Shown: in pieces, positions 1 through 64,000 of the stretch
Layout of the letters: each line of letters begins with the position of its first letter
Numbering within the stretch: position 1 is the stretch's first letter
Program-made: the position numbers and the translations under genes
The notes under the pieces: generated by a model
The model's input: the letters and a program-made list of their open reading frames with translations, nothing else
Database searches by the model: none
What the model was told of the DNA's origin: nothing
NCBI RefSeq assembly: GCF_000966265.1
Contig: NZ_LANF01000018.1
Coordinates: 62,001 to 126,000 of the forward strand
Source: Palaeococcus ferrophilus DSM 13482
Lineage (GTDB): Archaea > Methanobacteriota_B > Thermococci > Thermococcales > Thermococcaceae
Reading direction: 5' to 3'
DNA: 64,000 bases

Positions 1-1
1 C

Positions 2-805
2 AGCTACCCTCTACACGCGGTGACGCTCCTCTTCAACAGCATAATCGCTATCTTCCCCTTCATACTGCTCTACGCCCTCGGTGTGCTCATAGCGCGGGGA
101 GAGGGAAGGAAGCTCACGGAGGTGTTCACGGAGAACGTCCGCCTCACCGTCGAGGGCGCCCTCTGGGTAATGGCGGCGATAACGTTCATCATAGTCCTCG
201 CCAGCGCCGTTGGGGTTACGCTCAATCCTATCATCCGCTACGCACTGACGCTGGTACTCCTCTTTGTCCTCGGCAAGTACAGGGTCGTTGGCGATGCCCT
301 CGGTCTCTTCGCCCTCGCCTACGGCGCCTACACCATCGGGACGGACTTTCTCTACGTCTTCGGGAAGCTCCTGCTGACCTTTTACGCCTTCAAGCTGTTC
401 TTCTCCGTGGTTAAAGTGCTCAGAGCCGAGGTTCTCATGGAGGAGAAGCCCCTCGAGGAGATAAGGGAGTGGGACATAATAGGCGAGTGGATATACGAGA
501 AGGGCGGGGAAGTGCGGAGGGACAGGGAGAGCTTCCTCGACAGGCTCAGGAAGGGCATTCTCACCGGTGACCTGAGCGTTCTGAACCCTGATTACGGGGA
601 CGTTATAGTCTCGCCAACGGCGGAGGGAATTAAGAAGGAGCAGATTGAGAGGCTCCGTGCCCTCGTTGAGGAGGGAAAGCTCGAGAACCGCTTCCTGGTC
701 AAGAAGGCCATGCCCTTTGCCCCGGCACTCTTCCTCGGCTTTCTGATTTCGATACTCTACGGTGATATATTCTGGTGGCTCGTCCTGAAGATGGCGGGCC
801 TCTAG
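2..805 (+). CDS. Prepilin/archaellin peptidase-like membrane protein, A24 type (5' end outside window)
   Basis: The reading frame is already open at the left edge, ahead of an internal GTG at 20, so this is probably the C-terminal part of a longer protein. The visible part has an N-terminal membrane segment, a run of hydrophobic helices over roughly residues 45-135, a charged cytoplasmic region of about 80 residues, and a final hydrophobic segment preceded by PFAPALFLG. That layout resembles the C-terminal domain of archaeal A24 aspartyl peptidases, which cleave class III signal peptides from archaellins and pilins. The catalytic aspartates cannot be seen here, so the family call is tentative. 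The taxis operon 2.4 kb downstream fits an archaellum-related role but does not prove it. Confidence 0.5.
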   Translation, partial: SYPLHAVTLLFNSIIAIFPFILLYALGVLIARGEGRKLTEVFTENVRLTVEGALWVMAAITFIIVLASAVGVTLNPIIRYALTLVLLFVLGKYRVVGDALGLFALAYGAYTIGTDFLYVFGKLLLTFYAFKLFFSVVKVLRAEVLMEEKPLEEIREWDIIGEWIYEKGGEVRRDRESFLDRLRKGILTGDLSVLNPDYGDVIVSPTAEGIKKEQIERLRALVEEGKLENRFLVKKAMPFAPALFLGFLISILYGDIFWWLVLKMAGL

Positions 806-819
806 GGCCCTTTAAAATT

Positions 820-876
820 TGGGTCAGGGAAGGGCGTGTTCGTCACCTTTCGGCAAAGCAAAAGCTCATCATCCCC
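820..876 (-). ncRNA. C/D box guide sRNA candidate
   Basis: On the minus strand a C box ATGATGA (866-872) is followed by 12 nt, a D' box CCGA, 3 nt, a C' box GTGACGA, another 12 nt and a D box CTGA (824-827). GGG before the C box can pair with CCC after the D box to close the kink-turn. Two 12-nt spacers with all four boxes in order is the standard layout of archaeal 2'-O-methylation guides. It fills the gap between two convergent genes. The methylation targets were not identified. The D' and C' boxes are slightly degenerate, as is usual for the internal pair. Confidence 0.7.
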
Positions 877-906
877 CGACGTTAAATGGGAAGTGGGGTT
901 AAAAGG

Positions 907-1533
907 TTAGCCCCCAATGAGCCCCTCGATTATCTCCCTCACTTCCAAGAGGTTCTCAACGACGTGGTCGCCCTCAACCCCCTCGTGTGGGTTTATCGCT
1001 ATAGCTACGTCGGCCTCGCGGAACATCGCTATGTCGTTGTAGCCGTCCCCAACGGCCACCGTGAGCTCCGGCTTCAGCTCATCCTTGAGCCTCCTTAGGA
1101 TGGCCCCCTTCCCCTGGAAGTCAACGTGCGGTCTTACCTTTCCGGTTATAACGCCGTTCTCATCAAAGATTAGCTCGTTCGCGAAGACGTAGTCAACGCC
1201 GAGCTCTTCCCCGACCTTCCTCGCGAGGCACATGAGGCCGCTCGAGAGGATTGCCACCCTGAAGTTCTCCCCCTTCAGAAACTCAATCAGCTCTCTCGCC
1301 CCTTCCATGTACTCCACTTTTTCAACCCACTCCATAATCTCCTCCCTCGTGTGCCCCCTCCAGAGGGACGCGTCGAGCTCGGCCCACTCGGCATAGCTTA
1401 TCTCGCCGGCAAAAAAGCGCTCCGCGTACTCCTTGCCCTTCTCCCACGTCCCAAAGCGCTTGTGGAGCTCCACCCACCCTGAGACTGACTTTACAAGCGT
1501 TCCCTCAAGATCAAAAGCTATGAGCCTGGCCAT
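907..1533 (-). CDS. HAD-family phosphatase, phosphoserine phosphatase-like (HAD-IB)
   Basis: A 208-residue HAD hydrolase with motif I DLEGTL at residues 8-13 (nucleophile Asp8), motif II in ILSSG, and the C-terminal GDGYND motif that binds Mg2+. The helical cap follows motif I directly, as in SerB and ThrH-like enzymes that hydrolyse phosphoserine or related phosphomonoesters through an aspartyl-phosphate. The usual second Asp of motif I is Glu (DxE), a variant seen in some HAD-IB members, so the substrate is uncertain. An AGGTGAG ribosome site precedes the ATG. It lies downstream of pcm on the same strand with a 39-bp gap, so cotranscription is plausible. Confidence 0.75.
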   Translation of the reverse strand: MARLIAFDLEGTLVKSVSGWVELHKRFGTWEKGKEYAERFFAGEISYAEWAELDASLWRGHTREEIMEWVEKVEYMEGARELIEFLKGENFRVAILSSGLMCLARKVGEELGVDYVFANELIFDENGVITGKVRPHVDFQGKGAILRRLKDELKPELTVAVGDGYNDIAMFREADVAIAINPHEGVEGDHVVENLLEVREIIEGLIGG

Positions 1534-1572
1534 TTTCTCACCTAAAGAAAGGTTCGGTTGGAGCTTAAAAGC

Positions 1573-2259
<687 letters not shown>

Positions 2260-2267
2260 TTACGGCA

Positions 2268-2525
2268 TTACTTGCCGAGCGAGAGCTCCTTCGCCTTCAC
2301 GACCACGGCCCCTTCCGGAAGCTCGACCTCGCCGCGCGTTATTATCACCGCCCCGTCGTAGGTGGTCAGCGTCACCTTGACCTTCTTGAAGCCTCCGGTT
2401 TCGCCGACTATGGCGAGGGGCCTCTCCTTGAGCTCCAGAAACTTCAGGAATTCCTCCGGCTCCACAAAAACCATGACGCCGCCGGCTATAACGCGGTTTG
2501 CATCTACGGCCATCCCGCACCCCAT
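2268..2525 (-). CDS. Small conserved hypothetical protein
   Basis: An 85-residue protein I do not recognise. It is predicted soluble and alternates short beta-like hydrophobic stretches with charged turns. GGTGGT lies just upstream of the ATG at 2525; an in-frame ATG four codons later (giving MAVDANR) is another possible start. It sits between pcm and a zinc-ribbon gene on the same strand. Codon use is GC-rich like its neighbours, so it is likely a real ordinary gene. Confidence 0.6.
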   Translation of the reverse strand: MGCGMAVDANRVIAGGVMVFVEPEEFLKFLELKERPLAIVGETGGFKKVKVTLTTYDGAVIITRGEVELPEGAVVVKAKELSLGK

Positions 2526-2573
2526 GGTACCACCGTAATGGTATGGGCGCTGAAGAAAATAAGTTTTTGGGCC

Positions 2574-3170
2574 TCAGTGGCCCCTGTAGATTTCGAGCTT
2601 CCTCCTAGCGCGGCCCCTTATGGCGTGCCCCATGAGGCGTGTTATCTCATCCGCCTTGGCCTTCCCGTGGCGCACCATGCCCTTCCGGGTCTTTATCTTC
2701 TCCACGACGAAGGTGTACCCGCCGACTTCAAGGGCCTCCCCCGTCACGAACTCCTCTTCCCTCTCGGCTTTAACCTTGAAGGACTGTGTGACGCCGTCTT
2801 TGAGGTATATGGAGACACCAAAGACTGCCGGAAAGTCGAGGTTCTCGCCCCAGAGCGTCTTCACGTCGTCGGTACTGGCCCTCTCAACGCGCTTCTGGCC
2901 CTCGAGCTCTATCCCCGTTATCCTAACGTCGCCCTTCTCGGTCTCGATAATGTCCCCCACCTTGACTTCGTCTCCCTCCGGGAGGTACCCCGTGACCTTG
3001 AAGCTCCTCTCGTGCTCGCTGACCACAACGGGAACCTCGCGGAGCTTGGGAAGGATTATCATCCACACGTGATGGCACTCGTTGCACCTGAGCGTAAGCT
3101 CTCTCCCCCTCTCTTTGATGACCTCAACGTCCTCGCTCCCGCACTCGGGACACACAAAATACTCCTCCAT
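2574..3170 (-). CDS. HVO_0476-type zinc-ribbon protein
   Basis: About 198 residues. An N-terminal zinc ribbon of CPECG and CNECHH (roughly residues 7-35) is followed by an OB- or beta-barrel-like middle region and a basic C-terminus rich in Arg and Lys. This matches an archaeal family named after a Haloferax zinc-finger protein; its function is unknown and the basic tail suggests nucleic-acid binding. Two in-frame upstream starts exist (ATG at 3182, ATG at 3176), but GGTGAT sits four bases before the ATG at 3170, which I chose. Confidence 0.7.
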   Translation of the reverse strand: MEEYFVCPECGSEDVEVIKERGRELTLRCNECHHVWMIILPKLREVPVVVSEHERSFKVTGYLPEGDEVKVGDIIETEKGDVRITGIELEGQKRVERASTDDVKTLWGENLDFPAVFGVSIYLKDGVTQSFKVKAEREEEFVTGEALEVGGYTFVVEKIKTRKGMVRHGKAKADEITRLMGHAIRGRARRKLEIYRGH

Positions 3171-3225
3171 TTTCATCACCATCGGGGCTTATGGAAGGAG
3201 GGTTTAAAAAAGGTGCCGGTTGGGC

Positions 3226-4245
3226 TCACATCATGCCCATTCCGTACTTCATCATCTTGTTGACGAGCTTTCTGCCGTCCCTCGTCAGGTCAACGACCTT
3301 CCTTATCATGACGAGTTTGAGCAGTCCCTTGTCCATCAGCCTGTCGTATATCTCCTCGAGCTCCTTCTCGCTTATCCCGAACATCTCGTTGAGGCTCAGC
3401 GGGTCCATCCCCGAGTAGAGGGCCATGAGTACCTGCTGCTCCATCTCATCGAGCCCTCCGAGCTCCTTAAGCTCGCGCTCCAGCTCCTCCTGGAATTCGG
3501 ATTTTATCGTTGGAAACTCTTCTGCCACCTTCATCAGCAACTCGAGGTAGTCCTTGCGGTACGTGAGGAGGTAGCGGAGTATGTAGAGCCTAACCTTCTT
3601 CTCCTCCACGAGGAGGTAGGATACGACGCTCTCGTTCTCGTAGAAGTGCTTTATCTTCCATGCCTCGACCTTCTTGTCGCCCATCTCGATTTCCTCGACG
3701 TCTAAATCTTCCATGTCCGCGAACAGGGAGACGGGCCTTCCCTCCACGAGCACTATGATGTTCCTCTCCTTGCGCCTCTTCCTCACGGAGCGGACGACCA
3801 CTATCTTAAGCGTACCGCTCTCCCATTTGGCCTCCATGTTGAGTGCCCCACCGCGCATCCTCGCCAGGAGGAGCTTCACGGAGGCGCCGTTTATTAGAAC
3901 CTCAAATATCTTGTGGACGAACTTTTTGAAGGCGTCCTCGTCGTAGATTAGCATGTTCTTGCCTATCGTGAGTATAAGGGTTTTCTCCCCTGAGGGGAGG
4001 TAGAACTTGAGTCCAAAGTGAGGCAATTCAGGGTCTGATTTGAGCTCGTCCGGAACCTTGATACTCAGATCCGCCAGGGCGGAAAATGGGAAGGTGTCCT
4101 CACCCACAACCTCTCCCATGCGGAGGTACTTTACCCCTATTCTGTCGTGCTCTATGTACGCTAGGCCCTCCTTCCACCTAACGGAGGTCGAACCTTTCCA
4201 CGTTGATTGAACCGCTGCCTTAACCCTCACCTGTGCTATGGGCAT
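3226..4245 (-). CDS. cheF: Archaeal taxis protein CheF
   Basis: About 339 residues, matching the archaea-only CheF family (DUF439). The N-terminal two thirds are beta-rich. The C-terminal about 80 residues look like a winged helix (ALYSGMDPLSLNEMFG followed by a predicted wing). In haloarchaea CheF binds CheY, CheD and CheC2 and the archaellum machinery, so it carries the switching signal from the bacterial-type che system to the archaeal motor. It is the last gene of the minus-strand che operon. The ATG at 4245 follows a GGGAT ribosome site; a TTG two codons upstream is less likely. Confidence 0.85.
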   Translation of the reverse strand: MPIAQVRVKAAVQSTWKGSTSVRWKEGLAYIEHDRIGVKYLRMGEVVGEDTFPFSALADLSIKVPDELKSDPELPHFGLKFYLPSGEKTLILTIGKNMLIYDEDAFKKFVHKIFEVLINGASVKLLLARMRGGALNMEAKWESGTLKIVVVRSVRKRRKERNIIVLVEGRPVSLFADMEDLDVEEIEMGDKKVEAWKIKHFYENESVVSYLLVEEKKVRLYILRYLLTYRKDYLELLMKVAEEFPTIKSEFQEELERELKELGGLDEMEQQVLMALYSGMDPLSLNEMFGISEKELEEIYDRLMDKGLLKLVMIRKVVDLTRDGRKLVNKMMKYGMGMM

Positions 4246-4258
4246 TCCCAATCCCTCT

Positions 4259-4996
4259 TCACATACTCATTTGTTCGATGCGTGCTTCGAGTCTTTTAAC
4301 CTTTTCCTGAAGTTTCTGCACCTCCTGGGAGAGCTTCACCTCGAGGGGTGTTATCGCGGGACTCTCCCCTGCCCTCTCAATAAGGGCGTCTAGTATGGAG
4401 ATGGCGTTGTTGAGGTATTCGGTTATCCTTATGAGCGCTTCCTCGTGGGTGAGGGTGATGATTCCCTTATCCTTTGTCTTGACGCTTACGGGGAGCTTGG
4501 CCTTGGCCACGTAGCTCATCATGAGCTCCAGCTGCTCCTTATCCTTCTTGGAGGGGAACTTCATGAGCCACAGCCTCTTGAACTCGTCCAGCTCCGCGAG
4601 CACCTTGACGAGGAAGGCGTTGTAGTCGTCCTCACTGACGTAGCCCAGAGCGTAGCCCCTCGCGAAGTCGAGGAGGGTCAGGAGTCGCATTTTCTTGCCC
4701 TTCGCCTCGTCGAGTATCTTTGCCATCCTCTCGTTGAGAACCTCCCTGAGCTTCTTGACGAGCTCCTCCTCGTTCACCGCCTGCGGACCCTTCTGCGGTT
4801 TGGCTATCTCCTTCGCCACATTACGGGAGGGGGCGCTCACTGGAGCCGGTGGAGACGGTTTTTCCTCCCTCGTACTCTTCATGAGGTGGTATATCTCGCT
4901 GGTGTATGCACTCATCATCCTTGAAACGAGGAATACCACGAGCAGCGCGGTTCCAATGAAGCCGCCAAGTATCAGTACTACGGTCGTTGTGTCCAT
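4259..4996 (-). CDS. Membrane-anchored coiled-coil protein of the che operon, function unknown
   Basis: About 245 residues, not assignable to a named family. One N-terminal transmembrane helix (about residues 5-26) is followed by a Pro/Ser/Ala-rich linker (about 48-62), a helical domain, and a C-terminal heptad-like coiled coil (VQKLQEKVKRLEARI). It sits between cheD and cheF, 7 bp from its cheF-side neighbour and 12 bp from cheD, so it is almost certainly cotranscribed with taxis genes. A role tethering Che proteins or the motor switch at the membrane is inference only. The ATG at 4996 follows a G-rich ribosome site. Confidence 0.7.
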   Translation of the reverse strand: MDTTTVVLILGGFIGTALLVVFLVSRMMSAYTSEIYHLMKSTREEKPSPPAPVSAPSRNVAKEIAKPQKGPQAVNEEELVKKLREVLNERMAKILDEAKGKKMRLLTLLDFARGYALGYVSEDDYNAFLVKVLAELDEFKRLWLMKFPSKKDKEQLELMMSYVAKAKLPVSVKTKDKGIITLTHEEALIRITEYLNNAISILDALIERAGESPAITPLEVKLSQEVQKLQEKVKRLEARIEQMSM

Positions 4997-5008
4997 CAAC
5001 AATCCCCC

Positions 5009-5494
5009 CTAAAACACGTTCTCAACAACCTTTCCCCCTGAGACCCTACGCATCCTCACCTTGCCCGTGCCTACATCGAGGTATATCGTCCTTCCGCCCT
5101 TGCCTCCGGTGTCCTCTGCCACGAGCTTTATTCTGCGTTTTTTGAGCTCCCTTTTGGCAACTTCCACGTTTCTCTGCCCGATCTGCAGGCTTTCACTCTT
5201 AACGTTCGAGAACATGTGCGCTCCCCCGAAGAGCTTCGCCTCCAATCTTCTCGGGGAGGCACCCAGCTTTACCATATCCTTTATCAGCAGTTCCAGTCCC
5301 GTGTCCACGTACTTTGCGGGGTTCCCCTTGTTGCCATAGCGGGCGCTCTCGGGAAGGAGCGCGTGGAGCAGGCCCCCTACCTTGGTGAGCCTGTCGTACA
5401 GGGTTATGCCCACACACGAGCCTAACCCGTAGGTGCTTATCACGCCGTTCTTCTTTGCTGCCGCGTAGTCCCCTATCCCAACCTTTATCTCCAC
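5009..5494 (-). CDS. cheD: Chemoreceptor glutamine deamidase CheD
   Basis: About 161 residues. The catalytic Cys lies in GLGSCVGI and the His in GGLLHALLP, with the conserved FGGAHMF and IGQRN segments further on. CheD deamidates glutamines in receptor methylation helices and, in systems with CheC, is captured by CheC to form an adaptation feedback. CheC and receptor genes are in the same operon. The start was set at the GTG at 5494 because GGTGGTG sits six bases upstream and the protein then begins EIKVGIGDY as in the family; the GTG at 5506 is the alternative. Confidence 0.92.
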   Translation of the reverse strand: MEIKVGIGDYAAAKKNGVISTYGLGSCVGITLYDRLTKVGGLLHALLPESARYGNKGNPAKYVDTGLELLIKDMVKLGASPRRLEAKLFGGAHMFSNVKSESLQIGQRNVEVAKRELKKRRIKLVAEDTGGKGGRTIYLDVGTGKVRMRRVSGGKVVENVF

Positions 5495-5532
5495 AAGTTT
5501 CACCACCGTGTAAGATTAAAAGGGAAAAGATG

Positions 5533-7776
5533 TCAGAGCCTGAAGGTTCCCGTTTCCTTCCTGAGATCAAGGACAAGCTGCTTGAGTTCCTCCGCGGCCC
5601 TCTTTAGCTCCTCGATAGCTGCCGTCTGCTCTTCAACTGCTGAGCTGACCTCCTCAGCCGAGGCGGTGGTCTCCTCGGCTGAAGCAGCCAGGTTCTCAAG
5701 GGCTTTAAGGGCCCTGTCAATCTCCTCCTGGGTTCTTAGTATCTGCTCCTTGACGTGGCCGAGGCGTGAGCCGGTCTCGTTTATGAGCTCCGCTATGTTC
5801 GTGAGGTACTCCGTGGTTTCCCTGAGGGTCTCGGAGGATTCGCCCACAACGCTCACTCCCCTCTGGGTGGCGTTGACGGCATCACGAATCTCCTCGGTCA
5901 TCTTCCCTATTATGTCCTTTATGTTGTCGGCTGCCTTCTTGCTCTCCTCGGCGAGGTTCCTGATCTCCTGGGCAACGACTGCGAAGCCCCTGCCGGCCTC
6001 ACCAGCCCTTGCCGCTTCGATAGCCGCGTTGAGAGCGAGGAGGTTTGTCTGTTCTGCTATTCCCGTGATGACGTTGGTTATCTCCTCTATGCTCTTGCTC
6101 ATCTCGTTGACCCTTCCGACGGCGTGCTCTATCTCCCCCATCATCTCCTGGATGCTCTCAATCTGCTGGGCAGAGACCTCTCCCTTCTCCCTGCCCTCCG
6201 AGGCTATGTTGACGACCTCCTGGATGGCACCTTCGAACTCCTCCATGGCCCTAACGCTCTCCTCGCTGACGTCGGCCACCAGCCTTACCCCCTCCGTAAT
6301 CTCGTTTATGTTCTCCTGCTGCCTCTGGGCCTCAATGCTCACCTGCTGAACAGCTTCATTCACCTGGTTGATGGCCTCTGTGACATCGTTCGCGATCTGG
6401 GCGAGCATGTTGGAGTGCTTTTCGAGCTTGTCCGTGAGGTTCACAATGTTCCCTATCAGCTCCCTCATGTTGGCGCTCATGTTCTTAACGTCCTCTATGA
6501 CCTCCCTCAGTTCACCCTTTGCCTCGACGCTTAGACCGTTGCTGAGGTCGCCCTCCGCCAACCGCTCGAGCTTGTCCGCGATTCCCTGGAGGGTTCCCAC
6601 CATGTCCTTCGACACGGCCTCGAAGGCCTTTATGAGCATTCCAATCTCGTCTTCCTCGAGGTACCTAACACCGCGGAGCTTCTCCTTGACCTCGCTGAGC
6701 CTTCCCTCGGCGAGGGCCTGAGCAGCTGTACCGAGCGCCACCAGAGGTTTGAGGGCCGAACTGACCATCCTGTAGGCCACGAGGATTATTGCGGCTGATA
6801 TCAGGAGGAGAAGGCCTATCATCATGTACACCATGTTCCGTATCGTCTCTCTTGTTGTATTGACCGCGTTTGTTACCCCCTCGCTTACCTCAGCCGTGGG
6901 AACCTTCGCGAAGACGTACCAGCCCGTGCTCGGTATCCTGTGACCGGCTGCAGTTGACTGGACCCCCTGCCACGTATAGGTTACCACATCATGGTCCTTT
7001 CCACTTTTGACTATGTCCGCTACGGGTTTGAGGCTCTCCTGTTCGAAGACGTTTAGCTTCATGATGTATTCCTTGTTGGGGTGGGCGATGATGAGGCCAT
7101 CCTCGTTGACGACGTAGGCGTAGCCCGTCCTTCCGATCTTAACGTTCTTTATCTGGTCAACGAGGGTGTCTATGAAGACGTCGAGGCCGATGACGCCGAT
7201 AAGCGAGCCGTCCTTGTATATGGGAACCGCGTAGGTTATGACCCACTTGCCGGAGGAAGCGTCCTGGTAGGGGTCGCTCCACACGCCCTCTCCGGCCTTT
7301 ACAGCGGCCTGGTACCACGGCCTCACGCGGGGGTCGTAGCCTGCCGGAAGCTCCTGCTCGGGATAGATGAACATGTTGCCGTTCACGTCTCCAAAATAAA
7401 CGGAGCTTATCTTGCTGTTAGCCGCGGTGATTGCGCTGAAATCCTTCATTAGCATGCCCTCGAGGAGGACGTTGTAGCCAGGGTCGCCGAACTTTACACC
7501 GCTGCTTTCCATATCCTTTATGTCCTCGATCGTGTTGCGCTGGGTTACCACCCCTAGGTTCTCAATGGACATGAAGAACGCTTCAAAGTCGTTTGCGAGG
7601 GCCTCTGACTTGGCGCTCACGGTCTCTTCCGCCCACTGCTGCATCAGGGGGGCGAGGTTCGTGTCCAATTTGCTTGCCATGCTTTTTTCGGTGTAAAACA
7701 TCATGGCACTCGCCAGCACTGCCACGATAACAAACCCCAAAATAACGATGGAAAGGATCTTTTTCTTAAACTCCAC
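5533..7776 (-). CDS. Methyl-accepting chemotaxis protein with dCache sensor
   Basis: About 747 residues. TM1 spans about 7-27, followed by an extracellular dCache domain with the DPRVRPWY signature and a second repeat ending [13 protein letters not shown]2 is near 315-340, then HAMP, then a long coiled-coil signalling domain whose hairpin tip contains [19 protein letters not shown], which contacts CheA and CheW. The sensor resembles those binding amino acids, amines or organic acids; the ligand is unknown. GGAGGTG lies six bases before the GTG at 7776, which I prefer to the GTG at 7785. The 5' end overlaps the 3' end of the upstream cheC. Confidence 0.93.
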
Positions 7777-8401
7777 CTTCTTCACCTCCGGCTTCCCTAA
7801 CCTGTTCCTCCATCCTCTTCACGAGCTTTTCAAAGGATTCCTCATCGGGTACGAGGTAAAAATAGCTCTCAAACCCGATGTTCTCCTCGTAAAAGCGTGT
7901 TTTGAACAGCATGACTTTTTCAACGTGCCTTAAATCGGACCTGTTCAGTTCCTTCTCGATGTCGTAGAGCGAACCTATCGGCTTGGGGGGGCTCAGCGAA
8001 ACCGGCTCCCCAACGAGCTTCGCGAGTATGTCCGTGTAAACCGATATGAGGATGTTGCCCACCTCGGTTATGGCCGACTTCCCCATCTCGTCGAGCTCCT
8101 CAATTCCGGAGGGGTCCATTCCCATCAGTGCCGCGGAGAGGCTTATGGCGCTCTTCGTCGGGAACTGGAGAACGGTTAGGCCGTTTAGGCCCTCCGTGAT
8201 GTCGAAGCCAACTACGAAGCTCTTCGAGATTCCGTTCATTGTGAGGTGCTTGAGGAACTCCACGCGGGAGAGGACCTTCACCTCGGGGGGCTCCATCTCT
8301 ATGGGCCCGCCTATCATCTGGGAGAGGGACGTCAGTGCGTGGCTCATCGCTATGTTGGATGCCTCACGGAATATGTCCTTATACCACTCATCCAGCTTCA
8401 T
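7766..8401 (-). CDS. cheC: CheC-family CheY-P phosphatase (first of two)
   Basis: About 211 residues. Both CheC active-site signatures (S/D-x3-E-x2-N-x22-P) are readable: EASN near residues 14-17 with Pro 23 positions after the Asn, and SAITEVGN in the second half with the same spacing. The family dephosphorylates CheY-P, and some members bind CheD. Intact E/N pairs in both halves suggest an active phosphatase. Its ATG overlaps the stop of the preceding cheC as ATGA, indicating translational coupling. Confidence 0.9.
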
Positions 8402-9021
8402 ACCATCCCCCCCGTGAGTTTCTCTATGACTTTAACCATGTCCTCGGGCTTAGGGAGTATGAAGAAGTGCTCCTTGAACTCGATGCCCTCGATGCTTATC
8501 GTAGTGCCGAGCAGTATGGTGTAGTCGCAGTACTGCCCGATATCCGCTAAAGCGAAGTCGAGGATTGCCGGCAGGAAGTCCACGGCTATGCTCGGCGGCG
8601 TCTGCTCTATGGTGAGCCCCAAGAACTCACTGAGTGCGTTCGCGTAAGCTGAAATCAGTATGTTCCCCATTTCCTCGATGGCGGACTGTACCATCTCGTC
8701 GAGCTCCTTGGTGGTTCCGGATTCCTGCATCATCATGAGGTCGAAGAGCCTGCATGCATCCTCAAAGTCGAGTACGAAGAAGGCGTGCCCGCTGAACTCG
8801 TTTCCAAGTCCAACGTAAACCGCCACAACTACGTCCTCGCCGACTTTCTCGGGAAGTGCCTTAATGGCCGTCACCTCGAGTCCGGGGACGGTGATGTTGA
8901 CGGGGTGCCCTATCATCTCGCTGAGCGCGTCAGCGGCCCTTGATGCCCCTATGTTGAACGTCTCGAGCAGGGCGCTCTTTTCGAATTCGCCCAATTCCTT
9001 GATGGCCTTATCATATCCCAC
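8398..9021 (-). CDS. cheC: CheC-family CheY-P phosphatase (second of two)
   Basis: About 207 residues, paralogous to the adjacent downstream gene. The signatures SALLETFN and SAIEEMGN are each followed by Pro at the expected 23rd position, so both predicted catalytic sites are intact. Having two cheC genes is common in archaeal taxis loci, where one copy interacts with CheD or CheF and the other mainly acts on CheY-P; which is which cannot be read from sequence. The GTG start at 9021 is inside the end of cheA and is preceded by GGAGGT. Confidence 0.9.
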   Translation of the reverse strand: MGYDKAIKELGEFEKSALLETFNIGASRAADALSEMIGHPVNITVPGLEVTAIKALPEKVGEDVVVAVYVGLGNEFSGHAFFVLDFEDACRLFDLMMMQESGTTKELDEMVQSAIEEMGNILISAYANALSEFLGLTIEQTPPSIAVDFLPAILDFALADIGQYCDYTILLGTTISIEGIEFKEHFFILPKPEDMVKVIEKLTGGMV

Positions 9022-11299
9022 CGCCTATACCTCCCAGCAGGCTGTTGATGTCAATTATGAGGACAACGCTTCCATCACCGAGTATCGTGGCCCCGGCAAA
9101 TCCCCTCAGGTTCGAGAGGCCCTTTCCAAGGGACTTGATGACGATGTCCTTCTTGTGGAGAAGCTCGTCAACCCTGAGTGCTATCTTCTGGGCCCCGAAG
9201 TCCACGATAATCGCCGGGAAGTCCTCCACATCAGGTATTTCAAGGTTGAAGAGCTCGTGGAGTGAGATAAGCGGTATTATCTCTCCCCTGAGCACTATTA
9301 CCTCCTTGCCTCCAATGGTCTTGAGGTCTTCCCTTTTGACCTCTATCGTTTCGAGGATGTTGTTTATCGGGATAGCGTATGTCTCGTCCCGCACCTTTAT
9401 GAGCAGGGCCTGTATGATGGCCATGCTTATCGGGAGCTTGAGGGTGAAGGTGGTTCCTTTTCCAACCTCCGTCTTGACGCTTATGCTCCCGTTGAGGGCC
9501 TTAATAACGTCCTGAACGACGTCCATTCCGACGCCCCTTCCTGAAACGTCCGTGACCTTTTCAGCGGTGCTGAAGCCGGGCATGAAGATCAGGTTTATGG
9601 CCTCCTCGTCGCCCATCTCGGCGGCCTGCTCGGGTGTAATGAGGCCCTTCTCGATGGCCTTCTTCTTCACCTTCTCGGGGTCTATGCCCTTACCGTCGTC
9701 TCTCACCACGATAACCACGTGGCTCCTCTCGCGCTTGGCTATGAGCTCCAGCTTTCCGGCACGCGGCTTTCCAAGCTTCTCCCTCTCCTCCGGTGGCTCA
9801 ATGCCGTGGTCTATCGCATTCCTAAGGAGGTGGACGAGAACATCGCCGAGCTTGTCGAGGATTGTCCTGTCAACCTCTATCTCCTTGCCCTTCATGATGA
9901 ACTCGACTTCCTTGCCCTCCTTCCTCGCGAGGTTGCGAACCATGCGCGGGAACTTGTTAAACACTTCAGCAACCGGCGTAAGGCGCATCTGCATTATCTC
10001 ATCCTGGAGCTCCGCCATGAGGCGCGAGGTTGTTGAGAGGCTCTCAAGGAGCTCCCTATCACCGAGTCTCTCCGCTATCTGCTCCAACCTGCCGCGGTTT
10101 ATCACGAGCTCACCGACGAGGTTCATGAGCTTGTCGAGGTGGGCCACGTCAACCTTGATGAGCTTCGACATCTTGACCTTCTCGCGCTTTGGTGCGGGGG
10201 CAGCCTGTGCAGCCTGTGCCGTTTTCTTCTCTTCCTCCGGAGGCGCCTCCGGTTTCGTTTCCTCCGCCCCGGCGACGGTGACGCTCTCCACGTCGGGGTG
10301 CTTCATGATTGACTCCCTAATCTCCTCGAGGGGCCTCAGGGGAACCATGGACACCTCGAAGTAGTACCCCCCAATTAGCTCACCGTTCTGAAGCTCCTCT
10401 TCTGAGGGGTTTACCTCGAGTACACTGGCCGATTTCTTGAGGTCCTGAAGGATCAGGAAGGAGCGTATGCCCTTGAGTGGAGCATCTTTCTGAAGGTTGA
10501 CCCTGAGCCTGACGGTCTCTCCTCCTTTCCCCTCCGGTTTGGGGGTCTCCGAGACTTCTCCACCTATCACGACATCTTTAACCTCGGGGTGCCTTGTTAT
10601 GACCTTTTTAAGCTCCTCGGGCGGGAACTCGCTTCTCACCTTGAACTCAAGCTCATTCTCTTCGGCCGAGCCGTCCTCTATCACCTTCCTCTCGGGCTTC
10701 GTCCAGAGAACTTCCCCCATCTCCTCAAGGTCGTTGAGGATGAGGAATGCCCTGACACCTTTGAGCTGTGCCTCCGGGTGGAAGATTACCTTAATATGGT
10801 ACTCCCTGCCGGCACCTGGGGCTTCCTCTTCCTTCTCTTCCGCCTTTTCCTGAGCCTCCTCCACTTTCTCCTCTGTCTTGGGCTTCTCCCTCTTGTACCC
10901 CTTGAGGAGCCTGTCCGCCTCCGCAAACAGACCGCTGACATCGAAGTCTCCTTCACTCCCCGTTTCCTCGATGCTGTCAATCATGCTCTCTATGGCCTCG
11001 ATAAACTCGAGAACGAGGTCTACAACCTCTGACGTGGCCTCAACGACCCCATTCCTTATGGCGTCGAAGAGGTTCTCCATTTTATGGGCGGTTTCACTGA
11101 GCTTCATGAATCCCATTGTCGCTGCAGTCCCCTTGAGGGTGTGAGCGTCCCTGAAAATCTGGTCAATGCTCTCCTTTTTGACGGCCTCGTCCCCGCTTTT
11201 AACGGCATCTTCAAGCTTCAGAACAGCGTTGCTTATGCTGTCTATCCTGTCCCTCGCATCGGCAAGAAACTCTCCAATGTACTGGGACATGTCCTCCAT
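9011..11299 (-). CDS. cheA: Chemotaxis histidine kinase CheA with two P2-like domains
   Basis: About 762 residues. The N-terminal Hpt (P1) domain carries the phospho-accepting His in AHTLKGTA. Two P2-like CheY-binding modules in tandem follow, marked by LKGVRAFLILNDL and LKGIRSFLILQDL. A Pro/Ala-rich linker leads to the P3 dimerisation helices, the HATPase domain (NAIDHGIE, DDGKGI, GRGVGMDV) and a C-terminal CheW-like P5. It autophosphorylates in receptor arrays and passes phosphate to CheY and CheB, whose genes are immediately upstream. The ATG at 11299 has GAGGTGA upstream. Confidence 0.95.
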   Translation of the reverse strand: MEDMSQYIGEFLADARDRIDSISNAVLKLEDAVKSGDEAVKKESIDQIFRDAHTLKGTAATMGFMKLSETAHKMENLFDAIRNGVVEATSEVVDLVLEFIEAIESMIDSIEETGSEGDFDVSGLFAEADRLLKGYKREKPKTEEKVEEAQEKAEEKEEEAPGAGREYHIKVIFHPEAQLKGVRAFLILNDLEEMGEVLWTKPERKVIEDGSAEENELEFKVRSEFPPEELKKVITRHPEVKDVVIGGEVSETPKPEGKGGETVRLRVNLQKDAPLKGIRSFLILQDLKKSASVLEVNPSEEELQNGELIGGYYFEVSMVPLRPLEEIRESIMKHPDVESVTVAGAEETKPEAPPEEEKKTAQAAQAAPAPKREKVKMSKLIKVDVAHLDKLMNLVGELVINRGRLEQIAERLGDRELLESLSTTSRLMAELQDEIMQMRLTPVAEVFNKFPRMVRNLARKEGKEVEFIMKGKEIEVDRTILDKLGDVLVHLLRNAIDHGIEPPEEREKLGKPRAGKLELIAKRERSHVVIVVRDDGKGIDPEKVKKKAIEKGLITPEQAAEMGDEEAINLIFMPGFSTAEKVTDVSGRGVGMDVVQDVIKALNGSISVKTEVGKGTTFTLKLPISMAIIQALLIKVRDETYAIPINNILETIEVKREDLKTIGGKEVIVLRGEIIPLISLHELFNLEIPDVEDFPAIIVDFGAQKIALRVDELLHKKDIVIKSLGKGLSNLRGFAGATILGDGSVVLIIDINSLLGGIGGGI

Positions 11300-11304
11300 A
11301 CCCC

Positions 11305-12372
11305 TCACCTCGGTACCTTCCTAAGGGCCATCACCACTGTATCCGCTATTTTATCAAGGGGCACAACGTGGTCAACAACCCCGAGCTCTATCGCGGCCTT
11401 TGGCATGCCGAAGATTATTGAGGTCTCCTTGTCCTGCGCTATCGTGATGCCTCCTCGCCTCTTTATCTCCGCAAGTCCTGCTGCCCCATCGCGTCCCATA
11501 CCCGTCATGATGACACCAACTGTTTTTCTGCCGAATACCCCTGCAACGCTCTTCATCATCGGATCGGCCGCGGGCCTCACCCCGTGGATTTTGGGCCCCT
11601 TGTAGAGCTTTATGGTGGGCTTCCCGTTTCTCATGGTAACCTCCATGTGGTAGTCACCTGGGGCTACGTAGGCCCAGTCCTGATGGACGACCTCACCGTC
11701 CTCGGCCTCCTTCACGTTGAGCTTCGATATCCTGTCGAGCCTCATCGCGAAGGATTTGGTGAACCCGGGGGGCATGTGCTGAACCAGCAGGAGGCCCGCA
11801 TCAAGCTCCCCGGGAAGTTTCTCGAAGACCTTCAGCAGGGATTGCGGCCCACCGGTGGAGGCTGCTATTGCAACGGCCCTCCTTGCTACCTCTCCCTTCT
11901 TCCTCACCTTGCGGAGCTGCTCGCGGAGAACCCTGTGGCGCTTGAACTGGAGGAAGCGCGAGGGGACCTTAGCGGCCTCCTTCACCTTGGCGATTATCTC
12001 GTCCTTGAGCTCTCTCATGTTTATCGAGATGGATGATGATGGTTTGGGTATGAAGTCAACGGCGCCGTACTCGAGGGCCTTTATCGTCGCATCGGCACCC
12101 TCCTGGGTCAGGGCACTCACCATTATGACCGGCCGGGGGTACTTGCTCATTATGAACTTGAGGGCATCAAGCCCGTTCATGCGGGGCATCTCGATGTCGA
12201 GGGTCACCACGTCGGGCCGCTCGCTTTTGACCTTCTCAATGGCCTCAACTCCGTCCCTGGCCTCGCAGCACACCTCTATCTCGGGGTCGGACTCCAGGAT
12301 ATCCCGGAGCACACGGCGCATGAAGGCGGAATCGTCTACTACGAGCACCCTGATCTTCTTCCCTAGGGGCAT
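11305..12372 (-). CDS. cheB: Protein-glutamate methylesterase/response regulator CheB
   Basis: About 355 residues. The receiver domain has DD near residues 13-14 and the phospho-acceptor Asp in TLDIEMP. After a linker, the methylesterase domain shows the Ser of AASTGGP, the His of VQHMPPGF and the Asp of MTGMGRDG, the complete catalytic triad. It removes methyl groups from receptors (and can deamidate Gln) once phosphorylated by CheA. GGTGATCCT precedes the ATG. It is tightly spaced between cheY and cheA. Confidence 0.95.
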
Positions 12373-12382
12373 AGGATCACCT

Positions 12383-12745
12383 TTAAGACGAAAGAACTCT
12401 GTTGACCTCCTCTATCACCTTCGGCGCCTGGAAGGGCTTCACTATGTAACCCTTGGCTCCGCTCTTGAGGGCCTCCATGACCTTGGCCTCCTGTCCAACG
12501 GCGGTGATCATGATGATCTTTGCGTTGGGGTCAACCTTCATGATCTCCTTAACCGCCGTTATGCCGTCCATCTCGGGCATGACAATGTCCATCGTAACCA
12601 GGTCGGGTTTGAGCTGCTGGTACTTCTCCACGGCCTCTTTTCCGTTGCTTGCTTCCCCAACTATCTGGTGTCCGGCCTGCATGAGTATCTTCTTAACCAG
12701 CATTCTCATGAACGCCGCGTCATCAACAACGAGAACCTTTGCCAT
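12383..12745 (-). CDS. cheY: Chemotaxis response regulator CheY
   Basis: A 120-residue single receiver domain with the acidic pair in VVDDAAF, the phospho-acceptor Asp in TMDIVMP, a Thr/Ala switch region (MITAVG) and the conserved Lys in VKPFQ. It shuttles phosphate from CheA to the motor; in archaea it docks on CheF and the archaellum rather than FliM. The start ATG directly abuts the cheR stop codon, and the ribosome site GGAGGTG lies inside the end of cheR. Confidence 0.95.
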
Positions 12746-13576
12746 TCACACCACCTCCGGTTTTTTCACGTATATCCTTGCCACCAGGTCGTGGAGCTTG
12801 AACAACCTGGAAGCGCTCCCAAGGATCGTCTCGGTCTTGCCGAGGATTAAATAGCCGTGATCCTCGAGGGAGTCATAAAGACGACGGAAGACCTCTTCCT
12901 GAGCCTGCTTCGTCATGTAAATGAGCACATTCCGTATGAATATCATGTCGAACCCTTTGGGGTACTCGTTGGAGAGGAGATTAAAGTGCTGGAACTTCAC
13001 GTAGCGCCGAAGCTGGGGTGAAACCCTGTAGTGGTCGCCCATGGGAAGGAAGTACTTTCTGATGAGGTGCTTGGGGACGCTCTTCTCTACAACCTCCTTT
13101 GGGTACGCGCCTCTGATGGCGGTGTTCAGGGCCTCTCTATCAATGTCGGTTGCAAGTATGGAGAGCTTGTAGCGCCTTATGTCATCCCCTAGGAACTCGT
13201 TGAACATCATGGCTATGGAGTAAGGTTCCTGGCCCGTGGAGCATGCGGCGCTCCACACCCTTATCGTGGTGCTGTAGTGCTCTTTTTTGAAGCTGATCAG
13301 TTCGGGGAGTACCTTTCTCTCCAGGGTCTTCCAGACTATGGGATCCCTGAAGAACTCCGTCACGTTTATTGCCACGGTGAGGAGAAGGTCATCGAGCTCC
13401 TCCTTGTTCTTCCTGATGAGCCTGTAATAGTCCATGAAATCAGAGATGCCCAGCTTTCTCATTCTGGCCCGTATTCTTCTGAGTAGGTAGGAATCCTTGT
13501 ACGCATTACTATCTGTTCTCAAATGGCGAAACAGCTCCTGCTTTATGAGCTGATACCCCCTATCGTTGACTTCCAT
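12746..13576 (-). CDS. cheR: Chemotaxis protein methyltransferase CheR
   Basis: About 276 residues. An all-helical N-terminal domain (about 1-75) precedes a SAM-dependent methyltransferase with NVTEFFRDP, the SAM-binding WSAACSTGQEPYS and FIRNVLIYM motifs. It methylates receptor glutamates, opposing CheB. This is the first gene of the ten-gene minus-strand taxis operon. The start was set at the ATG at 13576, six bases after GGAGGAGA; an upstream in-frame ATG at 13615 lacks a ribosome site and lies upstream of the likely transcription start. Confidence 0.95.
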   Translation of the reverse strand: MEVNDRGYQLIKQELFRHLRTDSNAYKDSYLLRRIRARMRKLGISDFMDYYRLIRKNKEELDDLLLTVAINVTEFFRDPIVWKTLERKVLPELISFKKEHYSTTIRVWSAACSTGQEPYSIAMMFNEFLGDDIRRYKLSILATDIDREALNTAIRGAYPKEVVEKSVPKHLIRKYFLPMGDHYRVSPQLRRYVKFQHFNLLSNEYPKGFDMIFIRNVLIYMTKQAQEEVFRRLYDSLEDHGYLILGKTETILGSASRLFKLHDLVARIYVKKPEVV

Positions 13577-13819
13577 GTTGTGTCTCCTCCCTGAGATTGG
13601 GAATAATTTAAACATATTAATCTTTCGTTGAATTTCTTACAAGAATTATGGTTTTCCCCTTAAAAAATCATTACGTGTATGTGTGTATGTAGGTGCATAT
13701 GTAGGCGGTTACGTGCTCACTTTAAATCAAAATTACGGAGGTTTAATAAAAAATCCAGTCGAAAACCTTTTATGCCACTACTTGAATATTAACCAATAGG
13801 CATGTAGAAATATTGGGAA
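13577..13819. promoter_or_regulatory. Divergent promoter region of the taxis locus
   Basis: 243 bp between cheR (minus) and the second receptor gene (plus). On the minus strand a TATA-like TTTAAAT at 13606-13613 would start transcription just ahead of the cheR ribosome site. On the plus strand a BRE/TATA (GAAAACC then TTTTATG, 13761-13774) precedes the receptor by about 50 bp. Between them is a GT-rich block at 13672-13715, with TACGTG at both ends and TATGTAGG repeated with a 12-bp period. The region is AT-rich and has no ORF of note. Confidence 0.6.
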
Positions 13820-15190
13820 ATGTTTAAAAGATTTCCGCTTAAGTCGCAATACCTGCGAGTCATGGTGAGGACGATGAAGGCTACGACAATAGGTGTGGCA
13901 ACTCTTCCACCCGTGGTTACAGGAGTCTTGGCCTACGCTGGGAACGTGCCCCTTGGACTGATCGGAGGAATCGCAGCGGGAGTCGTTATGGCCGCGTACC
14001 TCGATACGAAACACTCCCGCAGGGACCGCTATCGCATGGTCAAAAACGTGCTCCAGCGGCTCAGCAGGGGAGAGGAGGTCGAGATACCTCCCGAACTCTG
14101 GGACATCAAGGAGTATCTCATAGCGTTGAGCGCGGGAGAGAGGGGTGAGATAGCTCCCTTATTGGAGGATTTACAAAGGGTGGCACGCGGCGACCTAACG
14201 GGCAAGCTCCCACCCACCTCCGCGCTTCTCAAGGTCTACAACGACGTCAAGAAGAACTGGATTGAGATGCTGGCAGGGACAAAGGCCGTGCTTGAAGAAC
14301 TCAGGGATGAACTCGAGAACGTTCGGGAGGCTTCTTCCTCAATTGAGATGCTGGAGCGCACCTACGACGCCCTAAACGAGCTGATATCACGCCTTGAGAC
14401 ACAGAGTGTAAAGATAGCCGAGCTCAACGACCACATACAGGCGCTCTCGGCCGCTATTGAACAGATAAGCACCCAGACACAGCAGGTCGCGGAGTTCACA
14501 ATGGAGTCTGCCAACGCCGCCGAAAAAGGAAAGGAGATATCTGACCAGGCCGCACTGAAGGTCGAGAAAATAAACGACGTTAGCAAGGAAATGGAGCAGG
14601 CGGTGAGCATACTCTCCGACTACTCCGAGAAGATAGGTCAGATCGTTGACGTCATCACGGACATAGCAGAGCAGACAAACCTTCTCGCTCTCAACGCGGC
14701 CATTGAGGCCGCTCGCGCCGGTGAGCAGGGAAGGGGCTTCGCGGTGGTCGCCGACAGCGTGAGGGAGCTGGCGGAGCAGTCGAGGAGTTCCGCAAAGCAG
14801 ATAGGGGACCTTATAAAGGAGATGCAGGACAGCGTTGGTGGTGTCGTTGCCTCAATCCATGAGAACGCCAGGGTTACACAGGAGGTCGGGGAGTCAATAC
14901 AGCACCTCATAGCGGCCTTCGACGACATCGCGAGGAGGGCCCACGAGATAGCCTCGATGGTGCACGAGATATCCAACGGCGTTGACCAGCAGGCGAGCGC
15001 GGTGCAGTACCTGGTAAACGCCGTTGAGGAGATATCATCCGTTAACATGGAGCTCTCGGAGACGGCCCAGCAGGCTGTGGACGTTTCGAGTGACGCTGTC
15101 TCAAAGGTTGGTCCTCTTAAGGCTACCTTCAACCGCCTTGCGGGGAGGTTTGAGGAGATTGTGGGCATGATCAGCCGCATCAAGGTGTGA
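13820..15190 (+). CDS. Methyl-accepting chemotaxis protein, membrane hairpin type without periplasmic sensor
   Basis: About 456 residues. Two hydrophobic segments (about residues 22-40 and 44-60) are joined by only a few residues, so almost nothing is exposed outside. A charged region with a HAMP-like helix pair follows, then the MCP signalling domain with hairpin tip [19 protein letters not shown]. Lacking an external ligand domain, it probably senses an internal or membrane-related cue (energy state, redox or a partner protein), as inferred from topology. It is divergent from cheR and followed by cheW. No strong ribosome site precedes the ATG. Confidence 0.9.
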
Positions 15191-15200
15191 GGTGATTTCA

Positions 15201-15638
15201 ATGGCGGAAGTCCAGGTTGTGGCATTTAAGGTTGGAAACGAGGAGTTCTGCCTCGAGATTTCCAAGGTCAGGGAAATTAAGGAAATGATGCCCATAACGA
15301 GGGTGCCAAACGCCCCGGACTACGTGGAAGGGGTCATAAACCTCAGGGGCCAGATAACCACAGTGGTCAACCTCAAGAAGAAGCTCGGCTACTACGAGGA
15401 CGAGGATATCAGCAACAAGAAGATCATCATCGCGGAGGTCAAGGGGGAGATTATAGGCATAATCGTTGACTCCGTCTCGGACGTGGTGACGCTCACGGAG
15501 GATCAGATCGAGCCGACCCCCAAGACCCTGGTATCCAGGATGGACACCCGCTTCATAAAGGGCATAGCCAAGATCAACGAGGGGGAGAGACTCCTCATAA
15601 TGGTTGACCTTGAGAGGCTCTTCGGAGAAGAGTGGTGA
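15201..15638 (+). CDS. cheW: Chemotaxis coupling protein CheW
   Basis: About 145 residues in a single CheW fold, with the characteristic VEGVINLRGQI segment and ending in VDLERLF. It bridges receptors and the P5 domain of CheA in signalling arrays. The ATG at 15201 is preceded by GGTGAT (15191-15196) and lies 10 bp after the receptor stop, so the two are cotranscribed. Its stop codon abuts the stop of the convergent coiled-coil gene. Confidence 0.95.
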   Translation: MAEVQVVAFKVGNEEFCLEISKVREIKEMMPITRVPNAPDYVEGVINLRGQITTVVNLKKKLGYYEDEDISNKKIIIAEVKGEIIGIIVDSVSDVVTLTEDQIEPTPKTLVSRMDTRFIKGIAKINEGERLLIMVDLERLFGEEW

Positions 15639-16727
15639 TCACAGGTCGAGCTCCTTAAGGATGTCCTCTATCTCTTTTTTGGGGCTCTTTTTCTTCGGTT
15701 CTTCCACCTTAGTGCCCAGCTTCGCCATCAGCATCTCTACCTGTTCCTCAAGCTTTCTCAGCTCCTCGAACTGGAAGCGCAGCTTCTCGTAGAACTCCTT
15801 CTCTATGGGTGTTACGGGGACGGGTTCGTTTATCATCTCCGCAAGGGAATCCAGCTCTCCCGAGACCCTGTAAATCAGCCTGTGAATCTCTATGAAGCTC
15901 CTCTCGGGGTTGAGTTCTTTCCCGTTTCTCTCGTCCCTCATCGGCAGCTCAAGGCGCTTCACGTTTATTATGGCGTCCCTGAAGCGCGAGTAGACCTCCT
16001 CCTCGGGGACGGCTATCACCGCGAGCTTGCGCAGGTTTTTGAGGAGCCCTATGAGGTTCTCCTTAAGGGCGTAGAACTCATCCCTCCCCCTCTCCGTGAG
16101 CACGTAGACCTTAGCTATGTCGCGGAGTGAGAGAAGGGCCCTCTTGGCCTCGAGGAGGCCCGAACCTATCTTTTCTGGTTCTAAAACAACCGCAGTACGG
16201 AGGAGTTCGAGAAATTCGGCAACTTCCTCCTCCTTGCGCTTTTCTATTAGCTCCTCCAGGCGCTCTATCTCCTCCTCGACCTCGCCGAGGAGCTCCTCTT
16301 TGAGCTGGGCCTTGAGTTCCTCCCTGCCCTCCACGGCCACCTCGCGCACTTCAAGGAGGCCCTCCCTCAGCTCGCCGACTTCCTTTTTGAGTGCCCCCAG
16401 CTCGTAGGTGACCTCCACGTTCTTGCTCTCGAACTCCTTCAGCTTCTCTCTGAGGAGGGAGTCCAGCTTTGTCACCCTCTCGGAGAGGGACTTTATCCTC
16501 CAGTCCTCGGCCGGTCCGCTCTCCAGCTTCTTCAGCTCCTCCAGCTCCGCGCTTAGTTCGTTTATTCTCTCCTGAATCTCCTTTTTGAAGGCCTGGAGCT
16601 TGTCAATGGACTCCTCTGTCTCGTCCCTGAGCTCAAAGAAACGTGCCTTGACTTTCTCGACTACGTCCTTGGCGTAGTAGGCGGCAAAAGCGGCCACACC
16701 GATGGCTATGATTGAAAGGTACTCCAT
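15639..16727 (-). CDS. Membrane-anchored long coiled-coil protein, function unknown
   Basis: About 362 residues. A single N-terminal helix (about residues 4-20) is followed by a very Glu/Lys/Leu-rich region predicted as nearly continuous coiled coil to about residue 180. A helical domain follows, then a short C-terminal amphipathic tail (EIEDILKELDL). I recognise no enzymatic motif. It is convergent with cheW, with no bases between the two stop codons, and has its own upstream region at 16728-16789. A scaffold or membrane-linked structural role is only a guess; low-complexity sequence makes family calls unreliable. Confidence 0.7.
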   Translation of the reverse strand: MEYLSIIAIGVAAFAAYYAKDVVEKVKARFFELRDETEESIDKLQAFKKEIQERINELSAELEELKKLESGPAEDWRIKSLSERVTKLDSLLREKLKEFESKNVEVTYELGALKKEVGELREGLLEVREVAVEGREELKAQLKEELLGEVEEEIERLEELIEKRKEEEVAEFLELLRTAVVLEPEKIGSGLLEAKRALLSLRDIAKVYVLTERGRDEFYALKENLIGLLKNLRKLAVIAVPEEEVYSRFRDAIINVKRLELPMRDERNGKELNPERSFIEIHRLIYRVSGELDSLAEMINEPVPVTPIEKEFYEKLRFQFEELRKLEEQVEMLMAKLGTKVEEPKKKSPKKEIEDILKELDL

Positions 16728-16789
16728 CATTGTTTAATCACCGCGGCCGGCTCACGTGTTTGAAGTATCACCTTAATCATATTTAAGGA

Positions 16790-17719
16790 TTAAGTCTCCC
16801 CCGCGGCCAGTTCCACCCTGTAAGTCCTGCCCTCCTTGACCCTTACGATGAGGCCCTTCTCCTCCATCTCGCGGAGCAGTATGCTGACCTTGGCCTTGGA
16901 GAAGCCGAGCCTCTTCACGAGCTCGCTCTGGAGCATCGGCCCCTCCTTGAGGAGCTCAATGACCTTTTCCTCGTCGCTCTTGAGCGCTTCGGGCTTCGGC
17001 TTCCGCCTCTCGCTGAGTAGCATGCCCGCGTAGATGCCCCCAACGAAGGCCACCCCCACGAGGCCGAAGAGTATTCTGGGGTCAAAGGTTTCTTTCTTGG
17101 GGCTCGAGAAGCCGACCACGAAGTAGAACTCGTCCCCCTCATCAACGTCCTCGCGCTGCCACTCGAGGATTAGCGAGTTCTCCGTACTCTCCAGTTTGCT
17201 TATGGCGGGCATTATGGGGCTCAGAACGGCGTAGCCCTGGGGGATGTAGAGGCGGACGTAGAAGAGGCCGACCTTCTGGGGGAACTTCACGTAGTAGGAG
17301 AACTGCTGCTTCCCGTTCACCTCGTTTATGAGGCCGCGGGTGTAGAAGATTATCCTGATTCTGGCAGTGTCGTTGGGTTTGAGCTCGGGGAAGGTCACAT
17401 AAACAGCGTTAATGTCTCCTATGACGTTCTTAATGCTGACGTTGGCTATTATAGTCTGCCCGTTTATCTCCACGAGGGCCTCGGGATTCTCTATGGGGTA
17501 ATCAGAGGTGAATATGTACTGGTTGACGGGCTCCTGGGCGGTGAGAACGACCTCGACGGTTTCCTTTATCGTCCCCCCGTCCTGTACCTCGAAGTAGATG
17601 GAGTAGGAGTCCATGGAATAGCCCGACGCCCCCACTTGGGGGAAGAGGAGGGCGAGGAGCAGGAAAGCTATCAGAGCTGACTTCCCTCTTCGGGATTTTT
17701 GATTTTCAGGAGCGGGCAT
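16790..17719 (-). CDS. Membrane-anchored winged-helix regulator with extracytoplasmic domain
   Basis: About 309 residues. A signal peptide or N-terminal TM (about 14-32) leads to a beta-rich outer domain of about 180 residues, a TM helix (ILFGLVGVAFVGGIYAG), and a cytoplasmic winged helix with a MarR/ArsR-like pattern (MLQSELVKRLGFSKAKVSIL). The architecture suggests a one-component transmembrane sensor-regulator; the signal and targets are unknown. The start at ATG 17719 lies inside the end of the upstream gene (49-bp overlap), suggesting coupling. Confidence 0.7.
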   Translation of the reverse strand: MPAPENQKSRRGKSALIAFLLLALLFPQVGASGYSMDSYSIYFEVQDGGTIKETVEVVLTAQEPVNQYIFTSDYPIENPEALVEINGQTIIANVSIKNVIGDINAVYVTFPELKPNDTARIRIIFYTRGLINEVNGKQQFSYYVKFPQKVGLFYVRLYIPQGYAVLSPIMPAISKLESTENSLILEWQREDVDEGDEFYFVVGFSSPKKETFDPRILFGLVGVAFVGGIYAGMLLSERRKPKPEALKSDEEKVIELLKEGPMLQSELVKRLGFSKAKVSILLREMEEKGLIVRVKEGRTYRVELAAGET

Positions 17720-19551
17720 ACGTCCATACACTCCATGCAGTGGACGCAAAGGGATGGGTCAACCACTATCTTGAGGCTCTTCGGGTTAATCGAGAGGGCC
17801 CCCTCCGGGCACTTGCCGACGCAGACGCCGCAGCCCACGCACTCGTAGGCCCTCTTCACGAGGTAGTAGGCGTTGGTGGCGTCCCTCTCGTTTTCGGTGT
17901 AAGCGCCATCCTCCCTGAAGATTACGCTCCCGGCCTTTATGTAGTCTTCGCCCCTCTCCACCTCGCCGAGGATTGGGGCGACTTCCTCTATCCTCCTTAG
18001 GTTCACGACCGTGTTGAAGCTCACCTTCTCCCCGTCGTAGGTGTATCTAACGGGCTCCCACGACCTGTTCTCAGGGAGCTCAACCCCGATATCCCTTGCA
18101 AGCGCCTTCTGACCGCGGGTAAGGTTCTTCCAGCGCCAGAAGCCGTGGGTAATCCACTCCTCGGGGAGATTGAAGCGCTTTCTCCACCTCTCAAGCTCGC
18201 GCTCCCACTTCCCGTAGAGTTCGGGCCTCTCCTCCTTGAGTGTCTGGAAGTCGGCTAGGGAGGCGCTCGGACAGAGGAAGCACCCTATCCTGTCGAAGCG
18301 GTCCTCGTAGAGGGGGTTGTACTTGAGTTTTCTGGAGAATATGTAGAGCCACACCTCAAGGGCGTTCCAGTGGAAGATTGGGGAGGCTCCAATCTCGTTC
18401 GGCACCCATGGGTTCCTCCACACCCTCGGCTGCCTAGCCCTCCTCTCGCTCTCGTACTTCCTCTGACCGACGAACATGAGCACACCTTCGGGGAAGTGCT
18501 CCTTTATCGTGAGCGTTATTGGCCCGAGCTTCGTTACCTTGCAGCACCAGCGGTAGTCCCTTCCAGGCGGCGAGAACACGTGGAGCGCCCTCCAGAATGC
18601 ATCGCCGGCATCGGCCACTATAAACCTTATTCCCCTCGGCTCGAGCTCCCTCTTAATTTCCTCAACGTACTCGACCGTCTCTGGGAGCTCTATCCCGGTG
18701 TTGTTGAAGAAGACGGCGAAGCCCTCCCCCAGCTCCTCCATCACGAGGCCGAGAACGGCCAGGCTGTCCTTTCCACCCGAGAAGGCCACCGCCGCTGGTC
18801 TGTTCGTGTTCTCCACGGTCTTCCTTATGAAGCGCCTCGCCTCCTCCACCTTCGCCTCGAGGGCGGAGCGGTTTGCCCTTAAAACATCATCCATCGTCGC
18901 CTTCCTTCCCTCGCGGTAGTTGATCCTCTTCTGGTGGCGCGTTTTGACACCTGTCTTCCTCTCGGCGGGGTTAATGAGGTCGGGATAGTCCTTCTTGGCT
19001 ATTCCCGTCGCTATGACCTCGCCGTCCTCGCTCACAACCACAACGTCGTCTCCAACCCTTATGCTCTCGTCCGCCTCCAGCACTCCCACCGGGAGGACGT
19101 TGGCGCCCTTCTTTATGGGCTCCTTAGCTCCACTATCAACGATGACCCACTTTCGCATCCCCTTCCCAAAGCGCTTCCAGAGTGCCGTGGCGCCTTCAAC
19201 TTTGAGGCCGGGCTTCCAGCGCACCTCCCTCGGCTCAAAGCGGAGCCACCCGAAAACGTATCCGTCCGCGATAATCTCGTAAACGTCGTCCTCCCCGGGC
19301 GTCTTGTTGAGGAGCACAACCTTGCCCCCCAGAACCTCCCCCACGTCAACGCCGTAGTGTTCAAGGAAGGCGGAGCGTATGAACTCCATGTCCTTCTCGA
19401 AGGCGAAGCGCAGGTCAGCGGGAGGGGTTAAGTCAAGTCTGAAAACCCCCTTCTCCCCGTGGAGGTCGCACCTCTCACCTATAAGCGGGACGTTGCACCT
19501 CTCGCACCAGTGGATGTGGGCCTTTCCCAGGAACACGGGTCCCTTTCTCAT
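17671..19551 (-). CDS. PAPS reductase-family protein with zinc ribbon, PUA-like region and C-terminal ferredoxin domain
   Basis: About 626 residues in four modules. An N-terminal zinc ribbon (CERC and a Cys/His pair, about 16-32) precedes a PUA-like beta domain near 130-200. The PP-loop PAPS-reductase core has the ATP-binding SGGKDS at about 258-263, a CC pair (YRWCCKV) and CFLCPS. The C-terminus has two [4Fe-4S] motifs, CVGCGVCVGKCP and CVHCMECMDVCP. The fold activates substrates through AMP or sulfur chemistry; the RNA-binding-like modules make RNA modification or thiolation as likely as sulfate reduction. AGGTGAG precedes the ATG at 19551. Confidence 0.85.
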   Translation of the reverse strand: MRKGPVFLGKAHIHWCERCNVPLIGERCDLHGEKGVFRLDLTPPADLRFAFEKDMEFIRSAFLEHYGVDVGEVLGGKVVLLNKTPGEDDVYEIIADGYVFGWLRFEPREVRWKPGLKVEGATALWKRFGKGMRKWVIVDSGAKEPIKKGANVLPVGVLEADESIRVGDDVVVVSEDGEVIATGIAKKDYPDLINPAERKTGVKTRHQKRINYREGRKATMDDVLRANRSALEAKVEEARRFIRKTVENTNRPAAVAFSGGKDSLAVLGLVMEELGEGFAVFFNNTGIELPETVEYVEEIKRELEPRGIRFIVADAGDAFWRALHVFSPPGRDYRWCCKVTKLGPITLTIKEHFPEGVLMFVGQRKYESERRARQPRVWRNPWVPNEIGASPIFHWNALEVWLYIFSRKLKYNPLYEDRFDRIGCFLCPSASLADFQTLKEERPELYGKWERELERWRKRFNLPEEWITHGFWRWKNLTRGQKALARDIGVELPENRSWEPVRYTYDGEKVSFNTVVNLRRIEEVAPILGEVERGEDYIKAGSVIFREDGAYTENERDATNAYYLVKRAYECVGCGVCVGKCPEGALSINPKSLKIVVDPSLCVHCMECMDVCPLLKIKNPEEGSQL

Positions 19552-19651
19552 CAACTCTCACCTAACCAGAGGGGGGAAGGGTTCTTTATAATGCTTTTTA
19601 CGCGGGAGGGGTATGGTATTGGAGTATCTTCAACACAACACAGTTCGCATT

Positions 19652-19686
19652 GGAAACTTTTTTATACTCCCGGGTAAATATCTCAA
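19652..19686 (+). promoter_or_regulatory. Promoter for the KaiC-like gene, apparently leaderless
   Basis: A BRE-like GGAAAC and TATA TTTTTTATA (about 19658-19666) end roughly 20 bp before the ATG at 19687. The expected start of transcription, about 25 bp after the TATA centre, falls on the ATG. No ribosome site precedes it, so the mRNA is predicted to be leaderless. Confidence 0.55.
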
Positions 19687-20436
19687 ATGGTGCGCCTAAT
19701 GCTCGGAGAGGACGTGATTAGTACCGGCATAGAGGAAGTTGATGAGCTCCTTGGAGGGGGTATTCTTCGTAACGGTATCCTTTTAATAGACTACGACAAG
19801 CTCTCGATGGGGTGGCACCTCGGAGTCAGGATTTTCAAGAACATACTCCAGCAGGACGGCTACGGGATAGTGTTCAACGCAACGGTCCCCGTAACCAAGC
19901 TGCGACTTCGGGCCAAGTACCTGTGGCTTGACGTGGACAGGATGGGAAGGGAGGGGCGGCTTTCCATAGTGGACATATTCGGCTCCAAGTATGGAATACC
20001 AAGCAGGGAGGAGTACATTTACACCATAGACGATTGGAAGGACGAAGTGGCGCTCCCAAAGATGGGACGCATTCTAAAGGAGCTCACTTACAAGATTAAA
20101 CCCATGAAAGGGCCCGTTGTTTCTATGTTCGCTACGGTCGAGGGGGCGTACCACACCCTCGGAAAGGGGCTTACCCATCACATCATGCTGGGTACCCTCA
20201 AGGCGAGCAGTATCGCGGAGGAGCTTGACCTCAATTCCTTCCAGATACTTCTCCTCAACAGGAACGCCGTTGACCCGATGTTTGAGACTTTCCTCACGAC
20301 GATAAGCGACCAGGTCATAATGGTGGACAGGAAGAGAGAGGGCAACAAATGGGTGGAGTCAATCTCCGTGCCGAAGTCCCTCCTTCCGGGGTTCATTCCC
20401 CGGATGAAGGAGCACGTGATGAAAATTGAGAGGTGA
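19687..20436 (+). CDS. KaiC/RadA-like RecA-fold protein lacking a Walker A motif
   Basis: About 249 residues. The N-terminus (STGIEEVDELLGGGI) is the typical opening of KaiC-family RecA-fold ATPases. Where the Walker A loop GxxGxGKT should follow, the sequence reads IDYDKLSMGWHLG, with no Gly-Lys-Thr. The remainder keeps the RecA-like beta-strand order. It is therefore likely a non-catalytic relative that may bind an active KaiC-type partner; this is inference. The promoter suggests a leaderless mRNA. The 3' end overlaps the convergent amidohydrolase by 44 bp. Confidence 0.75.
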   Translation: MVRLMLGEDVISTGIEEVDELLGGGILRNGILLIDYDKLSMGWHLGVRIFKNILQQDGYGIVFNATVPVTKLRLRAKYLWLDVDRMGREGRLSIVDIFGSKYGIPSREEYIYTIDDWKDEVALPKMGRILKELTYKIKPMKGPVVSMFATVEGAYHTLGKGLTHHIMLGTLKASSIAEELDLNSFQILLLNRNAVDPMFETFLTTISDQVIMVDRKREGNKWVESISVPKSLLPGFIPRMKEHVMKIER

Positions 20437-21652
20437 GCTCCTCCACCCTTTTTCCAAGCCCCGGGAAGAAACCCTGCTCATAGACGGGCTCTCCCCCGAC
20501 GAAGACCATCTCCACATCGCTCCCCCTGGTGGAGTAGAGGATGTGGGAGAAGGGGTCTTCTCCGGGCAGGAACTGGGGTTTTCTGGTGTTCAACACCACG
20601 AGGTCCGCCAGATAGCCCCTCTCCACTAGGCCCGCCCTGATTCCCAGGGCCCTCGCGCCCTCAAGGGTGGCCATTTCGAAGACGTCCCGCGGGGAGAGGT
20701 ACCTCCCGGCGGCGCTCGCTGCCAGGGCAGCCACGAACATCTCCCTGAAGGGGTCCATAAGGCCGACGGGGTTTGGGGAGTCGTTGCCGAGGGCGGTTCT
20801 AACCCCCATCCTCCTTAGGGCGGCGATGTTTATGGTTTTCTTCTCAAGGCGCAGGTTGCTCGTGGGGCAGTGGACGAGAGTGGAGCGGGCCTTCCCAAGG
20901 AGAGCCAGCTCATCCTCCCCCAGGTAAACGCCGTGGACGCCTATGAGGTTCTCTCCCAGGACGCCAGCTTCATTGAGGTACTCGACGGGCCTTAGTTCAT
21001 ACCGCTTCCTCACCTCTCTGACCTCCTCCTCGCTCTGGGCGAGGTGGATGTGAATGAGCGCCCCGTTCTCGCGTGCAAAATCTCCAATGTCCCTCATGAG
21101 CTCCAGGGAGACCGTGTTGGTGGCGTGGGGCGCCATAACCGGCCTCACGAGTTCATCCTTCCCTTTCCAGCGCCTGAAAAAGCGGAACCCTTTCTCCGGC
21201 GCCGCCAGCGGAAAGTCCACCACGTCCATAACGGTCTGGCCTATAAAGGCCCTTATTCCGAGCCTTTTTGCCGCCCTCGCTATGCCCTCCGCGAAGAAGT
21301 AGTGGTCGTTTATCGTGGTCGAGCCGTTTGAGAGAGCCTCGGCTATACCGAGCAGTGCCCAGCGCTCCACATCTTTCTCTGTCCACTCCCTCTCCATGGG
21401 CCAAATCACCCTCTCGAGCCACTGAGCCGTTGAAAGCCCCTCCCCTAAGCCCCTAAACTTCGCCATGGCCACGTGGGTGTGCGCGTTAACGAGGCCGGGG
21501 ATGATAAGGTCCCCCTCAAAAACCTCATCCACACCGTACTCCCCGAGCCTCTCCCTCGGGACTACGTCCGCTATGTGCTCGCCCTCTATGAGAACAGCCA
21601 TATCCCTCCTGAGCCCATTGACGTCGAGCACGTCTCCAGTGATAGCCTTCAT
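20393..21652 (-). CDS. mtaD: Amidohydrolase, 5'-methylthioadenosine/S-adenosylhomocysteine deaminase type
   Basis: About 419 residues. The metal-binding NAHTHVAM motif comes first; further metal and catalytic residues sit in HIHLAQSEEE, VHGVYL, HCPTSNL and GNDSPNP. The order is that of the ATZ/TRZ branch, whose archaeal members deaminate MTA, SAH or related adenosine derivatives, feeding SAM recycling. The exact substrate is not provable. The start was placed at ATG 21652 after GGTGGG, with a TATA (CAATATATC) about 25 bp upstream. The much longer open frame upstream lies outside the predicted transcript. Confidence 0.82.
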   Translation of the reverse strand: MKAITGDVLDVNGLRRDMAVLIEGEHIADVVPRERLGEYGVDEVFEGDLIIPGLVNAHTHVAMAKFRGLGEGLSTAQWLERVIWPMEREWTEKDVERWALLGIAEALSNGSTTINDHYFFAEGIARAAKRLGIRAFIGQTVMDVVDFPLAAPEKGFRFFRRWKGKDELVRPVMAPHATNTVSLELMRDIGDFARENGALIHIHLAQSEEEVREVRKRYELRPVEYLNEAGVLGENLIGVHGVYLGEDELALLGKARSTLVHCPTSNLRLEKKTINIAALRRMGVRTALGNDSPNPVGLMDPFREMFVAALAASAAGRYLSPRDVFEMATLEGARALGIRAGLVERGYLADLVVLNTRKPQFLPGEDPFSHILYSTRGSDVEMVFVGGEPVYEQGFFPGLGKRVEELTSQFSSRAPSSGE

Positions 21653-21767
21653 CCCACCACCGCACCCACTACGGCGGGGGGATATATTGCCTTTTCGGAT
21701 TGTCGGAACGCCAAAGAAAGCGCCGAAGAATTTAAATAGTGTTAATCCCCTACGCTGGGTGATGGCC

Positions 21768-21845
21768 ATGCCCCTGCTTATCAAACCCCATCCCCTATCC
21801 CCCGTCTTTCTGTCCCCCTGGATGAATCGTCCCCTTCTGGGTTAA
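21768..21845 (+). CDS. Possible 25-residue small ORF ahead of asnS
   Basis: ATG at 21768 is preceded by GGGTGATGG, and a TATA element TTTAAATA lies at 21731-21738, about 30 bp before the predicted transcript start. The peptide is Pro/Leu-rich with one Trp and ends in TAA at 21843-21845. asnS begins 47 bp later. It could be a real small protein, a leader peptide for asnS, or a chance ORF in the asnS 5' region; there is no run of Asn codons typical of an attenuator. Confidence 0.35.
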   Translation: MPLLIKPHPLSPVFLSPWMNRPLLG

Positions 21846-21892
21846 CTTAATAAGAGCCACCCCGTAGTTACGAGAAGCTGGAGGTGTTTGGT

Positions 21893-23185
21893 GTGATTGA
21901 TAAGGTTTATTGCGCTGACCTTAAACCCAAAATGGAAGGAACGAGAGTTAAGCTGGCTGGATGGGTTTATAGGAAGAGAGAGGTTGGAAAGAAGGTCTTC
22001 ATAGTCCTCCGCGACTCAAGCGGGATAGTCCAGACGATATTCAAAAAGGACGCGAACGAGGAAGCATACGGGGAAGCGAAGAAAGTCGGAATAGAGTCGA
22101 GCGTCATCATCGAGGGAACGGTTAGAGCAGATCCCCGCGCGCCGACGGGCGTTGAGGTTCAGGCGGATAAGATAGAGGTAATCCAGAACGTCGAGTTCTT
22201 CCCCATAACCAAGGACGCGAGCGACGAGTTCCTTCTGGATGTCAGGCACCTCCACCTTCACTCCCCCAAGGTCGGGGCGATACTGAAGGTCAAGAGGACC
22301 ATGATGCAGGCGGCACGTGAGTGGCTCCTTCAGGACGGCTGGTACGAGGTGTTCCCGCCCATACTCGTGACAGGGGCGGTGGAAGGCGGTTCGACCCTCT
22401 TCAAGCTCAAGTACTTCGACAGGACTGCCTACCTCAGCCAGTCGGCCCAGCTCTACCTTGAGGCGGCCATCTTCGGCCTTGAGAAGGTGTGGAGCCTGAC
22501 CCCGAGCTTTAGGGCCGAGAAGAGCAGGACGAGGAGGCACCTCACGGAGTACTGGCACCTCGAGCTTGAGGCGGCCTGGATGGACCTCTGGGACATCCTC
22601 AAGGTGGAAGAGGAGCTTGTGAGCTACATGGTGCAGAGGACGCTTGAGCTGAGGAAGAAAGAAATAGAGACCTTCAGGAAGGACCTCACCACGCTCAAGA
22701 ACACTGTTCCTCCCTTCCCGAGGGTGAGCTACGATGAGGCCATTGACATCCTTCAGAGCAAGGGCGTTGGCATAGAGTGGGGCGAGGACATGGGCGCAGA
22801 TGAGGAGAGAATCCTCACCCAGGAGTTCGAGAGCCCGTTCTTCGTCTACGGTTATCCAAAGCACATCAAGGCCTTCTATATGAAGGAGGACCCGGAGGAC
22901 CCGAGGAAAGCTTTAGCAGCTGACCTGCTCGCTCCCGAAGGGTACGGCGAGATAATAGGGGGCAGTCAGAGGGAGGACGACTACGACAAGCTCGTGGAAA
23001 GGATACTCGAGGAGGGCATGAAGCCGGAGGACTACGAGTGGTACCTCGACCTCAGGAAGTACGGTTCAGTTCCGCACAGCGGCTTCGGCCTCGGTCTGGA
23101 GAGGCTGGTAGCGTGGGTGCTCAAGCTCGACCACGTGAGATGGGCCACTCTCTTCCCGAGGACTCCGAGCAGGCTTTATCCGTGA
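21893..23185 (+). CDS. asnS: Asparaginyl-tRNA synthetase
   Basis: About 430 residues. An OB-fold anticodon-binding domain (about 15-110; RLAGWVY-type opening) precedes a class II catalytic core with motif 2 (SFRAEKSRTRRHLTE) and motif 3 (GFGLGLERL). The sequence tracks Pyrococcus AsnRS closely (REWLL.DGWYEVFPPILVTG region) rather than AspRS, so Asn is the substrate. The GTG at 21893 has GGAGGTG seven bases upstream and matches the family N-terminus (IDKVYC); a GTG at 21884 overlaps that ribosome site. Confidence 0.93.
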   Translation: MIDKVYCADLKPKMEGTRVKLAGWVYRKREVGKKVFIVLRDSSGIVQTIFKKDANEEAYGEAKKVGIESSVIIEGTVRADPRAPTGVEVQADKIEVIQNVEFFPITKDASDEFLLDVRHLHLHSPKVGAILKVKRTMMQAAREWLLQDGWYEVFPPILVTGAVEGGSTLFKLKYFDRTAYLSQSAQLYLEAAIFGLEKVWSLTPSFRAEKSRTRRHLTEYWHLELEAAWMDLWDILKVEEELVSYMVQRTLELRKKEIETFRKDLTTLKNTVPPFPRVSYDEAIDILQSKGVGIEWGEDMGADEERILTQEFESPFFVYGYPKHIKAFYMKEDPEDPRKALAADLLAPEGYGEIIGGSQREDDYDKLVERILEEGMKPEDYEWYLDLRKYGSVPHSGFGLGLERLVAWVLKLDHVRWATLFPRTPSRLYP

Positions 23186-23190
23186 CAGCC

Positions 23191-23240
23191 CTTTGCTTCG
23201 CAAAGCGCTGGCGGAATGGGGTCTACTCTTTTTCTTCCAT
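23191..23240 (+). terminator. Hairpin and T-tract after asnS
   Basis: Six bases after the asnS stop, CTTTGC-TTC-GCAAAG forms a perfect 6-bp hairpin. About 20 bp on, a T-rich stretch (CTTTTTC near 23228-23234 and TTTTC near 23240) could end transcription. Archaeal termination depends mainly on T-tracts, so the hairpin may have another role. Confidence 0.4.
23204..23216 (+). repeat. Left member of a 13-bp inverted repeat flanking the AT-rich island
   Basis: AGCGCTGGCGGAA lies just after asnS; its inverse with one mismatch lies at 25587-25599. The two copies bracket the AT-rich two-gene segment. Confidence 0.4.
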
Positions 23241-23448
23241 TTTCTGAGTGACTGAGAGAGTAGGGAGCACTGATGACATACTGGAGGGTCTTGCAAGCAG
23301 AAAGATGGCGGAGGAACTCACAACTAAAAATAAAACCTGCCACGGAAGGTAAGATGTAGGTGGGGCCTCGAGAGATACAGACTTCTCACACCAGCGAGGA
23401 GCTAAAACTTTTCTCAGAGTGATTGATCGTGCATATATACACTAAAGG

Positions 23449-24057
23449 TTATCTCTCTTTTAAATACCTCTTTCTTGGAAAGTTCAGTACTAAGTTTTCC
23501 AAAAACGTAATCTCATCTATATCTGAGCTAAAGTATTGTTCCCAATCTTCCTTGTCAATGGCCAAGAAATTTATTTTCCCACATTTCCCCATCATTAGAT
23601 CTACGGCTTTTTTAGCTCTCTCTGACAGATAGGATGTTGTTGCTAGGACACTTCCCCCGTTGTTCTCCTTGTAAACAAGGGCTTGTATCAGTGATTCGGC
23701 AATCTCTTTCCATGATACTGGCTCGGAGTAATTTTTACATTGGACTACGACGATAGTTCCCAGTAGGTTCTTCAGATGTTCATTTTTATTTAGAATGACT
23801 ACATCTAAATCTGTCCATCCAATATTAATGGAGTCATTGTCCTTAATTTCAAAACCCGGAACTTGTCTAAAGAAAGCTCGCACGAATCTCTCAAACTTCT
23901 TGCCTTTATCTTTAGAATCCTGCAAAGATTGGTCGTATAAGAATTTCAAGTCGCTTTTGGATAATTTGCGTCCGTTTTGGATTTTTGTATTTACGAAAAA
24001 ATTCCATCCCCCCGTCTGTAGGTTTAATAACAAGATCTGCGATCTCCTTAGGATCAT
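23449..24057 (-). CDS. Mrr-like PD-(D/E)XK restriction endonuclease domain protein
   Basis: About 202 residues in the open frame, AT-rich unlike the surroundings. The core shows KKFERFV (Glu), GWTDLDVVI (Asp) and VVVQCKNY (QxK), the layout of Mrr_cat nucleases that cleave modified or foreign DNA. The N-terminal part overlaps the upstream gene by 146 bp in the +1 frame, and no convincing ribosome site or ATG marks a start; removing one base from the G6 or T6 run near 23996-24013 would fuse both frames into one protein of about 630 residues. So this is either the nuclease half of a frameshifted gene or a coupled second gene. Confidence 0.65.
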   Translation of the reverse strand: MILRRSQILLLNLQTGGWNFFVNTKIQNGRKLSKSDLKFLYDQSLQDSKDKGKKFERFVRAFFRQVPGFEIKDNDSINIGWTDLDVVILNKNEHLKNLLGTIVVVQCKNYSEPVSWKEIAESLIQALVYKENNGGSVLATTSYLSERAKKAVDLMMGKCGKINFLAIDKEDWEQYFSSDIDEITFLENLVLNFPRKRYLKER

Positions 24058-25339
24058 TTATGATATGTCCACAATAGTTGCACTCCAACTTATCGAGTGA
24101 ATAAAACTCATTTAAAGGGAATTCCCCTAAAAATTCGTCGCAGTTGGGACATACAACATCCGCAACAATTTCAATTAATCCACGTTCCACAAGTTCTTCT
24201 AGCCCGTGATCAATTTCATTCTTTTCTATCCCACAACCCGTCCTAGGACAAATAACATTAATAAAGGTGTCATAATTAACTGGAATCTCTGGTATGTCCG
24301 CTAGTGCGGAAAAAACGTTCAAGGCTTGCTTGGATACACCTTTTAGAGGCTCTGGAATCATGCTCAGCACCAGCCCAAATTTTGTATATCTTACTTGTCT
24401 TATTGAAGTTTCTGAAGCTGTATTAAAAAGTAATATGAGATTCTCTTTAAAGTTTATCCCAAACGAGACCATATCCTCGAAGAGACTATCCTCTATTTGT
24501 AGAGCACCATGAACACTGTTAATAGAACCCCCTCCCGAAAGCACTTTTTCAACTTTCTGTTGCACTTCCTGCAAACCCCTCAGATCAACTTCAACTTTCC
24601 CCTGTTTTTTCCTCGCCGAGTACGTCACAACTCCCGGTTCATGAGGATTATTAAACCTAAGACTCAAATACCCTAGAGCATCCATGTTCTCCTGCCGTAA
24701 TAATGCCCTAATAAATTCGTGGTTGTTAAATTTTAATTGGGTAATACCTTCAATATCACCCCCAAAATACGCAACAGCTCTATGCACGATCTCCTTTGCT
24801 ATTTCAGAGCCTATGTTTCTTCCTCTCACGTCCACTAATTGATCCTCAGCCCTTATGGTTATACACCCCATACCAATCTTTGGAGTTTTTTCTAGGCGAA
24901 ATGTTCTCGGATTAATATGATAGTCCCACTTCTCAAGTTTCATAACATACGCTAAATGAATGGAGTTAAAGGTACGATTTATATAAACTTGCCATAAGTG
25001 GGGAACTCTTGTGACCTGCACTATTTCGAGTTGTTTATATGTTGCGGACTCAAGACGTGCCCAAGTTTTGCTATCTATTTCATCAAAAGATGAAAACAAT
25101 TTGTCTGGAAGATTGAACAGAAAAATCGGCATTCTTTTTCGAGTCCAGAAGTAATTGTCAGTAAGATTAATGGCCTCATCCAAGTATACACCCTTCTTAA
25201 AATGAGATAGCAGCACATCCCGATTTTCGACATCCTCGGCTCTTATATTCCGAAACACCCTATATTTTACATCTTTTGGGACATTCTCAATTATAATATC
25301 CACAAGATATTCGGGAGTGATTTCCGGCAACTTTCTCAT
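23912..25339 (-). CDS. Zinc-ribbon protein partnered with Mrr-like nuclease, function unknown
   Basis: About 475 residues, AT-rich. The N-terminal 350 residues resemble nothing I can name. The C-terminal third has Cys pairs CPRTGC, CPNC and CNYC, consistent with one or two zinc ribbons, and a winged-helix-like stretch between them (GLEELVERGLIEIV). Its last about 35 residues are read in a frame that looks less natural than the +1 frame, which continues into the nuclease domain. A TATA (ATTTATAGA) lies about 45 bp before the ATG. Context suggests a DNA-targeting defence gene acquired by transfer; this is inference. Confidence 0.65.
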   Translation of the reverse strand: MRKLPEITPEYLVDIIIENVPKDVKYRVFRNIRAEDVENRDVLLSHFKKGVYLDEAINLTDNYFWTRKRMPIFLFNLPDKLFSSFDEIDSKTWARLESATYKQLEIVQVTRVPHLWQVYINRTFNSIHLAYVMKLEKWDYHINPRTFRLEKTPKIGMGCITIRAEDQLVDVRGRNIGSEIAKEIVHRAVAYFGGDIEGITQLKFNNHEFIRALLRQENMDALGYLSLRFNNPHEPGVVTYSARKKQGKVEVDLRGLQEVQQKVEKVLSGGGSINSVHGALQIEDSLFEDMVSFGINFKENLILLFNTASETSIRQVRYTKFGLVLSMIPEPLKGVSKQALNVFSALADIPEIPVNYDTFINVICPRTGCGIEKNEIDHGLEELVERGLIEIVADVVCPNCDEFLGEFPLNEFYSLDKLECNYCGHIINDPKEIADLVIKPTDGGMEFFRKYKNPKRTQIIQKRLEILIRPIFAGF

Positions 25340-25563
25340 GTACTCTGCCCCTATGTCGGTTGCATAAAACTCTATAAATAATTTCCGCCTGTAATTATTA
25401 CGCTCATTTTCTTTATTGAGATTTTACTTCTCTAGCTCGGCTTAGAATAAGTGAAGTAATGAATCAGTCGCCTAATGGTAAATCCTATGGCTCATAATAA
25501 TATATTGTCATACCTAAGAGGTAATAAGTAGGTAAATTAACAAGTAAACCACTGTAAGATAAG

Positions 25564-25660
25564 GTTTTTATAACTGCATACTACTCTTCCGCCAGTGCTT
25601 GTGCAAGCTGTTTGGGGTTGTGGGGCGAAGCCCCCTACGGGGGTTTGAGAGTATAGAGAG
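25564..25660 (+). ncRNA. Possible structured transcript with competing hairpins
   Basis: A strong TATA (GTTTTTATAAC, 25564-25574) stands about 25 bp before a GC-rich segment. GCTTG-TG-CAAGC (25597-25608) forms a short stem. GGGGC-GAA-GCCCC (25622-25634) and CCCCC-TAC-GGGGG (25631-25643) share the same Cs, so only one of the two can form at a time. No ORF follows in this direction before the tRNA remnant. It could be a small RNA, a switch-like leader, or part of a dispersed repeat. Confidence 0.35.
25587..25599 (-). repeat. Right member of the 13-bp inverted repeat flanking the AT-rich island
   Basis: TTCCGCCAGTGCT, the reverse complement of 23204-23216 with one mismatch. Both copies are followed by hairpin-forming sequence, so they may belong to a larger dispersed element. 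Confidence 0.4.
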
Positions 25661-25690
25661 ATAAAGAGGCGGGACCCTTGTCTTTCGTTG

Positions 25691-25765
25691 TGGCAGGTCC
25701 TTAGGGATTCGAACCCGCGACCACCGGCTTAGAAGGCCGGCGCCTTATACCATCAATTAGTCTTA
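25691..25765 (-). pseudogene. Decayed tRNA-Arg(UCU), 3' half preserved
   Basis: On the minus strand CCGGC-CTTCTAA-GCCGG is a perfect anticodon arm with anticodon UCU. A 5-nt variable loop and a T-loop TTCGAAT follow, and the end is GGACCTGCCA with an encoded CCA. Only three of five T-stem pairs form, and the 5' half has no sequence able to pair with the acceptor AGGACCT, while the D-arm is only partly recognisable. It is therefore a tRNA remnant rather than a working gene, typical of the edge of an element inserted at a tRNA. Confidence 0.6.
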
Positions 25766-25886
25766 TGGAACGAACAACAAAGAACTCCTCCCCCGCTGAT
25801 TCTCCACCCCCTTGAAAAGGTTTAAAAACCTCGTCCCTATACCCCCCATAGCTTCTCGCGAGGCGAGAGAAAAAGGGGTGTGCGAG

Positions 25887-26300
25887 ATGAAAAGGCTTCC
25901 AGGAAAAGTGAGAAGAACCCTAAGGGCGAAATATCAGGACATTCCCCCCAGGGCCTGGATAGGCAAGAAGGGCTTTGACGAGGGGGCCATAGGCGAGATA
26001 ATGACCCAGCTAAAGAAGGACGGCGTGGTCAAGGTCGAGATCAGGAAAGGCGCGCTCATCTCTACGGAGATGGACAGAAAAGCGATAGCCGAGAAGGTGG
26101 CGGAGCTCACGGACAGCGAGCTTCTGGACGTCAGGGGCAAAAGGTTTATATTGTTCCGCCCGAGAGAGGGGTGGGAAAAGTATTTAAACCGCCTCAAGCT
26201 TAAGGAACTTTCAGTTGAGAAGCGGGAAGAAAAGCCCGTTGAGAAAGTCAGGCTCGATATCGTCCGCTTCAGGAAAAAATTCAAGAAAGGGAGGGATTGA
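25887..26300 (+). CDS. YhbY/CRM-domain RNA-binding-like protein
   Basis: About 137 residues, basic. The N-terminus (LPGKVRRTLRAKYQDIP) and the middle WIGKKG-type segment with VVKVEIRKG followed by LLDVRGKRFILFRP resemble the CRM/YhbY fold, which binds rRNA in ribosome assembly. It is followed after 3 bp by rps19e, a context that supports a ribosomal role. A TATA lies near 25820, and GGGGTG stands about six bases before the ATG at 25887. An upstream in-frame ATG at 25812 precedes the TATA and is unlikely. Confidence 0.75.
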   Translation: MKRLPGKVRRTLRAKYQDIPPRAWIGKKGFDEGAIGEIMTQLKKDGVVKVEIRKGALISTEMDRKAIAEKVAELTDSELLDVRGKRFILFRPREGWEKYLNRLKLKELSVEKREEKPVEKVRLDIVRFRKKFKKGRD

Positions 26301-26303
26301 AGG

Positions 26304-26756
26304 ATGGCTACGGTTTATGACGTTCCCGGTGATTTGCTCGTTGAGAGGGTCGCCCAGGCCCTTAAGGAGGTTGAGGCTATAAAGCCGCCCGAGTGGGCGC
26401 CCTTCGTGAAAACCGGCAGGCACAAGGAGAGGCTTCCCGAACAGGACGACTGGTGGTACTTCCGTGTTGCCAGCGTCTTCAGGAAGGTCTACGTTGACGG
26501 ACCCGTTGGTATAGAGCGCCTTAGAACCTGGTACGGGGGTAAGAAGAACCGCGGTCACGCTCCCGAGCACTTCTACAAGGCCAGCGGGAGCATCATAAGG
26601 AAGGCCCTTCAGCAGCTCGAGAAGGCCGGGTTCCTCAAGCAGATACCCGGCGAGGGAAGGGTGGTTACTCCACAGGGCCAGGCCTTCCTTGACAAGGTTG
26701 CCACCGAGCTCAAGAAGGAGCTTGAGGAGCAGATTCCGGAGCTCAAGAAGTACTGA
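26304..26756 (+). CDS. rps19e: 30S ribosomal protein S19e
   Basis: 150 residues, the family's usual length. Conserved segments include the N-terminal [29 protein letters not shown] and the winged-helix-like end with [11 protein letters not shown]19e is an archaeal/eukaryotic small-subunit protein needed for 40S/30S head maturation. The ribosome site GGGAGG lies at the end of the YhbY gene. In related genomes it is commonly near PDCD5; here an AT-rich insertion of about 2.4 kb separates the two. Confidence 0.96.
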
Positions 26757-26790
26757 GCTCTTTGACTTTCTTTTGGCCTACCTCTTTTTG
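26757..26790 (+). terminator. T-tracts after rps19e
   Basis: Successive pyrimidine-rich T-tracts follow the stop codon (CTTTGACTTTCTTTTGG, then CTCTTTTTGG). No hairpin is evident. This fits an archaeal T-tract terminator separating the ribosomal operon from the AT-rich insertion. Confidence 0.35.
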
Positions 26791-26949
26791 GCTGGATTCA
26801 GGGAATACTCCCCTTTCTATGGTTTTTTGAAAATTAAAACTTGCTTTCATTTTTGCATACTACTTTTAATAGTCTATAAGTTTTTAATAAAAAGGGTTTT
26901 ATATGTTTTGGAGCCACAGTATTGTGAAAATACTTGGGAGGAACGCAAG

Positions 26950-27828
26950 ATGTCGACTTTTGGCTTGTGGTGGTTTAAGTGGAATGGTTCGAATTACGAG
27001 TCAAGAATGAAAGTTGGAAGTAGAGAAGCAACAGTGCAGGACTTTAAAAACAGGGGCTTCGATTACTTAGTAACAGCGGATAGCACACCATTTAACGGAG
27101 CGTATTTGAGCGGAGAGGGAAGTGGAATAGAATTCAGCGGGCATCTTTATGATAATGGCTATACCGACGGCAGAAAATTGGCAACTTTTCTGAAAAACAA
27201 TCTTCAAGGGATAGAATATTTAGCCCCAATACCATATTATAAGTACAAAACTCCAAGCAATATTGAAAACGCCCGCGATTACTGGAGGGGTCTTAGTTAT
27301 ACTTATGGGTGGATTGATGGAGTGGTTTCAGTTGACAGTCCCTATTTGGGGGGGTTTTACTGGGACTTAGAAAATCCGACCCAAACTTATGGAACTTCAA
27401 GGTACATATCCACCTTTGAATTAAATGCAATTCGGGGAAGGATTCTTGAAAATGATAGGGAATATGGGTTGGAGCTCAAATTCACGTGGGTACCGACTCT
27501 TAGAGGAAGGAGTGTCAGTCAGTTAGAAGCCTTTAAACAATATATAATGGAGGCAGCTGAATACTTTGATTATGTCTTTTTCCAACCTCATTATTACCAA
27601 TGTCAGAATTGCTCTATTGAGGATTTAGAATCGCTTTTAGAATGGCTATACAACTTTCACGGGGAAATTAACAATGTGTATGTCGAATTTGAGGCAGATA
27701 AAGCAGTTTGTGGGGAGTACGAGAACTGTGGCTGTGGTACAGGGCAGTGTTGCATATCTAAAGCATGTGAATATTCCGAGGTAATACAGCTCAATTCATA
27801 CAATGAGCTAGTTCAATATAAGGCATAA
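26950..27828 (+). CDS. TIM-barrel glycosidase-like protein (DUF4855-like), accessory
   Basis: About 292 residues, AT-rich. Barrel-like strands carry aromatic and acidic residues: DYLVTADS, GGFYWDLENP, KFTWVPTL, YVFFQPHYYQ and VYVEFEAD. The order resembles DUF4855-type proteins, thought to be carbohydrate-active; this is a pattern judgement, not a search result. Near the C-terminus a cluster of seven Cys (CGEYENCGCGTGQCC and one more) suggests metal binding or disulfides. No signal peptide is seen after the ATG at 26950, which has GGGAGGAA upstream and a TATA (TTTTATATG) about 50 bp upstream. Confidence 0.6.
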   Translation: MSTFGLWWFKWNGSNYESRMKVGSREATVQDFKNRGFDYLVTADSTPFNGAYLSGEGSGIEFSGHLYDNGYTDGRKLATFLKNNLQGIEYLAPIPYYKYKTPSNIENARDYWRGLSYTYGWIDGVVSVDSPYLGGFYWDLENPTQTYGTSRYISTFELNAIRGRILENDREYGLELKFTWVPTLRGRSVSQLEAFKQYIMEAAEYFDYVFFQPHYYQCQNCSIEDLESLLEWLYNFHGEINNVYVEFEADKAVCGEYENCGCGTGQCCISKACEYSEVIQLNSYNELVQYKA

Positions 27829-27891
27829 CTATTTTAGCACAGATTTGAGGGTAGTTGAGACAGTTAGACAACATTGCCCGGGGTGGTAGGC

Positions 27892-28995
27892 ATGAGGAAA
27901 CGGATTTTATCCTTTCTTGTTCTTTTTATGCTCTCAACCTTGCTCCCATTAGTTAGCTCTCATCCCGGTGTTATCATTAGGGGGGTAAACATAATCAGCG
28001 GAGGGAATGATGCTTTTATAATAGTTAGTTGGGGAATTGATGAGTATGATTTTCGGAGGGATATTTACTATTTTAACGGAACCCTAATTCATTTTTACCG
28101 CTCTGGAAACTGGGGTGTTGAAAATGTGGCAAATTCAAGTGTAGTTATGGACAGCGCTTTTTTAATGAGGGATAATGCTTCCTGGCTGTTCCTCCGTCCG
28201 TACTATGTTCCCGAGAATAATACAAGGGCAGTTGAGGTTTATCGGTTCTCCAATGGCTCGTGCGGATTACTGGGAAAAGTAACGGTACCCCTCGGCAATT
28301 ACTCCTCCTCTACTGTGCAAGTTTATTATGAGAAAAGGGCGTTTGCAGTTAGGATGGAGGGACTAACAGGTAAAGCTGTGTACAAATACAAAATTGGGGG
28401 GGATCGCATTATACCGGAGCAAATTGAAGGTTTTCCCGAGAAATCCAAAGAGTATTATGCTTATGAAGAAGGTGTACCTGAAGGAGGCTTCTATCTTGGC
28501 TACAACGGGTATGCTTTCAGTGGCTCCAAAGTTGTTGAAATACCTCATCATGTGATTGAAGAGATTTTGAGCTATCTAACAGTAAAAGGGGATATTTATG
28601 CTTTTCATTCTGCCTTTGTGGGGAATGGAGTGCTCCTATATTATCCATATCCTCGTCATGTAAACGGCACCTCTCTCACAGATTTTTCTGAGCTTTTGGT
28701 GTATTTTTACAACGACACCCTGGAACCTGTCAACTTAAGAGTGGATGATCTAGATAGGTTTGGCTTTGTCGGCGCTGTTAGGTGCAGCTCAACACTTTAT
28801 ACTGGCCCAGCTTCAAACAAGGAGGTAAGTAGCCCCGCTAAGATGAAAGAAATAATGGGTTCTGCTAAAACACCGACTGAGACCATAGACACCATTAAAA
28901 CCATAAGGGGGATGGGAAAAGGGGAAGTTCTGGGACTGGCATTTATCGCGGTGATAGCCTTAATAATCTTGGTTTTGAGAGGGAGGAAGGGATAA
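27892..28995 (+). CDS. Secreted, C-terminally membrane-anchored surface protein, function unknown
   Basis: About 367 residues, AT-rich. A signal peptide (RKRILSFLVLFMLSTLLPLV, ending near SSHP) is followed by a beta-rich ectodomain with many N-glycosylation sequons (NGT, NSS, NAS, NNT, NGS, NYS). A Ser/Thr/Lys linker precedes a C-terminal TM helix (GLAFIAVIALIILVL) and a positively charged tail. It follows the barrel protein by about 60 bp and probably shares its transcript. GGGGTGG precedes the ATG at 27892. No homologous family is recognised. Confidence 0.65.
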   Translation: MRKRILSFLVLFMLSTLLPLVSSHPGVIIRGVNIISGGNDAFIIVSWGIDEYDFRRDIYYFNGTLIHFYRSGNWGVENVANSSVVMDSAFLMRDNASWLFLRPYYVPENNTRAVEVYRFSNGSCGLLGKVTVPLGNYSSSTVQVYYEKRAFAVRMEGLTGKAVYKYKIGGDRIIPEQIEGFPEKSKEYYAYEEGVPEGGFYLGYNGYAFSGSKVVEIPHHVIEEILSYLTVKGDIYAFHSAFVGNGVLLYYPYPRHVNGTSLTDFSELLVYFYNDTLEPVNLRVDDLDRFGFVGAVRCSSTLYTGPASNKEVSSPAKMKEIMGSAKTPTETIDTIKTIRGMGKGEVLGLAFIAVIALIILVLRGRKG

Positions 28996-29151
28996 CAAGA
29001 GGGATATACCAAAGAGATGACACCTGCCAGTGGGAAATACTTGAACAGATTATGTCGGCGAAATTGAAATATACTGCACCGGTGTTGATCGGAGGCAAGT
29101 TTTTTAACGATATTTCTTAAATCACTCTTAGCACATAAAGAGGTGATGCCG

Positions 29152-29490
29152 GTGGCGGAGGACATCGAGGAGATAAGGAAGAAGAAGCTCCTTGAACTTC
29201 AAAAAAGACTTGCAGAGCAGCAGAAGGCTCAGGAAGAGCAGATGAGGCAGCAGATGGAGCTTGAGGCCCAGCTTCAGGCCATAATGAGGCGCGCCCTCGA
29301 GCCGGAGGCAAGAGAGAGGCTCGCTAGGGTGAAGCTCGTGAGGCCGGAGCTGGCGCAGCAGGTGGAGTTACTCATAGCCCAGCTCTACCAGGCGGGCCAG
29401 ATAAGGGAGCCCCTCAGCGACGAGAAGCTCAAGAGGATCCTCGCACAGATAGAGGCCAGAACCAGGAGAGAATACCGTATAAAGTGGTGA
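29152..29490 (+). CDS. DNA-binding protein of the PDCD5 family
   Basis: About 112 residues. The N-terminus is a charged helix (AEDIEEIRKKKLLELQKRL) and the C-terminus carries the conserved LKRILAQIEARTRREYRIKW ending. Archaeal PDCD5 homologues bind DNA through a compact helical bundle; their cellular role is unclear. The GTG at 29152 fits family N-termini (methionine then AEDIEE) with GAGGTGAT upstream; an ATG at 29146 lies inside that ribosome site. A TATA (TTCTTAAAT) near 29112-29122 gives it its own promoter. Confidence 0.92.
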   Translation: MAEDIEEIRKKKLLELQKRLAEQQKAQEEQMRQQMELEAQLQAIMRRALEPEARERLARVKLVRPELAQQVELLIAQLYQAGQIREPLSDEKLKRILAQIEARTRREYRIKW

Positions 29491-29492
29491 GG

Positions 29493-30089
29493 ATGGAGGT
29501 TTTTCACCTTTACAGCGGGGGGAAGGATTCCTCCCTCTCAGCCCACATTCTACAGCTTTTGGGGTACGAGGTTAAGCTCGTAACCGTTAACTTCGGCCTC
29601 CTCGACAGCTGGCGCTTCGCGAGGGAGACCGCGGAGAGGCTGGGTTTTGAGCATGAGGTGCTGTTCCTGGGGAGGGAGATACTCGAGAGGGCGGCTGAGA
29701 TGGCCATTGCTGACGGTCATCCGAACAACGCAATACAGTTCATCCACGAGAGGGCCCTTGAGGCCATAGCCTCCCTCCCGCATGTGGAAAGGGTAAGCGA
29801 CGGGACGAGACGCGATGATAGGGTTCCATTCCTCGACCTTCCGAGGGCCCGCTCGCTGGAGGACAGGTTTAAAGTTGCATACATAAGGCCCCTCCTCGGA
29901 ATGGGTTACAAGACGGTGAGGGAGCTTGTGGAGAGGTACTTCGTCGTTGAAATCAGGGAGAGTGAGGAGCTTGAGAAATCCGACTACGAGGTAGAGCTCC
30001 GCCACCTCCTTCGGGAGATGGGGGTTGATCCGCTCGCAATATTCCCGCGCGTCCACCACCAGTCCCGCGTCCTCGGGTGGAGGAAATAG
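29493..30089 (+). CDS. PP-loop ATPase-fold protein (tRNA-modification or thiolation type)
   Basis: About 198 residues. The PP-loop SGGKDSS near residue 8 binds ATP and releases pyrophosphate in the N-type ATPase superfamily (TtuA/TilS/GuaA/QueC). The protein is short, with a second conserved block SDGTRRDD and a C-terminal VHHQSR. It lacks the zinc-ribbon cysteines of TtuA enzymes, so the substrate is unknown. The ATG at 29493 is preceded by GGTGAGG and lies 2 bp after the PDCD5 stop, so the two genes are cotranscribed. Confidence 0.75.
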   Translation: MEVFHLYSGGKDSSLSAHILQLLGYEVKLVTVNFGLLDSWRFARETAERLGFEHEVLFLGREILERAAEMAIADGHPNNAIQFIHERALEAIASLPHVERVSDGTRRDDRVPFLDLPRARSLEDRFKVAYIRPLLGMGYKTVRELVERYFVVEIRESEELEKSDYEVELRHLLREMGVDPLAIFPRVHHQSRVLGWRK

Positions 30090-30134
30090 CTTTCCCTTTG
30101 GAAAGGGTTAAAAGGTTCTTCTTCAAAATACTTA

Positions 30135-30422
30135 ATGGGGAGTTTTATGTCGGACGGGCTTATGGTTGCGTTAACCAAAGAGGGAGTGGAAATAATATGC
30201 AGGGATACCGGGGGGGTTGTGGCCACCTTCACGTGGAACGATATCGCCGATATACTGCAGTTCAGATACGCTACCCCCTGGAACCGCCTGAAAGAAGTCT
30301 TGGAGGAGCTTTCACTCACGATGGGGGAGCTGGACGAGCTCTACGCCCATGCCAGGAGCCAGGGGCGCGAGGTGTCGAAGGAGCTCATTGAGGACTACCT
30401 GAAGAAGAGGAAAACGTTTTAA
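30135..30422 (+). CDS. Small conserved hypothetical protein
   Basis: About 95 residues, soluble, acidic and helical in its second half. I do not recognise the family. A TATA-like GGTTAAAAGG at about 30107-30116 suggests a transcript start near the ATG at 30135; an in-frame ATG at 30147 preceded by GGGGAG is an alternative start. It stands between the PP-loop gene and the epimerase, all on the plus strand. Confidence 0.55.
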   Translation: MGSFMSDGLMVALTKEGVEIICRDTGGVVATFTWNDIADILQFRYATPWNRLKEVLEELSLTMGELDELYAHARSQGREVSKELIEDYLKKRKTF

Positions 30423-30452
30423 TCGTTTCTCCCTTTTTTCCTTTGATGGGTC

Positions 30453-31382
30453 ATGAGGAACAAGCTCGTTGTGGTTACAGGCGGTGCAGGGTTCATAGGC
30501 TCCCACATCGCGGAGGAACTCAGGAATGACAACGAGGTTATTGTGATAGACAACCTCTACACGGGAAGGGAGGAGAACGTTCCGGATGGCGTTTCCTTCG
30601 TGAGGGCTGATGTAAGGGACTACGGAGCGATAGCCGAGCTGATAAGAGAGGCGGACTACGTCTTCCACGAGGCGGCGCAGGTGAGTGTCGTCGAGAGCAT
30701 CGAAGACCCGGTTTTCACGGAGGAAGTGAACGTTTTGGGGACGCTGAACATACTAAAAGCCCTCCTCGATGGTCACGGGAAGCTGGTCTTCGCCTCCTCG
30801 GCGGCGGTCTACGGCGACAATCCGAACCTGCCGCTCAAGGAAAGTGAAAGGCCCAGACCCCTCTCGCCCTACGGCGTTACCAAGTGGGCAGCGGAGGAAT
30901 ACCTCCGCGTTTTCCACGAGCTCTACGGTCTTCCGGTCGTTGCGCTCCGCTACTTCAACGTCTTCGGGCCGAGACAGGGTGCCAACCAGTACGCGGGGGT
31001 GATAAACATCTTCATAAACCACGCGCTGAAGGGAGAACCCCTCGTTATCTTCGGCGACGGGAAGCAGACGCGCGACTTCATCTACGTCAGGGACGTGGTT
31101 AAGGCAAACATCCTCGCGGCGGAGAGCTCGGGGGCGGACGGTAGAGTCTTCAACGTGGGCACCGGGAAAAGTACGAGCGTGCTTGAGCTCGCGACCAAGG
31201 TGCTCGAGATAACCGGCTCCAACGGCTCGATACTCTTCGACAAACCGAGACCCGGCGACATAAGGCACAGCCTCGCGGACATCGGCGAGATCAAAAGGCT
31301 CGGCTTTAAGCCGGAGTGGAGCCTCGAAGAGGGGCTGAAGAAGACGGTGGAGTGGTACAGAACTACCTCCGGGATTTCCTAA
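30453..31382 (+). CDS. galE: NAD-dependent sugar-nucleotide epimerase, UDP-glucose 4-epimerase type
   Basis: About 309 residues. It is an extended short-chain dehydrogenase with the NAD-binding TGGAGFIGS at about 9-17, the active-site Ser/Thr region VFASSAAVYG, catalytic Tyr and Lys in SPYGVTKW, and RYFNVFGPRQ typical of GalE-like enzymes. It likely interconverts UDP-glucose and UDP-galactose or the N-acetyl forms for glycan synthesis; substrate choice cannot be read. The 3' end overlaps the convergent signal-peptidase gene by 20 bp. Confidence 0.88.
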   Translation: MRNKLVVVTGGAGFIGSHIAEELRNDNEVIVIDNLYTGREENVPDGVSFVRADVRDYGAIAELIREADYVFHEAAQVSVVESIEDPVFTEEVNVLGTLNILKALLDGHGKLVFASSAAVYGDNPNLPLKESERPRPLSPYGVTKWAAEEYLRVFHELYGLPVVALRYFNVFGPRQGANQYAGVINIFINHALKGEPLVIFGDGKQTRDFIYVRDVVKANILAAESSGADGRVFNVGTGKSTSVLELATKVLEITGSNGSILFDKPRPGDIRHSLADIGEIKRLGFKPEWSLEEGLKKTVEWYRTTSGIS

Positions 31383-32628
31383 GTGCCCCCTCTGGTGAGA
31401 AGTCCCCTCTGACGAGAAGCTCCAGGCTGGCGAAACTATCCGTGTTCCCTTTTTCCACCGCTTTGACGGTTCCGTACATGCTAACTGCTTTTGTGGGCCC
31501 TCCAAAGGAGACCTCGAAGCACCTCAGGTCGAGGAAGACGTCGTACGTTAAGATGCCGTCATCAACCCTTCCAAGGTAAACCCTCACGTCCCCGTAGTTC
31601 CCGGTTTTTGTGCCCATTCCGAGCTTCTGAACCTCAAGAACCATTGAGGGGCTCGGGAATGGCGTTCTCTCTGAGGAGGTAACCACGAGGTTGAGCTCGT
31701 CCATGAGGGCGTTCCTCGTCCTTACGGGGGCGGTCAGATTCAGGGCCACGTAGTAGCCCGCGGGCAGGGGAGATGTAAGCGTCACGTTGCCGACGCCATC
31801 AACCCTACCACCTCTAATGAAGATGGTGTAAACCTCGCTTCCCGCGGGGAGCTCCGCGCTGAAGTTCCCGGAGTAAACGAGACCAACGCTGTCTATTGGT
31901 GCCGTTCCATCCCCCACGGGCACTCCAAGGAGGTAGACGATGTAGTAGTACTCGTAGGGCACGCAGACCTGGCCGGAGGAAACGGGACTCACCACGGCTC
32001 CCGTCCCCTCACCTATGGCCTGCGCATCAAGCTCCAGGGGCGCTGCTAAGGAGTAGTTTGAGAGCACGAGAAAGAGCAACAAAAGGCCTTTTTTCCTCAT
32101 GTGGTGGACGACTTTTTTTCTTCTGACCTGGACAGCGTCCCTAGTGGGCCTCAAACTCCTGTGCCTGCGCGTGCTCCCCTCGAGGTATGTTCTCATGGTA
32201 AGGTACGCCAGTGCCCCCATGAGCACTGGAAAGACGAAGGGGTAAACCCTGATTACGAAGAGCGAAAGGGCGCCAAGGCGGGGAAGTCTCAGCACCACCT
32301 TTCCCACCACCCGCTCTCTGCTCACGTCCCACGGGTCAACGTACTCCCTGTTGTCGCCCTTCGTCACGAGGTGGTCTCCCTTGATCGCCACGACCCTGTG
32401 AACTATGAGATACTCCTCACCTTCCATACCGAGCCGGTACATCACCACGTCGCCCTTCTCGATGCTACTGGAGGGAAGAACCACGACCACATCGAGGGGG
32501 TTTATCGTTGGCTCCATGGAATCCGTGAGGATAACAGAGTACTGCACACCGATAAGGCGTAGGGAAAGGGCCGTTAGCGATAGGAGAATCAGAGCATAAA
32601 ACAAAAGGGAAGATAGAGATTTCCTCAT
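31363..32628 (-). CDS. SipW-like signal peptidase I joined in frame to a secreted TasA-like protein
   Basis: 421 codons forming two proteins in one frame. Residues 1-175 are a type I signal peptidase of the archaeal/SipW kind: N-terminal TM, Ser in TDSMEPTI, HRVV with His in place of the bacterial Lys, KGDNR, and a second TM. Residues 177-421 begin with a fresh signal peptide (RKKGLLLLFLVL...SLAAPLELDAQ) and a beta-rich domain like the neighbouring small secreted protein. The junction contains an A7 run; with one A fewer, the peptidase would end at TGA overlapping the second ATG as ATGA. GGAGGG precedes the start. Fusion, slippage site or base error are all possible. Confidence 0.8.
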   Translation of the reverse strand: MRKSLSSLLFYALILLSLTALSLRLIGVQYSVILTDSMEPTINPLDVVVVLPSSSIEKGDVVMYRLGMEGEEYLIVHRVVAIKGDHLVTKGDNREYVDPWDVSRERVVGKVVLRLPRLGALSLFVIRVYPFVFPVLMGALAYLTMRTYLEGSTRRHRSLRPTRDAVQVRRKKVVHHMRKKGLLLLFLVLSNYSLAAPLELDAQAIGEGTGAVVSPVSSGQVCVPYEYYYIVYLLGVPVGDGTAPIDSVGLVYSGNFSAELPAGSEVYTIFIRGGRVDGVGNVTLTSPLPAGYYVALNLTAPVRTRNALMDELNLVVTSSERTPFPSPSMVLEVQKLGMGTKTGNYGDVRVYLGRVDDGILTYDVFLDLRCFEVSFGGPTKAVSMYGTVKAVEKGNTDSFASLELLVRGDFSPEGALRKSRR

Positions 32629-32673
32629 TTGAGCCCTCCTTTATTTAAACAGGACTTATTCTACCCCATGAGC

Positions 32674-33093
32674 TTAAGGCTGAATGGTTGGGCCCTTAAC
32701 GACCACAGCCACGCGGTCGAAGTCGCTTATCGGGACGGCGGAGGTGAAGTCAATCTCGATCCCGGAGCCCGCGCTCAGGTCCGCGGTGAGTTGCTTGGAG
32801 GCGCTGGTGACGAGGGTTCCGCCGTTGTAAAGCTTCACGTAGATGATTGAACCCGCCGGGAGGGTCTCGTTGAACGAGACCGTAACGCCTATCAGGTTGT
32901 CGGGGTTGTTATTATCGAGAACGAAGTTAACGGCTCCCTTTCCCGCGGGGCTCTGGATGGTCGTGGAGCCCTCACCGAGCTTCTGGGCGTTCAGCTGTAT
33001 CGCCGGAACCGCGAGGGCGAAGGTCATCAAACTGACAACAAGGGCCAGGAACAGAGGTGCCATCTTCTTTGATTTCCTTCCAAGGAGGTGCAT
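32674..33093 (-). CDS. Small secreted beta-rich protein, candidate TasA/AbpA-type filament subunit
   Basis: About 139 residues. A signal peptide (APLFLALVVSLMTFALA) is followed by VPAIQLNAQKLGEGS and a beta-sandwich-like sequence. The start of the mature region parallels that of the secreted half of the next gene (APLELDAQAIGEG). The link with a SipW-like peptidase resembles bacterial tasA-sipW loci and archaeal bundling-pilus loci, where such proteins polymerise by donor-strand exchange; the assignment is inference. GGTGAT precedes the ATG at 33093, and a TATA (CTTAAATATTG) lies about 50 bp upstream on the minus strand. Confidence 0.65.
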   Translation of the reverse strand: MHLLGRKSKKMAPLFLALVVSLMTFALAVPAIQLNAQKLGEGSTTIQSPAGKGAVNFVLDNNNPDNLIGVTVSFNETLPAGSIIYVKLYNGGTLVTSASKQLTADLSAGSGIEIDFTSAVPISDFDRVAVVVKGPTIQP

Positions 33094-33303
33094 TTGAATC
33101 ACCCTCGTATTTAATCGCCCCAATGTTAGAAAAAAGCAATATTTAAGCTTTTTTGACCTAAATTTCCAATGGTTTCCCGCGAACATTGAAAATGCTACAA
33201 CGGGGAAACGGGCGGATGATGGGGTAAGCTTACGAATAAGGCAGATAAGTGGAAAAAATTGGAATTCCTAGAGCCCTCATCAAAATTTATACGTTAATGG
33301 GCG

Positions 33304-33741
33304 TTACGACCCCCTGGGCACGTTGAACTTAAGGGCCTGCTTTTCCTGGATTTCCTGGGCCCTCTGTGACAGCTGCTGCAGGCGCTTCTCTATCTCCGCC
33401 AGGGCGTTCTGTGTCTTGGCTATGGCCTCCTCGTACTCCTTAATCCTTTTGGAGAGGTACTCGACGGCATCTTCAATGCTCTTCTCTGTGGCGTAGCCCG
33501 CTCCAACGCTCACTATCGCGTGCTCCATGTCCTCGATCCTGCCCCTCAGGAATGAGCCCGCACCTATTGGAATCAGCACCTCAGGAGTTCCCTCCCCCTT
33601 CTTGAGGGCTTCGAGGGTCTCTTTAACTGCCTGGAACTCGTTCTTCCCCAGTGTGAGGAGCTCAAGGTTCTGGGCAAGGAGCTGGGCCTGCGCCTGAAGA
33701 AGCTGATACTCGTAAGCGAGCTTTTGAATCTCCTCCTCCAT
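33304..33741 (-). CDS. pfdA: Prefoldin alpha subunit
   Basis: About 145 residues. Two long coiled-coil helices at the ends ([19 protein letters not shown] and the C-terminal [18 protein letters not shown]) flank a beta-hairpin region with [13 protein letters not shown], the standard alpha-prefoldin layout. With beta subunits it forms a hexameric jellyfish chaperone that passes unfolded proteins to the thermosome. The ATG at 33741 follows GAGGTGATG. It closes the translation operon. Confidence 0.95.
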
Positions 33742-33807
33742 AATCATCACCTCAAGAACCTATGGGGGGAAGTTTTTAAGGATGTTGGATTTGAAAGAAA
33801 GAAAAAA

Positions 33808-34044
33808 TCAGGCGAGCTCGAGGCTGAGCTTTCTAACGATAGCGTCCTCGGCCTCCTCGGGGGCTATCTCCTCGACGCTCTCAATCCATATCTTGTTCCT
33901 TTTGACGCGGTGCTTGCTGCCTATCTCGGAGTAGAGGAGCTCGATGACGTCCTCCTCCTTAATTCCGCGGTATTCCTTGGTGAAGTTCTCCTTCTTTCCG
34001 TTCCTCTCGAAGACACCCTTTATCCTGAAGACCTTAACCTGCAT
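33808..34044 (-). CDS. rplX: 50S ribosomal protein LX (L18a/L20a family)
   Basis: 78 residues, typical of the archaeal LX family, with [10 protein letters not shown] at the N-terminus and the EYRGI and [11 protein letters not shown] segments. LX is the archaeal counterpart of eukaryotic eL20 and sits near the 5S rRNA side of the large subunit. It is 6 bp downstream of the aIF6 gene, as usual in archaeal translation operons, with GGTGAGG ahead of the ATG. Confidence 0.95.
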
Positions 34045-34050
34045 CTTTCC

Positions 34051-34737
34051 TCACCCCAAAAAGCCAAGTGCTTCTTCAATCTTAACTATCTCAGGCCCCG
34101 TGGTTTGTGAACCCACGAGGACACCGTTGGAGTTCGCTATGAGGCATGAGCCAACGAACGGGACACCCATGTTGGCGGTTCCCACGTAAACGTCCACCCC
34201 AAAGAGGTCGCTCAGCCATTCGAGCTCCTCTTCCGTCGCCTCTGGGTGGACCAGGCCGCCCTTGTTGGTGACCACTCCCGCACTGCCCACTGCATGATAG
34301 TCCGCTATTAGGCCGCGCTCTACCTCAACGTCGAGTACATCCCCTATGAACTCCACCTCCTCGCGGGAGAACTTCGGGCTTACGAGTGCGGCCCTGTCGT
34401 TGGTAAGGATAAGGTTTCCTAGGGCAGTGAGGGAGGTTCTCATGGGCTCAATCCTAACGTCGAGCCCGTTCTCTTCGAGGACACTCTTTATGGCCTCAAG
34501 TTCCCTGTCCCAGACGTAGTAGGTCGTGAGCAGACCTTTGGAGTTGCCGGCTGCTAGAAGGCCGACAATGCGGGACTTCATGAGGCTCGTCTCGATAACC
34601 GGAACCTTAAGGACTTCCCGCATGAGTTCAACCTTTCTCGCGGAAAGCCCCTCCCTCACGAGGGCGAACCTGTCCGTAGCTAACCCAAAAACGCCGAGGT
34701 AGGGGGAGTTTTCAAAATCGAGTCTTTCGATGTGCAT
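34051..34737 (-). CDS. eif6: Translation initiation factor aIF6
   Basis: About 228 residues. It is a pentein-fold protein of five pseudo-repeats, with recognisable blocks PYLGVFG, GNSKGLL, ALGNLILTND, GSAGVVTNKGGLVHP and GVLVGSQTTGPE. It binds the large subunit to block premature joining to the small subunit. The ATG at 34737 is chosen over one two codons upstream because the protein then begins HIERLDFE as in the family. The operon is L39e-L31e-aIF6-LX-prefoldin. Confidence 0.96.
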   Translation of the reverse strand: MHIERLDFENSPYLGVFGLATDRFALVREGLSARKVELMREVLKVPVIETSLMKSRIVGLLAAGNSKGLLTTYYVWDRELEAIKSVLEENGLDVRIEPMRTSLTALGNLILTNDRAALVSPKFSREEVEFIGDVLDVEVERGLIADYHAVGSAGVVTNKGGLVHPEATEEELEWLSDLFGVDVYVGTANMGVPFVGSCLIANSNGVLVGSQTTGPEIVKIEEALGFLG

Positions 34738-34766
34738 GGTCATCCCCTTCCAGGGGAAAATAAAAG

Positions 34767-35042
34767 TCAGGCGAGGTGAACCTCTGCGACCTTGACCTTC
34801 TTGTCCCCCTCTACTTCGCGCTCTTCAATGGTGACCTTAACGCGGAGCTTGCTCGGGGGCTTCTCTATGCCGCGCTCCCATATCTTCTCGTTGACGTCGG
34901 TGCCTATGATGATCTCCTCTGCCTTGGTGTGCCTCGCGACGAACTCCCTCACGAACTTGACGGCTCTGGGAGCCCTCTTCCATCTCGGGACAATCTTCTT
35001 GATCTTCTTAATCGGGACGGTGTAAACTTTCTCCTCCGCCAT
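34767..35042 (-). CDS. rpl31e: 50S ribosomal protein L31e
   Basis: 91 residues. It has the conserved [12 protein letters not shown] and [13 protein letters not shown] blocks and a C-terminal beta hairpin. L31e lies by the peptide exit tunnel. GTGATG precedes the ATG. It is separated from L39e by 6 bp. Confidence 0.96.
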
Positions 35043-35048
35043 AGGTCA

Positions 35049-35204
35049 TCACTCCTTAAGCTTGGTCCTCCTCCAGTATCTCCTCTTCGGGTGGCTAACA
35101 ACCTTCCTGTTGGTCTTCACAATGACCCAGACTGGCACGCGCCTGTTCTGCTTGGCGGCCTTTGCCAGGCGAAGCTTCTTCGCAAGCGGCTTATACCTTG
35201 CCAT
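35049..35204 (-). CDS. rpl39e: 50S ribosomal protein L39e
   Basis: 51 residues, very basic, with the family hallmark [18 protein letters not shown] and a PKRRYWRR end. It lines the exit tunnel. First gene of the translation operon. The ATG at 35204 follows GGAGGAGGGAG, and a TATA (AATTTAAATA) lies near 35268 on the minus strand. A longer open frame upstream would contain the promoter and is rejected. Confidence 0.95.
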
Positions 35205-35366
35205 GTCACTCCCTCCTCCTTGATTGTGAAAGTGAGAACTAATGTCCCCTTTAACCCATCCGTATTTAAATTTTGCTTTCATCCCGATTCGCGGGAGGGC
35301 AGTTAAAAACCTTTCCCCCGTTTTGCTCACCTGTCCGAAGACCACGTGATGCCCTGCCCGTGCCCC

Positions 35367-36596
35367 TTAAATCTCCTCGATTCTCCATATCAGGAGGGCC
35401 GAGAATATCACCACTACCCCACCAAAGGGTAGTATGACCCTGTAGTCCCCCCCAAAGACCTCGATGACGAGCCCCCCCACTGTGCCGGCCACGAGGACAG
35501 GGAAGCTCCTTAAGAGCTCGTAGATTCCATAGAACGTACCCATCGCCCCGTTCCAGCCCCGGAGGGATAGCATGTCTGCCATCAGGGGGTACGTCGCTGT
35601 TAGGAGAACCCCCCACCCCAGTCCCGCCAGGACGATGGCGGCAAGGATGTGGACTTCGTTCTCCGCCAGGGGGCCCAGTATCAGGGGAATTGAGAATATG
35701 GATGCTCCGAGGGCCACCACCTTCTTCCTCTCAATGCCATCGTACAGACGGCCCGCTATCAGGGCCCCAAGCACCCCCATGATACCGAAGAAGCCCATGA
35801 ATATAGCGCCCTTGGGGGTGATTCCCCTCACTATGAGGGAATCCGCCGAGCCGTAGAGTATGAACGCCACGGCCCCCATGAAGAAGACGGTGACGACCTC
35901 GTACCCCAAGAACATCAGGAACTGCGAAGCGTAAAATTTCACGAGTTCGCTTCCGAGGAGTACGTCGGCTTCAATCTCCCCTGTTGGATGTGTGTTTGGT
36001 ATCCTAATTCCCTTCGCGGCCAGCAGTGTTCCGAATATCATCACGGTCCCCGCGAATAGGAATGGGTACCCCTCGTTCAGCGACCACAGAAACGCCCCTC
36101 CCATAGTGCCGATGAGGGCCCCAAGGAGCTGGGAGGCGTTCATAAGGCCGCTTACCCTGCCGCGGTGCCCGCTCTCGATGGATTCGGGCATGAGGGCTTT
36201 CAGCTGCACTGTATAAGCGTGGAGGGCAGAGTAAAACAGGGATACAAAGAACACAAACACTTCAAACCCCATTGAGGAAGCGTACGCCTGGTAGAGAAGA
36301 ATTAGGGACAAACCGGCAACGATTCCACTCAACAGGATGATTTTATCCCTACCCTCTCCCCTGCCAAGGGCCTTATCGCTGTAGTATCCTATAAGTGGTG
36401 GCAAAAGGATTCCGACGAGTCCTTCGAGTGACAGGACGATACCCCTCACTAACGGGGACTCCGTGTAGGAGGCCACGAGGGCGAACATAAAACCCTTGTT
36501 AACGGCCGTGGAAAGGTTTCTCGCGAACCCCAATAGGACGAGGCCCGCTACGAAACCCGACATGATTTCAGCCGAAACCCGGTATTTCAACTCCAT
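35367..36596 (-). CDS. Major facilitator superfamily transporter
   Basis: About 409 residues, with around 12 hydrophobic helices and the cytoplasmic MFS loop-2 signature variant GYYSDKALGRGEGRDK and a second copy GRLYDGIERKK in the C-terminal half. Layout resembles glycoside-pentoside-hexuronide or general sugar-type MFS carriers, but the substrate is unknown. On the minus strand a TATA (AATATAAGT near 36622) lies about 26 bp before the ATG with no ribosome site, so the mRNA is probably leaderless. Confidence 0.85.
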   Translation of the reverse strand: MELKYRVSAEIMSGFVAGLVLLGFARNLSTAVNKGFMFALVASYTESPLVRGIVLSLEGLVGILLPPLIGYYSDKALGRGEGRDKIILLSGIVAGLSLILLYQAYASSMGFEVFVFFVSLFYSALHAYTVQLKALMPESIESGHRGRVSGLMNASQLLGALIGTMGGAFLWSLNEGYPFLFAGTVMIFGTLLAAKGIRIPNTHPTGEIEADVLLGSELVKFYASQFLMFLGYEVVTVFFMGAVAFILYGSADSLIVRGITPKGAIFMGFFGIMGVLGALIAGRLYDGIERKKVVALGASIFSIPLILGPLAENEVHILAAIVLAGLGWGVLLTATYPLMADMLSLRGWNGAMGTFYGIYELLRSFPVLVAGTVGGLVIEVFGGDYRVILPFGGVVVIFSALLIWRIEEI

Positions 36597-36760
36597 AGCT
36601 TAACTAAACCTCGACATTACTTATATTCCTTACTGTTTGGATGTGGAATGGGCATCCTTCCCCTGAAAGATGCCCTGAAGAACGTTTCAATACCTTTATG
36701 AACAGAAAGATACGCAGGATTTATCCTTTACAAACAACAACCGTGTTTACGACCAATGCC

Positions 36761-36777
36761 GAAAGGTTTATATTTAA
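36761..36777 (+). promoter_or_regulatory. BRE/TATA promoter of the aminotransferase gene
   Basis: GAAAG followed by GTTTATATTTAA (36766-36777), a near-ideal archaeal BRE/TATA pair. Transcription should start near 36797, leaving a leader of about 55 nt that ends in GGGGAGG before the ATG at 36851. Further upstream GGGCATC (36650-36656) can pair with GATGCCC (36669-36675). Confidence 0.6.
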
Positions 36778-36850
36778 TCGCCACAATGTATTGAGTGTAT
36801 ATAGGTGTCCAGATGTTCAAGTATGTTCATAACAGAGGGGAGGTTTAAAA

Positions 36851-38110
36851 ATGGAAGAAAAGCTTGCCAAGAAAATGGAGGAAAAACTTGAGGCCCCAAC
36901 TCTGAACTATGAGGCTTACTTCTCTGAAAAGGCCCTCGGCATGAAGGCTTCTGAGATTAGGGAGCTCCTCAAGCTCGTTGAAAGCTCAGATATTATTTCA
37001 CTTGCGGGCGGACTTCCCAACCCCGAAACGTTCCCCTACGATGTTCTTGAAGAGATTCTGCCAAGGGTTATAGCGGAGCACGGAGCCCAGGCCCTGCAGT
37101 ACGGGACAACCAAGGGTTACACTCCCCTGAGGCTCGAGATAGCCGAACTCCTGAGGAGGCGCTACGGGATACCCATATCCAAGGTTGACATCATGATAAC
37201 GAGCGGCTCCCAGCAGGGCCTCGACCTTATAGGAAGGGTCTTCATAAACCCCGGCGACATAGTTGTGGTCGAGGCGCCAACCTACCTCGCCGCCCTCCAA
37301 TCCTTCGGCTACTATGATCCGAAATTCGTGCAGATACCCCTCGACGACGAGGGAATGCGCGTTGACCTCCTCGAGGAGAAGCTCAGAGCTCTGAAGGCGG
37401 AGGGCAAGAAGGTCAAGCTAGTCTACACAATCCCGACCTTCCAGAACCCCGGTGGAGTCACCATGAGCAAAGAGAGGAGAAAGCGCCTCCTCGAGCTTGC
37501 CAGCGAGTACGACTTTATCATCATTGAGGACGGCCCTTACAACGAGCTCCGCTACCGCGGCGAGGAGATACCCCCCATAAAGCGCTGGGATGCCGAGGGA
37601 AGGGTCCTCTACCTCGGAACGTTCTCGAAGATACTCGCCCCCGGTCTCAGGGTGGCCTGGGTGGCCGGTGAGCCCCACTTCATAAGGAAGCTCGAGATAG
37701 CCAAGCAGGGCATTGACCTCTGTACCAACGTCCTCGGTCAGGTCATAGCGGCGGAGTTCCTGAAGGGCGGCCACCTTGAGAGGCACATCCCGAGGATAAG
37801 GGCCTTCTACAAGCCCAAACTCGAGACCATGCTCGAGGCCCTCGATAAGTACATGCCCGAGGGGGTCAGGTGGACCAAGCCGGAGGGAGGAATGTTCGTC
37901 TGGATGACCCTCCCTGAGGGAATAGACACAAAGGCCATGTTCGAGAAGGCCGTCTCGAAGGGAGTCGCCTACGTTCCGGGTGAGGCCTTCTTCGCGGACA
38001 GGAGTGTCAAGAACACCCTCAGGCTGAACTTCACCTACGTCGAGGACGAGAAGATCGTCGAGGGCATCAGAAGGCTCGCCGAGGTCATAAAGGAAGAGAT
38101 GAAGGCGTGA
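36851..38110 (+). CDS. PLP-dependent class I aminotransferase, aromatic/2-aminoadipate (KAT II/LysN) type
   Basis: About 419 residues. A flexible charged N-terminus is followed by LAGGLPNPETFP, the cofactor-binding TSGSQQGLDL, the NPGG turn in TFQNPGGV, EDGPYNELRYRG, and the catalytic Lys in LGTFSKILAPGLRV. This is the fold-type I subgroup that includes LysN and multisubstrate aminotransferases of Thermococcus and Pyrococcus acting on aromatic, branched or aminoadipate substrates. It is a single-gene unit with a strong promoter. The exact amino-acid preference is not determinable. Confidence 0.9.
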   Translation: MEEKLAKKMEEKLEAPTLNYEAYFSEKALGMKASEIRELLKLVESSDIISLAGGLPNPETFPYDVLEEILPRVIAEHGAQALQYGTTKGYTPLRLEIAELLRRRYGIPISKVDIMITSGSQQGLDLIGRVFINPGDIVVVEAPTYLAALQSFGYYDPKFVQIPLDDEGMRVDLLEEKLRALKAEGKKVKLVYTIPTFQNPGGVTMSKERRKRLLELASEYDFIIIEDGPYNELRYRGEEIPPIKRWDAEGRVLYLGTFSKILAPGLRVAWVAGEPHFIRKLEIAKQGIDLCTNVLGQVIAAEFLKGGHLERHIPRIRAFYKPKLETMLEALDKYMPEGVRWTKPEGGMFVWMTLPEGIDTKAMFEKAVSKGVAYVPGEAFFADRSVKNTLRLNFTYVEDEKIVEGIRRLAEVIKEEMKA

Positions 38111-38122
38111 GCCTCTCCTTTT

Positions 38123-38824
38123 CTAAATTTTCAGGTCTGGATCGTAGCCTTTCTCGCCGAGGTATCCGAGCCTCTTGAGCCTCCCGTCCACGTAGTCGTA
38201 AACGAGGGGTACTCCTGTCGGTATGTTGAGTCTGAGCACCTCCTCCCTGGTCAGCCCTTCAATGTGCATCACTATTGACCGCAAACTGTTGCCGTGGGCC
38301 GATACGAGGACGTTGCCCCCGTTGAGGGCCGGGAGGATTCTCTCCCTAAAGAAGGGTACGGTCCTTGCCGCGGTGTCCTTTAGACTCTCTCCCCCCGGAG
38401 GTGCTACGTCATAGCTTCTCCTCCACAGGTGGACTCTTTCCGCCCCAAAAACCTCCCTAGCGCGGTCCTTATTCCAGCCCTGAAGCTTCCCGTAGTAGCG
38501 CTCGTTGAGGTGCCAGCTCCTGTAAACGGGCACGACGTTCTTCCCGTCTTCGCCGTGTATCTCGCCCCACTCGCCCATCCTGCCCTCGTGCACAATCTTC
38601 GCAACCCCATGCTTGTTCTTGGCCATTATGAGGGTCGCGGTGCTTATCGCCCTCACGAGCTCGGAGGTGAAGACCACCTCAAACTTCCAGTCCTTCAAAA
38701 GCTCCCCCGCTCTAAGCGCCTCATCTATTCCCCTCTCGCTGAGGGGGACGTCCACCCATCCTGTGAAGAGGTTAAGTTTGTTCCATAAACTCTCCCCGTG
38801 CCTGACCAAAACAAGCCTCGACAA
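38123..38824 (-). CDS. gpmA: Phosphoglycerate mutase, 2,3-bisphosphoglycerate-dependent type
   Basis: About 233 residues. It has the RHGES catalytic His motif with NKLNLFTGWVDVPLS, the LNERYYGKLQGWNK loop and the second His in SAHGNSLRS, so all hallmarks of dPGM. It interconverts 3- and 2-phosphoglycerate. Thermococcales normally rely on the archaeal metal-dependent enzyme, so this bacterial-type gene is notable. The start is a TTG at 38824 with GGTGAC six bases upstream; a TATA (CTTTTTAAAG) lies about 35 bp upstream of it on the minus strand. Confidence 0.9.
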   Translation of the reverse strand: MSRLVLVRHGESLWNKLNLFTGWVDVPLSERGIDEALRAGELLKDWKFEVVFTSELVRAISTATLIMAKNKHGVAKIVHEGRMGEWGEIHGEDGKNVVPVYRSWHLNERYYGKLQGWNKDRAREVFGAERVHLWRRSYDVAPPGGESLKDTAARTVPFFRERILPALNGGNVLVSAHGNSLRSIVMHIEGLTREEVLRLNIPTGVPLVYDYVDGRLKRLGYLGEKGYDPDLKI

Positions 38825-38888
38825 TTTAGGGTCACCTAACAATTCTTGGGTTCAAACTTTAAAAAAGTTCCGCGAAAAATAAAGGGCA

Positions 38889-41288
38889 TCAGCGGAGGCC
38901 GGCCCGGCCTCCCTTCTTGAGCCTCTTCTCGACGTCCCTGTAGTACTCCATCGTCTTCTCGTCCACGCTCGGCCCGACCTTCTCGAGGGCCTCCTTGAAG
39001 TCCTCCATCGTGACCCTGACCTTCTCTTTGATCTCGTCGAGCCTCGCCCCTGGCTTTATGAGGCCGCTCGCTATGGCCCTCCTCATGGCAGTCATGGCCG
39101 CTTCCCTTACGACGGCCGCTATGTCCGCTCCGGTGTAGCCCTCCGTCTTCTTTGCGAGCTCTTCAAGCTTGACATCCTCACCGAGAGGCATCTTTCTCGT
39201 GTGGACTTTGAGTATCTCTAGCCTCGCCTTCTCGTCCGGAGCCGGGACGAGGATCAAACGGTCAAACCTTCCAGGCCTCAGCAAAGCGGGATCAAGTATG
39301 TCCGGCCTGTTCGTGGCCGCTATGACGACAACACCACTGTTCTCCGCTATGCCGTCCATCTCCGTGAGGAGCTGGTTGATCAGCCTGTCGGTAACGCGGT
39401 TGGTATCGCTTCCCCTCACAGGGGCTATGGCGTCAATCTCATCTATGAACACCACCGTCGGAGCGGCTTGCCTCGCCTTTCTGAATATCTCGCGGATGTT
39501 CTTCTCGCTCTCCCCGACCCACTTGCTCAGCACCTCAGGCCCGCGGATGGCTATGAAGTTCGCTTCGCTCTCCGTGGCGACGGCCTTAGCGAGGAGCGTC
39601 TTACCCGTTCCCGGTGGTCCATAGAGGAGTATCCCCTTTGGCGGGGTTATGCCCATCGCCATGAAGGCCTCCGGGTACTTGAGGGGCCACTCGACCGCTT
39701 CCCTCAGGGCCTCCTTGACGTTCTTTAGACCTCCAACGTCCTCCCAGTGGACGTTGGGCACCTCCAGGAGTACCTCCCTGAGGGCACTCGGCTCCACCAT
39801 CTTGAGGGCCTCGTAAAAGTCCCTCTTCGTGACCTTCAGCTCCTCCAGGACTTCCTTGGGTATCGCCTCTGCCTCGAAGTCAATCTTCTTTTCCTCTATG
39901 AGCCTCCTCAGGGATGCCATTGCAGCCTCCCTTGCGAGGGCCGCTAAGTCAGCCCCCACGAAACCGTGGGTCTTCTCCGCGAGCTCCTCGAGCAGGTAGT
40001 CTATGAGCCTGTGTTTCACCTCGTCGTAGAGTCCCTCGTAGGCCTTCAGGAGGGCCTTAACCTCGCGCTCGTCTCCCGCGTTCTCAACCTCCCTCATGGC
40101 CTTTCCTACGACGTCCCTGAAGCGTTCGTCCCTCTCAAGGCTCTTGAGGGCCCTTATCACCTCCCCCTTCCTGAAGTCGGGCTCTATAGGCATTCCCCTC
40201 GTGTGTATCTGGAGTATCTCCTTCCTTCCCTGTCTGTCGGGAACGCCAACCTCGAGCTCCCTGTCAAATCTCCCCGGCCTCCTCAAAGCGGGATCTATAG
40301 CGTCGGGCCTGTTAGTGGCTCCAATGACGATGACCTTTCCGCGTCCCTTGAGGCCGTCCATGAGGGTGAGTAACTGGCTAACAACGCGCTTCTCAACCTC
40401 GCCGTGGCTCTCCTCCCTTTTTGGAGCGATTGCGTCAATCTCGTCAATGAAGATTATGCTCGGCGCGTTCTCTTCTGCCTCCTTGAAGACTTCTCTTAAG
40501 CGCTCTTCGCTCTCACCGTAGTACTTGCTCATTATCTCCGGCCCGTTGATGGCTATGAAGTGGGCGTTCGCCTCGTTGGCCACAGCCTTGGCCAATAGGG
40601 TCTTACCGGTTCCCGGCGGTCCGTAGAGGAGCACTCCCTTGGGCGGCTCTATGCCGAGCTTCTCGAAGAGCTCCGGGTGCTTGAGCGGGAGCTCTATCAT
40701 CTCCCTGACCTTCTGAATGACGTCCTTGAGGCCGCCTATGTCCTCGTAGGTGACGCCGATGGTGGCGGTCTTTTCGACCTCCTTCACGGGCTTCTCGCTT
40801 ATGTTGAAATCCGTGTAGCTCGTTATCTGGACTATGCCGCTTGGCTGGGTCGCCGTAACCACAAAGGTCAGCTCCTGTCCGAGAACGCCCACCTTAATGT
40901 AGTCACCCTTGACCACGGGCCTTCCTATGAGCCTGGAGTGGAGCCACTCCACGAAGTCGCCCCCGAACATGACGGGCTCCGTTGGGGCCAGGACGACTTT
41001 CCTGCCTTCCCTGACCTCCCCCTTTCTTACGGTTACCTCCTCACCGAGGCCAACCCCGGCGTTCTTCCTCATCGTACCGTCCATGCGGATGAGATGGAGC
41101 CCTTCGTCCTCGGGGTAGGCGGGCCACGCAACCGCGGCCGTGTTCTTGGTGCCTATGATCTCCACGATGTCACCCGACTGTATGCCGAGCTCGCGCATGC
41201 TCTTCCTGTCAATCCTCACAATACCCCTGCCAACGTCCCTCTGGTAGGCAGAGGCGACCTTAAGTTTGATTTCCTTCTTCTCGGCCAT
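38889..41288 (-). CDS. cdc48: CDC48/VAT family AAA+ ATPase
   Basis: About 799 residues. An N-terminal double-psi barrel and four-stranded domain (about 5-180) is followed by AAA modules D1 (Walker A GPPGTGKT at about 223-230, Walker B IIFIDEID) and D2 (GPPGTGKT at 557-564, VVFIDEID). Between about 368 and 440, D1 holds an extra charged helical insert of about 55 residues absent from Thermoplasma VAT. The protein unfolds substrates for the proteasome. Its promoter carries a Phr-type operator shared with hsp20 next door, indicating heat-shock induction. Confidence 0.96.
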
Positions 41289-41334
41289 ACAACACCACCT
41301 CCATTATCGTGATGGCCCTTATTTGATCACGATA

Positions 41335-41377
41335 TTTAGTTACCAATTGTAAATAAAAGACAAAAGGGTTTAAAAAG
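41335..41377 (-). promoter_or_regulatory. cdc48 promoter with Phr-type heat-shock operator
   Basis: On the minus strand the TATA CTTTTTAAAC (41368-41377) is followed by a 23-bp partly palindromic site (41335-41357) containing TTTA, then TGGTAA, then an A-rich end. These are the three elements reported for the Pyrococcus heat-shock repressor Phr, and the expected transcript start falls inside the site, so a bound repressor would block initiation. Confidence 0.65.
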
Positions 41378-41426
41378 TTTTGTGTCTTTTAGTGTACATC
41401 GGTGACTAAAAAGGAAATAGAAGTGC

Positions 41427-41903
41427 TCACTCGATTTTTATCTCGAAGCCCTCTTCCTCCTTCTCCTCGGGGTGCTTCTTGGGGAGTCTTATCTCGAGGA
41501 TGCCGTTCTTGTAGCGGGCCTTGGCCTTCTCCGGGATTACCTCCGTCGGTAGCCTCACAACCCTTCTGTAGCCGGAGTAGTAGCGCTCGACCCTTATGGC
41601 ACCCTCCTTCTCAAGCTCCTTCTCGCGCTTCACCTGAGCCTCTATGTAGAGGGTGTCGTCCTTAATCCTGAGCTTGATGTCCTTCTTGTCAACACCCGGA
41701 AGCTCCGCAGTGACAACTATCTCGTTGCCCTCGTCGAAGATGTCAACGAAGGGCTCCCTCCACGTTCCCTCTTCTCTCACTGCGGGGCTCCTGTAGCCCC
41801 AGAGTCTTGGCCCGCGGAATATCTCACTAAACATCTCGTCAATCTCCTCCTGGAGCTCCCTCATAATGTCGAAGGGGTCCCAGACGTCCCACCTCCTTCT
41901 CAT
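41427..41903 (-). CDS. hsp20: Small heat-shock protein Hsp20 (alpha-crystallin family)
   Basis: About 158 residues. An N-terminal arm with WDPFDIMRELQEEIDEMF precedes an alpha-crystallin domain with VTAELPGVDKKDI and YRRVVRLP and the conserved KNGILEIRLPK ending; a short tail contains EIKIE, an IxI-like assembly motif. It is an ATP-independent holdase forming 24-mers in relatives. GGGGGTGAG precedes the ATG. A Phr-type operator overlaps its transcript start. Confidence 0.96.
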   Translation of the reverse strand: MRRRWDVWDPFDIMRELQEEIDEMFSEIFRGPRLWGYRSPAVREEGTWREPFVDIFDEGNEIVVTAELPGVDKKDIKLRIKDDTLYIEAQVKREKELEKEGAIRVERYYSGYRRVVRLPTEVIPEKAKARYKNGILEIRLPKKHPEEKEEEGFEIKIE

Positions 41904-41923
41904 GCTCTCACCCCCTTCGATTT

Positions 41924-41966
41924 TTTGGTTACCAATAGTTACTAAATACGAAATGGTTTATAAATT
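41924..41966 (-). promoter_or_regulatory. hsp20 promoter with Phr-type heat-shock operator
   Basis: On the minus strand the TATA ATTTATAAAC (about 41957-41966) is followed by a 23-bp palindromic site (41924-41946) that reads TTTAGTAAC, then TATT, then GGTAACCAAA. TTTA, TGGTAA and AAAA are spaced as in Phr sites of Pyrococcus, and the predicted transcript start lies inside it. Confidence 0.7.
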
Positions 41967-42006
41967 TTACTGCGATGCTGACCCCGCGGGCAACAAGAGA
42001 AACTGC

Positions 42007-42438
42007 TTATTCCTCCACGATCCTCTTCAGGAGAACCCTCTCACGTTTGTCCAGGGCGTCGCTTGCGGAAACCACGAACTTCGAGGACTTCATGAGCGCG
42101 AGGTCCCTGAGCTTCCCCACGAACCTCAGTGCAGCTTCCGTGCCCTGCTCCACCTTGATGTACTCGAAGGCGTCAAAGACTATCACGCTGTTGGGCTGGA
42201 GGCTCCTTCGGAGGCTTTCCTCAATGACGTAGAGTCTTGAGGGATGCACGGCCTTCGGGTGCTCGACCTTGCTTATCCATATGTGCACCTTCTCCCTGGA
42301 CTCGTCGTTGGGGGGACTTCTCGTTATCCACACGACGTTGCGGTTTAGCCTTGCTATACGCTCAGCCACTTCGGGGGTTGTGACAAGGACGTGCTTTTTA
42401 TCATCCTGCACCCCCCTCCTGTGCAACAATCTGAACAT
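42007..42438 (-). CDS. DUF835 domain protein
   Basis: About 143 residues. A RecA-like alpha/beta pattern with VLVTTPEVAERIAR, VVWITRSP and SVIVFDAFEYI matches the archaeal DUF835 family, which is widespread in Thermococcales and of unknown function. It looks like a nucleotide-fold relative without a P-loop. The ATG at 42438 follows AGGTGAG; the ATG at 42468 is the alternative. A TATA (AGTTATAAGG) lies near 42515 on the minus strand. Confidence 0.7.
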   Translation of the reverse strand: MFRLLHRRGVQDDKKHVLVTTPEVAERIARLNRNVVWITRSPPNDESREKVHIWISKVEHPKAVHPSRLYVIEESLRRSLQPNSVIVFDAFEYIKVEQGTEAALRFVGKLRDLALMKSSKFVVSASDALDKRERVLLKRIVEE

Positions 42439-42602
42439 AACGCTCACCTGCCCCCGCGCCCCGTACATTTATGTTACGAGGCATCATCATATTCCGGCAG
42501 TAGTATCAAGGTTTGACCTTATAACTTTTTCTCCGGCATCGGGGTAAGATGGTGTGGAAGAAAAGCAAGTTAAAGGGAAAGTAGGTAAAATCCAAAAGGG
42601 GA

Positions 42603-43001
42603 TTACTCCCTCTGGCAGAGTTCGAGGAGGACGCCGTTGACGGCCTTCGGGTGGAGGAAGGCTATCTTTGCCCCGCCGGCACCGATGCGCGGCTTCTCGT
42701 CTATTAACCTGTATCCCGCTTCCTTGAGCTTCGCGAGGTGGGCCTCTATGTCATCAACGCCGAGGGCTATGTGGTGTATCCCCTCGCCGCGCTTGGCTAT
42801 GAACTTTGAGATGGGGGAATCCTCCGAAGTGCCCTCGAGGAGTTCTATCCTGCTCTCCCCGACGTGGATTATCGCGGTCCTTACCTTCTGGTCCGGGACC
42901 TCTTCAATCTCCTCCACCTTGAGGCCGAGGCCCTCCCAGACCTTTATGGCCTCGTCGAGGTTCTTAACGGCTATACCTACGTGGTCTATCTTCTTCATCA
43001 T
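42603..43001 (-). CDS. mce: Methylmalonyl-CoA epimerase
   Basis: About 132 residues of the glyoxalase/VOC fold. Metal-binding and catalytic residues are visible in [24 protein letters not shown] and the final GVLLELCQ. It interconverts (2R)- and (2S)-methylmalonyl-CoA, linking propionyl-CoA to succinyl-CoA metabolism. The start overlaps the MeaB stop (ATGATG), and MeaB and the mutase small subunit lie upstream. Confidence 0.94.
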
Positions 43002-43957
43002 GCTTTCACCCCCAGGGTTTTCTCCATTATGAGTTCGGCGGCCGAATATGGATCAAGGGAGCGCTCGGCGATCATACCGACGAGCTGGGAGAGCTCCCCC
43101 TCCCTGAGCTGGCGGCTGATTCTGGCGCTTATTGAATCCGAGATTATTGTCTTTACCTCCTCCTCCGCCCTCATAAGGCGTTTCTCCCTGATCTTCCCGC
43201 TCTCCTCGAGAAAGGCCCTGTGTTTCTTTATGGCCTCCCAGAGCTCCGGTATGCCTTTGTTCGTCAGGGCCACGGTGGCCACTATCGGCGGCCTCCAGCC
43301 CCTCTTTTCCCACCGCTCCTTCTCGAGGTCGAGGGTGAGCTCGAGCTCGAATATGGCCCCCTCCGCTCCCTCTTTGTCCGCCTTGTTCACAACAAAAACG
43401 TCCGCTATCTCCATGAGGCCAGCTTTGATGGCCTGAACATCGTCACCAAGCCCCGGAACGGTCGCGAGGACAACCGTATCGGCTGTTTTCACGATATCAA
43501 TCTCGATCTGGCCAACTCCAACGGTCTCCACAAAAATCACGTCGCAACCGTAGGCATCGAGGACTTTTATAGCGTCGTTCGTGGCCTTGGCCAGGCCGCC
43601 AAGTGAGCCGCGGGTGGCCATGCTCCTTATGAAGACTCCTGGGTCTGTGGAGTGGCGTTGCATCCTTATTCTGTCCCCGAGGAGGGCCCCTCCCGTGAAG
43701 GGTGACGTGGGGTCTATGGCTATGACCCCGACAACGAGCCCCTCCTTTCTGGCCTCCCTGATGAGCTTGTCGAGGAGCGTTGACTTCCCGGCTCCGGGGG
43801 GGCCGGTTATGCCGACGATGTAGGCTTTTCCGGTGTGCTTGTATATCCTTCTCACGACCTCCCGGGCCTTCTCCTCGTCGTTCTCGACGAGGGTTATGAG
43901 CCTCGCCACCGCACGTTTGTCCCCCTTAAGCATGCGCTCTACGAGGTCCTCGATCAT
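42998..43957 (-). CDS. meaB: Methylmalonyl-CoA mutase-associated GTPase MeaB
   Basis: About 319 residues. The G1 loop GPPGAGKS, Switch-region [16 protein letters not shown]3 FVETVGVGQ and G4 NKAD are all readable, followed by a helical C-terminal dimerisation region. It protects and reloads the adenosylcobalamin of methylmalonyl-CoA mutase. A TATA-like CTTAAAG near 43990 predicts a very short leader. GTG 43966 and ATG 43963 are alternative starts; ATG 43957 has a GTGATG site upstream. Confidence 0.93.
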
Positions 43958-44013
43958 GGGCATCACAACTGGATATATTGTCCACCTTTAAGCTTAAGAA
44001 CTTAATGGAAAAA

Positions 44014-44442
44014 TCAGGAGGAGAACTTCTTGAGCTTCTCCACGTTCTCATCAACGAACTTGATTATCTCCTCAATGGGGCTTCCGGGACCGAAGACCTT
44101 TGCAACGCCCATTTTTTCGAGCTCCTGAGCGTCGTCGGGCGGGATGATTCCCCCGGCTATAACGAGGACGTCCTCGTTGACCTTGAGGTTCTTCTCCTCC
44201 AGGAGTTTGAGTATCTTGGGTATCAGAACCATGTGGGCACCGGAGAGTATGCTTATTCCAAGGACATCAACGTCCTCCTGGATGACGCTCTCCACAATCT
44301 GCTCCGGAGTCTGCCGTATGCCGGTGTAAATCACCTCGTAGCCGGCATCGCGGAAGGCCCTCGCTATGACCTTCGCTCCTCTGTCGTGGCCGTCCAGGCC
44401 CGGTTTTGCTATAAGAACCCTAACCTTTGAGCGCTCGACCAT
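44014..44442 (-). CDS. mcmA2: Methylmalonyl-CoA mutase, small B12-binding subunit
   Basis: About 142 residues. The corrinoid-binding DxHxxG is in GLDGHDRGAK, followed by the SILSGAH and GGIIPPDD segments of the Rossmann-like B12 domain. Archaeal mutases split this domain from the catalytic subunit, whose gene is not in the window. It lies 56 bp upstream of meaB. The ATG at 44442 is four bases after GGTGAT. Confidence 0.93.
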   Translation of the reverse strand: MVERSKVRVLIAKPGLDGHDRGAKVIARAFRDAGYEVIYTGIRQTPEQIVESVIQEDVDVLGISILSGAHMVLIPKILKLLEEKNLKVNEDVLVIAGGIIPPDDAQELEKMGVAKVFGPGSPIEEIIKFVDENVEKLKKFSS

Positions 44443-44480
44443 CCCTATCACCGCTTTTATATCCGTGAAAGTCCTTTTAA

Positions 44481-44495
44481 AGGTTTGTCAAACCT
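44481..44495. promoter_or_regulatory. Palindromic operator candidate between mutase and DUF4443-pyrF operons
   Basis: AGGTTTG-T-CAAACCT is a perfect 7-1-7 inverted repeat. It overlaps the minus-strand TATA region of the mutase gene (CTTTAAAAGG near 44475-44484) and lies about 60 bp upstream of the plus-strand TATA (GTTTTATTTAC near 44545). Its placement suits a repressor of the methylmalonyl operon. The wHTH protein encoded on the plus side is one possible binder. Confidence 0.45.
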
Positions 44496-44587
44496 AAAGG
44501 GTCCCCTTTACATTGGATATTTTATCCATTTTTTGCCGGCACAAGTTTTATTTACGGGTAGGGCTACCACCTTTGAGAGGTGAAAAA

Positions 44588-45187
44588 ATGAGCTGGAAGC
44601 GGGGCGCTTACCCGGAGTATGAGCTTGAGGATGTGATTGCTGCTATTTTTGCGCTCAAAGAAACGAAGGGACGGAAACAGCTGGCAGAGGGACTCGGGCT
44701 TGGCGAGGGGAGTGTGAGAACGCTTTTGAAGAAGCTCTCCTCACTGGGCTTGATTGAATCGAAGCAGAGGGGACATCACCTGAGTGATAAGGGCGAGAGT
44801 GTTCTTGGGGAGCTTGCGGGTAAGTTCTCGGAGCCCGTGCCGGTTAGCCCTGTGGAGGGAATGCCGTCCCGGGCCCTCAAGATACACGGCCCACCCACCT
44901 TCAAAAGCATTGATCTAAGGGACGAGGCCATAAGGGCTGGGGCGAAGGGTGCGATGATACTCCGCGTTAAAGACGGTGAGCCCGTTTTCCCAGAGGACGG
45001 GAGGCCCCTGAGGGAAACCCTTCCAGAGCTCGCGGAGGAGCTGATGGGAAAGCTCAACCCCTCGGAAGGCGATGCCCTCGTTATCTCCTGGGCCGAAGAG
45101 CCCCATGTGGCGGTGAAGAGCGCGATCCACGTCGCGGTGTTTCTGAGGGATGAGGTGCCGAGGGAGCTTGCGGAGGTGGTAGGATGA
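44588..45187 (+). CDS. Winged-helix regulator with DUF4443 domain
   Basis: About 199 residues. The N-terminal 70 residues form a winged helix (DVIAAIFALKETKGRKQLAE, GEGSVRTLLKKLSSLGLI). The rest matches the archaeal DUF4443 domain, seemingly a ligand or effector domain. It is the first gene of a plus-strand operon with pyrF, the PUA protein and ribL, whose reading frames overlap or nearly touch. GAGGTG precedes the ATG at 44588. The regulated genes are unknown. Confidence 0.8.
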   Translation: MSWKRGAYPEYELEDVIAAIFALKETKGRKQLAEGLGLGEGSVRTLLKKLSSLGLIESKQRGHHLSDKGESVLGELAGKFSEPVPVSPVEGMPSRALKIHGPPTFKSIDLRDEAIRAGAKGAMILRVKDGEPVFPEDGRPLRETLPELAEELMGKLNPSEGDALVISWAEEPHVAVKSAIHVAVFLRDEVPRELAEVVG

Positions 45188-45807
45188 AGCACCTGATCCT
45201 GGCCCTCGACGTCTATGAGCGGGAGAGGGCGCTGGAAATAGCGGAGGAAACCCGGGCATACCTGTGGGCCATCAAGGTGAACTGGCCCCTCATAATCGGG
45301 AGCGGGGCCTCGATAATAGGGGAGCTCAAGGAGCGCACGGGCCTCCCAATAATAGCCGACCTGAAGCTGGCGGATATCCCTAACACCAACAGGCTCATAG
45401 CGAGGCGAATCTTCGCGGAGGGAGCCGACTATATCATAGCTCACGGCTTCGTTGGGAGGGACAGCGTGAGGGCGGTGATGGAGGAGGGTGAGACGATAGT
45501 GGTGGTTGAGATGAGCCACCCCGGGGCCGGGGAGTTCATTCAGCCCGTAACGGACGAGCTGATAGCTCTCGCCAACGAACTCCGCCCCTTTGGTGTAATC
45601 GCACCCGCAACGAGGCCCGAGCGTATCGCCTACATCCGTTCGAGGCTGGAGGAGGGGATTAAAATCCTCACCCCCGGCGTCGGTGCCCAGGGAGGAAGCG
45701 CGGGAGAAGCCTTAAAAGCCGGGGCAGACTTCATAATAGTTGGGCGGAGCATCTACGCGAGTGATAACCCCCGGGAGAGTGCGAGAAAGATAGCGGAGGG
45801 GTTGTGA
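45184..45807 (+). CDS. pyrF: Orotidine 5'-phosphate decarboxylase
   Basis: About 207 residues of TIM barrel. The catalytic Lys-Asp network is visible in ALDVYERE, the KVNWPL segment and IADLKLADIPNTN, with phosphate-binding TPGVGAQGG and IVGRSIY at the end. It carries out the last step of UMP synthesis. The start overlaps the stop of the DUF4443 gene by 4 bp. Confidence 0.95.
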   Translation: MKHLILALDVYERERALEIAEETRAYLWAIKVNWPLIIGSGASIIGELKERTGLPIIADLKLADIPNTNRLIARRIFAEGADYIIAHGFVGRDSVRAVMEEGETIVVVEMSHPGAGEFIQPVTDELIALANELRPFGVIAPATRPERIAYIRSRLEEGIKILTPGVGAQGGSAGEALKAGADFIIVGRSIYASDNPRESARKIAEGL

Positions 45808-46322
45808 TGGAGTTCAGGTCAAGGAGGCACCTCAGCAAGAAGGACGTTAAGGGCATAATAGCCGAGATGGGCAGACTGTTCGGGGAGGAGGTGGCCTCAA
45901 AGCTGATAAAGAAGAAGGACGACGTTGAGATAGCCGAGGTTGACAGAATAACCCAGGTAATCTTCGTTAACGGAAAGCCGAGGTTCATAAGACGGGAAGG
46001 TCTCGTCTTTCCCCTCGTTTCCACGCTGTACGAGCTCTCCAATGAAGAAGACCTGAGAACCTGGAAGCGCAGTGTTGTGGTGGATGCAGGGGCCGTTCCC
46101 TACGTCCTCGACGGTGCCGACGTGATGGCCCCCGGCATCACCGACGCGGATGAGGGCATAGGGGAGGGGGACTTCGTCTTCGTTGTGGAGGAGAACTTCG
46201 GGAGGCCCCTGGCCATAGGGATAGCCCTCATGGACGGAAAGAGGATGAAGGAGTCCAAGAAGGGTAAGGCCGTGAAGAACATCCACCACGCCAAGGACAG
46301 GCTGTGGGAGCTCACCGTTTAA
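45807..46322 (+). CDS. PUA-domain RNA-binding protein
   Basis: About 171 residues. The C-terminal half is a PUA domain (SVVVDAGAVPYVLDGADVMAPGI, then VFVVEENFGRPLAIG), preceded by an N-terminal region like the MCT-1/DUF1947 proteins. Relatives associate with ribosomes or rRNA/tRNA modification. The ATG overlaps the pyrF stop (TGATG), suggesting coupling. Confidence 0.85.
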   Translation: MEFRSRRHLSKKDVKGIIAEMGRLFGEEVASKLIKKKDDVEIAEVDRITQVIFVNGKPRFIRREGLVFPLVSTLYELSNEEDLRTWKRSVVVDAGAVPYVLDGADVMAPGITDADEGIGEGDFVFVVEENFGRPLAIGIALMDGKRMKESKKGKAVKNIHHAKDRLWELTV

Positions 46323-46334
46323 CGGGTGATAGGA

Positions 46335-46775
46335 ATGGGAGAGAAGATAAGGGTGCTTGTGGGAGGGGTGTTTGACCTCCTCCACGTGGGGCATATTCAC
46401 TTCCTCACGGAAGCGAAAAAGATGGGAGACGAGCTGGTCGTCATAGTGGCCCACGACGAGACCGTCAAGAGGCTTAAGGGCCGCCCTCCGGTGAACTCTA
46501 TGGAGGACAGGGCGGAGCTTTTGAGGGCATTAAAGCCTGTGGATGAGGTTTACATCGGCGCGCCGGAGGAAATAAGCTACGAACTGGTCAGGAAGATAAA
46601 CCCCGACGTGATAGTCCTCGGACCGGACCAGAACTTCGATATCAACGAGATGAAGGAGCGCCTCAGGGAGCACGGCATAAACGCGGAGATCATAAAGATA
46701 CCCTTTCTCTACAGGAGCGACATAGCGAAGACGAGCAAAATAATAGAAAGGATTATTGAACACTTCTGCAGGTGA
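46335..46775 (+). CDS. ribL: Archaeal FAD synthase (FMN adenylyltransferase)
   Basis: About 146 residues of nucleotidyltransferase fold with [11 protein letters not shown] (HxGH), the substrate-binding [12 protein letters not shown] and the C-terminal [11 protein letters not shown] that supplies the ISSTxxR-like position. Archaeal RibL adenylates FMN to FAD and has conserved Cys at its end; one Cys (HFCR) is seen here. Related cytidylyltransferases are the alternative. GGTGATAGGA precedes the ATG at 46335. Confidence 0.82.
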
Positions 46776-46868
46776 TTTTAGGGGGCTTATTCTACCACCT
46801 CTTATTCCAGCCCAAACAATAAATGGGGGCGGGGATGATTTTAAGCGGGCTGGTTTGAAGGGGTTTTA

Positions 46869-47201
46869 TTAAATCGAAAACTTTGCGAGGTACTCCCTGA
46901 GTTTTTCCTCGTCTTCCCTGGCAACGACGCTCATGAGCTCTCCGAATTTCCGCTCTCCCATGGCTTTTTTGAGGTAGTAGTAAAGGTTCACCGCATCCTC
47001 GACGATCACGCTCTGTCTCCTGCCCTCGTGGGCGTAGAGCTCTATCAGCTTCATGTTCATATCCTGGCTTACGAAGAGCGTTTTCTGCTTCTTGACTTTC
47101 TTGAGGTCCTTCTTTTTAGCCTCGCCCTCGATTTTAGCGGGTTTCGTGAGTTCATCAATGGAACCGTCAAACAGCTTCGGGATTTTATCTCCTCTCGACA
47201 A
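46869..47201 (-). CDS. Ribbon-helix-helix-like partner of ParA
   Basis: About 110 residues. A basic disordered N-terminus precedes KTLFVSQDMNMKLIELYAHEGRRQSVIVEDAVNLYYYLKK (shown in parts: strand KTLFVS, then two helices), which fits an RHH DNA-binding fold. It starts within the end of parA at a TTG (47201) preceded by GGTGAT. Position suggests a centromere-binding or adaptor protein for the ParA ATPase; this is inference from gene order. Confidence 0.6.
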   Translation of the reverse strand: MSRGDKIPKLFDGSIDELTKPAKIEGEAKKKDLKKVKKQKTLFVSQDMNMKLIELYAHEGRRQSVIVEDAVNLYYYLKKAMGERKFGELMSVVAREDEEKLREYLAKFSI

Positions 47202-47958
47202 TTTCTATCACCTCACCTGCAAGCTTGGTAAACGCTTTGGCCGCTCTACCATCGCCATCGAACTCAAAGATGCTCATCCCTTGGGCGTGGGCCTTCTCGA
47301 GGGCAACCGACTGCGGGATAGTCGTCAGAAGGGGCGCGTTTGGATAGGTCTCCCTGAGCTCCTGGAGCCGGGTCTTTGGGACTTTCGTCTGGCGGGTGAA
47401 CTTGTTGGGGACTATGCCGAGGAGGGAGAGCCCCTCGTTCGTCTCCTCCTTTATCATCTTCATGAGGTTGAACATAAGCTGCATTCCTATTACGCCGAAG
47501 TAGCTGAGCTCAAGGGGTATCAGAACGTAGTCCGACGTTGTGAGGGAGTTAACCAGGAATATGCCCATGCTCGGCGGGTTGTCTATGAGGACGTAGTCGT
47601 AGTCGGGGAGAACCGGCCTCAAAGCCTTCTCGAGCCTTCTCTCACGGTTGTAGGAGTTAATTATCTCTATCTCCTTCTGGGATAGGTTCAGGTGGGAGGG
47701 GATTATATGGATGTTCTCCCTCACAGGTATTATGGTGTCCTCGACGTTGCTCTCCTTTGTGAGAAGCGTGCCCACGTTGTTGTTTTCATATTCAAGAACC
47801 TTGAGCCCTATCAGGCCGAAGGTCAGGTTGAACTGAGGGTCAACATCAACGAGTAGTACCCTCCGCCCCCGGTTGGCCAGCGCGTGGGCGAGGTTGAGGG
47901 TGAGGGTGGTCTTACCCACACCACCTTTCTGATTGGCTACACTAATGACCACTGCCAT
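47185..47958 (-). CDS. parA: ParA/Soj-type ATPase
   Basis: About 257 residues. The deviant Walker A is KGGVGKTT near residues 11-18, followed by VDVDPQFNLT and the Walker B VLIDNPPSMG. It is a complete chromosome- or cargo-positioning ATPase of the Soj/MinD superfamily. The RHH partner overlaps its 3' end. ftsZ lies 37 bp upstream on the same strand, so it may act in segregation or in positioning division or surface structures. Confidence 0.9.
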   Translation of the reverse strand: MAVVISVANQKGGVGKTTLTLNLAHALANRGRRVLLVDVDPQFNLTFGLIGLKVLEYENNNVGTLLTKESNVEDTIIPVRENIHIIPSHLNLSQKEIEIINSYNRERRLEKALRPVLPDYDYVLIDNPPSMGIFLVNSLTTSDYVLIPLELSYFGVIGMQLMFNLMKMIKEETNEGLSLLGIVPNKFTRQTKVPKTRLQELRETYPNAPLLTTIPQSVALEKAHAQGMSIFEFDGDGRAAKAFTKLAGEVIEIVERR

Positions 47959-47995
47959 CTCGTGCCACCGCTGAAGTTAATGTTAAAGAAGGAAA

Positions 47996-49210
47996 TCAAA
48001 GGTCCGGTATGTTATCGAACCTGTAAACCCTCCTCTGCGGGTAGAGAGGCTTCATCTCGTCGTCGTAGAAGTCGCGGTTGAACTCGATGTCAACGTTTCC
48101 GTAGCTCGGGGTGTATGTTATCTCCTTCGGGGCCTCGGGTATGACGCTGTTCTCCTCCTGTAGGGCCTCCTGGCTTCCGTAGACGTATGGGCTCCTCACG
48201 CCGGTCATTATCACCATAACGCGGACGTAGCCCTCAAGCTCCTCGTCTATCCTGGCCCCCCAGATGACCTCGCTCCTCGCACCGAGCCTCTTGTTGACCT
48301 CCTCCATGGCGCGGTTGATCTCCTCGAGCTTGACGTCGGGCCCCATGGTGAAGTGTACCAGGGCGGCCTTTCCACCGTCATACTCAACGTCGAGCATCCT
48401 GTTGTTGAGGGCATCGAGAACGGCATCAACGGCCCTGTTCTTCGAGTTGCTCTCGCCTATACCTATGAGGGCCGTGCCGCCCTTCTTCATGACGGTGTAA
48501 ACGTCGGCGTAGTCTATGTTGACCATTGAGTCCTGGTTGATGGTTTCGCTCAGCCCCTTAACCATCCGCGCGATGACCTCGTCGGCAACGCGGAAGGCCT
48601 GCGTTATCGGGAGGTTGGGAACCAGGTCAAGGAGCTTGTTGTTATCAACGACAATAACCGTATCGGCGTACTTCATGAGCTCCTTGACACCGGCCCTTGC
48701 TTTGTCAAGCTTTATCTGGCCCTCCATTTTGAAGGGGAAGGTCACAACGCCAACGACAAGGGGCTCCTGAAGCCTTCCGCTGTTCTTAGCGACTTCCTTG
48801 GTGACCCTCGCGACCACGGGGGCGGCACCCGTTCCGGTACCTCCACCCATTCCCGCGGTTATGAATACGAGGTCTGTGTCCTTAACAACGTCGGCAATCT
48901 CCTGGGCGCTCGCCTCGGCGGCCCTGTAGGCCACCATAGGACTCCCTCCGGCGCCCTTTCCATAGGTTATGTTCGGGCCGAGGAGGATTTTCCTGTCGGC
49001 TTTGGTCCTCTGGAGCTGCTGGGAGTCGGTGTTCATGGCTATAAGCTCCGCACCATTGACACCGATGTCATAGAGCCTCGTTATCGTGTTGTTACCGCTC
49101 CCACCAACTCCAATCACCTTTATGTTTACAGGACTCCTTTCCCTACTTCCCTCGTTACCCTCATCGTCGAAGATATTCAAACCAGCCTGCTCAAGCAGCT
49201 TAAACACCAT
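47996..49210 (-). CDS. ftsZ: Cell-division protein FtsZ
   Basis: About 404 residues. The tubulin signature [10 protein letters not shown] is intact, with [13 protein letters not shown] at the N-terminus and the T7-loop region in the second domain. After the core, an acidic linker leads to a C-terminal peptide ([15 protein letters not shown]). It polymerises on GTP at the division site. The RHH gene upstream, like CdrS of haloarchaea, may control it. GTATAGGGG precedes the start. Confidence 0.95.
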
Positions 49211-49230
49211 CCCCTATACCCCCGTTACTT

Positions 49231-49422
49231 TTAATCTACGATATAGTCTGGCTTTTCCTCGCCAATCTCTGTTTGGTAGAGCTCTCTCCTGACCAGATCG
49301 CGTATCGCCACCCTTATGGCCTCGCTCCTGTTGGGGTACACCCCACGCTTAACAAGTATATCAAGGGCGTTGATGAGGTTCTGGGGCAGCTGGACGCTGA
49401 TGATGCGCATGTTTCGTGCCAT
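49231..49422 (-). CDS. Short RHH transcription factor upstream of ftsZ (CdrS-like)
   Basis: About 63 residues. It is one RHH domain: strand MRIISVQLP, helix NLINALDILVKRG, then NRSEAIRVAIRDLVRREL with an acidic tail. A short RHH factor adjacent to ftsZ is the layout of haloarchaeal CdrS, a regulator of division genes. The ATG at 49422 is six bases after GGTGGC. Cotranscription with ftsZ (20-bp gap) is likely. Confidence 0.75.
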   Translation of the reverse strand: MARNMRIISVQLPQNLINALDILVKRGVYPNRSEAIRVAIRDLVRRELYQTEIGEEKPDYIVD

Positions 49423-49557
49423 GTTGAAGCCACCGTAGACGATTGCTAATATGCTAATGGCCATTATGTAGTTAAATACTTTTTTGTCTCCGTTAATACT
49501 ATGATAATATCAATTTCAAAAAATTTAAGAAAATTATCCAATTAAACAAAAAATTTA

Positions 49558-49597
49558 AGAACATTTGTTCTGAAAACCTGCAAAAAGTGTTATAAAG
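49558..49597 (+). promoter_or_regulatory. Promoter and palindrome upstream of cgi121
   Basis: AGAACA-TT-TGTTCT (49558-49571) is a perfect 14-bp palindrome. A TATA TTATAAAG follows at 49590-49597, with transcription expected near 49618. Two copies of AAAAAATTTAAGA (49518-49530, 49548-49560) sit upstream with a 30-bp period. The palindrome is placed like an activator site. Confidence 0.45.
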
Positions 49598-49627
49598 CCC
49601 GACGAAAAAGAAGGTTTTGGTGAGGCT

Positions 49628-50047
49628 ATGAGAACAATTAAAGGCACCTACGGGGAGATTTTGGTTACGAAGGTTACGGTAGATAAACCCTCAAAAATTT
49701 TTGAAAAACTTGGGGATAGGGTCCAGATAGTTAACGTTCCATGCTGGAAACATGCCGTTTTCGGTACCATACTCGCACTAAAATCATTCGAAAGGGGAAC
49801 AAACCATGCGAGGACGCTCAAAGGGGAGATTCTTTTGAGGCTCGCCGGGACGCTTCAGATAAAGGAGGCCATTGAAAAAGTGGGGGCGAGGGAGGGGCAG
49901 AACTACCTCGTTGCTATCAACCTAACCCCCGGGGAAGTGAGGGCGCTGATGGAAGAGCTCGACCTCAGGGAGGTGCCCATGGAGGACTGCAACCCGGAGA
50001 GTCTGAGGGATTACTTCGAGCTCTCGGCAATGGTGGAAGTGCTTTAA
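49628..50047 (+). CDS. cgi121: KEOPS complex subunit Cgi121
   Basis: About 139 residues. The family pattern is readable: TIKGTYGEI at the N-terminus, AVFGTILALKSFERG, then ARTLKGEILLRLAGTLQI with the conserved SSG/LAG region. Cgi121 binds tRNA and Bud32 in the KEOPS complex that makes t6A37. GGTGAGG precedes the ATG. It is monocistronic here between ftsZ and an aminotransferase. Confidence 0.85.
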   Translation: MRTIKGTYGEILVTKVTVDKPSKIFEKLGDRVQIVNVPCWKHAVFGTILALKSFERGTNHARTLKGEILLRLAGTLQIKEAIEKVGAREGQNYLVAINLTPGEVRALMEELDLREVPMEDCNPESLRDYFELSAMVEVL

Positions 50048-50202
50048 GTACGCCTTCGGAAATATCGCCAGGATGCGGACTTAAACCCGGATTATGGCCC
50101 AATCTTTGAATCATTTTCGGAGAAACCCCAATATTTCCTAAGCGGTTTTCAATAAACTTTATAAGAAACTTCCCTCACCTTTCCATGCTCGAGGTGATGC
50201 TC

Positions 50203-51378
50203 ATGAAGTATAAGAAGCGCAAGTACTTCCTCGCTGGAAGGATAAACATGATACAGCGCTCCAAAATTAGGGAGCTCTTCGAGATGGCCTCCAAAATGAA
50301 GGACGTCATTTCCCTGGGGATAGGTGAGCCCGATTTTGACACACCCCAGAATATAAAAGAGGCCGCCAAGAGGGCCATTGACGAGGGTTACACTCACTAC
50401 ACCCCCAACGCGGGAATACCGGAGTTTAGGGATGCCATAGCCGAGTACTACAAAAAATTCTACGGTGTTGAAGTTCCCGATGACCACGTCATAGTTACGG
50501 CCGGTGCTTACGAAGCCACCTACCTGGCGTTTGAGGCCCTTCTCGAGGATGGGGACGAGGTGATAATCCCGGACCCGGCCTTTGTTTCTTACATGGAGGA
50601 CGCCAAACTGGCGGAGGCCAAACCCGTGAGGCTGCCCCTCCGTGAGGAGAACGGCTTTCAGCCGGATCCCGACGAGCTCCTCGAGCTTGTGAGCAAGAGG
50701 ACGAGGGTCATCGTCATGAACTATCCCAACAACCCAACCGGCGCGACCCTCGACGAGGAAGTGGCAAGGGCCGTTGCCGACATAGCCGAGGACTACAACA
50801 TCTACATCCTCAGCGACGAGCCCTACGAGCACTTCCTCTACGACGGTGCCAAACACCAGCCAATGGTGAAGTACGCACCCTACAATACTATTCTGGCCAA
50901 CAGCTTCTCCAAGACCTTCGCCATGACCGGGTGGAGGCTCGGCTTCACCATCGCACCGGAGGAGATAATTAGGGACATGATAAAGCTCCACGCCTACATA
51001 CTCGGAAACGTCACCTCTTTCATCCAGATAGCTGGAATAGAGGCCCTCCGCGCCAAGGAGAGCTGGGAGGCCGTCGAGAAGATGAGAAGGACGTACGAGG
51101 AGAGGAGAAACCTTGTGCTCCAGCACCTCAGGGAGATGCCCCACATAAGTGCCTTTGAGCCGAAGGGGGCCTTCTACATCTTCGCCAACATCAGGGATAC
51201 GGGAATGAAAAGCGAGGAGTTCGCCAAGTGGCTCCTCCAGGAAGCGGGGGTAGTGGTCATCCCCGGAACGGCCTTCGGAAAGCAGGGAGAGGGATACGTC
51301 AGGATAAGCTACGCAACCAAGAGGGAACTCCTCATCGAGGCCATGGAGAGGATGAAAAAAGCTCTTGAGTCCCTTTGA
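50203..51378 (+). CDS. PLP-dependent class I aminotransferase, aspartate/aromatic type
   Basis: About 391 residues. It has SLGIGEPDFDTPQ, VTAGAYEATYLA, the NYPNNPTGA turn, SDEPYEHFLYDG and the catalytic Lys in NSFSKTFAMTGWRLGF. It is of the bacterial-like AspC/ArAT subfamily present in Pyrococcus, acting on Asp, aromatic amino acids or both with 2-oxoglutarate. GAGGTGATG precedes the ATG at 50203. Substrate not assignable. Confidence 0.92.
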   Translation: MKYKKRKYFLAGRINMIQRSKIRELFEMASKMKDVISLGIGEPDFDTPQNIKEAAKRAIDEGYTHYTPNAGIPEFRDAIAEYYKKFYGVEVPDDHVIVTAGAYEATYLAFEALLEDGDEVIIPDPAFVSYMEDAKLAEAKPVRLPLREENGFQPDPDELLELVSKRTRVIVMNYPNNPTGATLDEEVARAVADIAEDYNIYILSDEPYEHFLYDGAKHQPMVKYAPYNTILANSFSKTFAMTGWRLGFTIAPEEIIRDMIKLHAYILGNVTSFIQIAGIEALRAKESWEAVEKMRRTYEERRNLVLQHLREMPHISAFEPKGAFYIFANIRDTGMKSEEFAKWLLQEAGVVVIPGTAFGKQGEGYVRISYATKRELLIEAMERMKKALESL

Positions 51379-51402
51379 CCCTTTTCTTTTGAGGGATGCA
51401 GA

Positions 51403-51666
51403 ATGCAGGAGGTACTCTACGTCCTCGTGGCGATATTCCTTGCGGAACTTGGGGACAAGACCCAGCTTGCCACGATGGCCTTCGCGGCCAAGTACGGCTG
51501 GGTCAAGGCCTTCGTGGGGGCAGTTGTTGGACTCGCCCTCGTGAACCTCATTGGGGCGTTCATCGGTGACAGAATCGGTGATGCCCTTCCCCTCGAGATG
51601 ATCCACAAAGGGGCGGGGGTAATATTCATCGTGTTTGGAATACTCATGCTGCTTGGAAAAATGTGA
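51403..51666 (+). CDS. TMEM165/GDT1 family cation transporter, half-size
   Basis: About 87 residues with three hydrophobic helices and one ELGDKTQ motif, the hallmark of the UPF0016/GDT1 family that transports Ca2+ or Mn2+. Full-size members have two copies; this one has a single half and presumably works as a homodimer. GAGGGATG precedes the ATG. It lies between the aminotransferase and an MFS gene. Confidence 0.88.
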   Translation: MQEVLYVLVAIFLAELGDKTQLATMAFAAKYGWVKAFVGAVVGLALVNLIGAFIGDRIGDALPLEMIHKGAGVIFIVFGILMLLGKM

Positions 51667-51675
51667 GGTGGGAAA

Positions 51676-52875
51676 ATGAAGCGCTGGAAAACCGTCATCC
51701 TGGACACGCTCGTTATGACGGCCGGATTTGGGACGCTGAGCATGATGGGCGTTGCAAAACCCGACATAATCAGCCACTTTGGAATAAGCGGCTCGGCCTA
51801 TGATCTCCAGCACGTTGCCTACGTCTTCGGTCTCTTCATCGCCTTCCTTCTCGGGCACACGAAGCTCTACGAGGGGAGCTTCAAGAGGAGCGTTGCGATA
51901 GCCCTCAGCTGGGCCGCGATCCCACAGCTCATCATACCCTACGTGGGCAACTGGTACGTTGTTGTCGCCCTCCGCTTCATCCAGGGTTTCGTCGTTACAC
52001 TCGTCCCGCTCTTCAGCACGCAGATAGCGCGCTTCTTTGTGGCCGAGAGACCCTTCGCCAAGGGCATAATCCTCTCCGGAATCTTCTGGGGTGGCGTCTT
52101 CGGGAGCATGAGCGCCCGCTACCTCGTGGAAGCGGTTGGCTGGAAGATGGGGTTTGTGATAACTTCCCTCGTCATGTACGCCGTCTTGCTCATCTGGTGG
52201 CTCCTCGTTGAGGACTTCGAGGTCGTTCACGAGAAGGGGAGCGAGAAGGTCAACATATGGAAGATGCCCTTCACCTGGGTGCTTGGTCTGACTTTCTTCC
52301 CGGCCCTCTGGGTCATATTCACCATAATCGGCTTCTCCGCGAGCCTTGGCTACGACCTTGGCTGGACCAAGGAGCACGTCTCGAACCTCAGCACCACCCT
52401 CAACGTCTCGAAGGCCCTCTGGTCAATCGTTATGGGCTTCGTTGGATTCCAGCTCTCGAAGAAGAACCCCACCGCGAGGGGCCTCTTCAAGGCCATCGTG
52501 CAGGTCATGATAGTCTCCTACGGGATAGCCTTCATAGGATTGGCCATCTACTCAAGGGCTATGCTGGCCGGGAACTACGGCATGGCCCTCGCGAGTGTTG
52601 TGCTCGTTGGTGCCCTTCAGGGGACGGGGCCGGCTTTCTGGACGAGTGCCCCCGCCACCTATCCAAAGCGCATCTATCCGAGGGCTTCCTTCGCCCTGGG
52701 CCTCATCTCAAATTCAGCAAACGCCGTGGCACCCTCCGTCACCGAGGCTTTGGCTTCCATAAGCGAGGGCCTTGCCCTCGGTGAGCTCACCGCGATGCCC
52801 CTCCTCGGCATCCTGACGCTCGTTATCGTTTCAAGGATGAGGCTTCCCGTGGAGGAGCTGGGGGATGAGGCTTAA
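51676..52875 (+). CDS. Major facilitator superfamily transporter
   Basis: About 399 residues with around 12 hydrophobic helices. Charged loops between helices are short. The substrate is not recognisable. GAGGTGGG lies four bases before the ATG, and the C-terminus overlaps the next small membrane gene by 11 bp. It may act with the neighbouring transport genes in one plus-strand operon. Confidence 0.82.
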   Translation: MKRWKTVILDTLVMTAGFGTLSMMGVAKPDIISHFGISGSAYDLQHVAYVFGLFIAFLLGHTKLYEGSFKRSVAIALSWAAIPQLIIPYVGNWYVVVALRFIQGFVVTLVPLFSTQIARFFVAERPFAKGIILSGIFWGGVFGSMSARYLVEAVGWKMGFVITSLVMYAVLLIWWLLVEDFEVVHEKGSEKVNIWKMPFTWVLGLTFFPALWVIFTIIGFSASLGYDLGWTKEHVSNLSTTLNVSKALWSIVMGFVGFQLSKKNPTARGLFKAIVQVMIVSYGIAFIGLAIYSRAMLAGNYGMALASVVLVGALQGTGPAFWTSAPATYPKRIYPRASFALGLISNSANAVAPSVTEALASISEGLALGELTAMPLLGILTLVIVSRMRLPVEELGDEA

Positions 52876-53185
52876 ACCCGTTGTTTTCTCCGTTTTTCTC
52901 CTCCTTTCGATTTACTTTCTCGGCATAGGCGTCCTGAGCTACGGGGAGCGCTTTACGTTCGCCGGCTATATTGTGGTGGCGCTCATGCACCTGGCGGTGG
53001 GAGTTGGGATACTTCGGAACAGCAACGCGCTCCGCCAGCTTGGCTCGTACTTCCTGCTTCTCGACTTCCTATTCGGCCTGCTCTGGACGCTCATAGGTGA
53101 GAGGACCGCCCTCGTGATAATGTTCGTCTCCGCCCTTGCCCTCGTCCTCGTGACGAGCGACGAGCTCAGGAAGGAGATGTATTAA
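52865..53185 (+). CDS. Small four-helix membrane protein, unknown
   Basis: About 106 residues, four predicted TM helices, no recognisable motif. GGAGGAG lies six bases before the ATG. A protein of the same size, topology and position relative to an MFS gene occurs at 54156-54479, so the two may be distant paralogues. Function unknown. Confidence 0.6.
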   Translation: MRLKPVVFSVFLLLSIYFLGIGVLSYGERFTFAGYIVVALMHLAVGVGILRNSNALRQLGSYFLLLDFLFGLLWTLIGERTALVIMFVSALALVLVTSDELRKEMY

Positions 53186-53261
53186 TACTCATTGATGGGT
53201 AATATTGCCTCTAACGAAACATTTATTAAGCGTTTCCCCGAGGGGCCCACGGTGATGGGGA

Positions 53262-54159
53262 ATGAACGTGTTTAACAACACCATGGATCTATACGAGAAG
53301 TACAAGCCCACCCCCCTGGTCAGGCTCTCAGCGGAGAGGGGGGATGTCTTTTGCCAAGCTGGAGTTCTTTAACCCCTTCAGCAGGAGCATAAAGGACAGA
53401 ACTGCTTTTAACATGCTTTCACGTGCCCTTGAACGCGGGAACATAAACAGCGCGGCCCTTTTTGAGGCGAGCTCCGGCAACACCAGCGTCTCCCTCGCCG
53501 CGCTCAGCAACGTCCTGGGGATAGAGTTCAGGGCTTACCTGCCGAAGCCAACGCCGAAGGCAACACAGGTTCTCCTGAAGGTTCTTGGGGCGGAAGTGGT
53601 CGTCACGGACTTCGAGACCATAAGCCCTGAGATGGTCGAGTTTGTAAAGGAGGAGGCCAGAAAGGCAGGTGCGGCGAACCTCAACCAGTTCGAGAACGAC
53701 GACAACTTCGATGTTCACTACCGAGTCACGGCGAGGGAGATTGAGGAACAGCTGAGGAGCGTAGGGAAGAAACCGGACGTTCTGATAGCTGGCATCGGAA
53801 CCTCGGGCCACATAGCGGGGCTCGCGAAGTACCTCAAGGAGCGCCACGGCACGGAGGTCATTGGAGTTATCCCCGCGGAGGGGGAGAAGATTCCGGGCAT
53901 CAAGAGGATAAACGGCCAGAAGTGGTATTCCCGCTCGATGGTGGACCGTATTGTGGAGGTAACGAGAAAGGAAGCCATCGAAGGGTCCATAAGCGTTGCC
54001 CGAAGGGACGGCCTTCTAATTGGCCTCAGCTCCGGAGCGGTGGTCAAAGCCTACGAGAGGGTTTCGGAGGAGCTCGATGGCACCCACGTCCTCATCTTCC
54101 CGGACGATGGGTTTAAATACGTGGAGGTCTTTGAGAGCTATCTGGGTGCGAAGACGTGA
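53262..54159 (+). pseudogene. PLP-dependent cysteine synthase-like gene with N-terminal frameshift
   Basis: A first ORF (ATG 53262, preceded by GGTGATGGGG) encodes MNVFNNTMDLYEKYKPTPLV but stops after 36 codons at 53372. The +1 frame continues at 53344 as FAKLEFFNPFSRSIKDRT, holding the PLP Lys and the rest of a cysteine-synthase/threonine-synthase-fold enzyme (ASSGNTS, GIGTSGHIAGL, SSGAV). One base fewer in the G6 run (53338-53343) or T4 run (53349-53352) restores a single protein of about 298 residues. So it is a frameshifted gene, a base error, or a shorter protein starting at the ATG at 53344. Confidence 0.7.
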
Positions 54160-54479
54160 GGATAGCCGTTTATCTGCTCGCCCTTCAGGGTTTTTTCTCC
54201 CTTTACTACTTTCAGAAGACCTTCTTCTACGCGTATCTTGTCTTTGGACTCCTGAACCTTGTCCTCGCCGTCGGGCTCGTGAGGCGCTCGAAGCGAATAG
54301 CGAAAGCGGCCCTGCTCTACAAGGGGCTCGACCTCTTCCTGGCGATACTGATGCTCATGACGGGCGTGGTTCTTCAGGGGGTCAACGCACTGCTGGACAT
54401 AGTGATCATCCACGACATACTCGGCTCGGAGATGTTCCAGGGACGGGAGGGAGAGATGGAGGATGGGGAAGCGGATTAG
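54156..54479 (+). CDS. Small four-helix membrane protein, unknown
   Basis: About 107 residues. Hydrophobic segments near residues 3-20, 24-40, 50-66 and 70-86 are followed by an acidic tail. The GTG start overlaps the preceding stop (GTGA), and the end overlaps the next MFS gene by 17 bp, so the chain is translationally coupled. It is similar in size and layout to the protein at 52865-53185. Confidence 0.55.
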   Translation: MRIAVYLLALQGFFSLYYFQKTFFYAYLVFGLLNLVLAVGLVRRSKRIAKAALLYKGLDLFLAILMLMTGVVLQGVNALLDIVIIHDILGSEMFQGREGEMEDGEAD

Positions 54480-55578
54480 TGGTGTCCACTTTCTCCTCCT
54501 TGCCGGCTTTCTCGCCATCCTCGGCTCGACGATGAGCAAGTCCCCGACGCTCCCCCTCTACGCCGAGAGCCTCGGGCTGGGCAGAAGTGATATAGGCCTC
54601 GTGGCGGCGGCGTCCACCGTGACCGGAATCCTCGTGAACTTCTCCTCCGGCCTTCTCAGCGATCTCTACGGGAGGAGAAAGCTTCTGATCGCTGGAGGCT
54701 TCGTCTTCCTAAGCGCGCCTCTGCTCTACTTCCTCGCGGACGACGCGCTCACCCTCGCCCTCGTCAGGGTTTACTACGGCGTCGCCACCGCGATATTCGT
54801 TCCGGTTTCGTTCGCCCTCGTAAGCGACCTCTATCCGGACAGAAAGGGGACGTTCATGGGCTTTCTGAGTTCAGCAACGCTGGCCGGCAGGGCGCTGGCG
54901 CCCCTTCTGGCGGGGAGCATAATATACTTCCTCGGCTTCCCGGTTGTCTTCCTCCTCTGCTCCATCACTGGCATGGTGGTCTTCCTGCTCTCCTTCAGGT
55001 TTCCGGATACCGGAAGGGAGCTGGAGAAGTTCGAGCTCACTTTCAGTAAAGACCTCCTCATCATCGGCCTGCTCGATGCGTCCGTCTACATGGCATACCA
55101 GGGAATAGAGACGTTCCTGCCGCTCTTCTACTACCTTCAGGGCAGGGCGTGGCTCTCCGGGTTAATCCTCACACTTGAAATCTCGATAATGGCCGTCGTG
55201 AAGCCCTACGCGGGCTACCTCAGCGACAGAATCGGGAGGAGAAAGCCGATAATAATAGGAATGGCTATGGTTGGCCTGGCGGCCTTCGCTTTCGCCTTTG
55301 CCAGTTCCCTCTGGGCAATCGTGGCCGGAGCAATAATCTTCTCGATCGGGGCGTCGGTGAGCGAGGCCTCCACCAAACCCCTCGCCACAGAAATATCGAG
55401 GCTTCGCGGAACCGCCCTCGGCTTCCTGGAGAGCATAAAGGACATCGGGCAGGCGGCAGGACCGGTCCTCATAGGCTTCCTCGGCATTAGAATGGGCTTC
55501 CTCTTCGTTGGGGTCTTTGGTATACTATCCATTGGTGCTTTTCTAATGGGGCGGGGGAGGGTTGGTGATGAGGGGTAA
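54463..55578 (+). CDS. Major facilitator superfamily transporter, drug/sugar efflux type
   Basis: About 371 residues with 12 helices. The MFS motif A is clear in both halves: GLLSDLYGRRKLL and GYLSDRIGRRKP. The layout resembles multidrug or sugar-efflux carriers; the substrate is unknown. The 3' end overlaps the next ORF by 11 bp. Confidence 0.87.
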   Translation: MGKRISGVHFLLLAGFLAILGSTMSKSPTLPLYAESLGLGRSDIGLVAAASTVTGILVNFSSGLLSDLYGRRKLLIAGGFVFLSAPLLYFLADDALTLALVRVYYGVATAIFVPVSFALVSDLYPDRKGTFMGFLSSATLAGRALAPLLAGSIIYFLGFPVVFLLCSITGMVVFLLSFRFPDTGRELEKFELTFSKDLLIIGLLDASVYMAYQGIETFLPLFYYLQGRAWLSGLILTLEISIMAVVKPYAGYLSDRIGRRKPIIIGMAMVGLAAFAFAFASSLWAIVAGAIIFSIGASVSEASTKPLATEISRLRGTALGFLESIKDIGQAAGPVLIGFLGIRMGFLFVGVFGILSIGAFLMGRGRVGDEG

Positions 55579-55954
55579 ACAGGTTTTCTGGCTCTCTGTT
55601 TTGGTTCTCCTCCTCATTCTGGGGGCGTATCCCCATATTAAGCGCCCTGATGAAAGGTTGGGGGAGCACAGCTTTATCCACACCATGAATGGGCTTTGTA
55701 GTCAGTACTTCCCCAACGTAACGTGCGGCGTAATCGCAGGCTGTCTCGAATACAAAAACGGGGCTTCCATTGCCTTCCTGAGGGTCAACTACACGCTCGT
55801 GCAGGTGTGGAATGGCTACGAACCCAGGGGCGGCTCTGTTTACATGGTAACCCTGGACAGGGAAACTCTGAGGGTTCTCTCTATAGAGCCCTCAAACTGG
55901 AGTGAGATGAGAGAAACGCTTTCCATGTGCTCCCCTAAGGGAGAGGAGAAATAA
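55568..55954 (+). CDS. Secreted or membrane-anchored small protein, unknown
   Basis: About 128 residues. An N-terminal hydrophobic signal or anchor (VFWLSVLVLLLILGAYP) is followed by a soluble region with five Cys and several sequons (NVT, NYT, NWS). Disulfides and glycosylation outside the cell are plausible. GGTTGGTG precedes the ATG at 55568. It ends 9 bp from the convergent acyl-CoA synthetase gene. Confidence 0.55.
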   Translation: MRGKQVFWLSVLVLLLILGAYPHIKRPDERLGEHSFIHTMNGLCSQYFPNVTCGVIAGCLEYKNGASIAFLRVNYTLVQVWNGYEPRGGSVYMVTLDRETLRVLSIEPSNWSEMRETLSMCSPKGEEK

Positions 55955-55963
55955 AAAGGGAAA

Positions 55964-56671
55964 TCACTTCAGGATAATCCTTGCGTCAACTATGACCGCT
56001 CCCTCGCCCTCGTTGTAGACGAAGACCGGGTTGAGGTCCATCTCCTTGATGTAGTCCCTGAGGTCGTCCACCAGCCGGGAGACCTTGAGCATGAGGTCAA
56101 CGATTGCCTTCATGTCGGCCGGCTTCTCACCGCGCGCTCCCGCCAGAATCGGGTAGCTCTTTATGCTCTTTATCATTGCCCAGGCGTCCTTCTCCTCTAT
56201 TGGAATAATGCGGAAGGTGACATCCTTGAGAACCTCGACGAATATTCCACCGAGACCGAACATGAGTGCGTGGCCGAACTGCGGGTCTTCCGTGACACCT
56301 ATGATGACCTCCCTGCCGACCTTGAGCATCGGGGCTATGAGGACGCCGAGTATCTCAGCGTTGGGGCGGTATTTGCGCGCGTTCTCGTGGATGACCTCCC
56401 ACTTCTCCTTAAGTTCTTCAGGGGTTTTTATGTTGAGGAGGACCACTTTCGCGTCGCTCTTGTGGAGTATCTGCGGGGACATGAGCTTCATCGCAACGGG
56501 GTAGCCGAGCTCCTCAGCATAGCGGAGTGCCTCGTCAAGGGTCTTTGCAAGCTTCTCCTCCGGCACGGGAAGGCCGTAAGCCTTCAGCACCTGCTTGGCC
56601 TCGTATTCAACGAGGGAGTTCCTTCCTGAGACCTTAACGGCCTCTATAACCTTCAGAGCTTCTTCCTTCAT
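55964..56671 (-). CDS. Acyl-CoA synthetase (ADP-forming) beta subunit
   Basis: About 235 residues of ATP-grasp fold (GYPVAMKLMSPQILHKSDA, GRGV-like GVTEDPQFGHALMFGLGG, then MDLNPVFV). With the alpha subunit it forms ATP from acyl-CoA, ADP and phosphate, the energy-yielding last step of sugar and amino-acid fermentation in Thermococcales. The start ATG 56671 follows GGGTGATGGGT. It lies 18 bp downstream of the alpha gene. Confidence 0.93.
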   Translation of the reverse strand: MKEEALKVIEAVKVSGRNSLVEYEAKQVLKAYGLPVPEEKLAKTLDEALRYAEELGYPVAMKLMSPQILHKSDAKVVLLNIKTPEELKEKWEVIHENARKYRPNAEILGVLIAPMLKVGREVIIGVTEDPQFGHALMFGLGGIFVEVLKDVTFRIIPIEEKDAWAMIKSIKSYPILAGARGEKPADMKAIVDLMLKVSRLVDDLRDYIKEMDLNPVFVYNEGEGAVIVDARIILK

Positions 56672-56689
56672 ACCCATCACCCCACGGTA

Positions 56690-58108
56690 TCAGCCCTTAA
56701 CCCTTTCAAGATACTTGGCGTAGTGAACAAGGCCAGCGATGGCCCTAACTCCCCTCTCGGGGGTTGGATAAACGGGAACGCCCTTCTCCTCGAGTATCTT
56801 TGCGTAGTGCTCCGTCTTCTTACCACCCATCGCGACAGCAACTATCGGCTTGTCGCTCTTCTCCTTGTACTCGGCGAGGATGTCAATAATCTCCATCTCG
56901 TCGAGGAGGGGCACCTGGAAGAGGACTATAACCACTATCGCATCAACGTTGGGGTCGTTCACAAAGGCCTCTATGGCGTACTTGTATCTCTGGGCGTCGG
57001 TGTCTCCGACGACATCCGTTGGGTTGCCCGCTACCGCGTGCGGCGGAAACTTCTCCTTGAGGTACCTGAGGCTCTCCTCGCTGAGGTCGGCCATCCTGAG
57101 GCCGAACTTTGCCACGGCGTCGCTCGCCATGACTCCAGCGCCACCGCCGTCCGTGATGATGCCAACGCGGTCGCCCTTGGGGAGCTTGCACTTGGCAAAG
57201 GCCTTTGCGACATCAAACATGTGCTCGAAGTCCTCCGCCCTTAAAACACCCGTCTGCTTGAAGACGGCATCGTAAATCGTGTCCGCTCCCGCGAGCGAGC
57301 CGGTGTGTGATGATGCCGCCTTGGCCCCGTACTCCGTCCTTCCGCTCTTGAGGGCTATGACGGGCTTGACCTGGCTTATCCTCTTCGCGCTCTCAATGAA
57401 CTTCCTTCCGTCCTTGACGCCCTCGATGTAGAAGGTAACGACCTTTGTAGCATCATCGTGGATGAAGTAGTCCATCAAATCGGCGTCGTCAACGTCGAGC
57501 TTGTTGCCGTAGCTCACCATCTTGCTTATGCCTATTCCCGCCATCGCGGCCCAGTCGAGCATGGCAGCGGCGAAGGCACCGCTCTGGCTGACGAAGGCTA
57601 TCTCGCCGCTCTTGGGCCTGTCCATCTTGCTCTCGGGGAGAAACACGGTGTCAACGCCGGTGTCTGGAACGTAAACGCCGACACAGTTGGGACCAATAAC
57701 CCTTATGCCGTTCTCCCTCGCTATCTCGAGTATCTCCTGCTCCATCCTTTTGCCTTCCTCACCGAGCTCACCGAAGCCGCCCGTGATGATAACGACGCTC
57801 TTTATCCCCTTTTTGGCAATGTCCTTCATCGTGGCCGGCACGAACTTTGCCGGAATCGAGATAACCGCTAAGTCGGTATCCTCGGGGAGCTCCTCAACGC
57901 TCTTGTAGACCTTGTAGCCTTCTATCTCGTCGAGCTTGGGGTTGACCGGATAAATGTTGCCCTTGAAAATCCCGCGCTCTTTGTTCATTTTGAAGTTCTC
58001 GAAGATAACGTTTCCAACCTTACCCTTCTTGTCCGTGGCGCCTATGATGGCGACCGCCTTGGGCTCAAAAAAGGGCTTGAGTTCCTCAACTATTTTCGGC
58101 TTCTCCAT
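56690..58108 (-). CDS. Acyl-CoA synthetase (ADP-forming) alpha subunit
   Basis: About 472 residues. A CoA-binding Rossmann domain (AIIGATDKKGKVG) precedes ligase domains with the catalytic phospho-His in SSHTGSLAG (about residue 268) and the second acidic site SQSGAFAAAM. Several isoforms exist in these organisms, acting on acetate, branched, aromatic or other acids; which one this is cannot be told. GGTGATAGAG precedes ATG 58108; a TATA (ACTTTTATAGG) lies near 58190 on the minus strand. Confidence 0.93.
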   Translation of the reverse strand: MEKPKIVEELKPFFEPKAVAIIGATDKKGKVGNVIFENFKMNKERGIFKGNIYPVNPKLDEIEGYKVYKSVEELPEDTDLAVISIPAKFVPATMKDIAKKGIKSVVIITGGFGELGEEGKRMEQEILEIARENGIRVIGPNCVGVYVPDTGVDTVFLPESKMDRPKSGEIAFVSQSGAFAAAMLDWAAMAGIGISKMVSYGNKLDVDDADLMDYFIHDDATKVVTFYIEGVKDGRKFIESAKRISQVKPVIALKSGRTEYGAKAASSHTGSLAGADTIYDAVFKQTGVLRAEDFEHMFDVAKAFAKCKLPKGDRVGIITDGGGAGVMASDAVAKFGLRMADLSEESLRYLKEKFPPHAVAGNPTDVVGDTDAQRYKYAIEAFVNDPNVDAIVVIVLFQVPLLDEMEIIDILAEYKEKSDKPIVAVAMGGKKTEHYAKILEEKGVPVYPTPERGVRAIAGLVHYAKYLERVKG

Positions 58109-58304
58109 CTCTATCACCTTTTGTTAAGAACTTTGAGTGAATTTTTTTCGAAAGTGGGATATTCCATTTGGAAATTCTCTGTTTGCACCTATAAAAGTTT
58201 TATGCACGTAAAATATGGCCTCTCATGTCTTAAAAAGCCCATCAGTGAACCATAATTCCCCCAATGGGGCAAGCTTTATATCAAATTGGAGGTAATGGGA
58301 AAGC

Positions 58305-59156
58305 ATGGAGGAGAAAGTAATTGAAGCCATAAAACTCGCTGTCTCCCGCATTCCCGCGGACACCGTTGGGGCCCTGCGGGAGGCATACGAGCGTGAGGAG
58401 GACAGGATAGCAAGGTTCAACCTCGGAAACATCCTGAAGGCCATAGAGATTGGAAGAAACCGCTCTATACCCGTGTGCCAGGACACCGGAACGATAACCT
58501 TCTTCGTTGAGGCAGGTCTTGAGAGCCCCTACCTCCGCGAAGTGCGGGGGTGGCTCGTGAACGCTGTAAAACGCGCCACTCTGGAAGTTCCCCTCCGCCC
58601 GAACGCAATAGACGTCGTAACCCACAGAAACTCCGGTGACAACACAGGAAAGAACGTCCCCATCATCCACTGGGAGCTCGCGGGGGGAGACTCCATAAAA
58701 ATCGCCGTTCTTCCGAAAGGAGGAGGGAGTGAGAACTGCTCCGCCCTGGCCATGCTGACTCCTGCTGAGGGATGGGAGGGGGTTAAGCGCTTCGTCCTGG
58801 AGAGGGTTAGAGAATGCGGCGGAAAGCCCTGCCCGCCCGTTATCCTCGGGGTGGGAATTGGAGGGAGTGCTGACCTCTCGCTAAAGCTTGCAAAAAAGGC
58901 TCTCCTCCGGCCGGTAGGCGAGAAGAACCCCGAACCAAAAATCGCGGAACTTGAGGAGGAGATTCTGAGGGAGGTGAACGCCCTCGGAATAGGCCCAATG
59001 GGCATGGGTGGGAACACAACCGCGCTCGACGTTAAAATCGAGGTCGCCCACCGGCATCCTGCGAGCTTCCCCGTCGGGCTAATCGTACAGTGCTGGGCCA
59101 ACAGGAGGGCCTTTATGGAGATAAGCGCGGATGGGACGGTGAGAATATGGCAGTAA
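58305..59156 (+). CDS. Class I fumarate hydratase, alpha subunit
   Basis: About 283 residues. Fe-S ligands are Cys in PVCQDTGT, in ENCSALAM and in RECGGKPCPP, as in two-subunit class I fumarases or the tartrate dehydratase relatives. It hydrates fumarate to malate with a [4Fe-4S] cluster. A TATA (CTTTATATC near 58274) and GGAGGTAATGG lead to the ATG. The beta subunit start overlaps its end by 10 bp. Confidence 0.92.
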   Translation: MEEKVIEAIKLAVSRIPADTVGALREAYEREEDRIARFNLGNILKAIEIGRNRSIPVCQDTGTITFFVEAGLESPYLREVRGWLVNAVKRATLEVPLRPNAIDVVTHRNSGDNTGKNVPIIHWELAGGDSIKIAVLPKGGGSENCSALAMLTPAEGWEGVKRFVLERVRECGGKPCPPVILGVGIGGSADLSLKLAKKALLRPVGEKNPEPKIAELEEEILREVNALGIGPMGMGGNTTALDVKIEVAHRHPASFPVGLIVQCWANRRAFMEISADGTVRIWQ

Positions 59157-59671
59157 GGCTCCACACACCGCTTCAACGGGAGGACGTGGTGAGACTCAGG
59201 GCGGGAGACGTTGTGTACCTCTCGGGGAGAATTCTGACGGCGCGAGATGCCACCCACAGGAAGATACTCTCGCTCGCGGAACTTGGAGAACTCCCGTTTG
59301 ATCTAGAAGGAGCTGTTTTATACCACTGCGGTCCGGTGGTGCGGAAAACCTCCGAGGGCTACGAGATAGTCTCCGCGGGCCCCACCACAAGTTCAAGGAT
59401 GAACGCCTACCTCGAGGGAATCCTGTCGCTCGGTGTCAGGGGTGTAATAGGAAAGGGCGGGATGAACGCTGAGCCCTTCAAAGACCGCGCTGTCTACTTT
59501 GCATTTACAGGCGGCGCGGGTTCCCTCGCGGCCGAAAGCATAAAGCGCGTCGTTGACGTTCTCTGGTTGGAGGAGCTCGGTGTCCCCGAGGCCCTGTGGG
59601 TTCTCGAGGTGGAGGAGTTCCCGCTCCTCGTGGCGGTGGATGCCGAGGGGAACTCGCTGTACAAAGGGTAA
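59147..59671 (+). CDS. Class I fumarate hydratase, beta subunit
   Basis: About 174 residues. Conserved segments include the GDVVYLSGRILTARDATH opening and the GPTTSSRMN, VIGKGGM, YFAFTGGAGSLAAE blocks of the fumarase C-terminal domain, where the substrate binds. GGTGAG precedes the ATG at 59147, inside the alpha gene. L-tartrate dehydratase is the close alternative for the pair. Confidence 0.92.
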   Translation: MAVRLHTPLQREDVVRLRAGDVVYLSGRILTARDATHRKILSLAELGELPFDLEGAVLYHCGPVVRKTSEGYEIVSAGPTTSSRMNAYLEGILSLGVRGVIGKGGMNAEPFKDRAVYFAFTGGAGSLAAESIKRVVDVLWLEELGVPEALWVLEVEEFPLLVAVDAEGNSLYKG

Positions 59672-59710
59672 AAATTTAAACCTCCACGAGGACTCCCGTT
59701 GGTGGTGCTC

Positions 59711-60295
59711 ATGATAACGTATGAACCCATAATGCTGGCCATGCCCCTTGCGCGCCGGATAACGGAGTTCATCGCGAGGGAGAGGAGACTTCCGGAGGGA
59801 GACGAGCTCAGGGTGTTTTTGAAGGAGTTTGGCCTCGAGGAATCGTGCCTTGACAGGGGAATGGCCGTTTACAGGAACCCCTTTGTGCTGGCGATAATCC
59901 TGCCCGGAACGGAGCACGCGGTGGTTGACGTCATCTCCTCCAGCGGCGAGCTCAGCGATGCCCTCGAGGTAATAGCCTATCACGACAAGGAGGTCAACGC
60001 CTACTATGTGGAAATCGTTCCCGCCAGCGAAGTGACGTTTGAGGGCAACGTTGGGCTTGAGCCCGCGATAATTGACGCGGAGAGCTTTGAGATGGAAAGC
60101 TACCCCGTCTTCGGCCACTTTGAGGAGAGGGATGACGGCATATACCTGATACTGGATGAGGAGGCCTACTCCAACTGGAAAGCTAGTGAAAAGCTCCATA
60201 CATGCCCGATATGCGGCGCTGAAGGGGTAGCTTGGAAGGGGGAGAAAGCTTTCTGCCCCTCCTGCGGCTTCGGGTTTGAGGTGGTGAGGAAATGA
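59711..60295 (+). CDS. Zinc-ribbon-containing hypothetical protein
   Basis: About 194 residues. A mixed alpha/beta N-terminal region of unknown family leads to a C-terminal zinc ribbon with CPICG and CPSCG about 19 residues apart. GGTGGTG precedes the ATG at 59711. Its stop overlaps the start of the class II aldolase (ATGA), so they are coupled. Function unknown. Confidence 0.62.
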   Translation: MITYEPIMLAMPLARRITEFIARERRLPEGDELRVFLKEFGLEESCLDRGMAVYRNPFVLAIILPGTEHAVVDVISSSGELSDALEVIAYHDKEVNAYYVEIVPASEVTFEGNVGLEPAIIDAESFEMESYPVFGHFEERDDGIYLILDEEAYSNWKASEKLHTCPICGAEGVAWKGEKAFCPSCGFGFEVVRK

Positions 60296-60846
60296 ACTCC
60301 CCAGTATTCCAGCTTGTGAAGTATTCCCGCCTCGCCCACGAGCGCGGATTAACGGCCGCCTTCGGGGGAAACCTCAGCGTGCTCTTCAATGGGAAGATAT
60401 TCGTGAAGGCCACCGGCGCAGTCATGGACGACATGAGCGGGGCCCAGGTGGCTGTGATGACACTCGATGGAAAGCAGGTGGGCGGTGTGAGGCCGTCATC
60501 GGAGTGGCGCCTCCACCTTGCTATCTACAGGGCGAGGGAGGATGTGAGGGCCATAGCCCACCTTCACCCCTCGTACTCCATAGCGGTTTCAAACATTGGG
60601 GAACGGCTCCCCATAATAACCCCAGAGGCGGAGCTCTACCTCAGGAGAATCCCCGTGGTTCCTTTCCGGCCCGCGGGAAGTGAGGAGCTGGCCGAGGAGA
60701 TTGCCAAAGTCATGGAGGAGTACGATGCGGCGATAATGGAGAACCACGGGATTGTTACAGTCGGAAGAACCCTCCGCGAGGCCTTCTACAAGGCGGAGCT
60801 CGTGGAGGAGAGCGCGAAGCTCTGGTATTTAAGAGAAAAGCATTGA
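60292..60846 (+). CDS. Class II aldolase/adducin family protein (fuculose-phosphate aldolase-like)
   Basis: About 184 residues. Zinc ligands in HLHPSYS, the acidic residue in ITPEAEL and the final His of ENHGIV match class II sugar-phosphate aldolases such as FucA and RhaD. Archaeal members split sugar phosphates to DHAP and an aldehyde and may serve as a salvage aldolase for methylthioribose-type or pentose-derived compounds. Substrate not assignable. Confidence 0.87.
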   Translation: MNSPVFQLVKYSRLAHERGLTAAFGGNLSVLFNGKIFVKATGAVMDDMSGAQVAVMTLDGKQVGGVRPSSEWRLHLAIYRAREDVRAIAHLHPSYSIAVSNIGERLPIITPEAELYLRRIPVVPFRPAGSEELAEEIAKVMEEYDAAIMENHGIVTVGRTLREAFYKAELVEESAKLWYLREKH

Positions 60847-60855
60847 AAAAACAAA

Positions 60856-61107
60856 TCACTCAACCTGCTCGAGGGCCCCGAGAACTTCCCAGATGATTGT
60901 TCTCGTGTGAAGGGGCATGTTGGGGTCCTCGCTTATCTCCTCGAGGATGGCTATCGCGTCGGCGGCCCTGACCTTGGGCTCGACGCTCTCGTCGAGGAGG
61001 CGCTCTATGGCCTGTTCGGCGGCCCTTCTTATGTTCCTGGGAACGACGGTGTCCTGGACAACCTGTTCCTTGAGAACCTGCACAATCTGCCCTATCAGCT
61101 CGCTCAT
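60856..61107 (-). CDS. UPF0147 family protein
   Basis: About 83 residues, all helical and acidic, with IGQIVQVLKEQVVQDTVVPRNI at the N-terminus (shown in part) and DPNMPLHTRTIIWE near the end. These match the small archaeal UPF0147 family of unknown function. Its promoter carries a palindrome resembling the Phr heat-shock operators of cdc48 and hsp20, so it may be heat-induced. GGGGGTGATAG precedes the ATG. Confidence 0.87.
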   Translation of the reverse strand: MSELIGQIVQVLKEQVVQDTVVPRNIRRAAEQAIERLLDESVEPKVRAADAIAILEEISEDPNMPLHTRTIIWEVLGALEQVE

Positions 61108-61120
61108 TCTATCACCCCCT

Positions 61121-61161
61121 TTTAGTAAGAATTAGTTACTAAAGTGTTCCCACTTTAAATT
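61121..61161 (-). promoter_or_regulatory. UPF0147 promoter with Phr-like operator
   Basis: On the minus strand the TATA AATTTAAAG (about 61152-61160) is followed by a 23-bp site (61121-61143): TTTAGTAAC, then TAATT, then CTTACTAAA. TTTAGTAA and TTACTAAA form a perfect inverted repeat. Length, half-sites and position over the expected transcript start match the cdc48 and hsp20 sites, although TGGTAA is here TCTTAC. Confidence 0.55.
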
Positions 61162-61203
61162 GAACCCTGGTAGCTAAAAAGGTTTCGGTGAAAAGGAAAA
61201 GGT

Positions 61204-62352
61204 TCAGAGCCATCTTGGCTCCAGTCCAGCCCACATCCTCATCTTCTCGTAGGCTATGATCCTCGGTATGTTCGGCATGTCCTTTGGTCCCGGGTTCTTC
61301 ATATAGAAGGCGTTGACCTCGTAGATTGGACCGAACTGACCTTTTTCAATAGCGATCTTTCCGAGTCTGGCAAGGTCAACGAGGAGACCGGCTAAAGCAG
61401 GGCTGTCGTTTATCCTCCCGTTTATGATCAGCTCGTCAATCGCTCCGTTGAAGCTTACGTATTCGATGTGCATGGCTATGAACTTCCTGTCGCCGAGGGG
61501 CTCGAGGAAGCCCGTGGGCTTGATGTAGTGTGGGGCATCGTAACCGAGGAGATCCATAACGATGGAGCTCTTGGTGAACTCCTTGCTCTTGTTCCTCTCC
61601 TTATCGGTTAGAGCCAGAAAGTCGTTGTTTCCTCCGATGTTGAACTGGGCAACGTCCTTGACGTAGCGGTTCCTCTGGGCGAGGTGGGCGAGAACGTCGG
61701 CGGTGAGCGGCGTGGCGCCCGTCGCTCCGTCGTCACCGAAAACCGCTAGCCTGCTCTCCTTCGCGAGCTCGGCAAACACGGGGTCGTTGGCTATGAGGGT
61801 GGGTATGGCGTTCACGAAGGCCGCCCCGCCGACCTCCTTCGCGTATTTGGCCGCTGCATAAACGTAAACCTGGGTTGCCGTGAAGCGCTCCTTCCTGTTC
61901 TCGTCGAGGGCCCTCTCAAGCTCCTCCCTGCTCTCGAAGGGGACGAAGGCCTCCGTGGTGCAGACGTTTATGAACACATCGGGCTTGAGCTCCTTCCACT
62001 CTTCCACGAGGTGGTCTATAGCTTCCCTGAGCGTCATTTTGTCCTCAAGTCCCTCCGCCTTGAGGGGCAGGTTCCTGAGGCTCCCGAGGTGGATGCCCTT
62101 TCTCACGACGATGCCTTTGAGGCTCTCGGGCGCGTTATCATCGTAGAGCTTAACGACCTCGTAGAGGCTCTTCCCTATCTTGTTGGAATCAACATCGTAT
62201 GAACCGACGATTTCAACGTCCTCAACCTTTATGGGGAGCTCGTTGGCGAGGGGAACTCCGTAGTAGCCGAGCTCACCTTTTTTTATCTTCTCAAGGCCGC
62301 TCGCAAAGATGCTGGCGACGTAGCCCTGTCCGAGTATGACAACCTTCACCAT
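61204..62352 (-). CDS. Myo-inositol-1-phosphate synthase
   Basis: About 382 residues. The NAD-binding VVILGQGYVASIFASG opens the protein, and the catalytic core includes GDDGATGATPLT, QFNIGGNNDF and SSIVMDLLGYD. It converts glucose-6-phosphate to inositol-1-phosphate for phospholipids and the thermoprotectant di-myo-inositol phosphate, and is heat- or salt-induced in relatives. The ATG at 62352 follows GGTGATGAAT. Two inverted repeats lie in its promoter. Confidence 0.93.
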   Translation of the reverse strand: MVKVVILGQGYVASIFASGLEKIKKGELGYYGVPLANELPIKVEDVEIVGSYDVDSNKIGKSLYEVVKLYDDNAPESLKGIVVRKGIHLGSLRNLPLKAEGLEDKMTLREAIDHLVEEWKELKPDVFINVCTTEAFVPFESREELERALDENRKERFTATQVYVYAAAKYAKEVGGAAFVNAIPTLIANDPVFAELAKESRLAVFGDDGATGATPLTADVLAHLAQRNRYVKDVAQFNIGGNNDFLALTDKERNKSKEFTKSSIVMDLLGYDAPHYIKPTGFLEPLGDRKFIAMHIEYVSFNGAIDELIINGRINDSPALAGLLVDLARLGKIAIEKGQFGPIYEVNAFYMKNPGPKDMPNIPRIIAYEKMRMWAGLEPRWL

Positions 62353-62369
62353 ATTCATCACCTGTCTTC

Positions 62370-62419
62370 AACTATTTTACATTTATTAAATAGTTTTCGG
62401 TGCAATAATATTTTGCACC
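62370..62419 (-). promoter_or_regulatory. Two inverted repeats in the inositol-phosphate synthase promoter
   Basis: AACTATTT (62370-62377) and AAATAGTT (62388-62395) are a perfect 8-bp repeat around a 10-bp AT-rich spacer that holds the likely TATA. GGTGCAA (62399-62405) and TTGCACC (62413-62419) are a perfect 7-bp repeat with a 7-bp spacer just upstream of the BRE/TATA, where an activator would sit. Confidence 0.5.
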
Positions 62420-62470
62420 TGATAAGCTTTTTGGTCCGTGAATCATATATAACACTTTCGGTGATATACT

Positions 62471-63214
62471 TTATGTCAGGTCGCCGCAGGCGCACCTGTA
62501 CTCGTGGGCCACATCCAGAATCTCCTCGAAGCCTTCCCCATTCCGAGCCGAGATAAAAAGGACGCGAACGGGGGCGGAAACCTCCGGAAGGAATGAGCAG
62601 AGTCTGTATGCGGTGTATGCTCCCATGGGGGGCTCAAACTTCAGACGGGCCGTTAGGTAGTTCATATCCTCGAGAAAACGCCGGTAGTGCTCGATGTCCC
62701 CCACGGTGTCCAGCTTGTTGAGGACGGGAACTGTGGTGGCCCCGAGGCGCATCTCCATCATGAGCGCGAAAAAGCGGACGAAGCAGAAGTCCTGAGGCCT
62801 TTTGAGTATCTCGGGCGAGAATAAGTAGAACACGAGGGGTTCGTGGAGGTTTCCCACGAGCTCAACACCAAATTCGTGGAAGAGGAAGCTCTCCATCTGG
62901 CCGGGTGTGTCAACGAGCACGTAGTCCCTCTCTCCTTCGAGCTCTCCTATTTTTCCGGCAAGCTCCGAAACCCGCGGGCGGAGGCGCTCGTAGCTCTCCA
63001 CTATCGCACCGTTTGGCCCGTAACCCTCTTTCATAAGGTCCTCCACAGTTATAAACTCCCTGACATCTATATCGGCCCGGTACGGGAGCCTCTTAACCCC
63101 CGTGTCCAGGTTAACGTATCCCACGGTGTAACCTTCTCCTTCGAGGTAGCGCCCGAAAGCTGCGGTGGTCGTTGTCTTACCACTCCCTGCGGTTCCGGTG
63201 AAGAATATCGCCAT
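62471..63214 (-). CDS. GPN-loop GTPase
   Basis: About 247 residues. It has P-loop GTAGSGKT at about 7-14, the GPN-insertion GYGPNGAI near 64-71, G3 VDTPGQ, and NKLD. Archaeal GPN GTPases such as Pyrococcus PAB0955 dimerise; eukaryotic relatives assemble RNA polymerase II. The C-terminus has a Cys pair (CACG). G-rich sequence precedes the ATG. Confidence 0.9.
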   Translation of the reverse strand: MAIFFTGTAGSGKTTTTAAFGRYLEGEGYTVGYVNLDTGVKRLPYRADIDVREFITVEDLMKEGYGPNGAIVESYERLRPRVSELAGKIGELEGERDYVLVDTPGQMESFLFHEFGVELVGNLHEPLVFYLFSPEILKRPQDFCFVRFFALMMEMRLGATTVPVLNKLDTVGDIEHYRRFLEDMNYLTARLKFEPPMGAYTAYRLCSFLPEVSAPVRVLFISARNGEGFEEILDVAHEYRCACGDLT

Positions 63215-63586
63215 GTTCCCCCCACACCACTCTACACAGGGCCGCTTATGAACTTTTCCGCAGTGGGCCGTGGTTCCAATAGCGCACCCCCTGGAGAAAC
63301 ACGGTGCGTTCCCGGCTCAAAAATGGGGAACCCGTGGTGGGAATGGTAACGTATTGGTTTACGAGAATACAGCGTTTATCGTGCCCGCTCTTCGGCCCGG
63401 GTGCTCCCTTTTCCAGCGGCTTGTGGGATATTTTTGAACATTTTAAGAACCAACCAAAAGCCTATATACTTTGGGGGCATTATATTAATCATAAATGTGT
63501 AACGCGTGAGGGGCCCCTGTCCTTTTTTATTCTGTGGCTGTTCGAATGCCACGGCTGGGGACTCTTCTTGCGTTGGGGGTGTAGCT
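63215..63586 (+). promoter_or_regulatory. Intergenic region with promoter of the final secreted-protein gene
   Basis: 372 bp with no convincing ORF. A plus-strand BRE/TATA (CCAAAAGCC then TATATACTTT at 63462-63472) should start transcription near 63493, leaving a leader of about 95 nt. The leader is T- and GC-rich; no riboswitch class is recognised. The first 220 bp show nothing clear beyond the divergent minus-strand leader of the GPN GTPase. Confidence 0.45.
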
Positions 63587-64000
63587 ATGCGAAAGGCTAC
63601 TATTATGCTGGTGTACCTTCTTCTGGCCTCGTACCTAAACGTGGGTTTTGTTGGGTTTGCACCCGTGAGTGCGGGGGGAAACGTTGTTTTTTCCGACGAC
63701 TTCAACGATAACAGCCTCGATACCTCCAAGTGGACGGAGGATGTCGTTGGGGGCGGGAACTCTTACACCGAGGCCAACGGTGAGGCGGAGTTCGTCGTCT
63801 TTGGCCACTATGGGTGGGACTCCGGGCACGCCCTTCTGAGGAGCAGGAGCATACATCTGAACAACTGGAGCTCGATAACCCTCTCCGGAAGGTGGAAGTT
63901 TACCGACCCGGGAACGGCCGAGATGCTCGTGAGGGTAGAGGATTTAAACTCCAGCAACTTCGTGGGGGTTCACTACGTAAGCTGGCCGAGCGAGCAGGTC
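63587..64000 (+). CDS. Secreted beta-sandwich (concanavalin-A-like) protein, 3' end outside window
   Basis: 138 codons without stop reach the window edge. A signal peptide (RKATIMLVYLLLASYLNVGF...VSA) is followed by VVFSDDFNDNSLDTSKW, a common opening of lectin- or glucanase-like jelly-roll domains, then GEAEFVVFGH and repeated beta-strand patterns with Trp residues. The full protein is probably a large cell-surface or carbohydrate-binding protein. GGGGGTG lies five bases before the ATG. Confidence 0.65.
   Translation, partial: MRKATIMLVYLLLASYLNVGFVGFAPVSAGGNVVFSDDFNDNSLDTSKWTEDVVGGGNSYTEANGEAEFVVFGHYGWDSGHALLRSRSIHLNNWSSITLSGRWKFTDPGTAEMLVRVEDLNSSNFVGVHYVSWPSEQV

Follow-up and report, generated by a model that had tools for sequence, protein, structure and literature searches.

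A signal peptidase-linked pair of secreted proteins in Palaeococcus ferrophilus and a putative donor-strand filament system of Thermococcaceae

An archaeal type I signal peptidase linked to two homologous secreted beta-proteins was identified in the window analysed here, a stretch of 64,000 nucleotides within contig C18 of the Palaeococcus ferrophilus genome, a 2.2-Mb draft in 23 contigs. Judging from genes and structure models, we consider that this gene set probably belongs to a separate donor-strand-type pilus system of Thermococcaceae, equipped with a cutting peptidase and a capping or adhesin subunit.

The genes of interest lie on the minus strand in the order prefoldin gene (33750-33304), gene of a 139-aa secreted protein that we call the pilin (33093-32674) and a 421-aa ORF (32628-31363), whose 3' flank is occupied by a convergent galE-like epimerase gene (30453-31382). 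The 421-aa ORF combines an ER-type signal peptidase (residues 1-176) with an in-frame second signal peptide and secreted domain. A sequence-only reading of this DNA had proposed that a SipW-like signal peptidase is linked here to two secreted proteins, and all three were confirmed between 31363 and 33093. The features are as follows.

33140-33148, minus strand: GCTTAAATA, a TATA-like promoter element some 47 nt 5' of the pilin ATG (archaeal consensus match only)
33098-33104, minus strand: Shine-Dalgarno-like GGGTGAT, 5' of the pilin ATG (read from the sequence)
32674-33093, minus strand: pilin-like secreted protein, 139 aa, with signal peptide at residues 1-28 and mature end at V29 (sequence, family profile, AlphaFold)
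32965-33009, minus strand: candidate donor strand of the pilin, VPAIQLNAQKLGEGS, residues 29-43 (alternating hydrophobic/polar columns; low pLDDT)
32634-32639, minus strand: Shine-Dalgarno GGAGGG, 5' of the signal peptidase ATG (read from the sequence)
32101-32628, minus strand: ER-type (SipW-like) signal peptidase, residues 1-176 of the 421-aa ORF, with Ser37, His77 and Asp92 (TIGR02228, PF10502/PF00717)
32113-32119, minus strand: A7 run at the junction of peptidase and second protein, at about codon 170 (read from the sequence)
31363-32100, minus strand: second secreted protein, 245 aa, sharing the reading frame of the peptidase, with signal peptide MRKKGLLLLFLVLSNYSLA and mature end APLELDAQAIGEG (sequence, pilin homology)
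32005-32043, minus strand: first strand motif of the second protein, residues 20-32 (sequence; pLDDT <50)
31612-31647, minus strand: internal motif copy of the second protein, SMVLEVQKLGMG, residues 152-163, a candidate self-complementing strand (motif scan p=0.003; modelled strand, block pLDDT 77-93)

The pilin gene most likely starts at the ATG at 33093, as read from its upstream signals; a start at 33186 was disfavoured since the TATA-like element (33148-33140) and the Shine-Dalgarno match (33104-33098) sit just 5' of the ATG at 33093. Because only 45 nt separate the pilin stop codon from the peptidase ATG, the two genes are probably carried on one transcript. Rfam and tRNA scans of the window returned no matches. 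Elsewhere in the window, a large chemotaxis cluster recognized from translations occupies positions 3226-15638 of the minus strand (CheC/CheD-like, methyl-accepting, CheA-, CheB-, CheY- and CheR-like proteins and a terminal CheW-like protein), and two neighbouring plus-strand ORFs of 379 and 373 aa at 26689-28995 lie just upstream of the region, of which the second encodes a secreted protein bearing a membrane helix at its C-terminus; neither of these two ORFs has a PHROGs match.

The peptidase part scores 60.9 bits against TIGR02228, above the curated cut-off of 51.85, also matches PF10502/PF00717 and reaches only 40 bits against the Bacillus SipW equivalog model, far under its cut-off of 190. 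The Ser37, His77 and Asp92 columns typical of ER-type enzymes are invariant in the peptidase alignment (A5), and by score and Ser-His-Asp positions the protein is assigned from its sequence to the ER-type (archaeal) signal peptidase I family TIGR02228. A PHROGs search yielded repressor-like matches only, to this same part. Relatives searched with the peptidase alignment amounted to 10 named records, from Thermococcus or Thermococcaceae, and none was found with the whole fused 421-aa ORF; elsewhere, in the genomes examined, the peptidase has a gene of its own. In the deposited sequence the reading frame is open across the junction, through RRKKVVHHMRKKGLLLL. There is nearly an even chance that this fusion is an assembly error, in which A7 is really A6 and two genes overlap as ATGA. 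With A6 the peptidase would terminate in RRKKSSTT, its TGA stop sharing bases with the ATG that follows, as is common in compact gene arrangements, and both the draft status of the genome (23 contigs) and the separate peptidase and subunit genes of every other genome examined point the same way. On the other side, the tail in the deposited frame, RRKKVVHHMRKK, resembles the RRKKIKVYHYRR of relatives slightly further, and the internal ATG is not preceded by a Shine-Dalgarno site when the sequence is read. A real fusion would work topologically, as both the tail of the peptidase and the signal peptide after it would begin inside the cell, and it would constitute an unusual self-processing precursor.

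The mature ends of the two secreted proteins had been noted as matching, and the likeness turned out to be wider: pilin and second protein share 31% identity over 128 aa (BLASTP, E 9e-12), and their family profiles align over 135 columns with 99.6% probability (E 2.4e-24). By these alignments the proteins are homologous across the whole domain of about 125 residues, beyond the tips. In both, a signal-peptidase-I site of A-x-A type precedes the same motif, AVPxIxLxVQxLGxG at the mature N-terminus, in which hydrophobic and polar residues strictly alternate. Among 28 pilins, residues 26-43 are more conserved than the sandwich, at 3.28 versus 2.30 bits per column (p=3e-4); A26, A28, V29, P30, Q37 and G42 are invariant; and positions 32, 34, 36 and 39 are hydrophobic in 28/28 sequences while 33, 35 and 37 are so in at most 7%. 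As far as an alignment can tell, this conservation pattern is that of a strand inserted in a groove, although conservation of the motif could reflect secretion or cleavage instead of assembly. The same motif also begins the DUF2341/lectin-like proteins of a Thermococcus operon, and a second copy is found within two-domain proteins, mostly 110-154 residues after the mature start and directly behind the pilin-like domain. The best internal motif score beats shuffles at p<0.05 in 20 of the 26 two-domain proteins, several of which are closely related; in one of these 20, L095, the best internal hit is elsewhere in the protein. The window protein has its internal copy at residues 152-163 (p=0.003). 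The strand motif is portable, shared by pilins and DUF2341 proteins and present in the interior of two-domain proteins.

Within the phylum, to which the search was confined, the pilin profile detected the family in 51 of 94 Thermococcaceae genomes, spread over three of the six genera, and gave no match in the 21 other genomes searched. A short peptidase of about 190 aa accompanies the pilin in 47 genomes, on the same strand in 47/47, a link well above chance; the Fisher value for co-occurrence is 7e-22 with shared ancestry ignored. Only one of the two was seen in four genomes: in G083 the pilin is placed at the end of a contig, while G050, G051 and G053 are fragmented assemblies. The gap between the genes is below 200 nt in 29 of the 47 genomes and 1.0-1.8 kb in 10, the longer gap being filled by a DUF2341-type protein of about 370 aa in the five loci read (L066, L075, L076, L080 and L082). 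One of the 47, G014 from the Thermococcus group, keeps the short peptidase beside a 32-residue remnant match to the pilin (G014:C1:1421527-1421622) and is apparently a decayed cassette.

Two arrangements recur in Thermococcus. Locus A runs MiaB-like gene, pilin, optional DUF2341 protein, peptidase and cupin, and locus B runs prefoldin, one or more two-domain proteins and galE-like epimerase; orthologues of the second protein adjoin prefoldin and galE. The window has the flanks of locus B and, between them, pilin, peptidase and two-domain protein all together. This merging of loci A and B independently ties the two-domain proteins of locus B to the peptidase-pilin pair. In three of the DUF2341 proteins (L066:6683-7795, L080:5589-6710 and L082:6414-7508) a Cys directly follows the strand motif (IGSC/IESC/IGAC) and another lies near the C-terminus (AECSFN/VECGCN/AECSCN), a pair that, from these positions, might form a disulfide across the protein.

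DUF2341 has been proposed as the tip-adhesin domain of archaeal type IV pili (PMC4858521, Makarova et al. 2016), and this assignment, with the superficial likeness of the MRKKG/LLLL start of the second protein to an archaeal class III signal, raises the question of whether the subunits are prepilins and the cassette a type IV pilus part. We regard this as highly improbable: the invariant A-x-A-V-P is located after the hydrophobic stretch, the pilins lack a K/R-G site, the peptidase linked to them is of type I, and no gene for a secretion ATPase, a TadC-like protein or a prepilin peptidase adjoins the cassette in the loci read.

Structure models were built with AlphaFold from shallow alignments, of 28 sequences for the pilin (A1) and 17 for the second protein (A3). 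In the pilin model residues 53-133 form a sandwich of six strands, and the mean pLDDT of ten-residue blocks is 93-98 across residues 51-130, whereas residues 33-39 and 43-45 have pLDDT <50 and no secondary structure. The models thus predict an incomplete sandwich and a free N-terminal strand, as expected for donor-strand complementation. In the second protein, residues 1-28 have pLDDT <50 and motif 1 is therefore unplaced, while motif 2 (152-163) enters a long strand at residues 155-180 with block pLDDT of 77-96. A placed internal motif and an unplaced N-terminal one are what donor-strand assembly would predict in such models, since an internal copy can complete its own domain and an N-terminal copy needs a partner. 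The modelled internal copy lends indirect support to the proposed insertion of the strand of one subunit into the groove of the next.

The same observations bear on a rival interpretation, that the secreted proteins are separate surface or S-layer-associated glycoproteins or adhesins whose N-terminus serves only export and cleavage by the linked peptidase. The DUF2341/lectin-like relatives do look like adhesins, and the conservation is continuous with the signal peptide. Yet the motif recurs internally at the exact domain boundary, distant from any cleavage site, where it is modelled as a strand, and cleavage has no need of strict alternation; we judge this interpretation unlikely.

The donor-strand pilus that we favour would operate as follows. 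Both secreted proteins would be exported via Sec and cleaved by the co-transcribed ER-type signal peptidase between A-x-A and (V/A)P, exposing the N-terminal strand AVPxIxLxVQxLGxG. A SipW substrate is poorly cut by E. coli LepB owing to residues around its cleavage site (PMC10269814) and, by analogy, it is our speculation that the invariant V-P at P1'-P2' may require an enzyme of its own. The mature pilin would be a beta-sandwich one strand short, its groove being filled by the N-terminal strand of a neighbour to give a thin extracellular fibre. The second protein would be a two-domain variant whose internal motif copy fills its own first domain; with a free donor strand and no open first-domain groove, it may cap one end of the fibre as initiator, anchor or tip. 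The DUF2341 proteins would likewise be end-caps, since a protein that has the strand and either a filled groove or no pilin domain would be confined to one fibre end, and the DUF2341/lectin-like domains on the corresponding proteins of many Thermococcus suggest adhesion. In a bolder version, which we find doubtful, a single portable strand tag at the N-terminus would join pilins, two-domain caps and lectin-type adhesins in the same fibre, unrelated in sequence to TasA/AbpA; in this species a peptidase covalently fused to a subunit would cut it from its own C-terminus, so that peptidase and cap are produced one to one.

The sequence-only reading had gone further and named the locus a candidate SipW/TasA-type filament locus. 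The dedicated peptidase, the beta-sandwich and the free N-terminal strand agree with a donor-strand filament, as far as they can be inferred; membership of the TasA/camelysin/AbpA family found no support in profiles, signal-peptide models and fold searches. Of the features of that family, the window locus has, by its sequence, the linked ER-type signal peptidase, and its secreted proteins match neither PF12389 (camelysin) nor TIGR04088 (SipW-type signal peptide). The same genome supplies a positive control, for it possesses a canonical camelysin cluster on a separate contig (G000:C13:129953-134147, equivalent to L064:5954-10148) that includes TasA-like proteins, a SipW-type peptidase scoring 87 bits against the SipW model, compared with 40 for the window enzyme, and a DUF5305 protein. 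Another weak M73/TasA-like protein of this genome was seen at L063:5814-6416. Searched against PDB, the profile of these camelysins (A6) matches AbpX (9sj2, E 9e-4) and TasA (8aur and 5of1, E about 0.013), while the 28-sequence pilin profile A1 retrieves no TasA, AbpA or AbpX chain at E<=10, and PDB sequence searches with A1 and A3 gave chance-level hits only. No profile-profile alignment was obtained between the window pilins and the camelysins. The PF12389 hits of the genome itself were rejected as part of the window locus, being on another contig.

Structure prediction, the check that had been proposed, returned a free N-terminal strand, and no TasA or AbpA relative among the fold matches listed. 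Foldseek found nothing in PDB at E<=0.001, hence matched no solved donor-strand pilin at that level; the top 50 matches listed are mostly Ig-like and C2-like sandwiches (RhoGDI, MD-1, NPC2, CsgC/CsgH; C2 regions), with TasA and AbpA absent from them, and a search against viral models also gave nothing at E<=0.001. As far as models go, this comes close to predicted folds unrelated to TasA/AbpA, the outcome named beforehand as counting against that assignment. A genuine TasA/camelysin/AbpA (SipW-type) bundling-pilus locus diverged beyond sequence detection would share the gene logic, a peptidase beside a secreted beta protein whose N-terminal strand is free, and AbpA and TasA folds are likewise Ig/jelly-roll sandwiches in the literature. 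We consider it quite improbable in view of the failed PDB, camelysin, TIGR04088, PF12389 and Foldseek comparisons set against a successful control, and of a different genomic distribution, TIGR04088 being present in 14 of 94 genomes and the window pilin family in 51. The lack of any TasA link while the camelysin control succeeds argues that the window locus is a second, separate system of this genome, and it appears to work on a logic similar to that of the camelysin system.

In the literature searched, which did not extend to the primary AbpA and archaeal cannulae papers, no paper was found that connects a signal peptidase with a pilin of Thermococcales in this way. The proposed Thermococcales filament, peptidase-linked, of donor-strand type and unrelated in sequence to TasA/AbpA, is thus apparently undescribed there. 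VARTIG, a Thermococcales Ig-domain module (Makarova et al. 2021, PMC8416519), was set aside, as it is centred on large arCOG07710 proteins and the text mentions neither signal peptidase nor DUF2341. The filament-like cassette is present in about half of Thermococcaceae genomes, in a group of which some species are culturable and genetically manipulable. If the proposal is true, it offers an independent instance of the peptidase-plus-donor-strand design of TasA and archaeal bundling pili, one short motif predicts the proteins capping or tipping the fibre, and a set of unannotated DUF2341/lectin-like proteins is explained.

Among known systems, TasA-SipW-TapA of Bacillus subtilis (camelysin, PF12389) differs in several respects. 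The window pilin has no sequence relation to TasA and is much smaller, with about 111 residues when mature; the second protein is a subunit homologue with an internal strand copy; and the signal peptides have no TIGR04088 match. AbpA of Pyrobaculum calidifontis and AbpX of Pyrodictium abyssi share with the window a hyperthermophilic archaeal host, a proposed donor-strand filament and Sec/SPase I export, but the window proteins gave neither a sequence match to the solved AbpX or AbpA chains nor a fold match, and the true AbpX relatives of this genome lie on another contig. The threads of Sulfolobus acidocaldarius (Saci_0406) also have a small secreted beta subunit cleaved by SPase I, an N-terminal tail strand for donor-strand complementation and a putative cap encoded by the gene that follows (PMC9715654); they differ in belonging to a crenarchaeal family in which a YYY motif comes after the cleavage site and for which no linked peptidase is described, and Saci_0406 was not matched by pilin profile A1 in the PDB sequence search. 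With the DUF2341 tip proteins of archaeal type IV pili the common point is a DUF2341 domain on a pilus-associated secreted protein (PMC4858521), whereas in Thermococcus this domain stands behind a type-I-processed motif, in peptidase-pilin operons without type IV machinery genes. Finally, TapA caps TasA by donation of its N-terminus (PMC10151520), and the end-cap argument put forward here for the two-domain and DUF2341 proteins is the same as that made for TapA.
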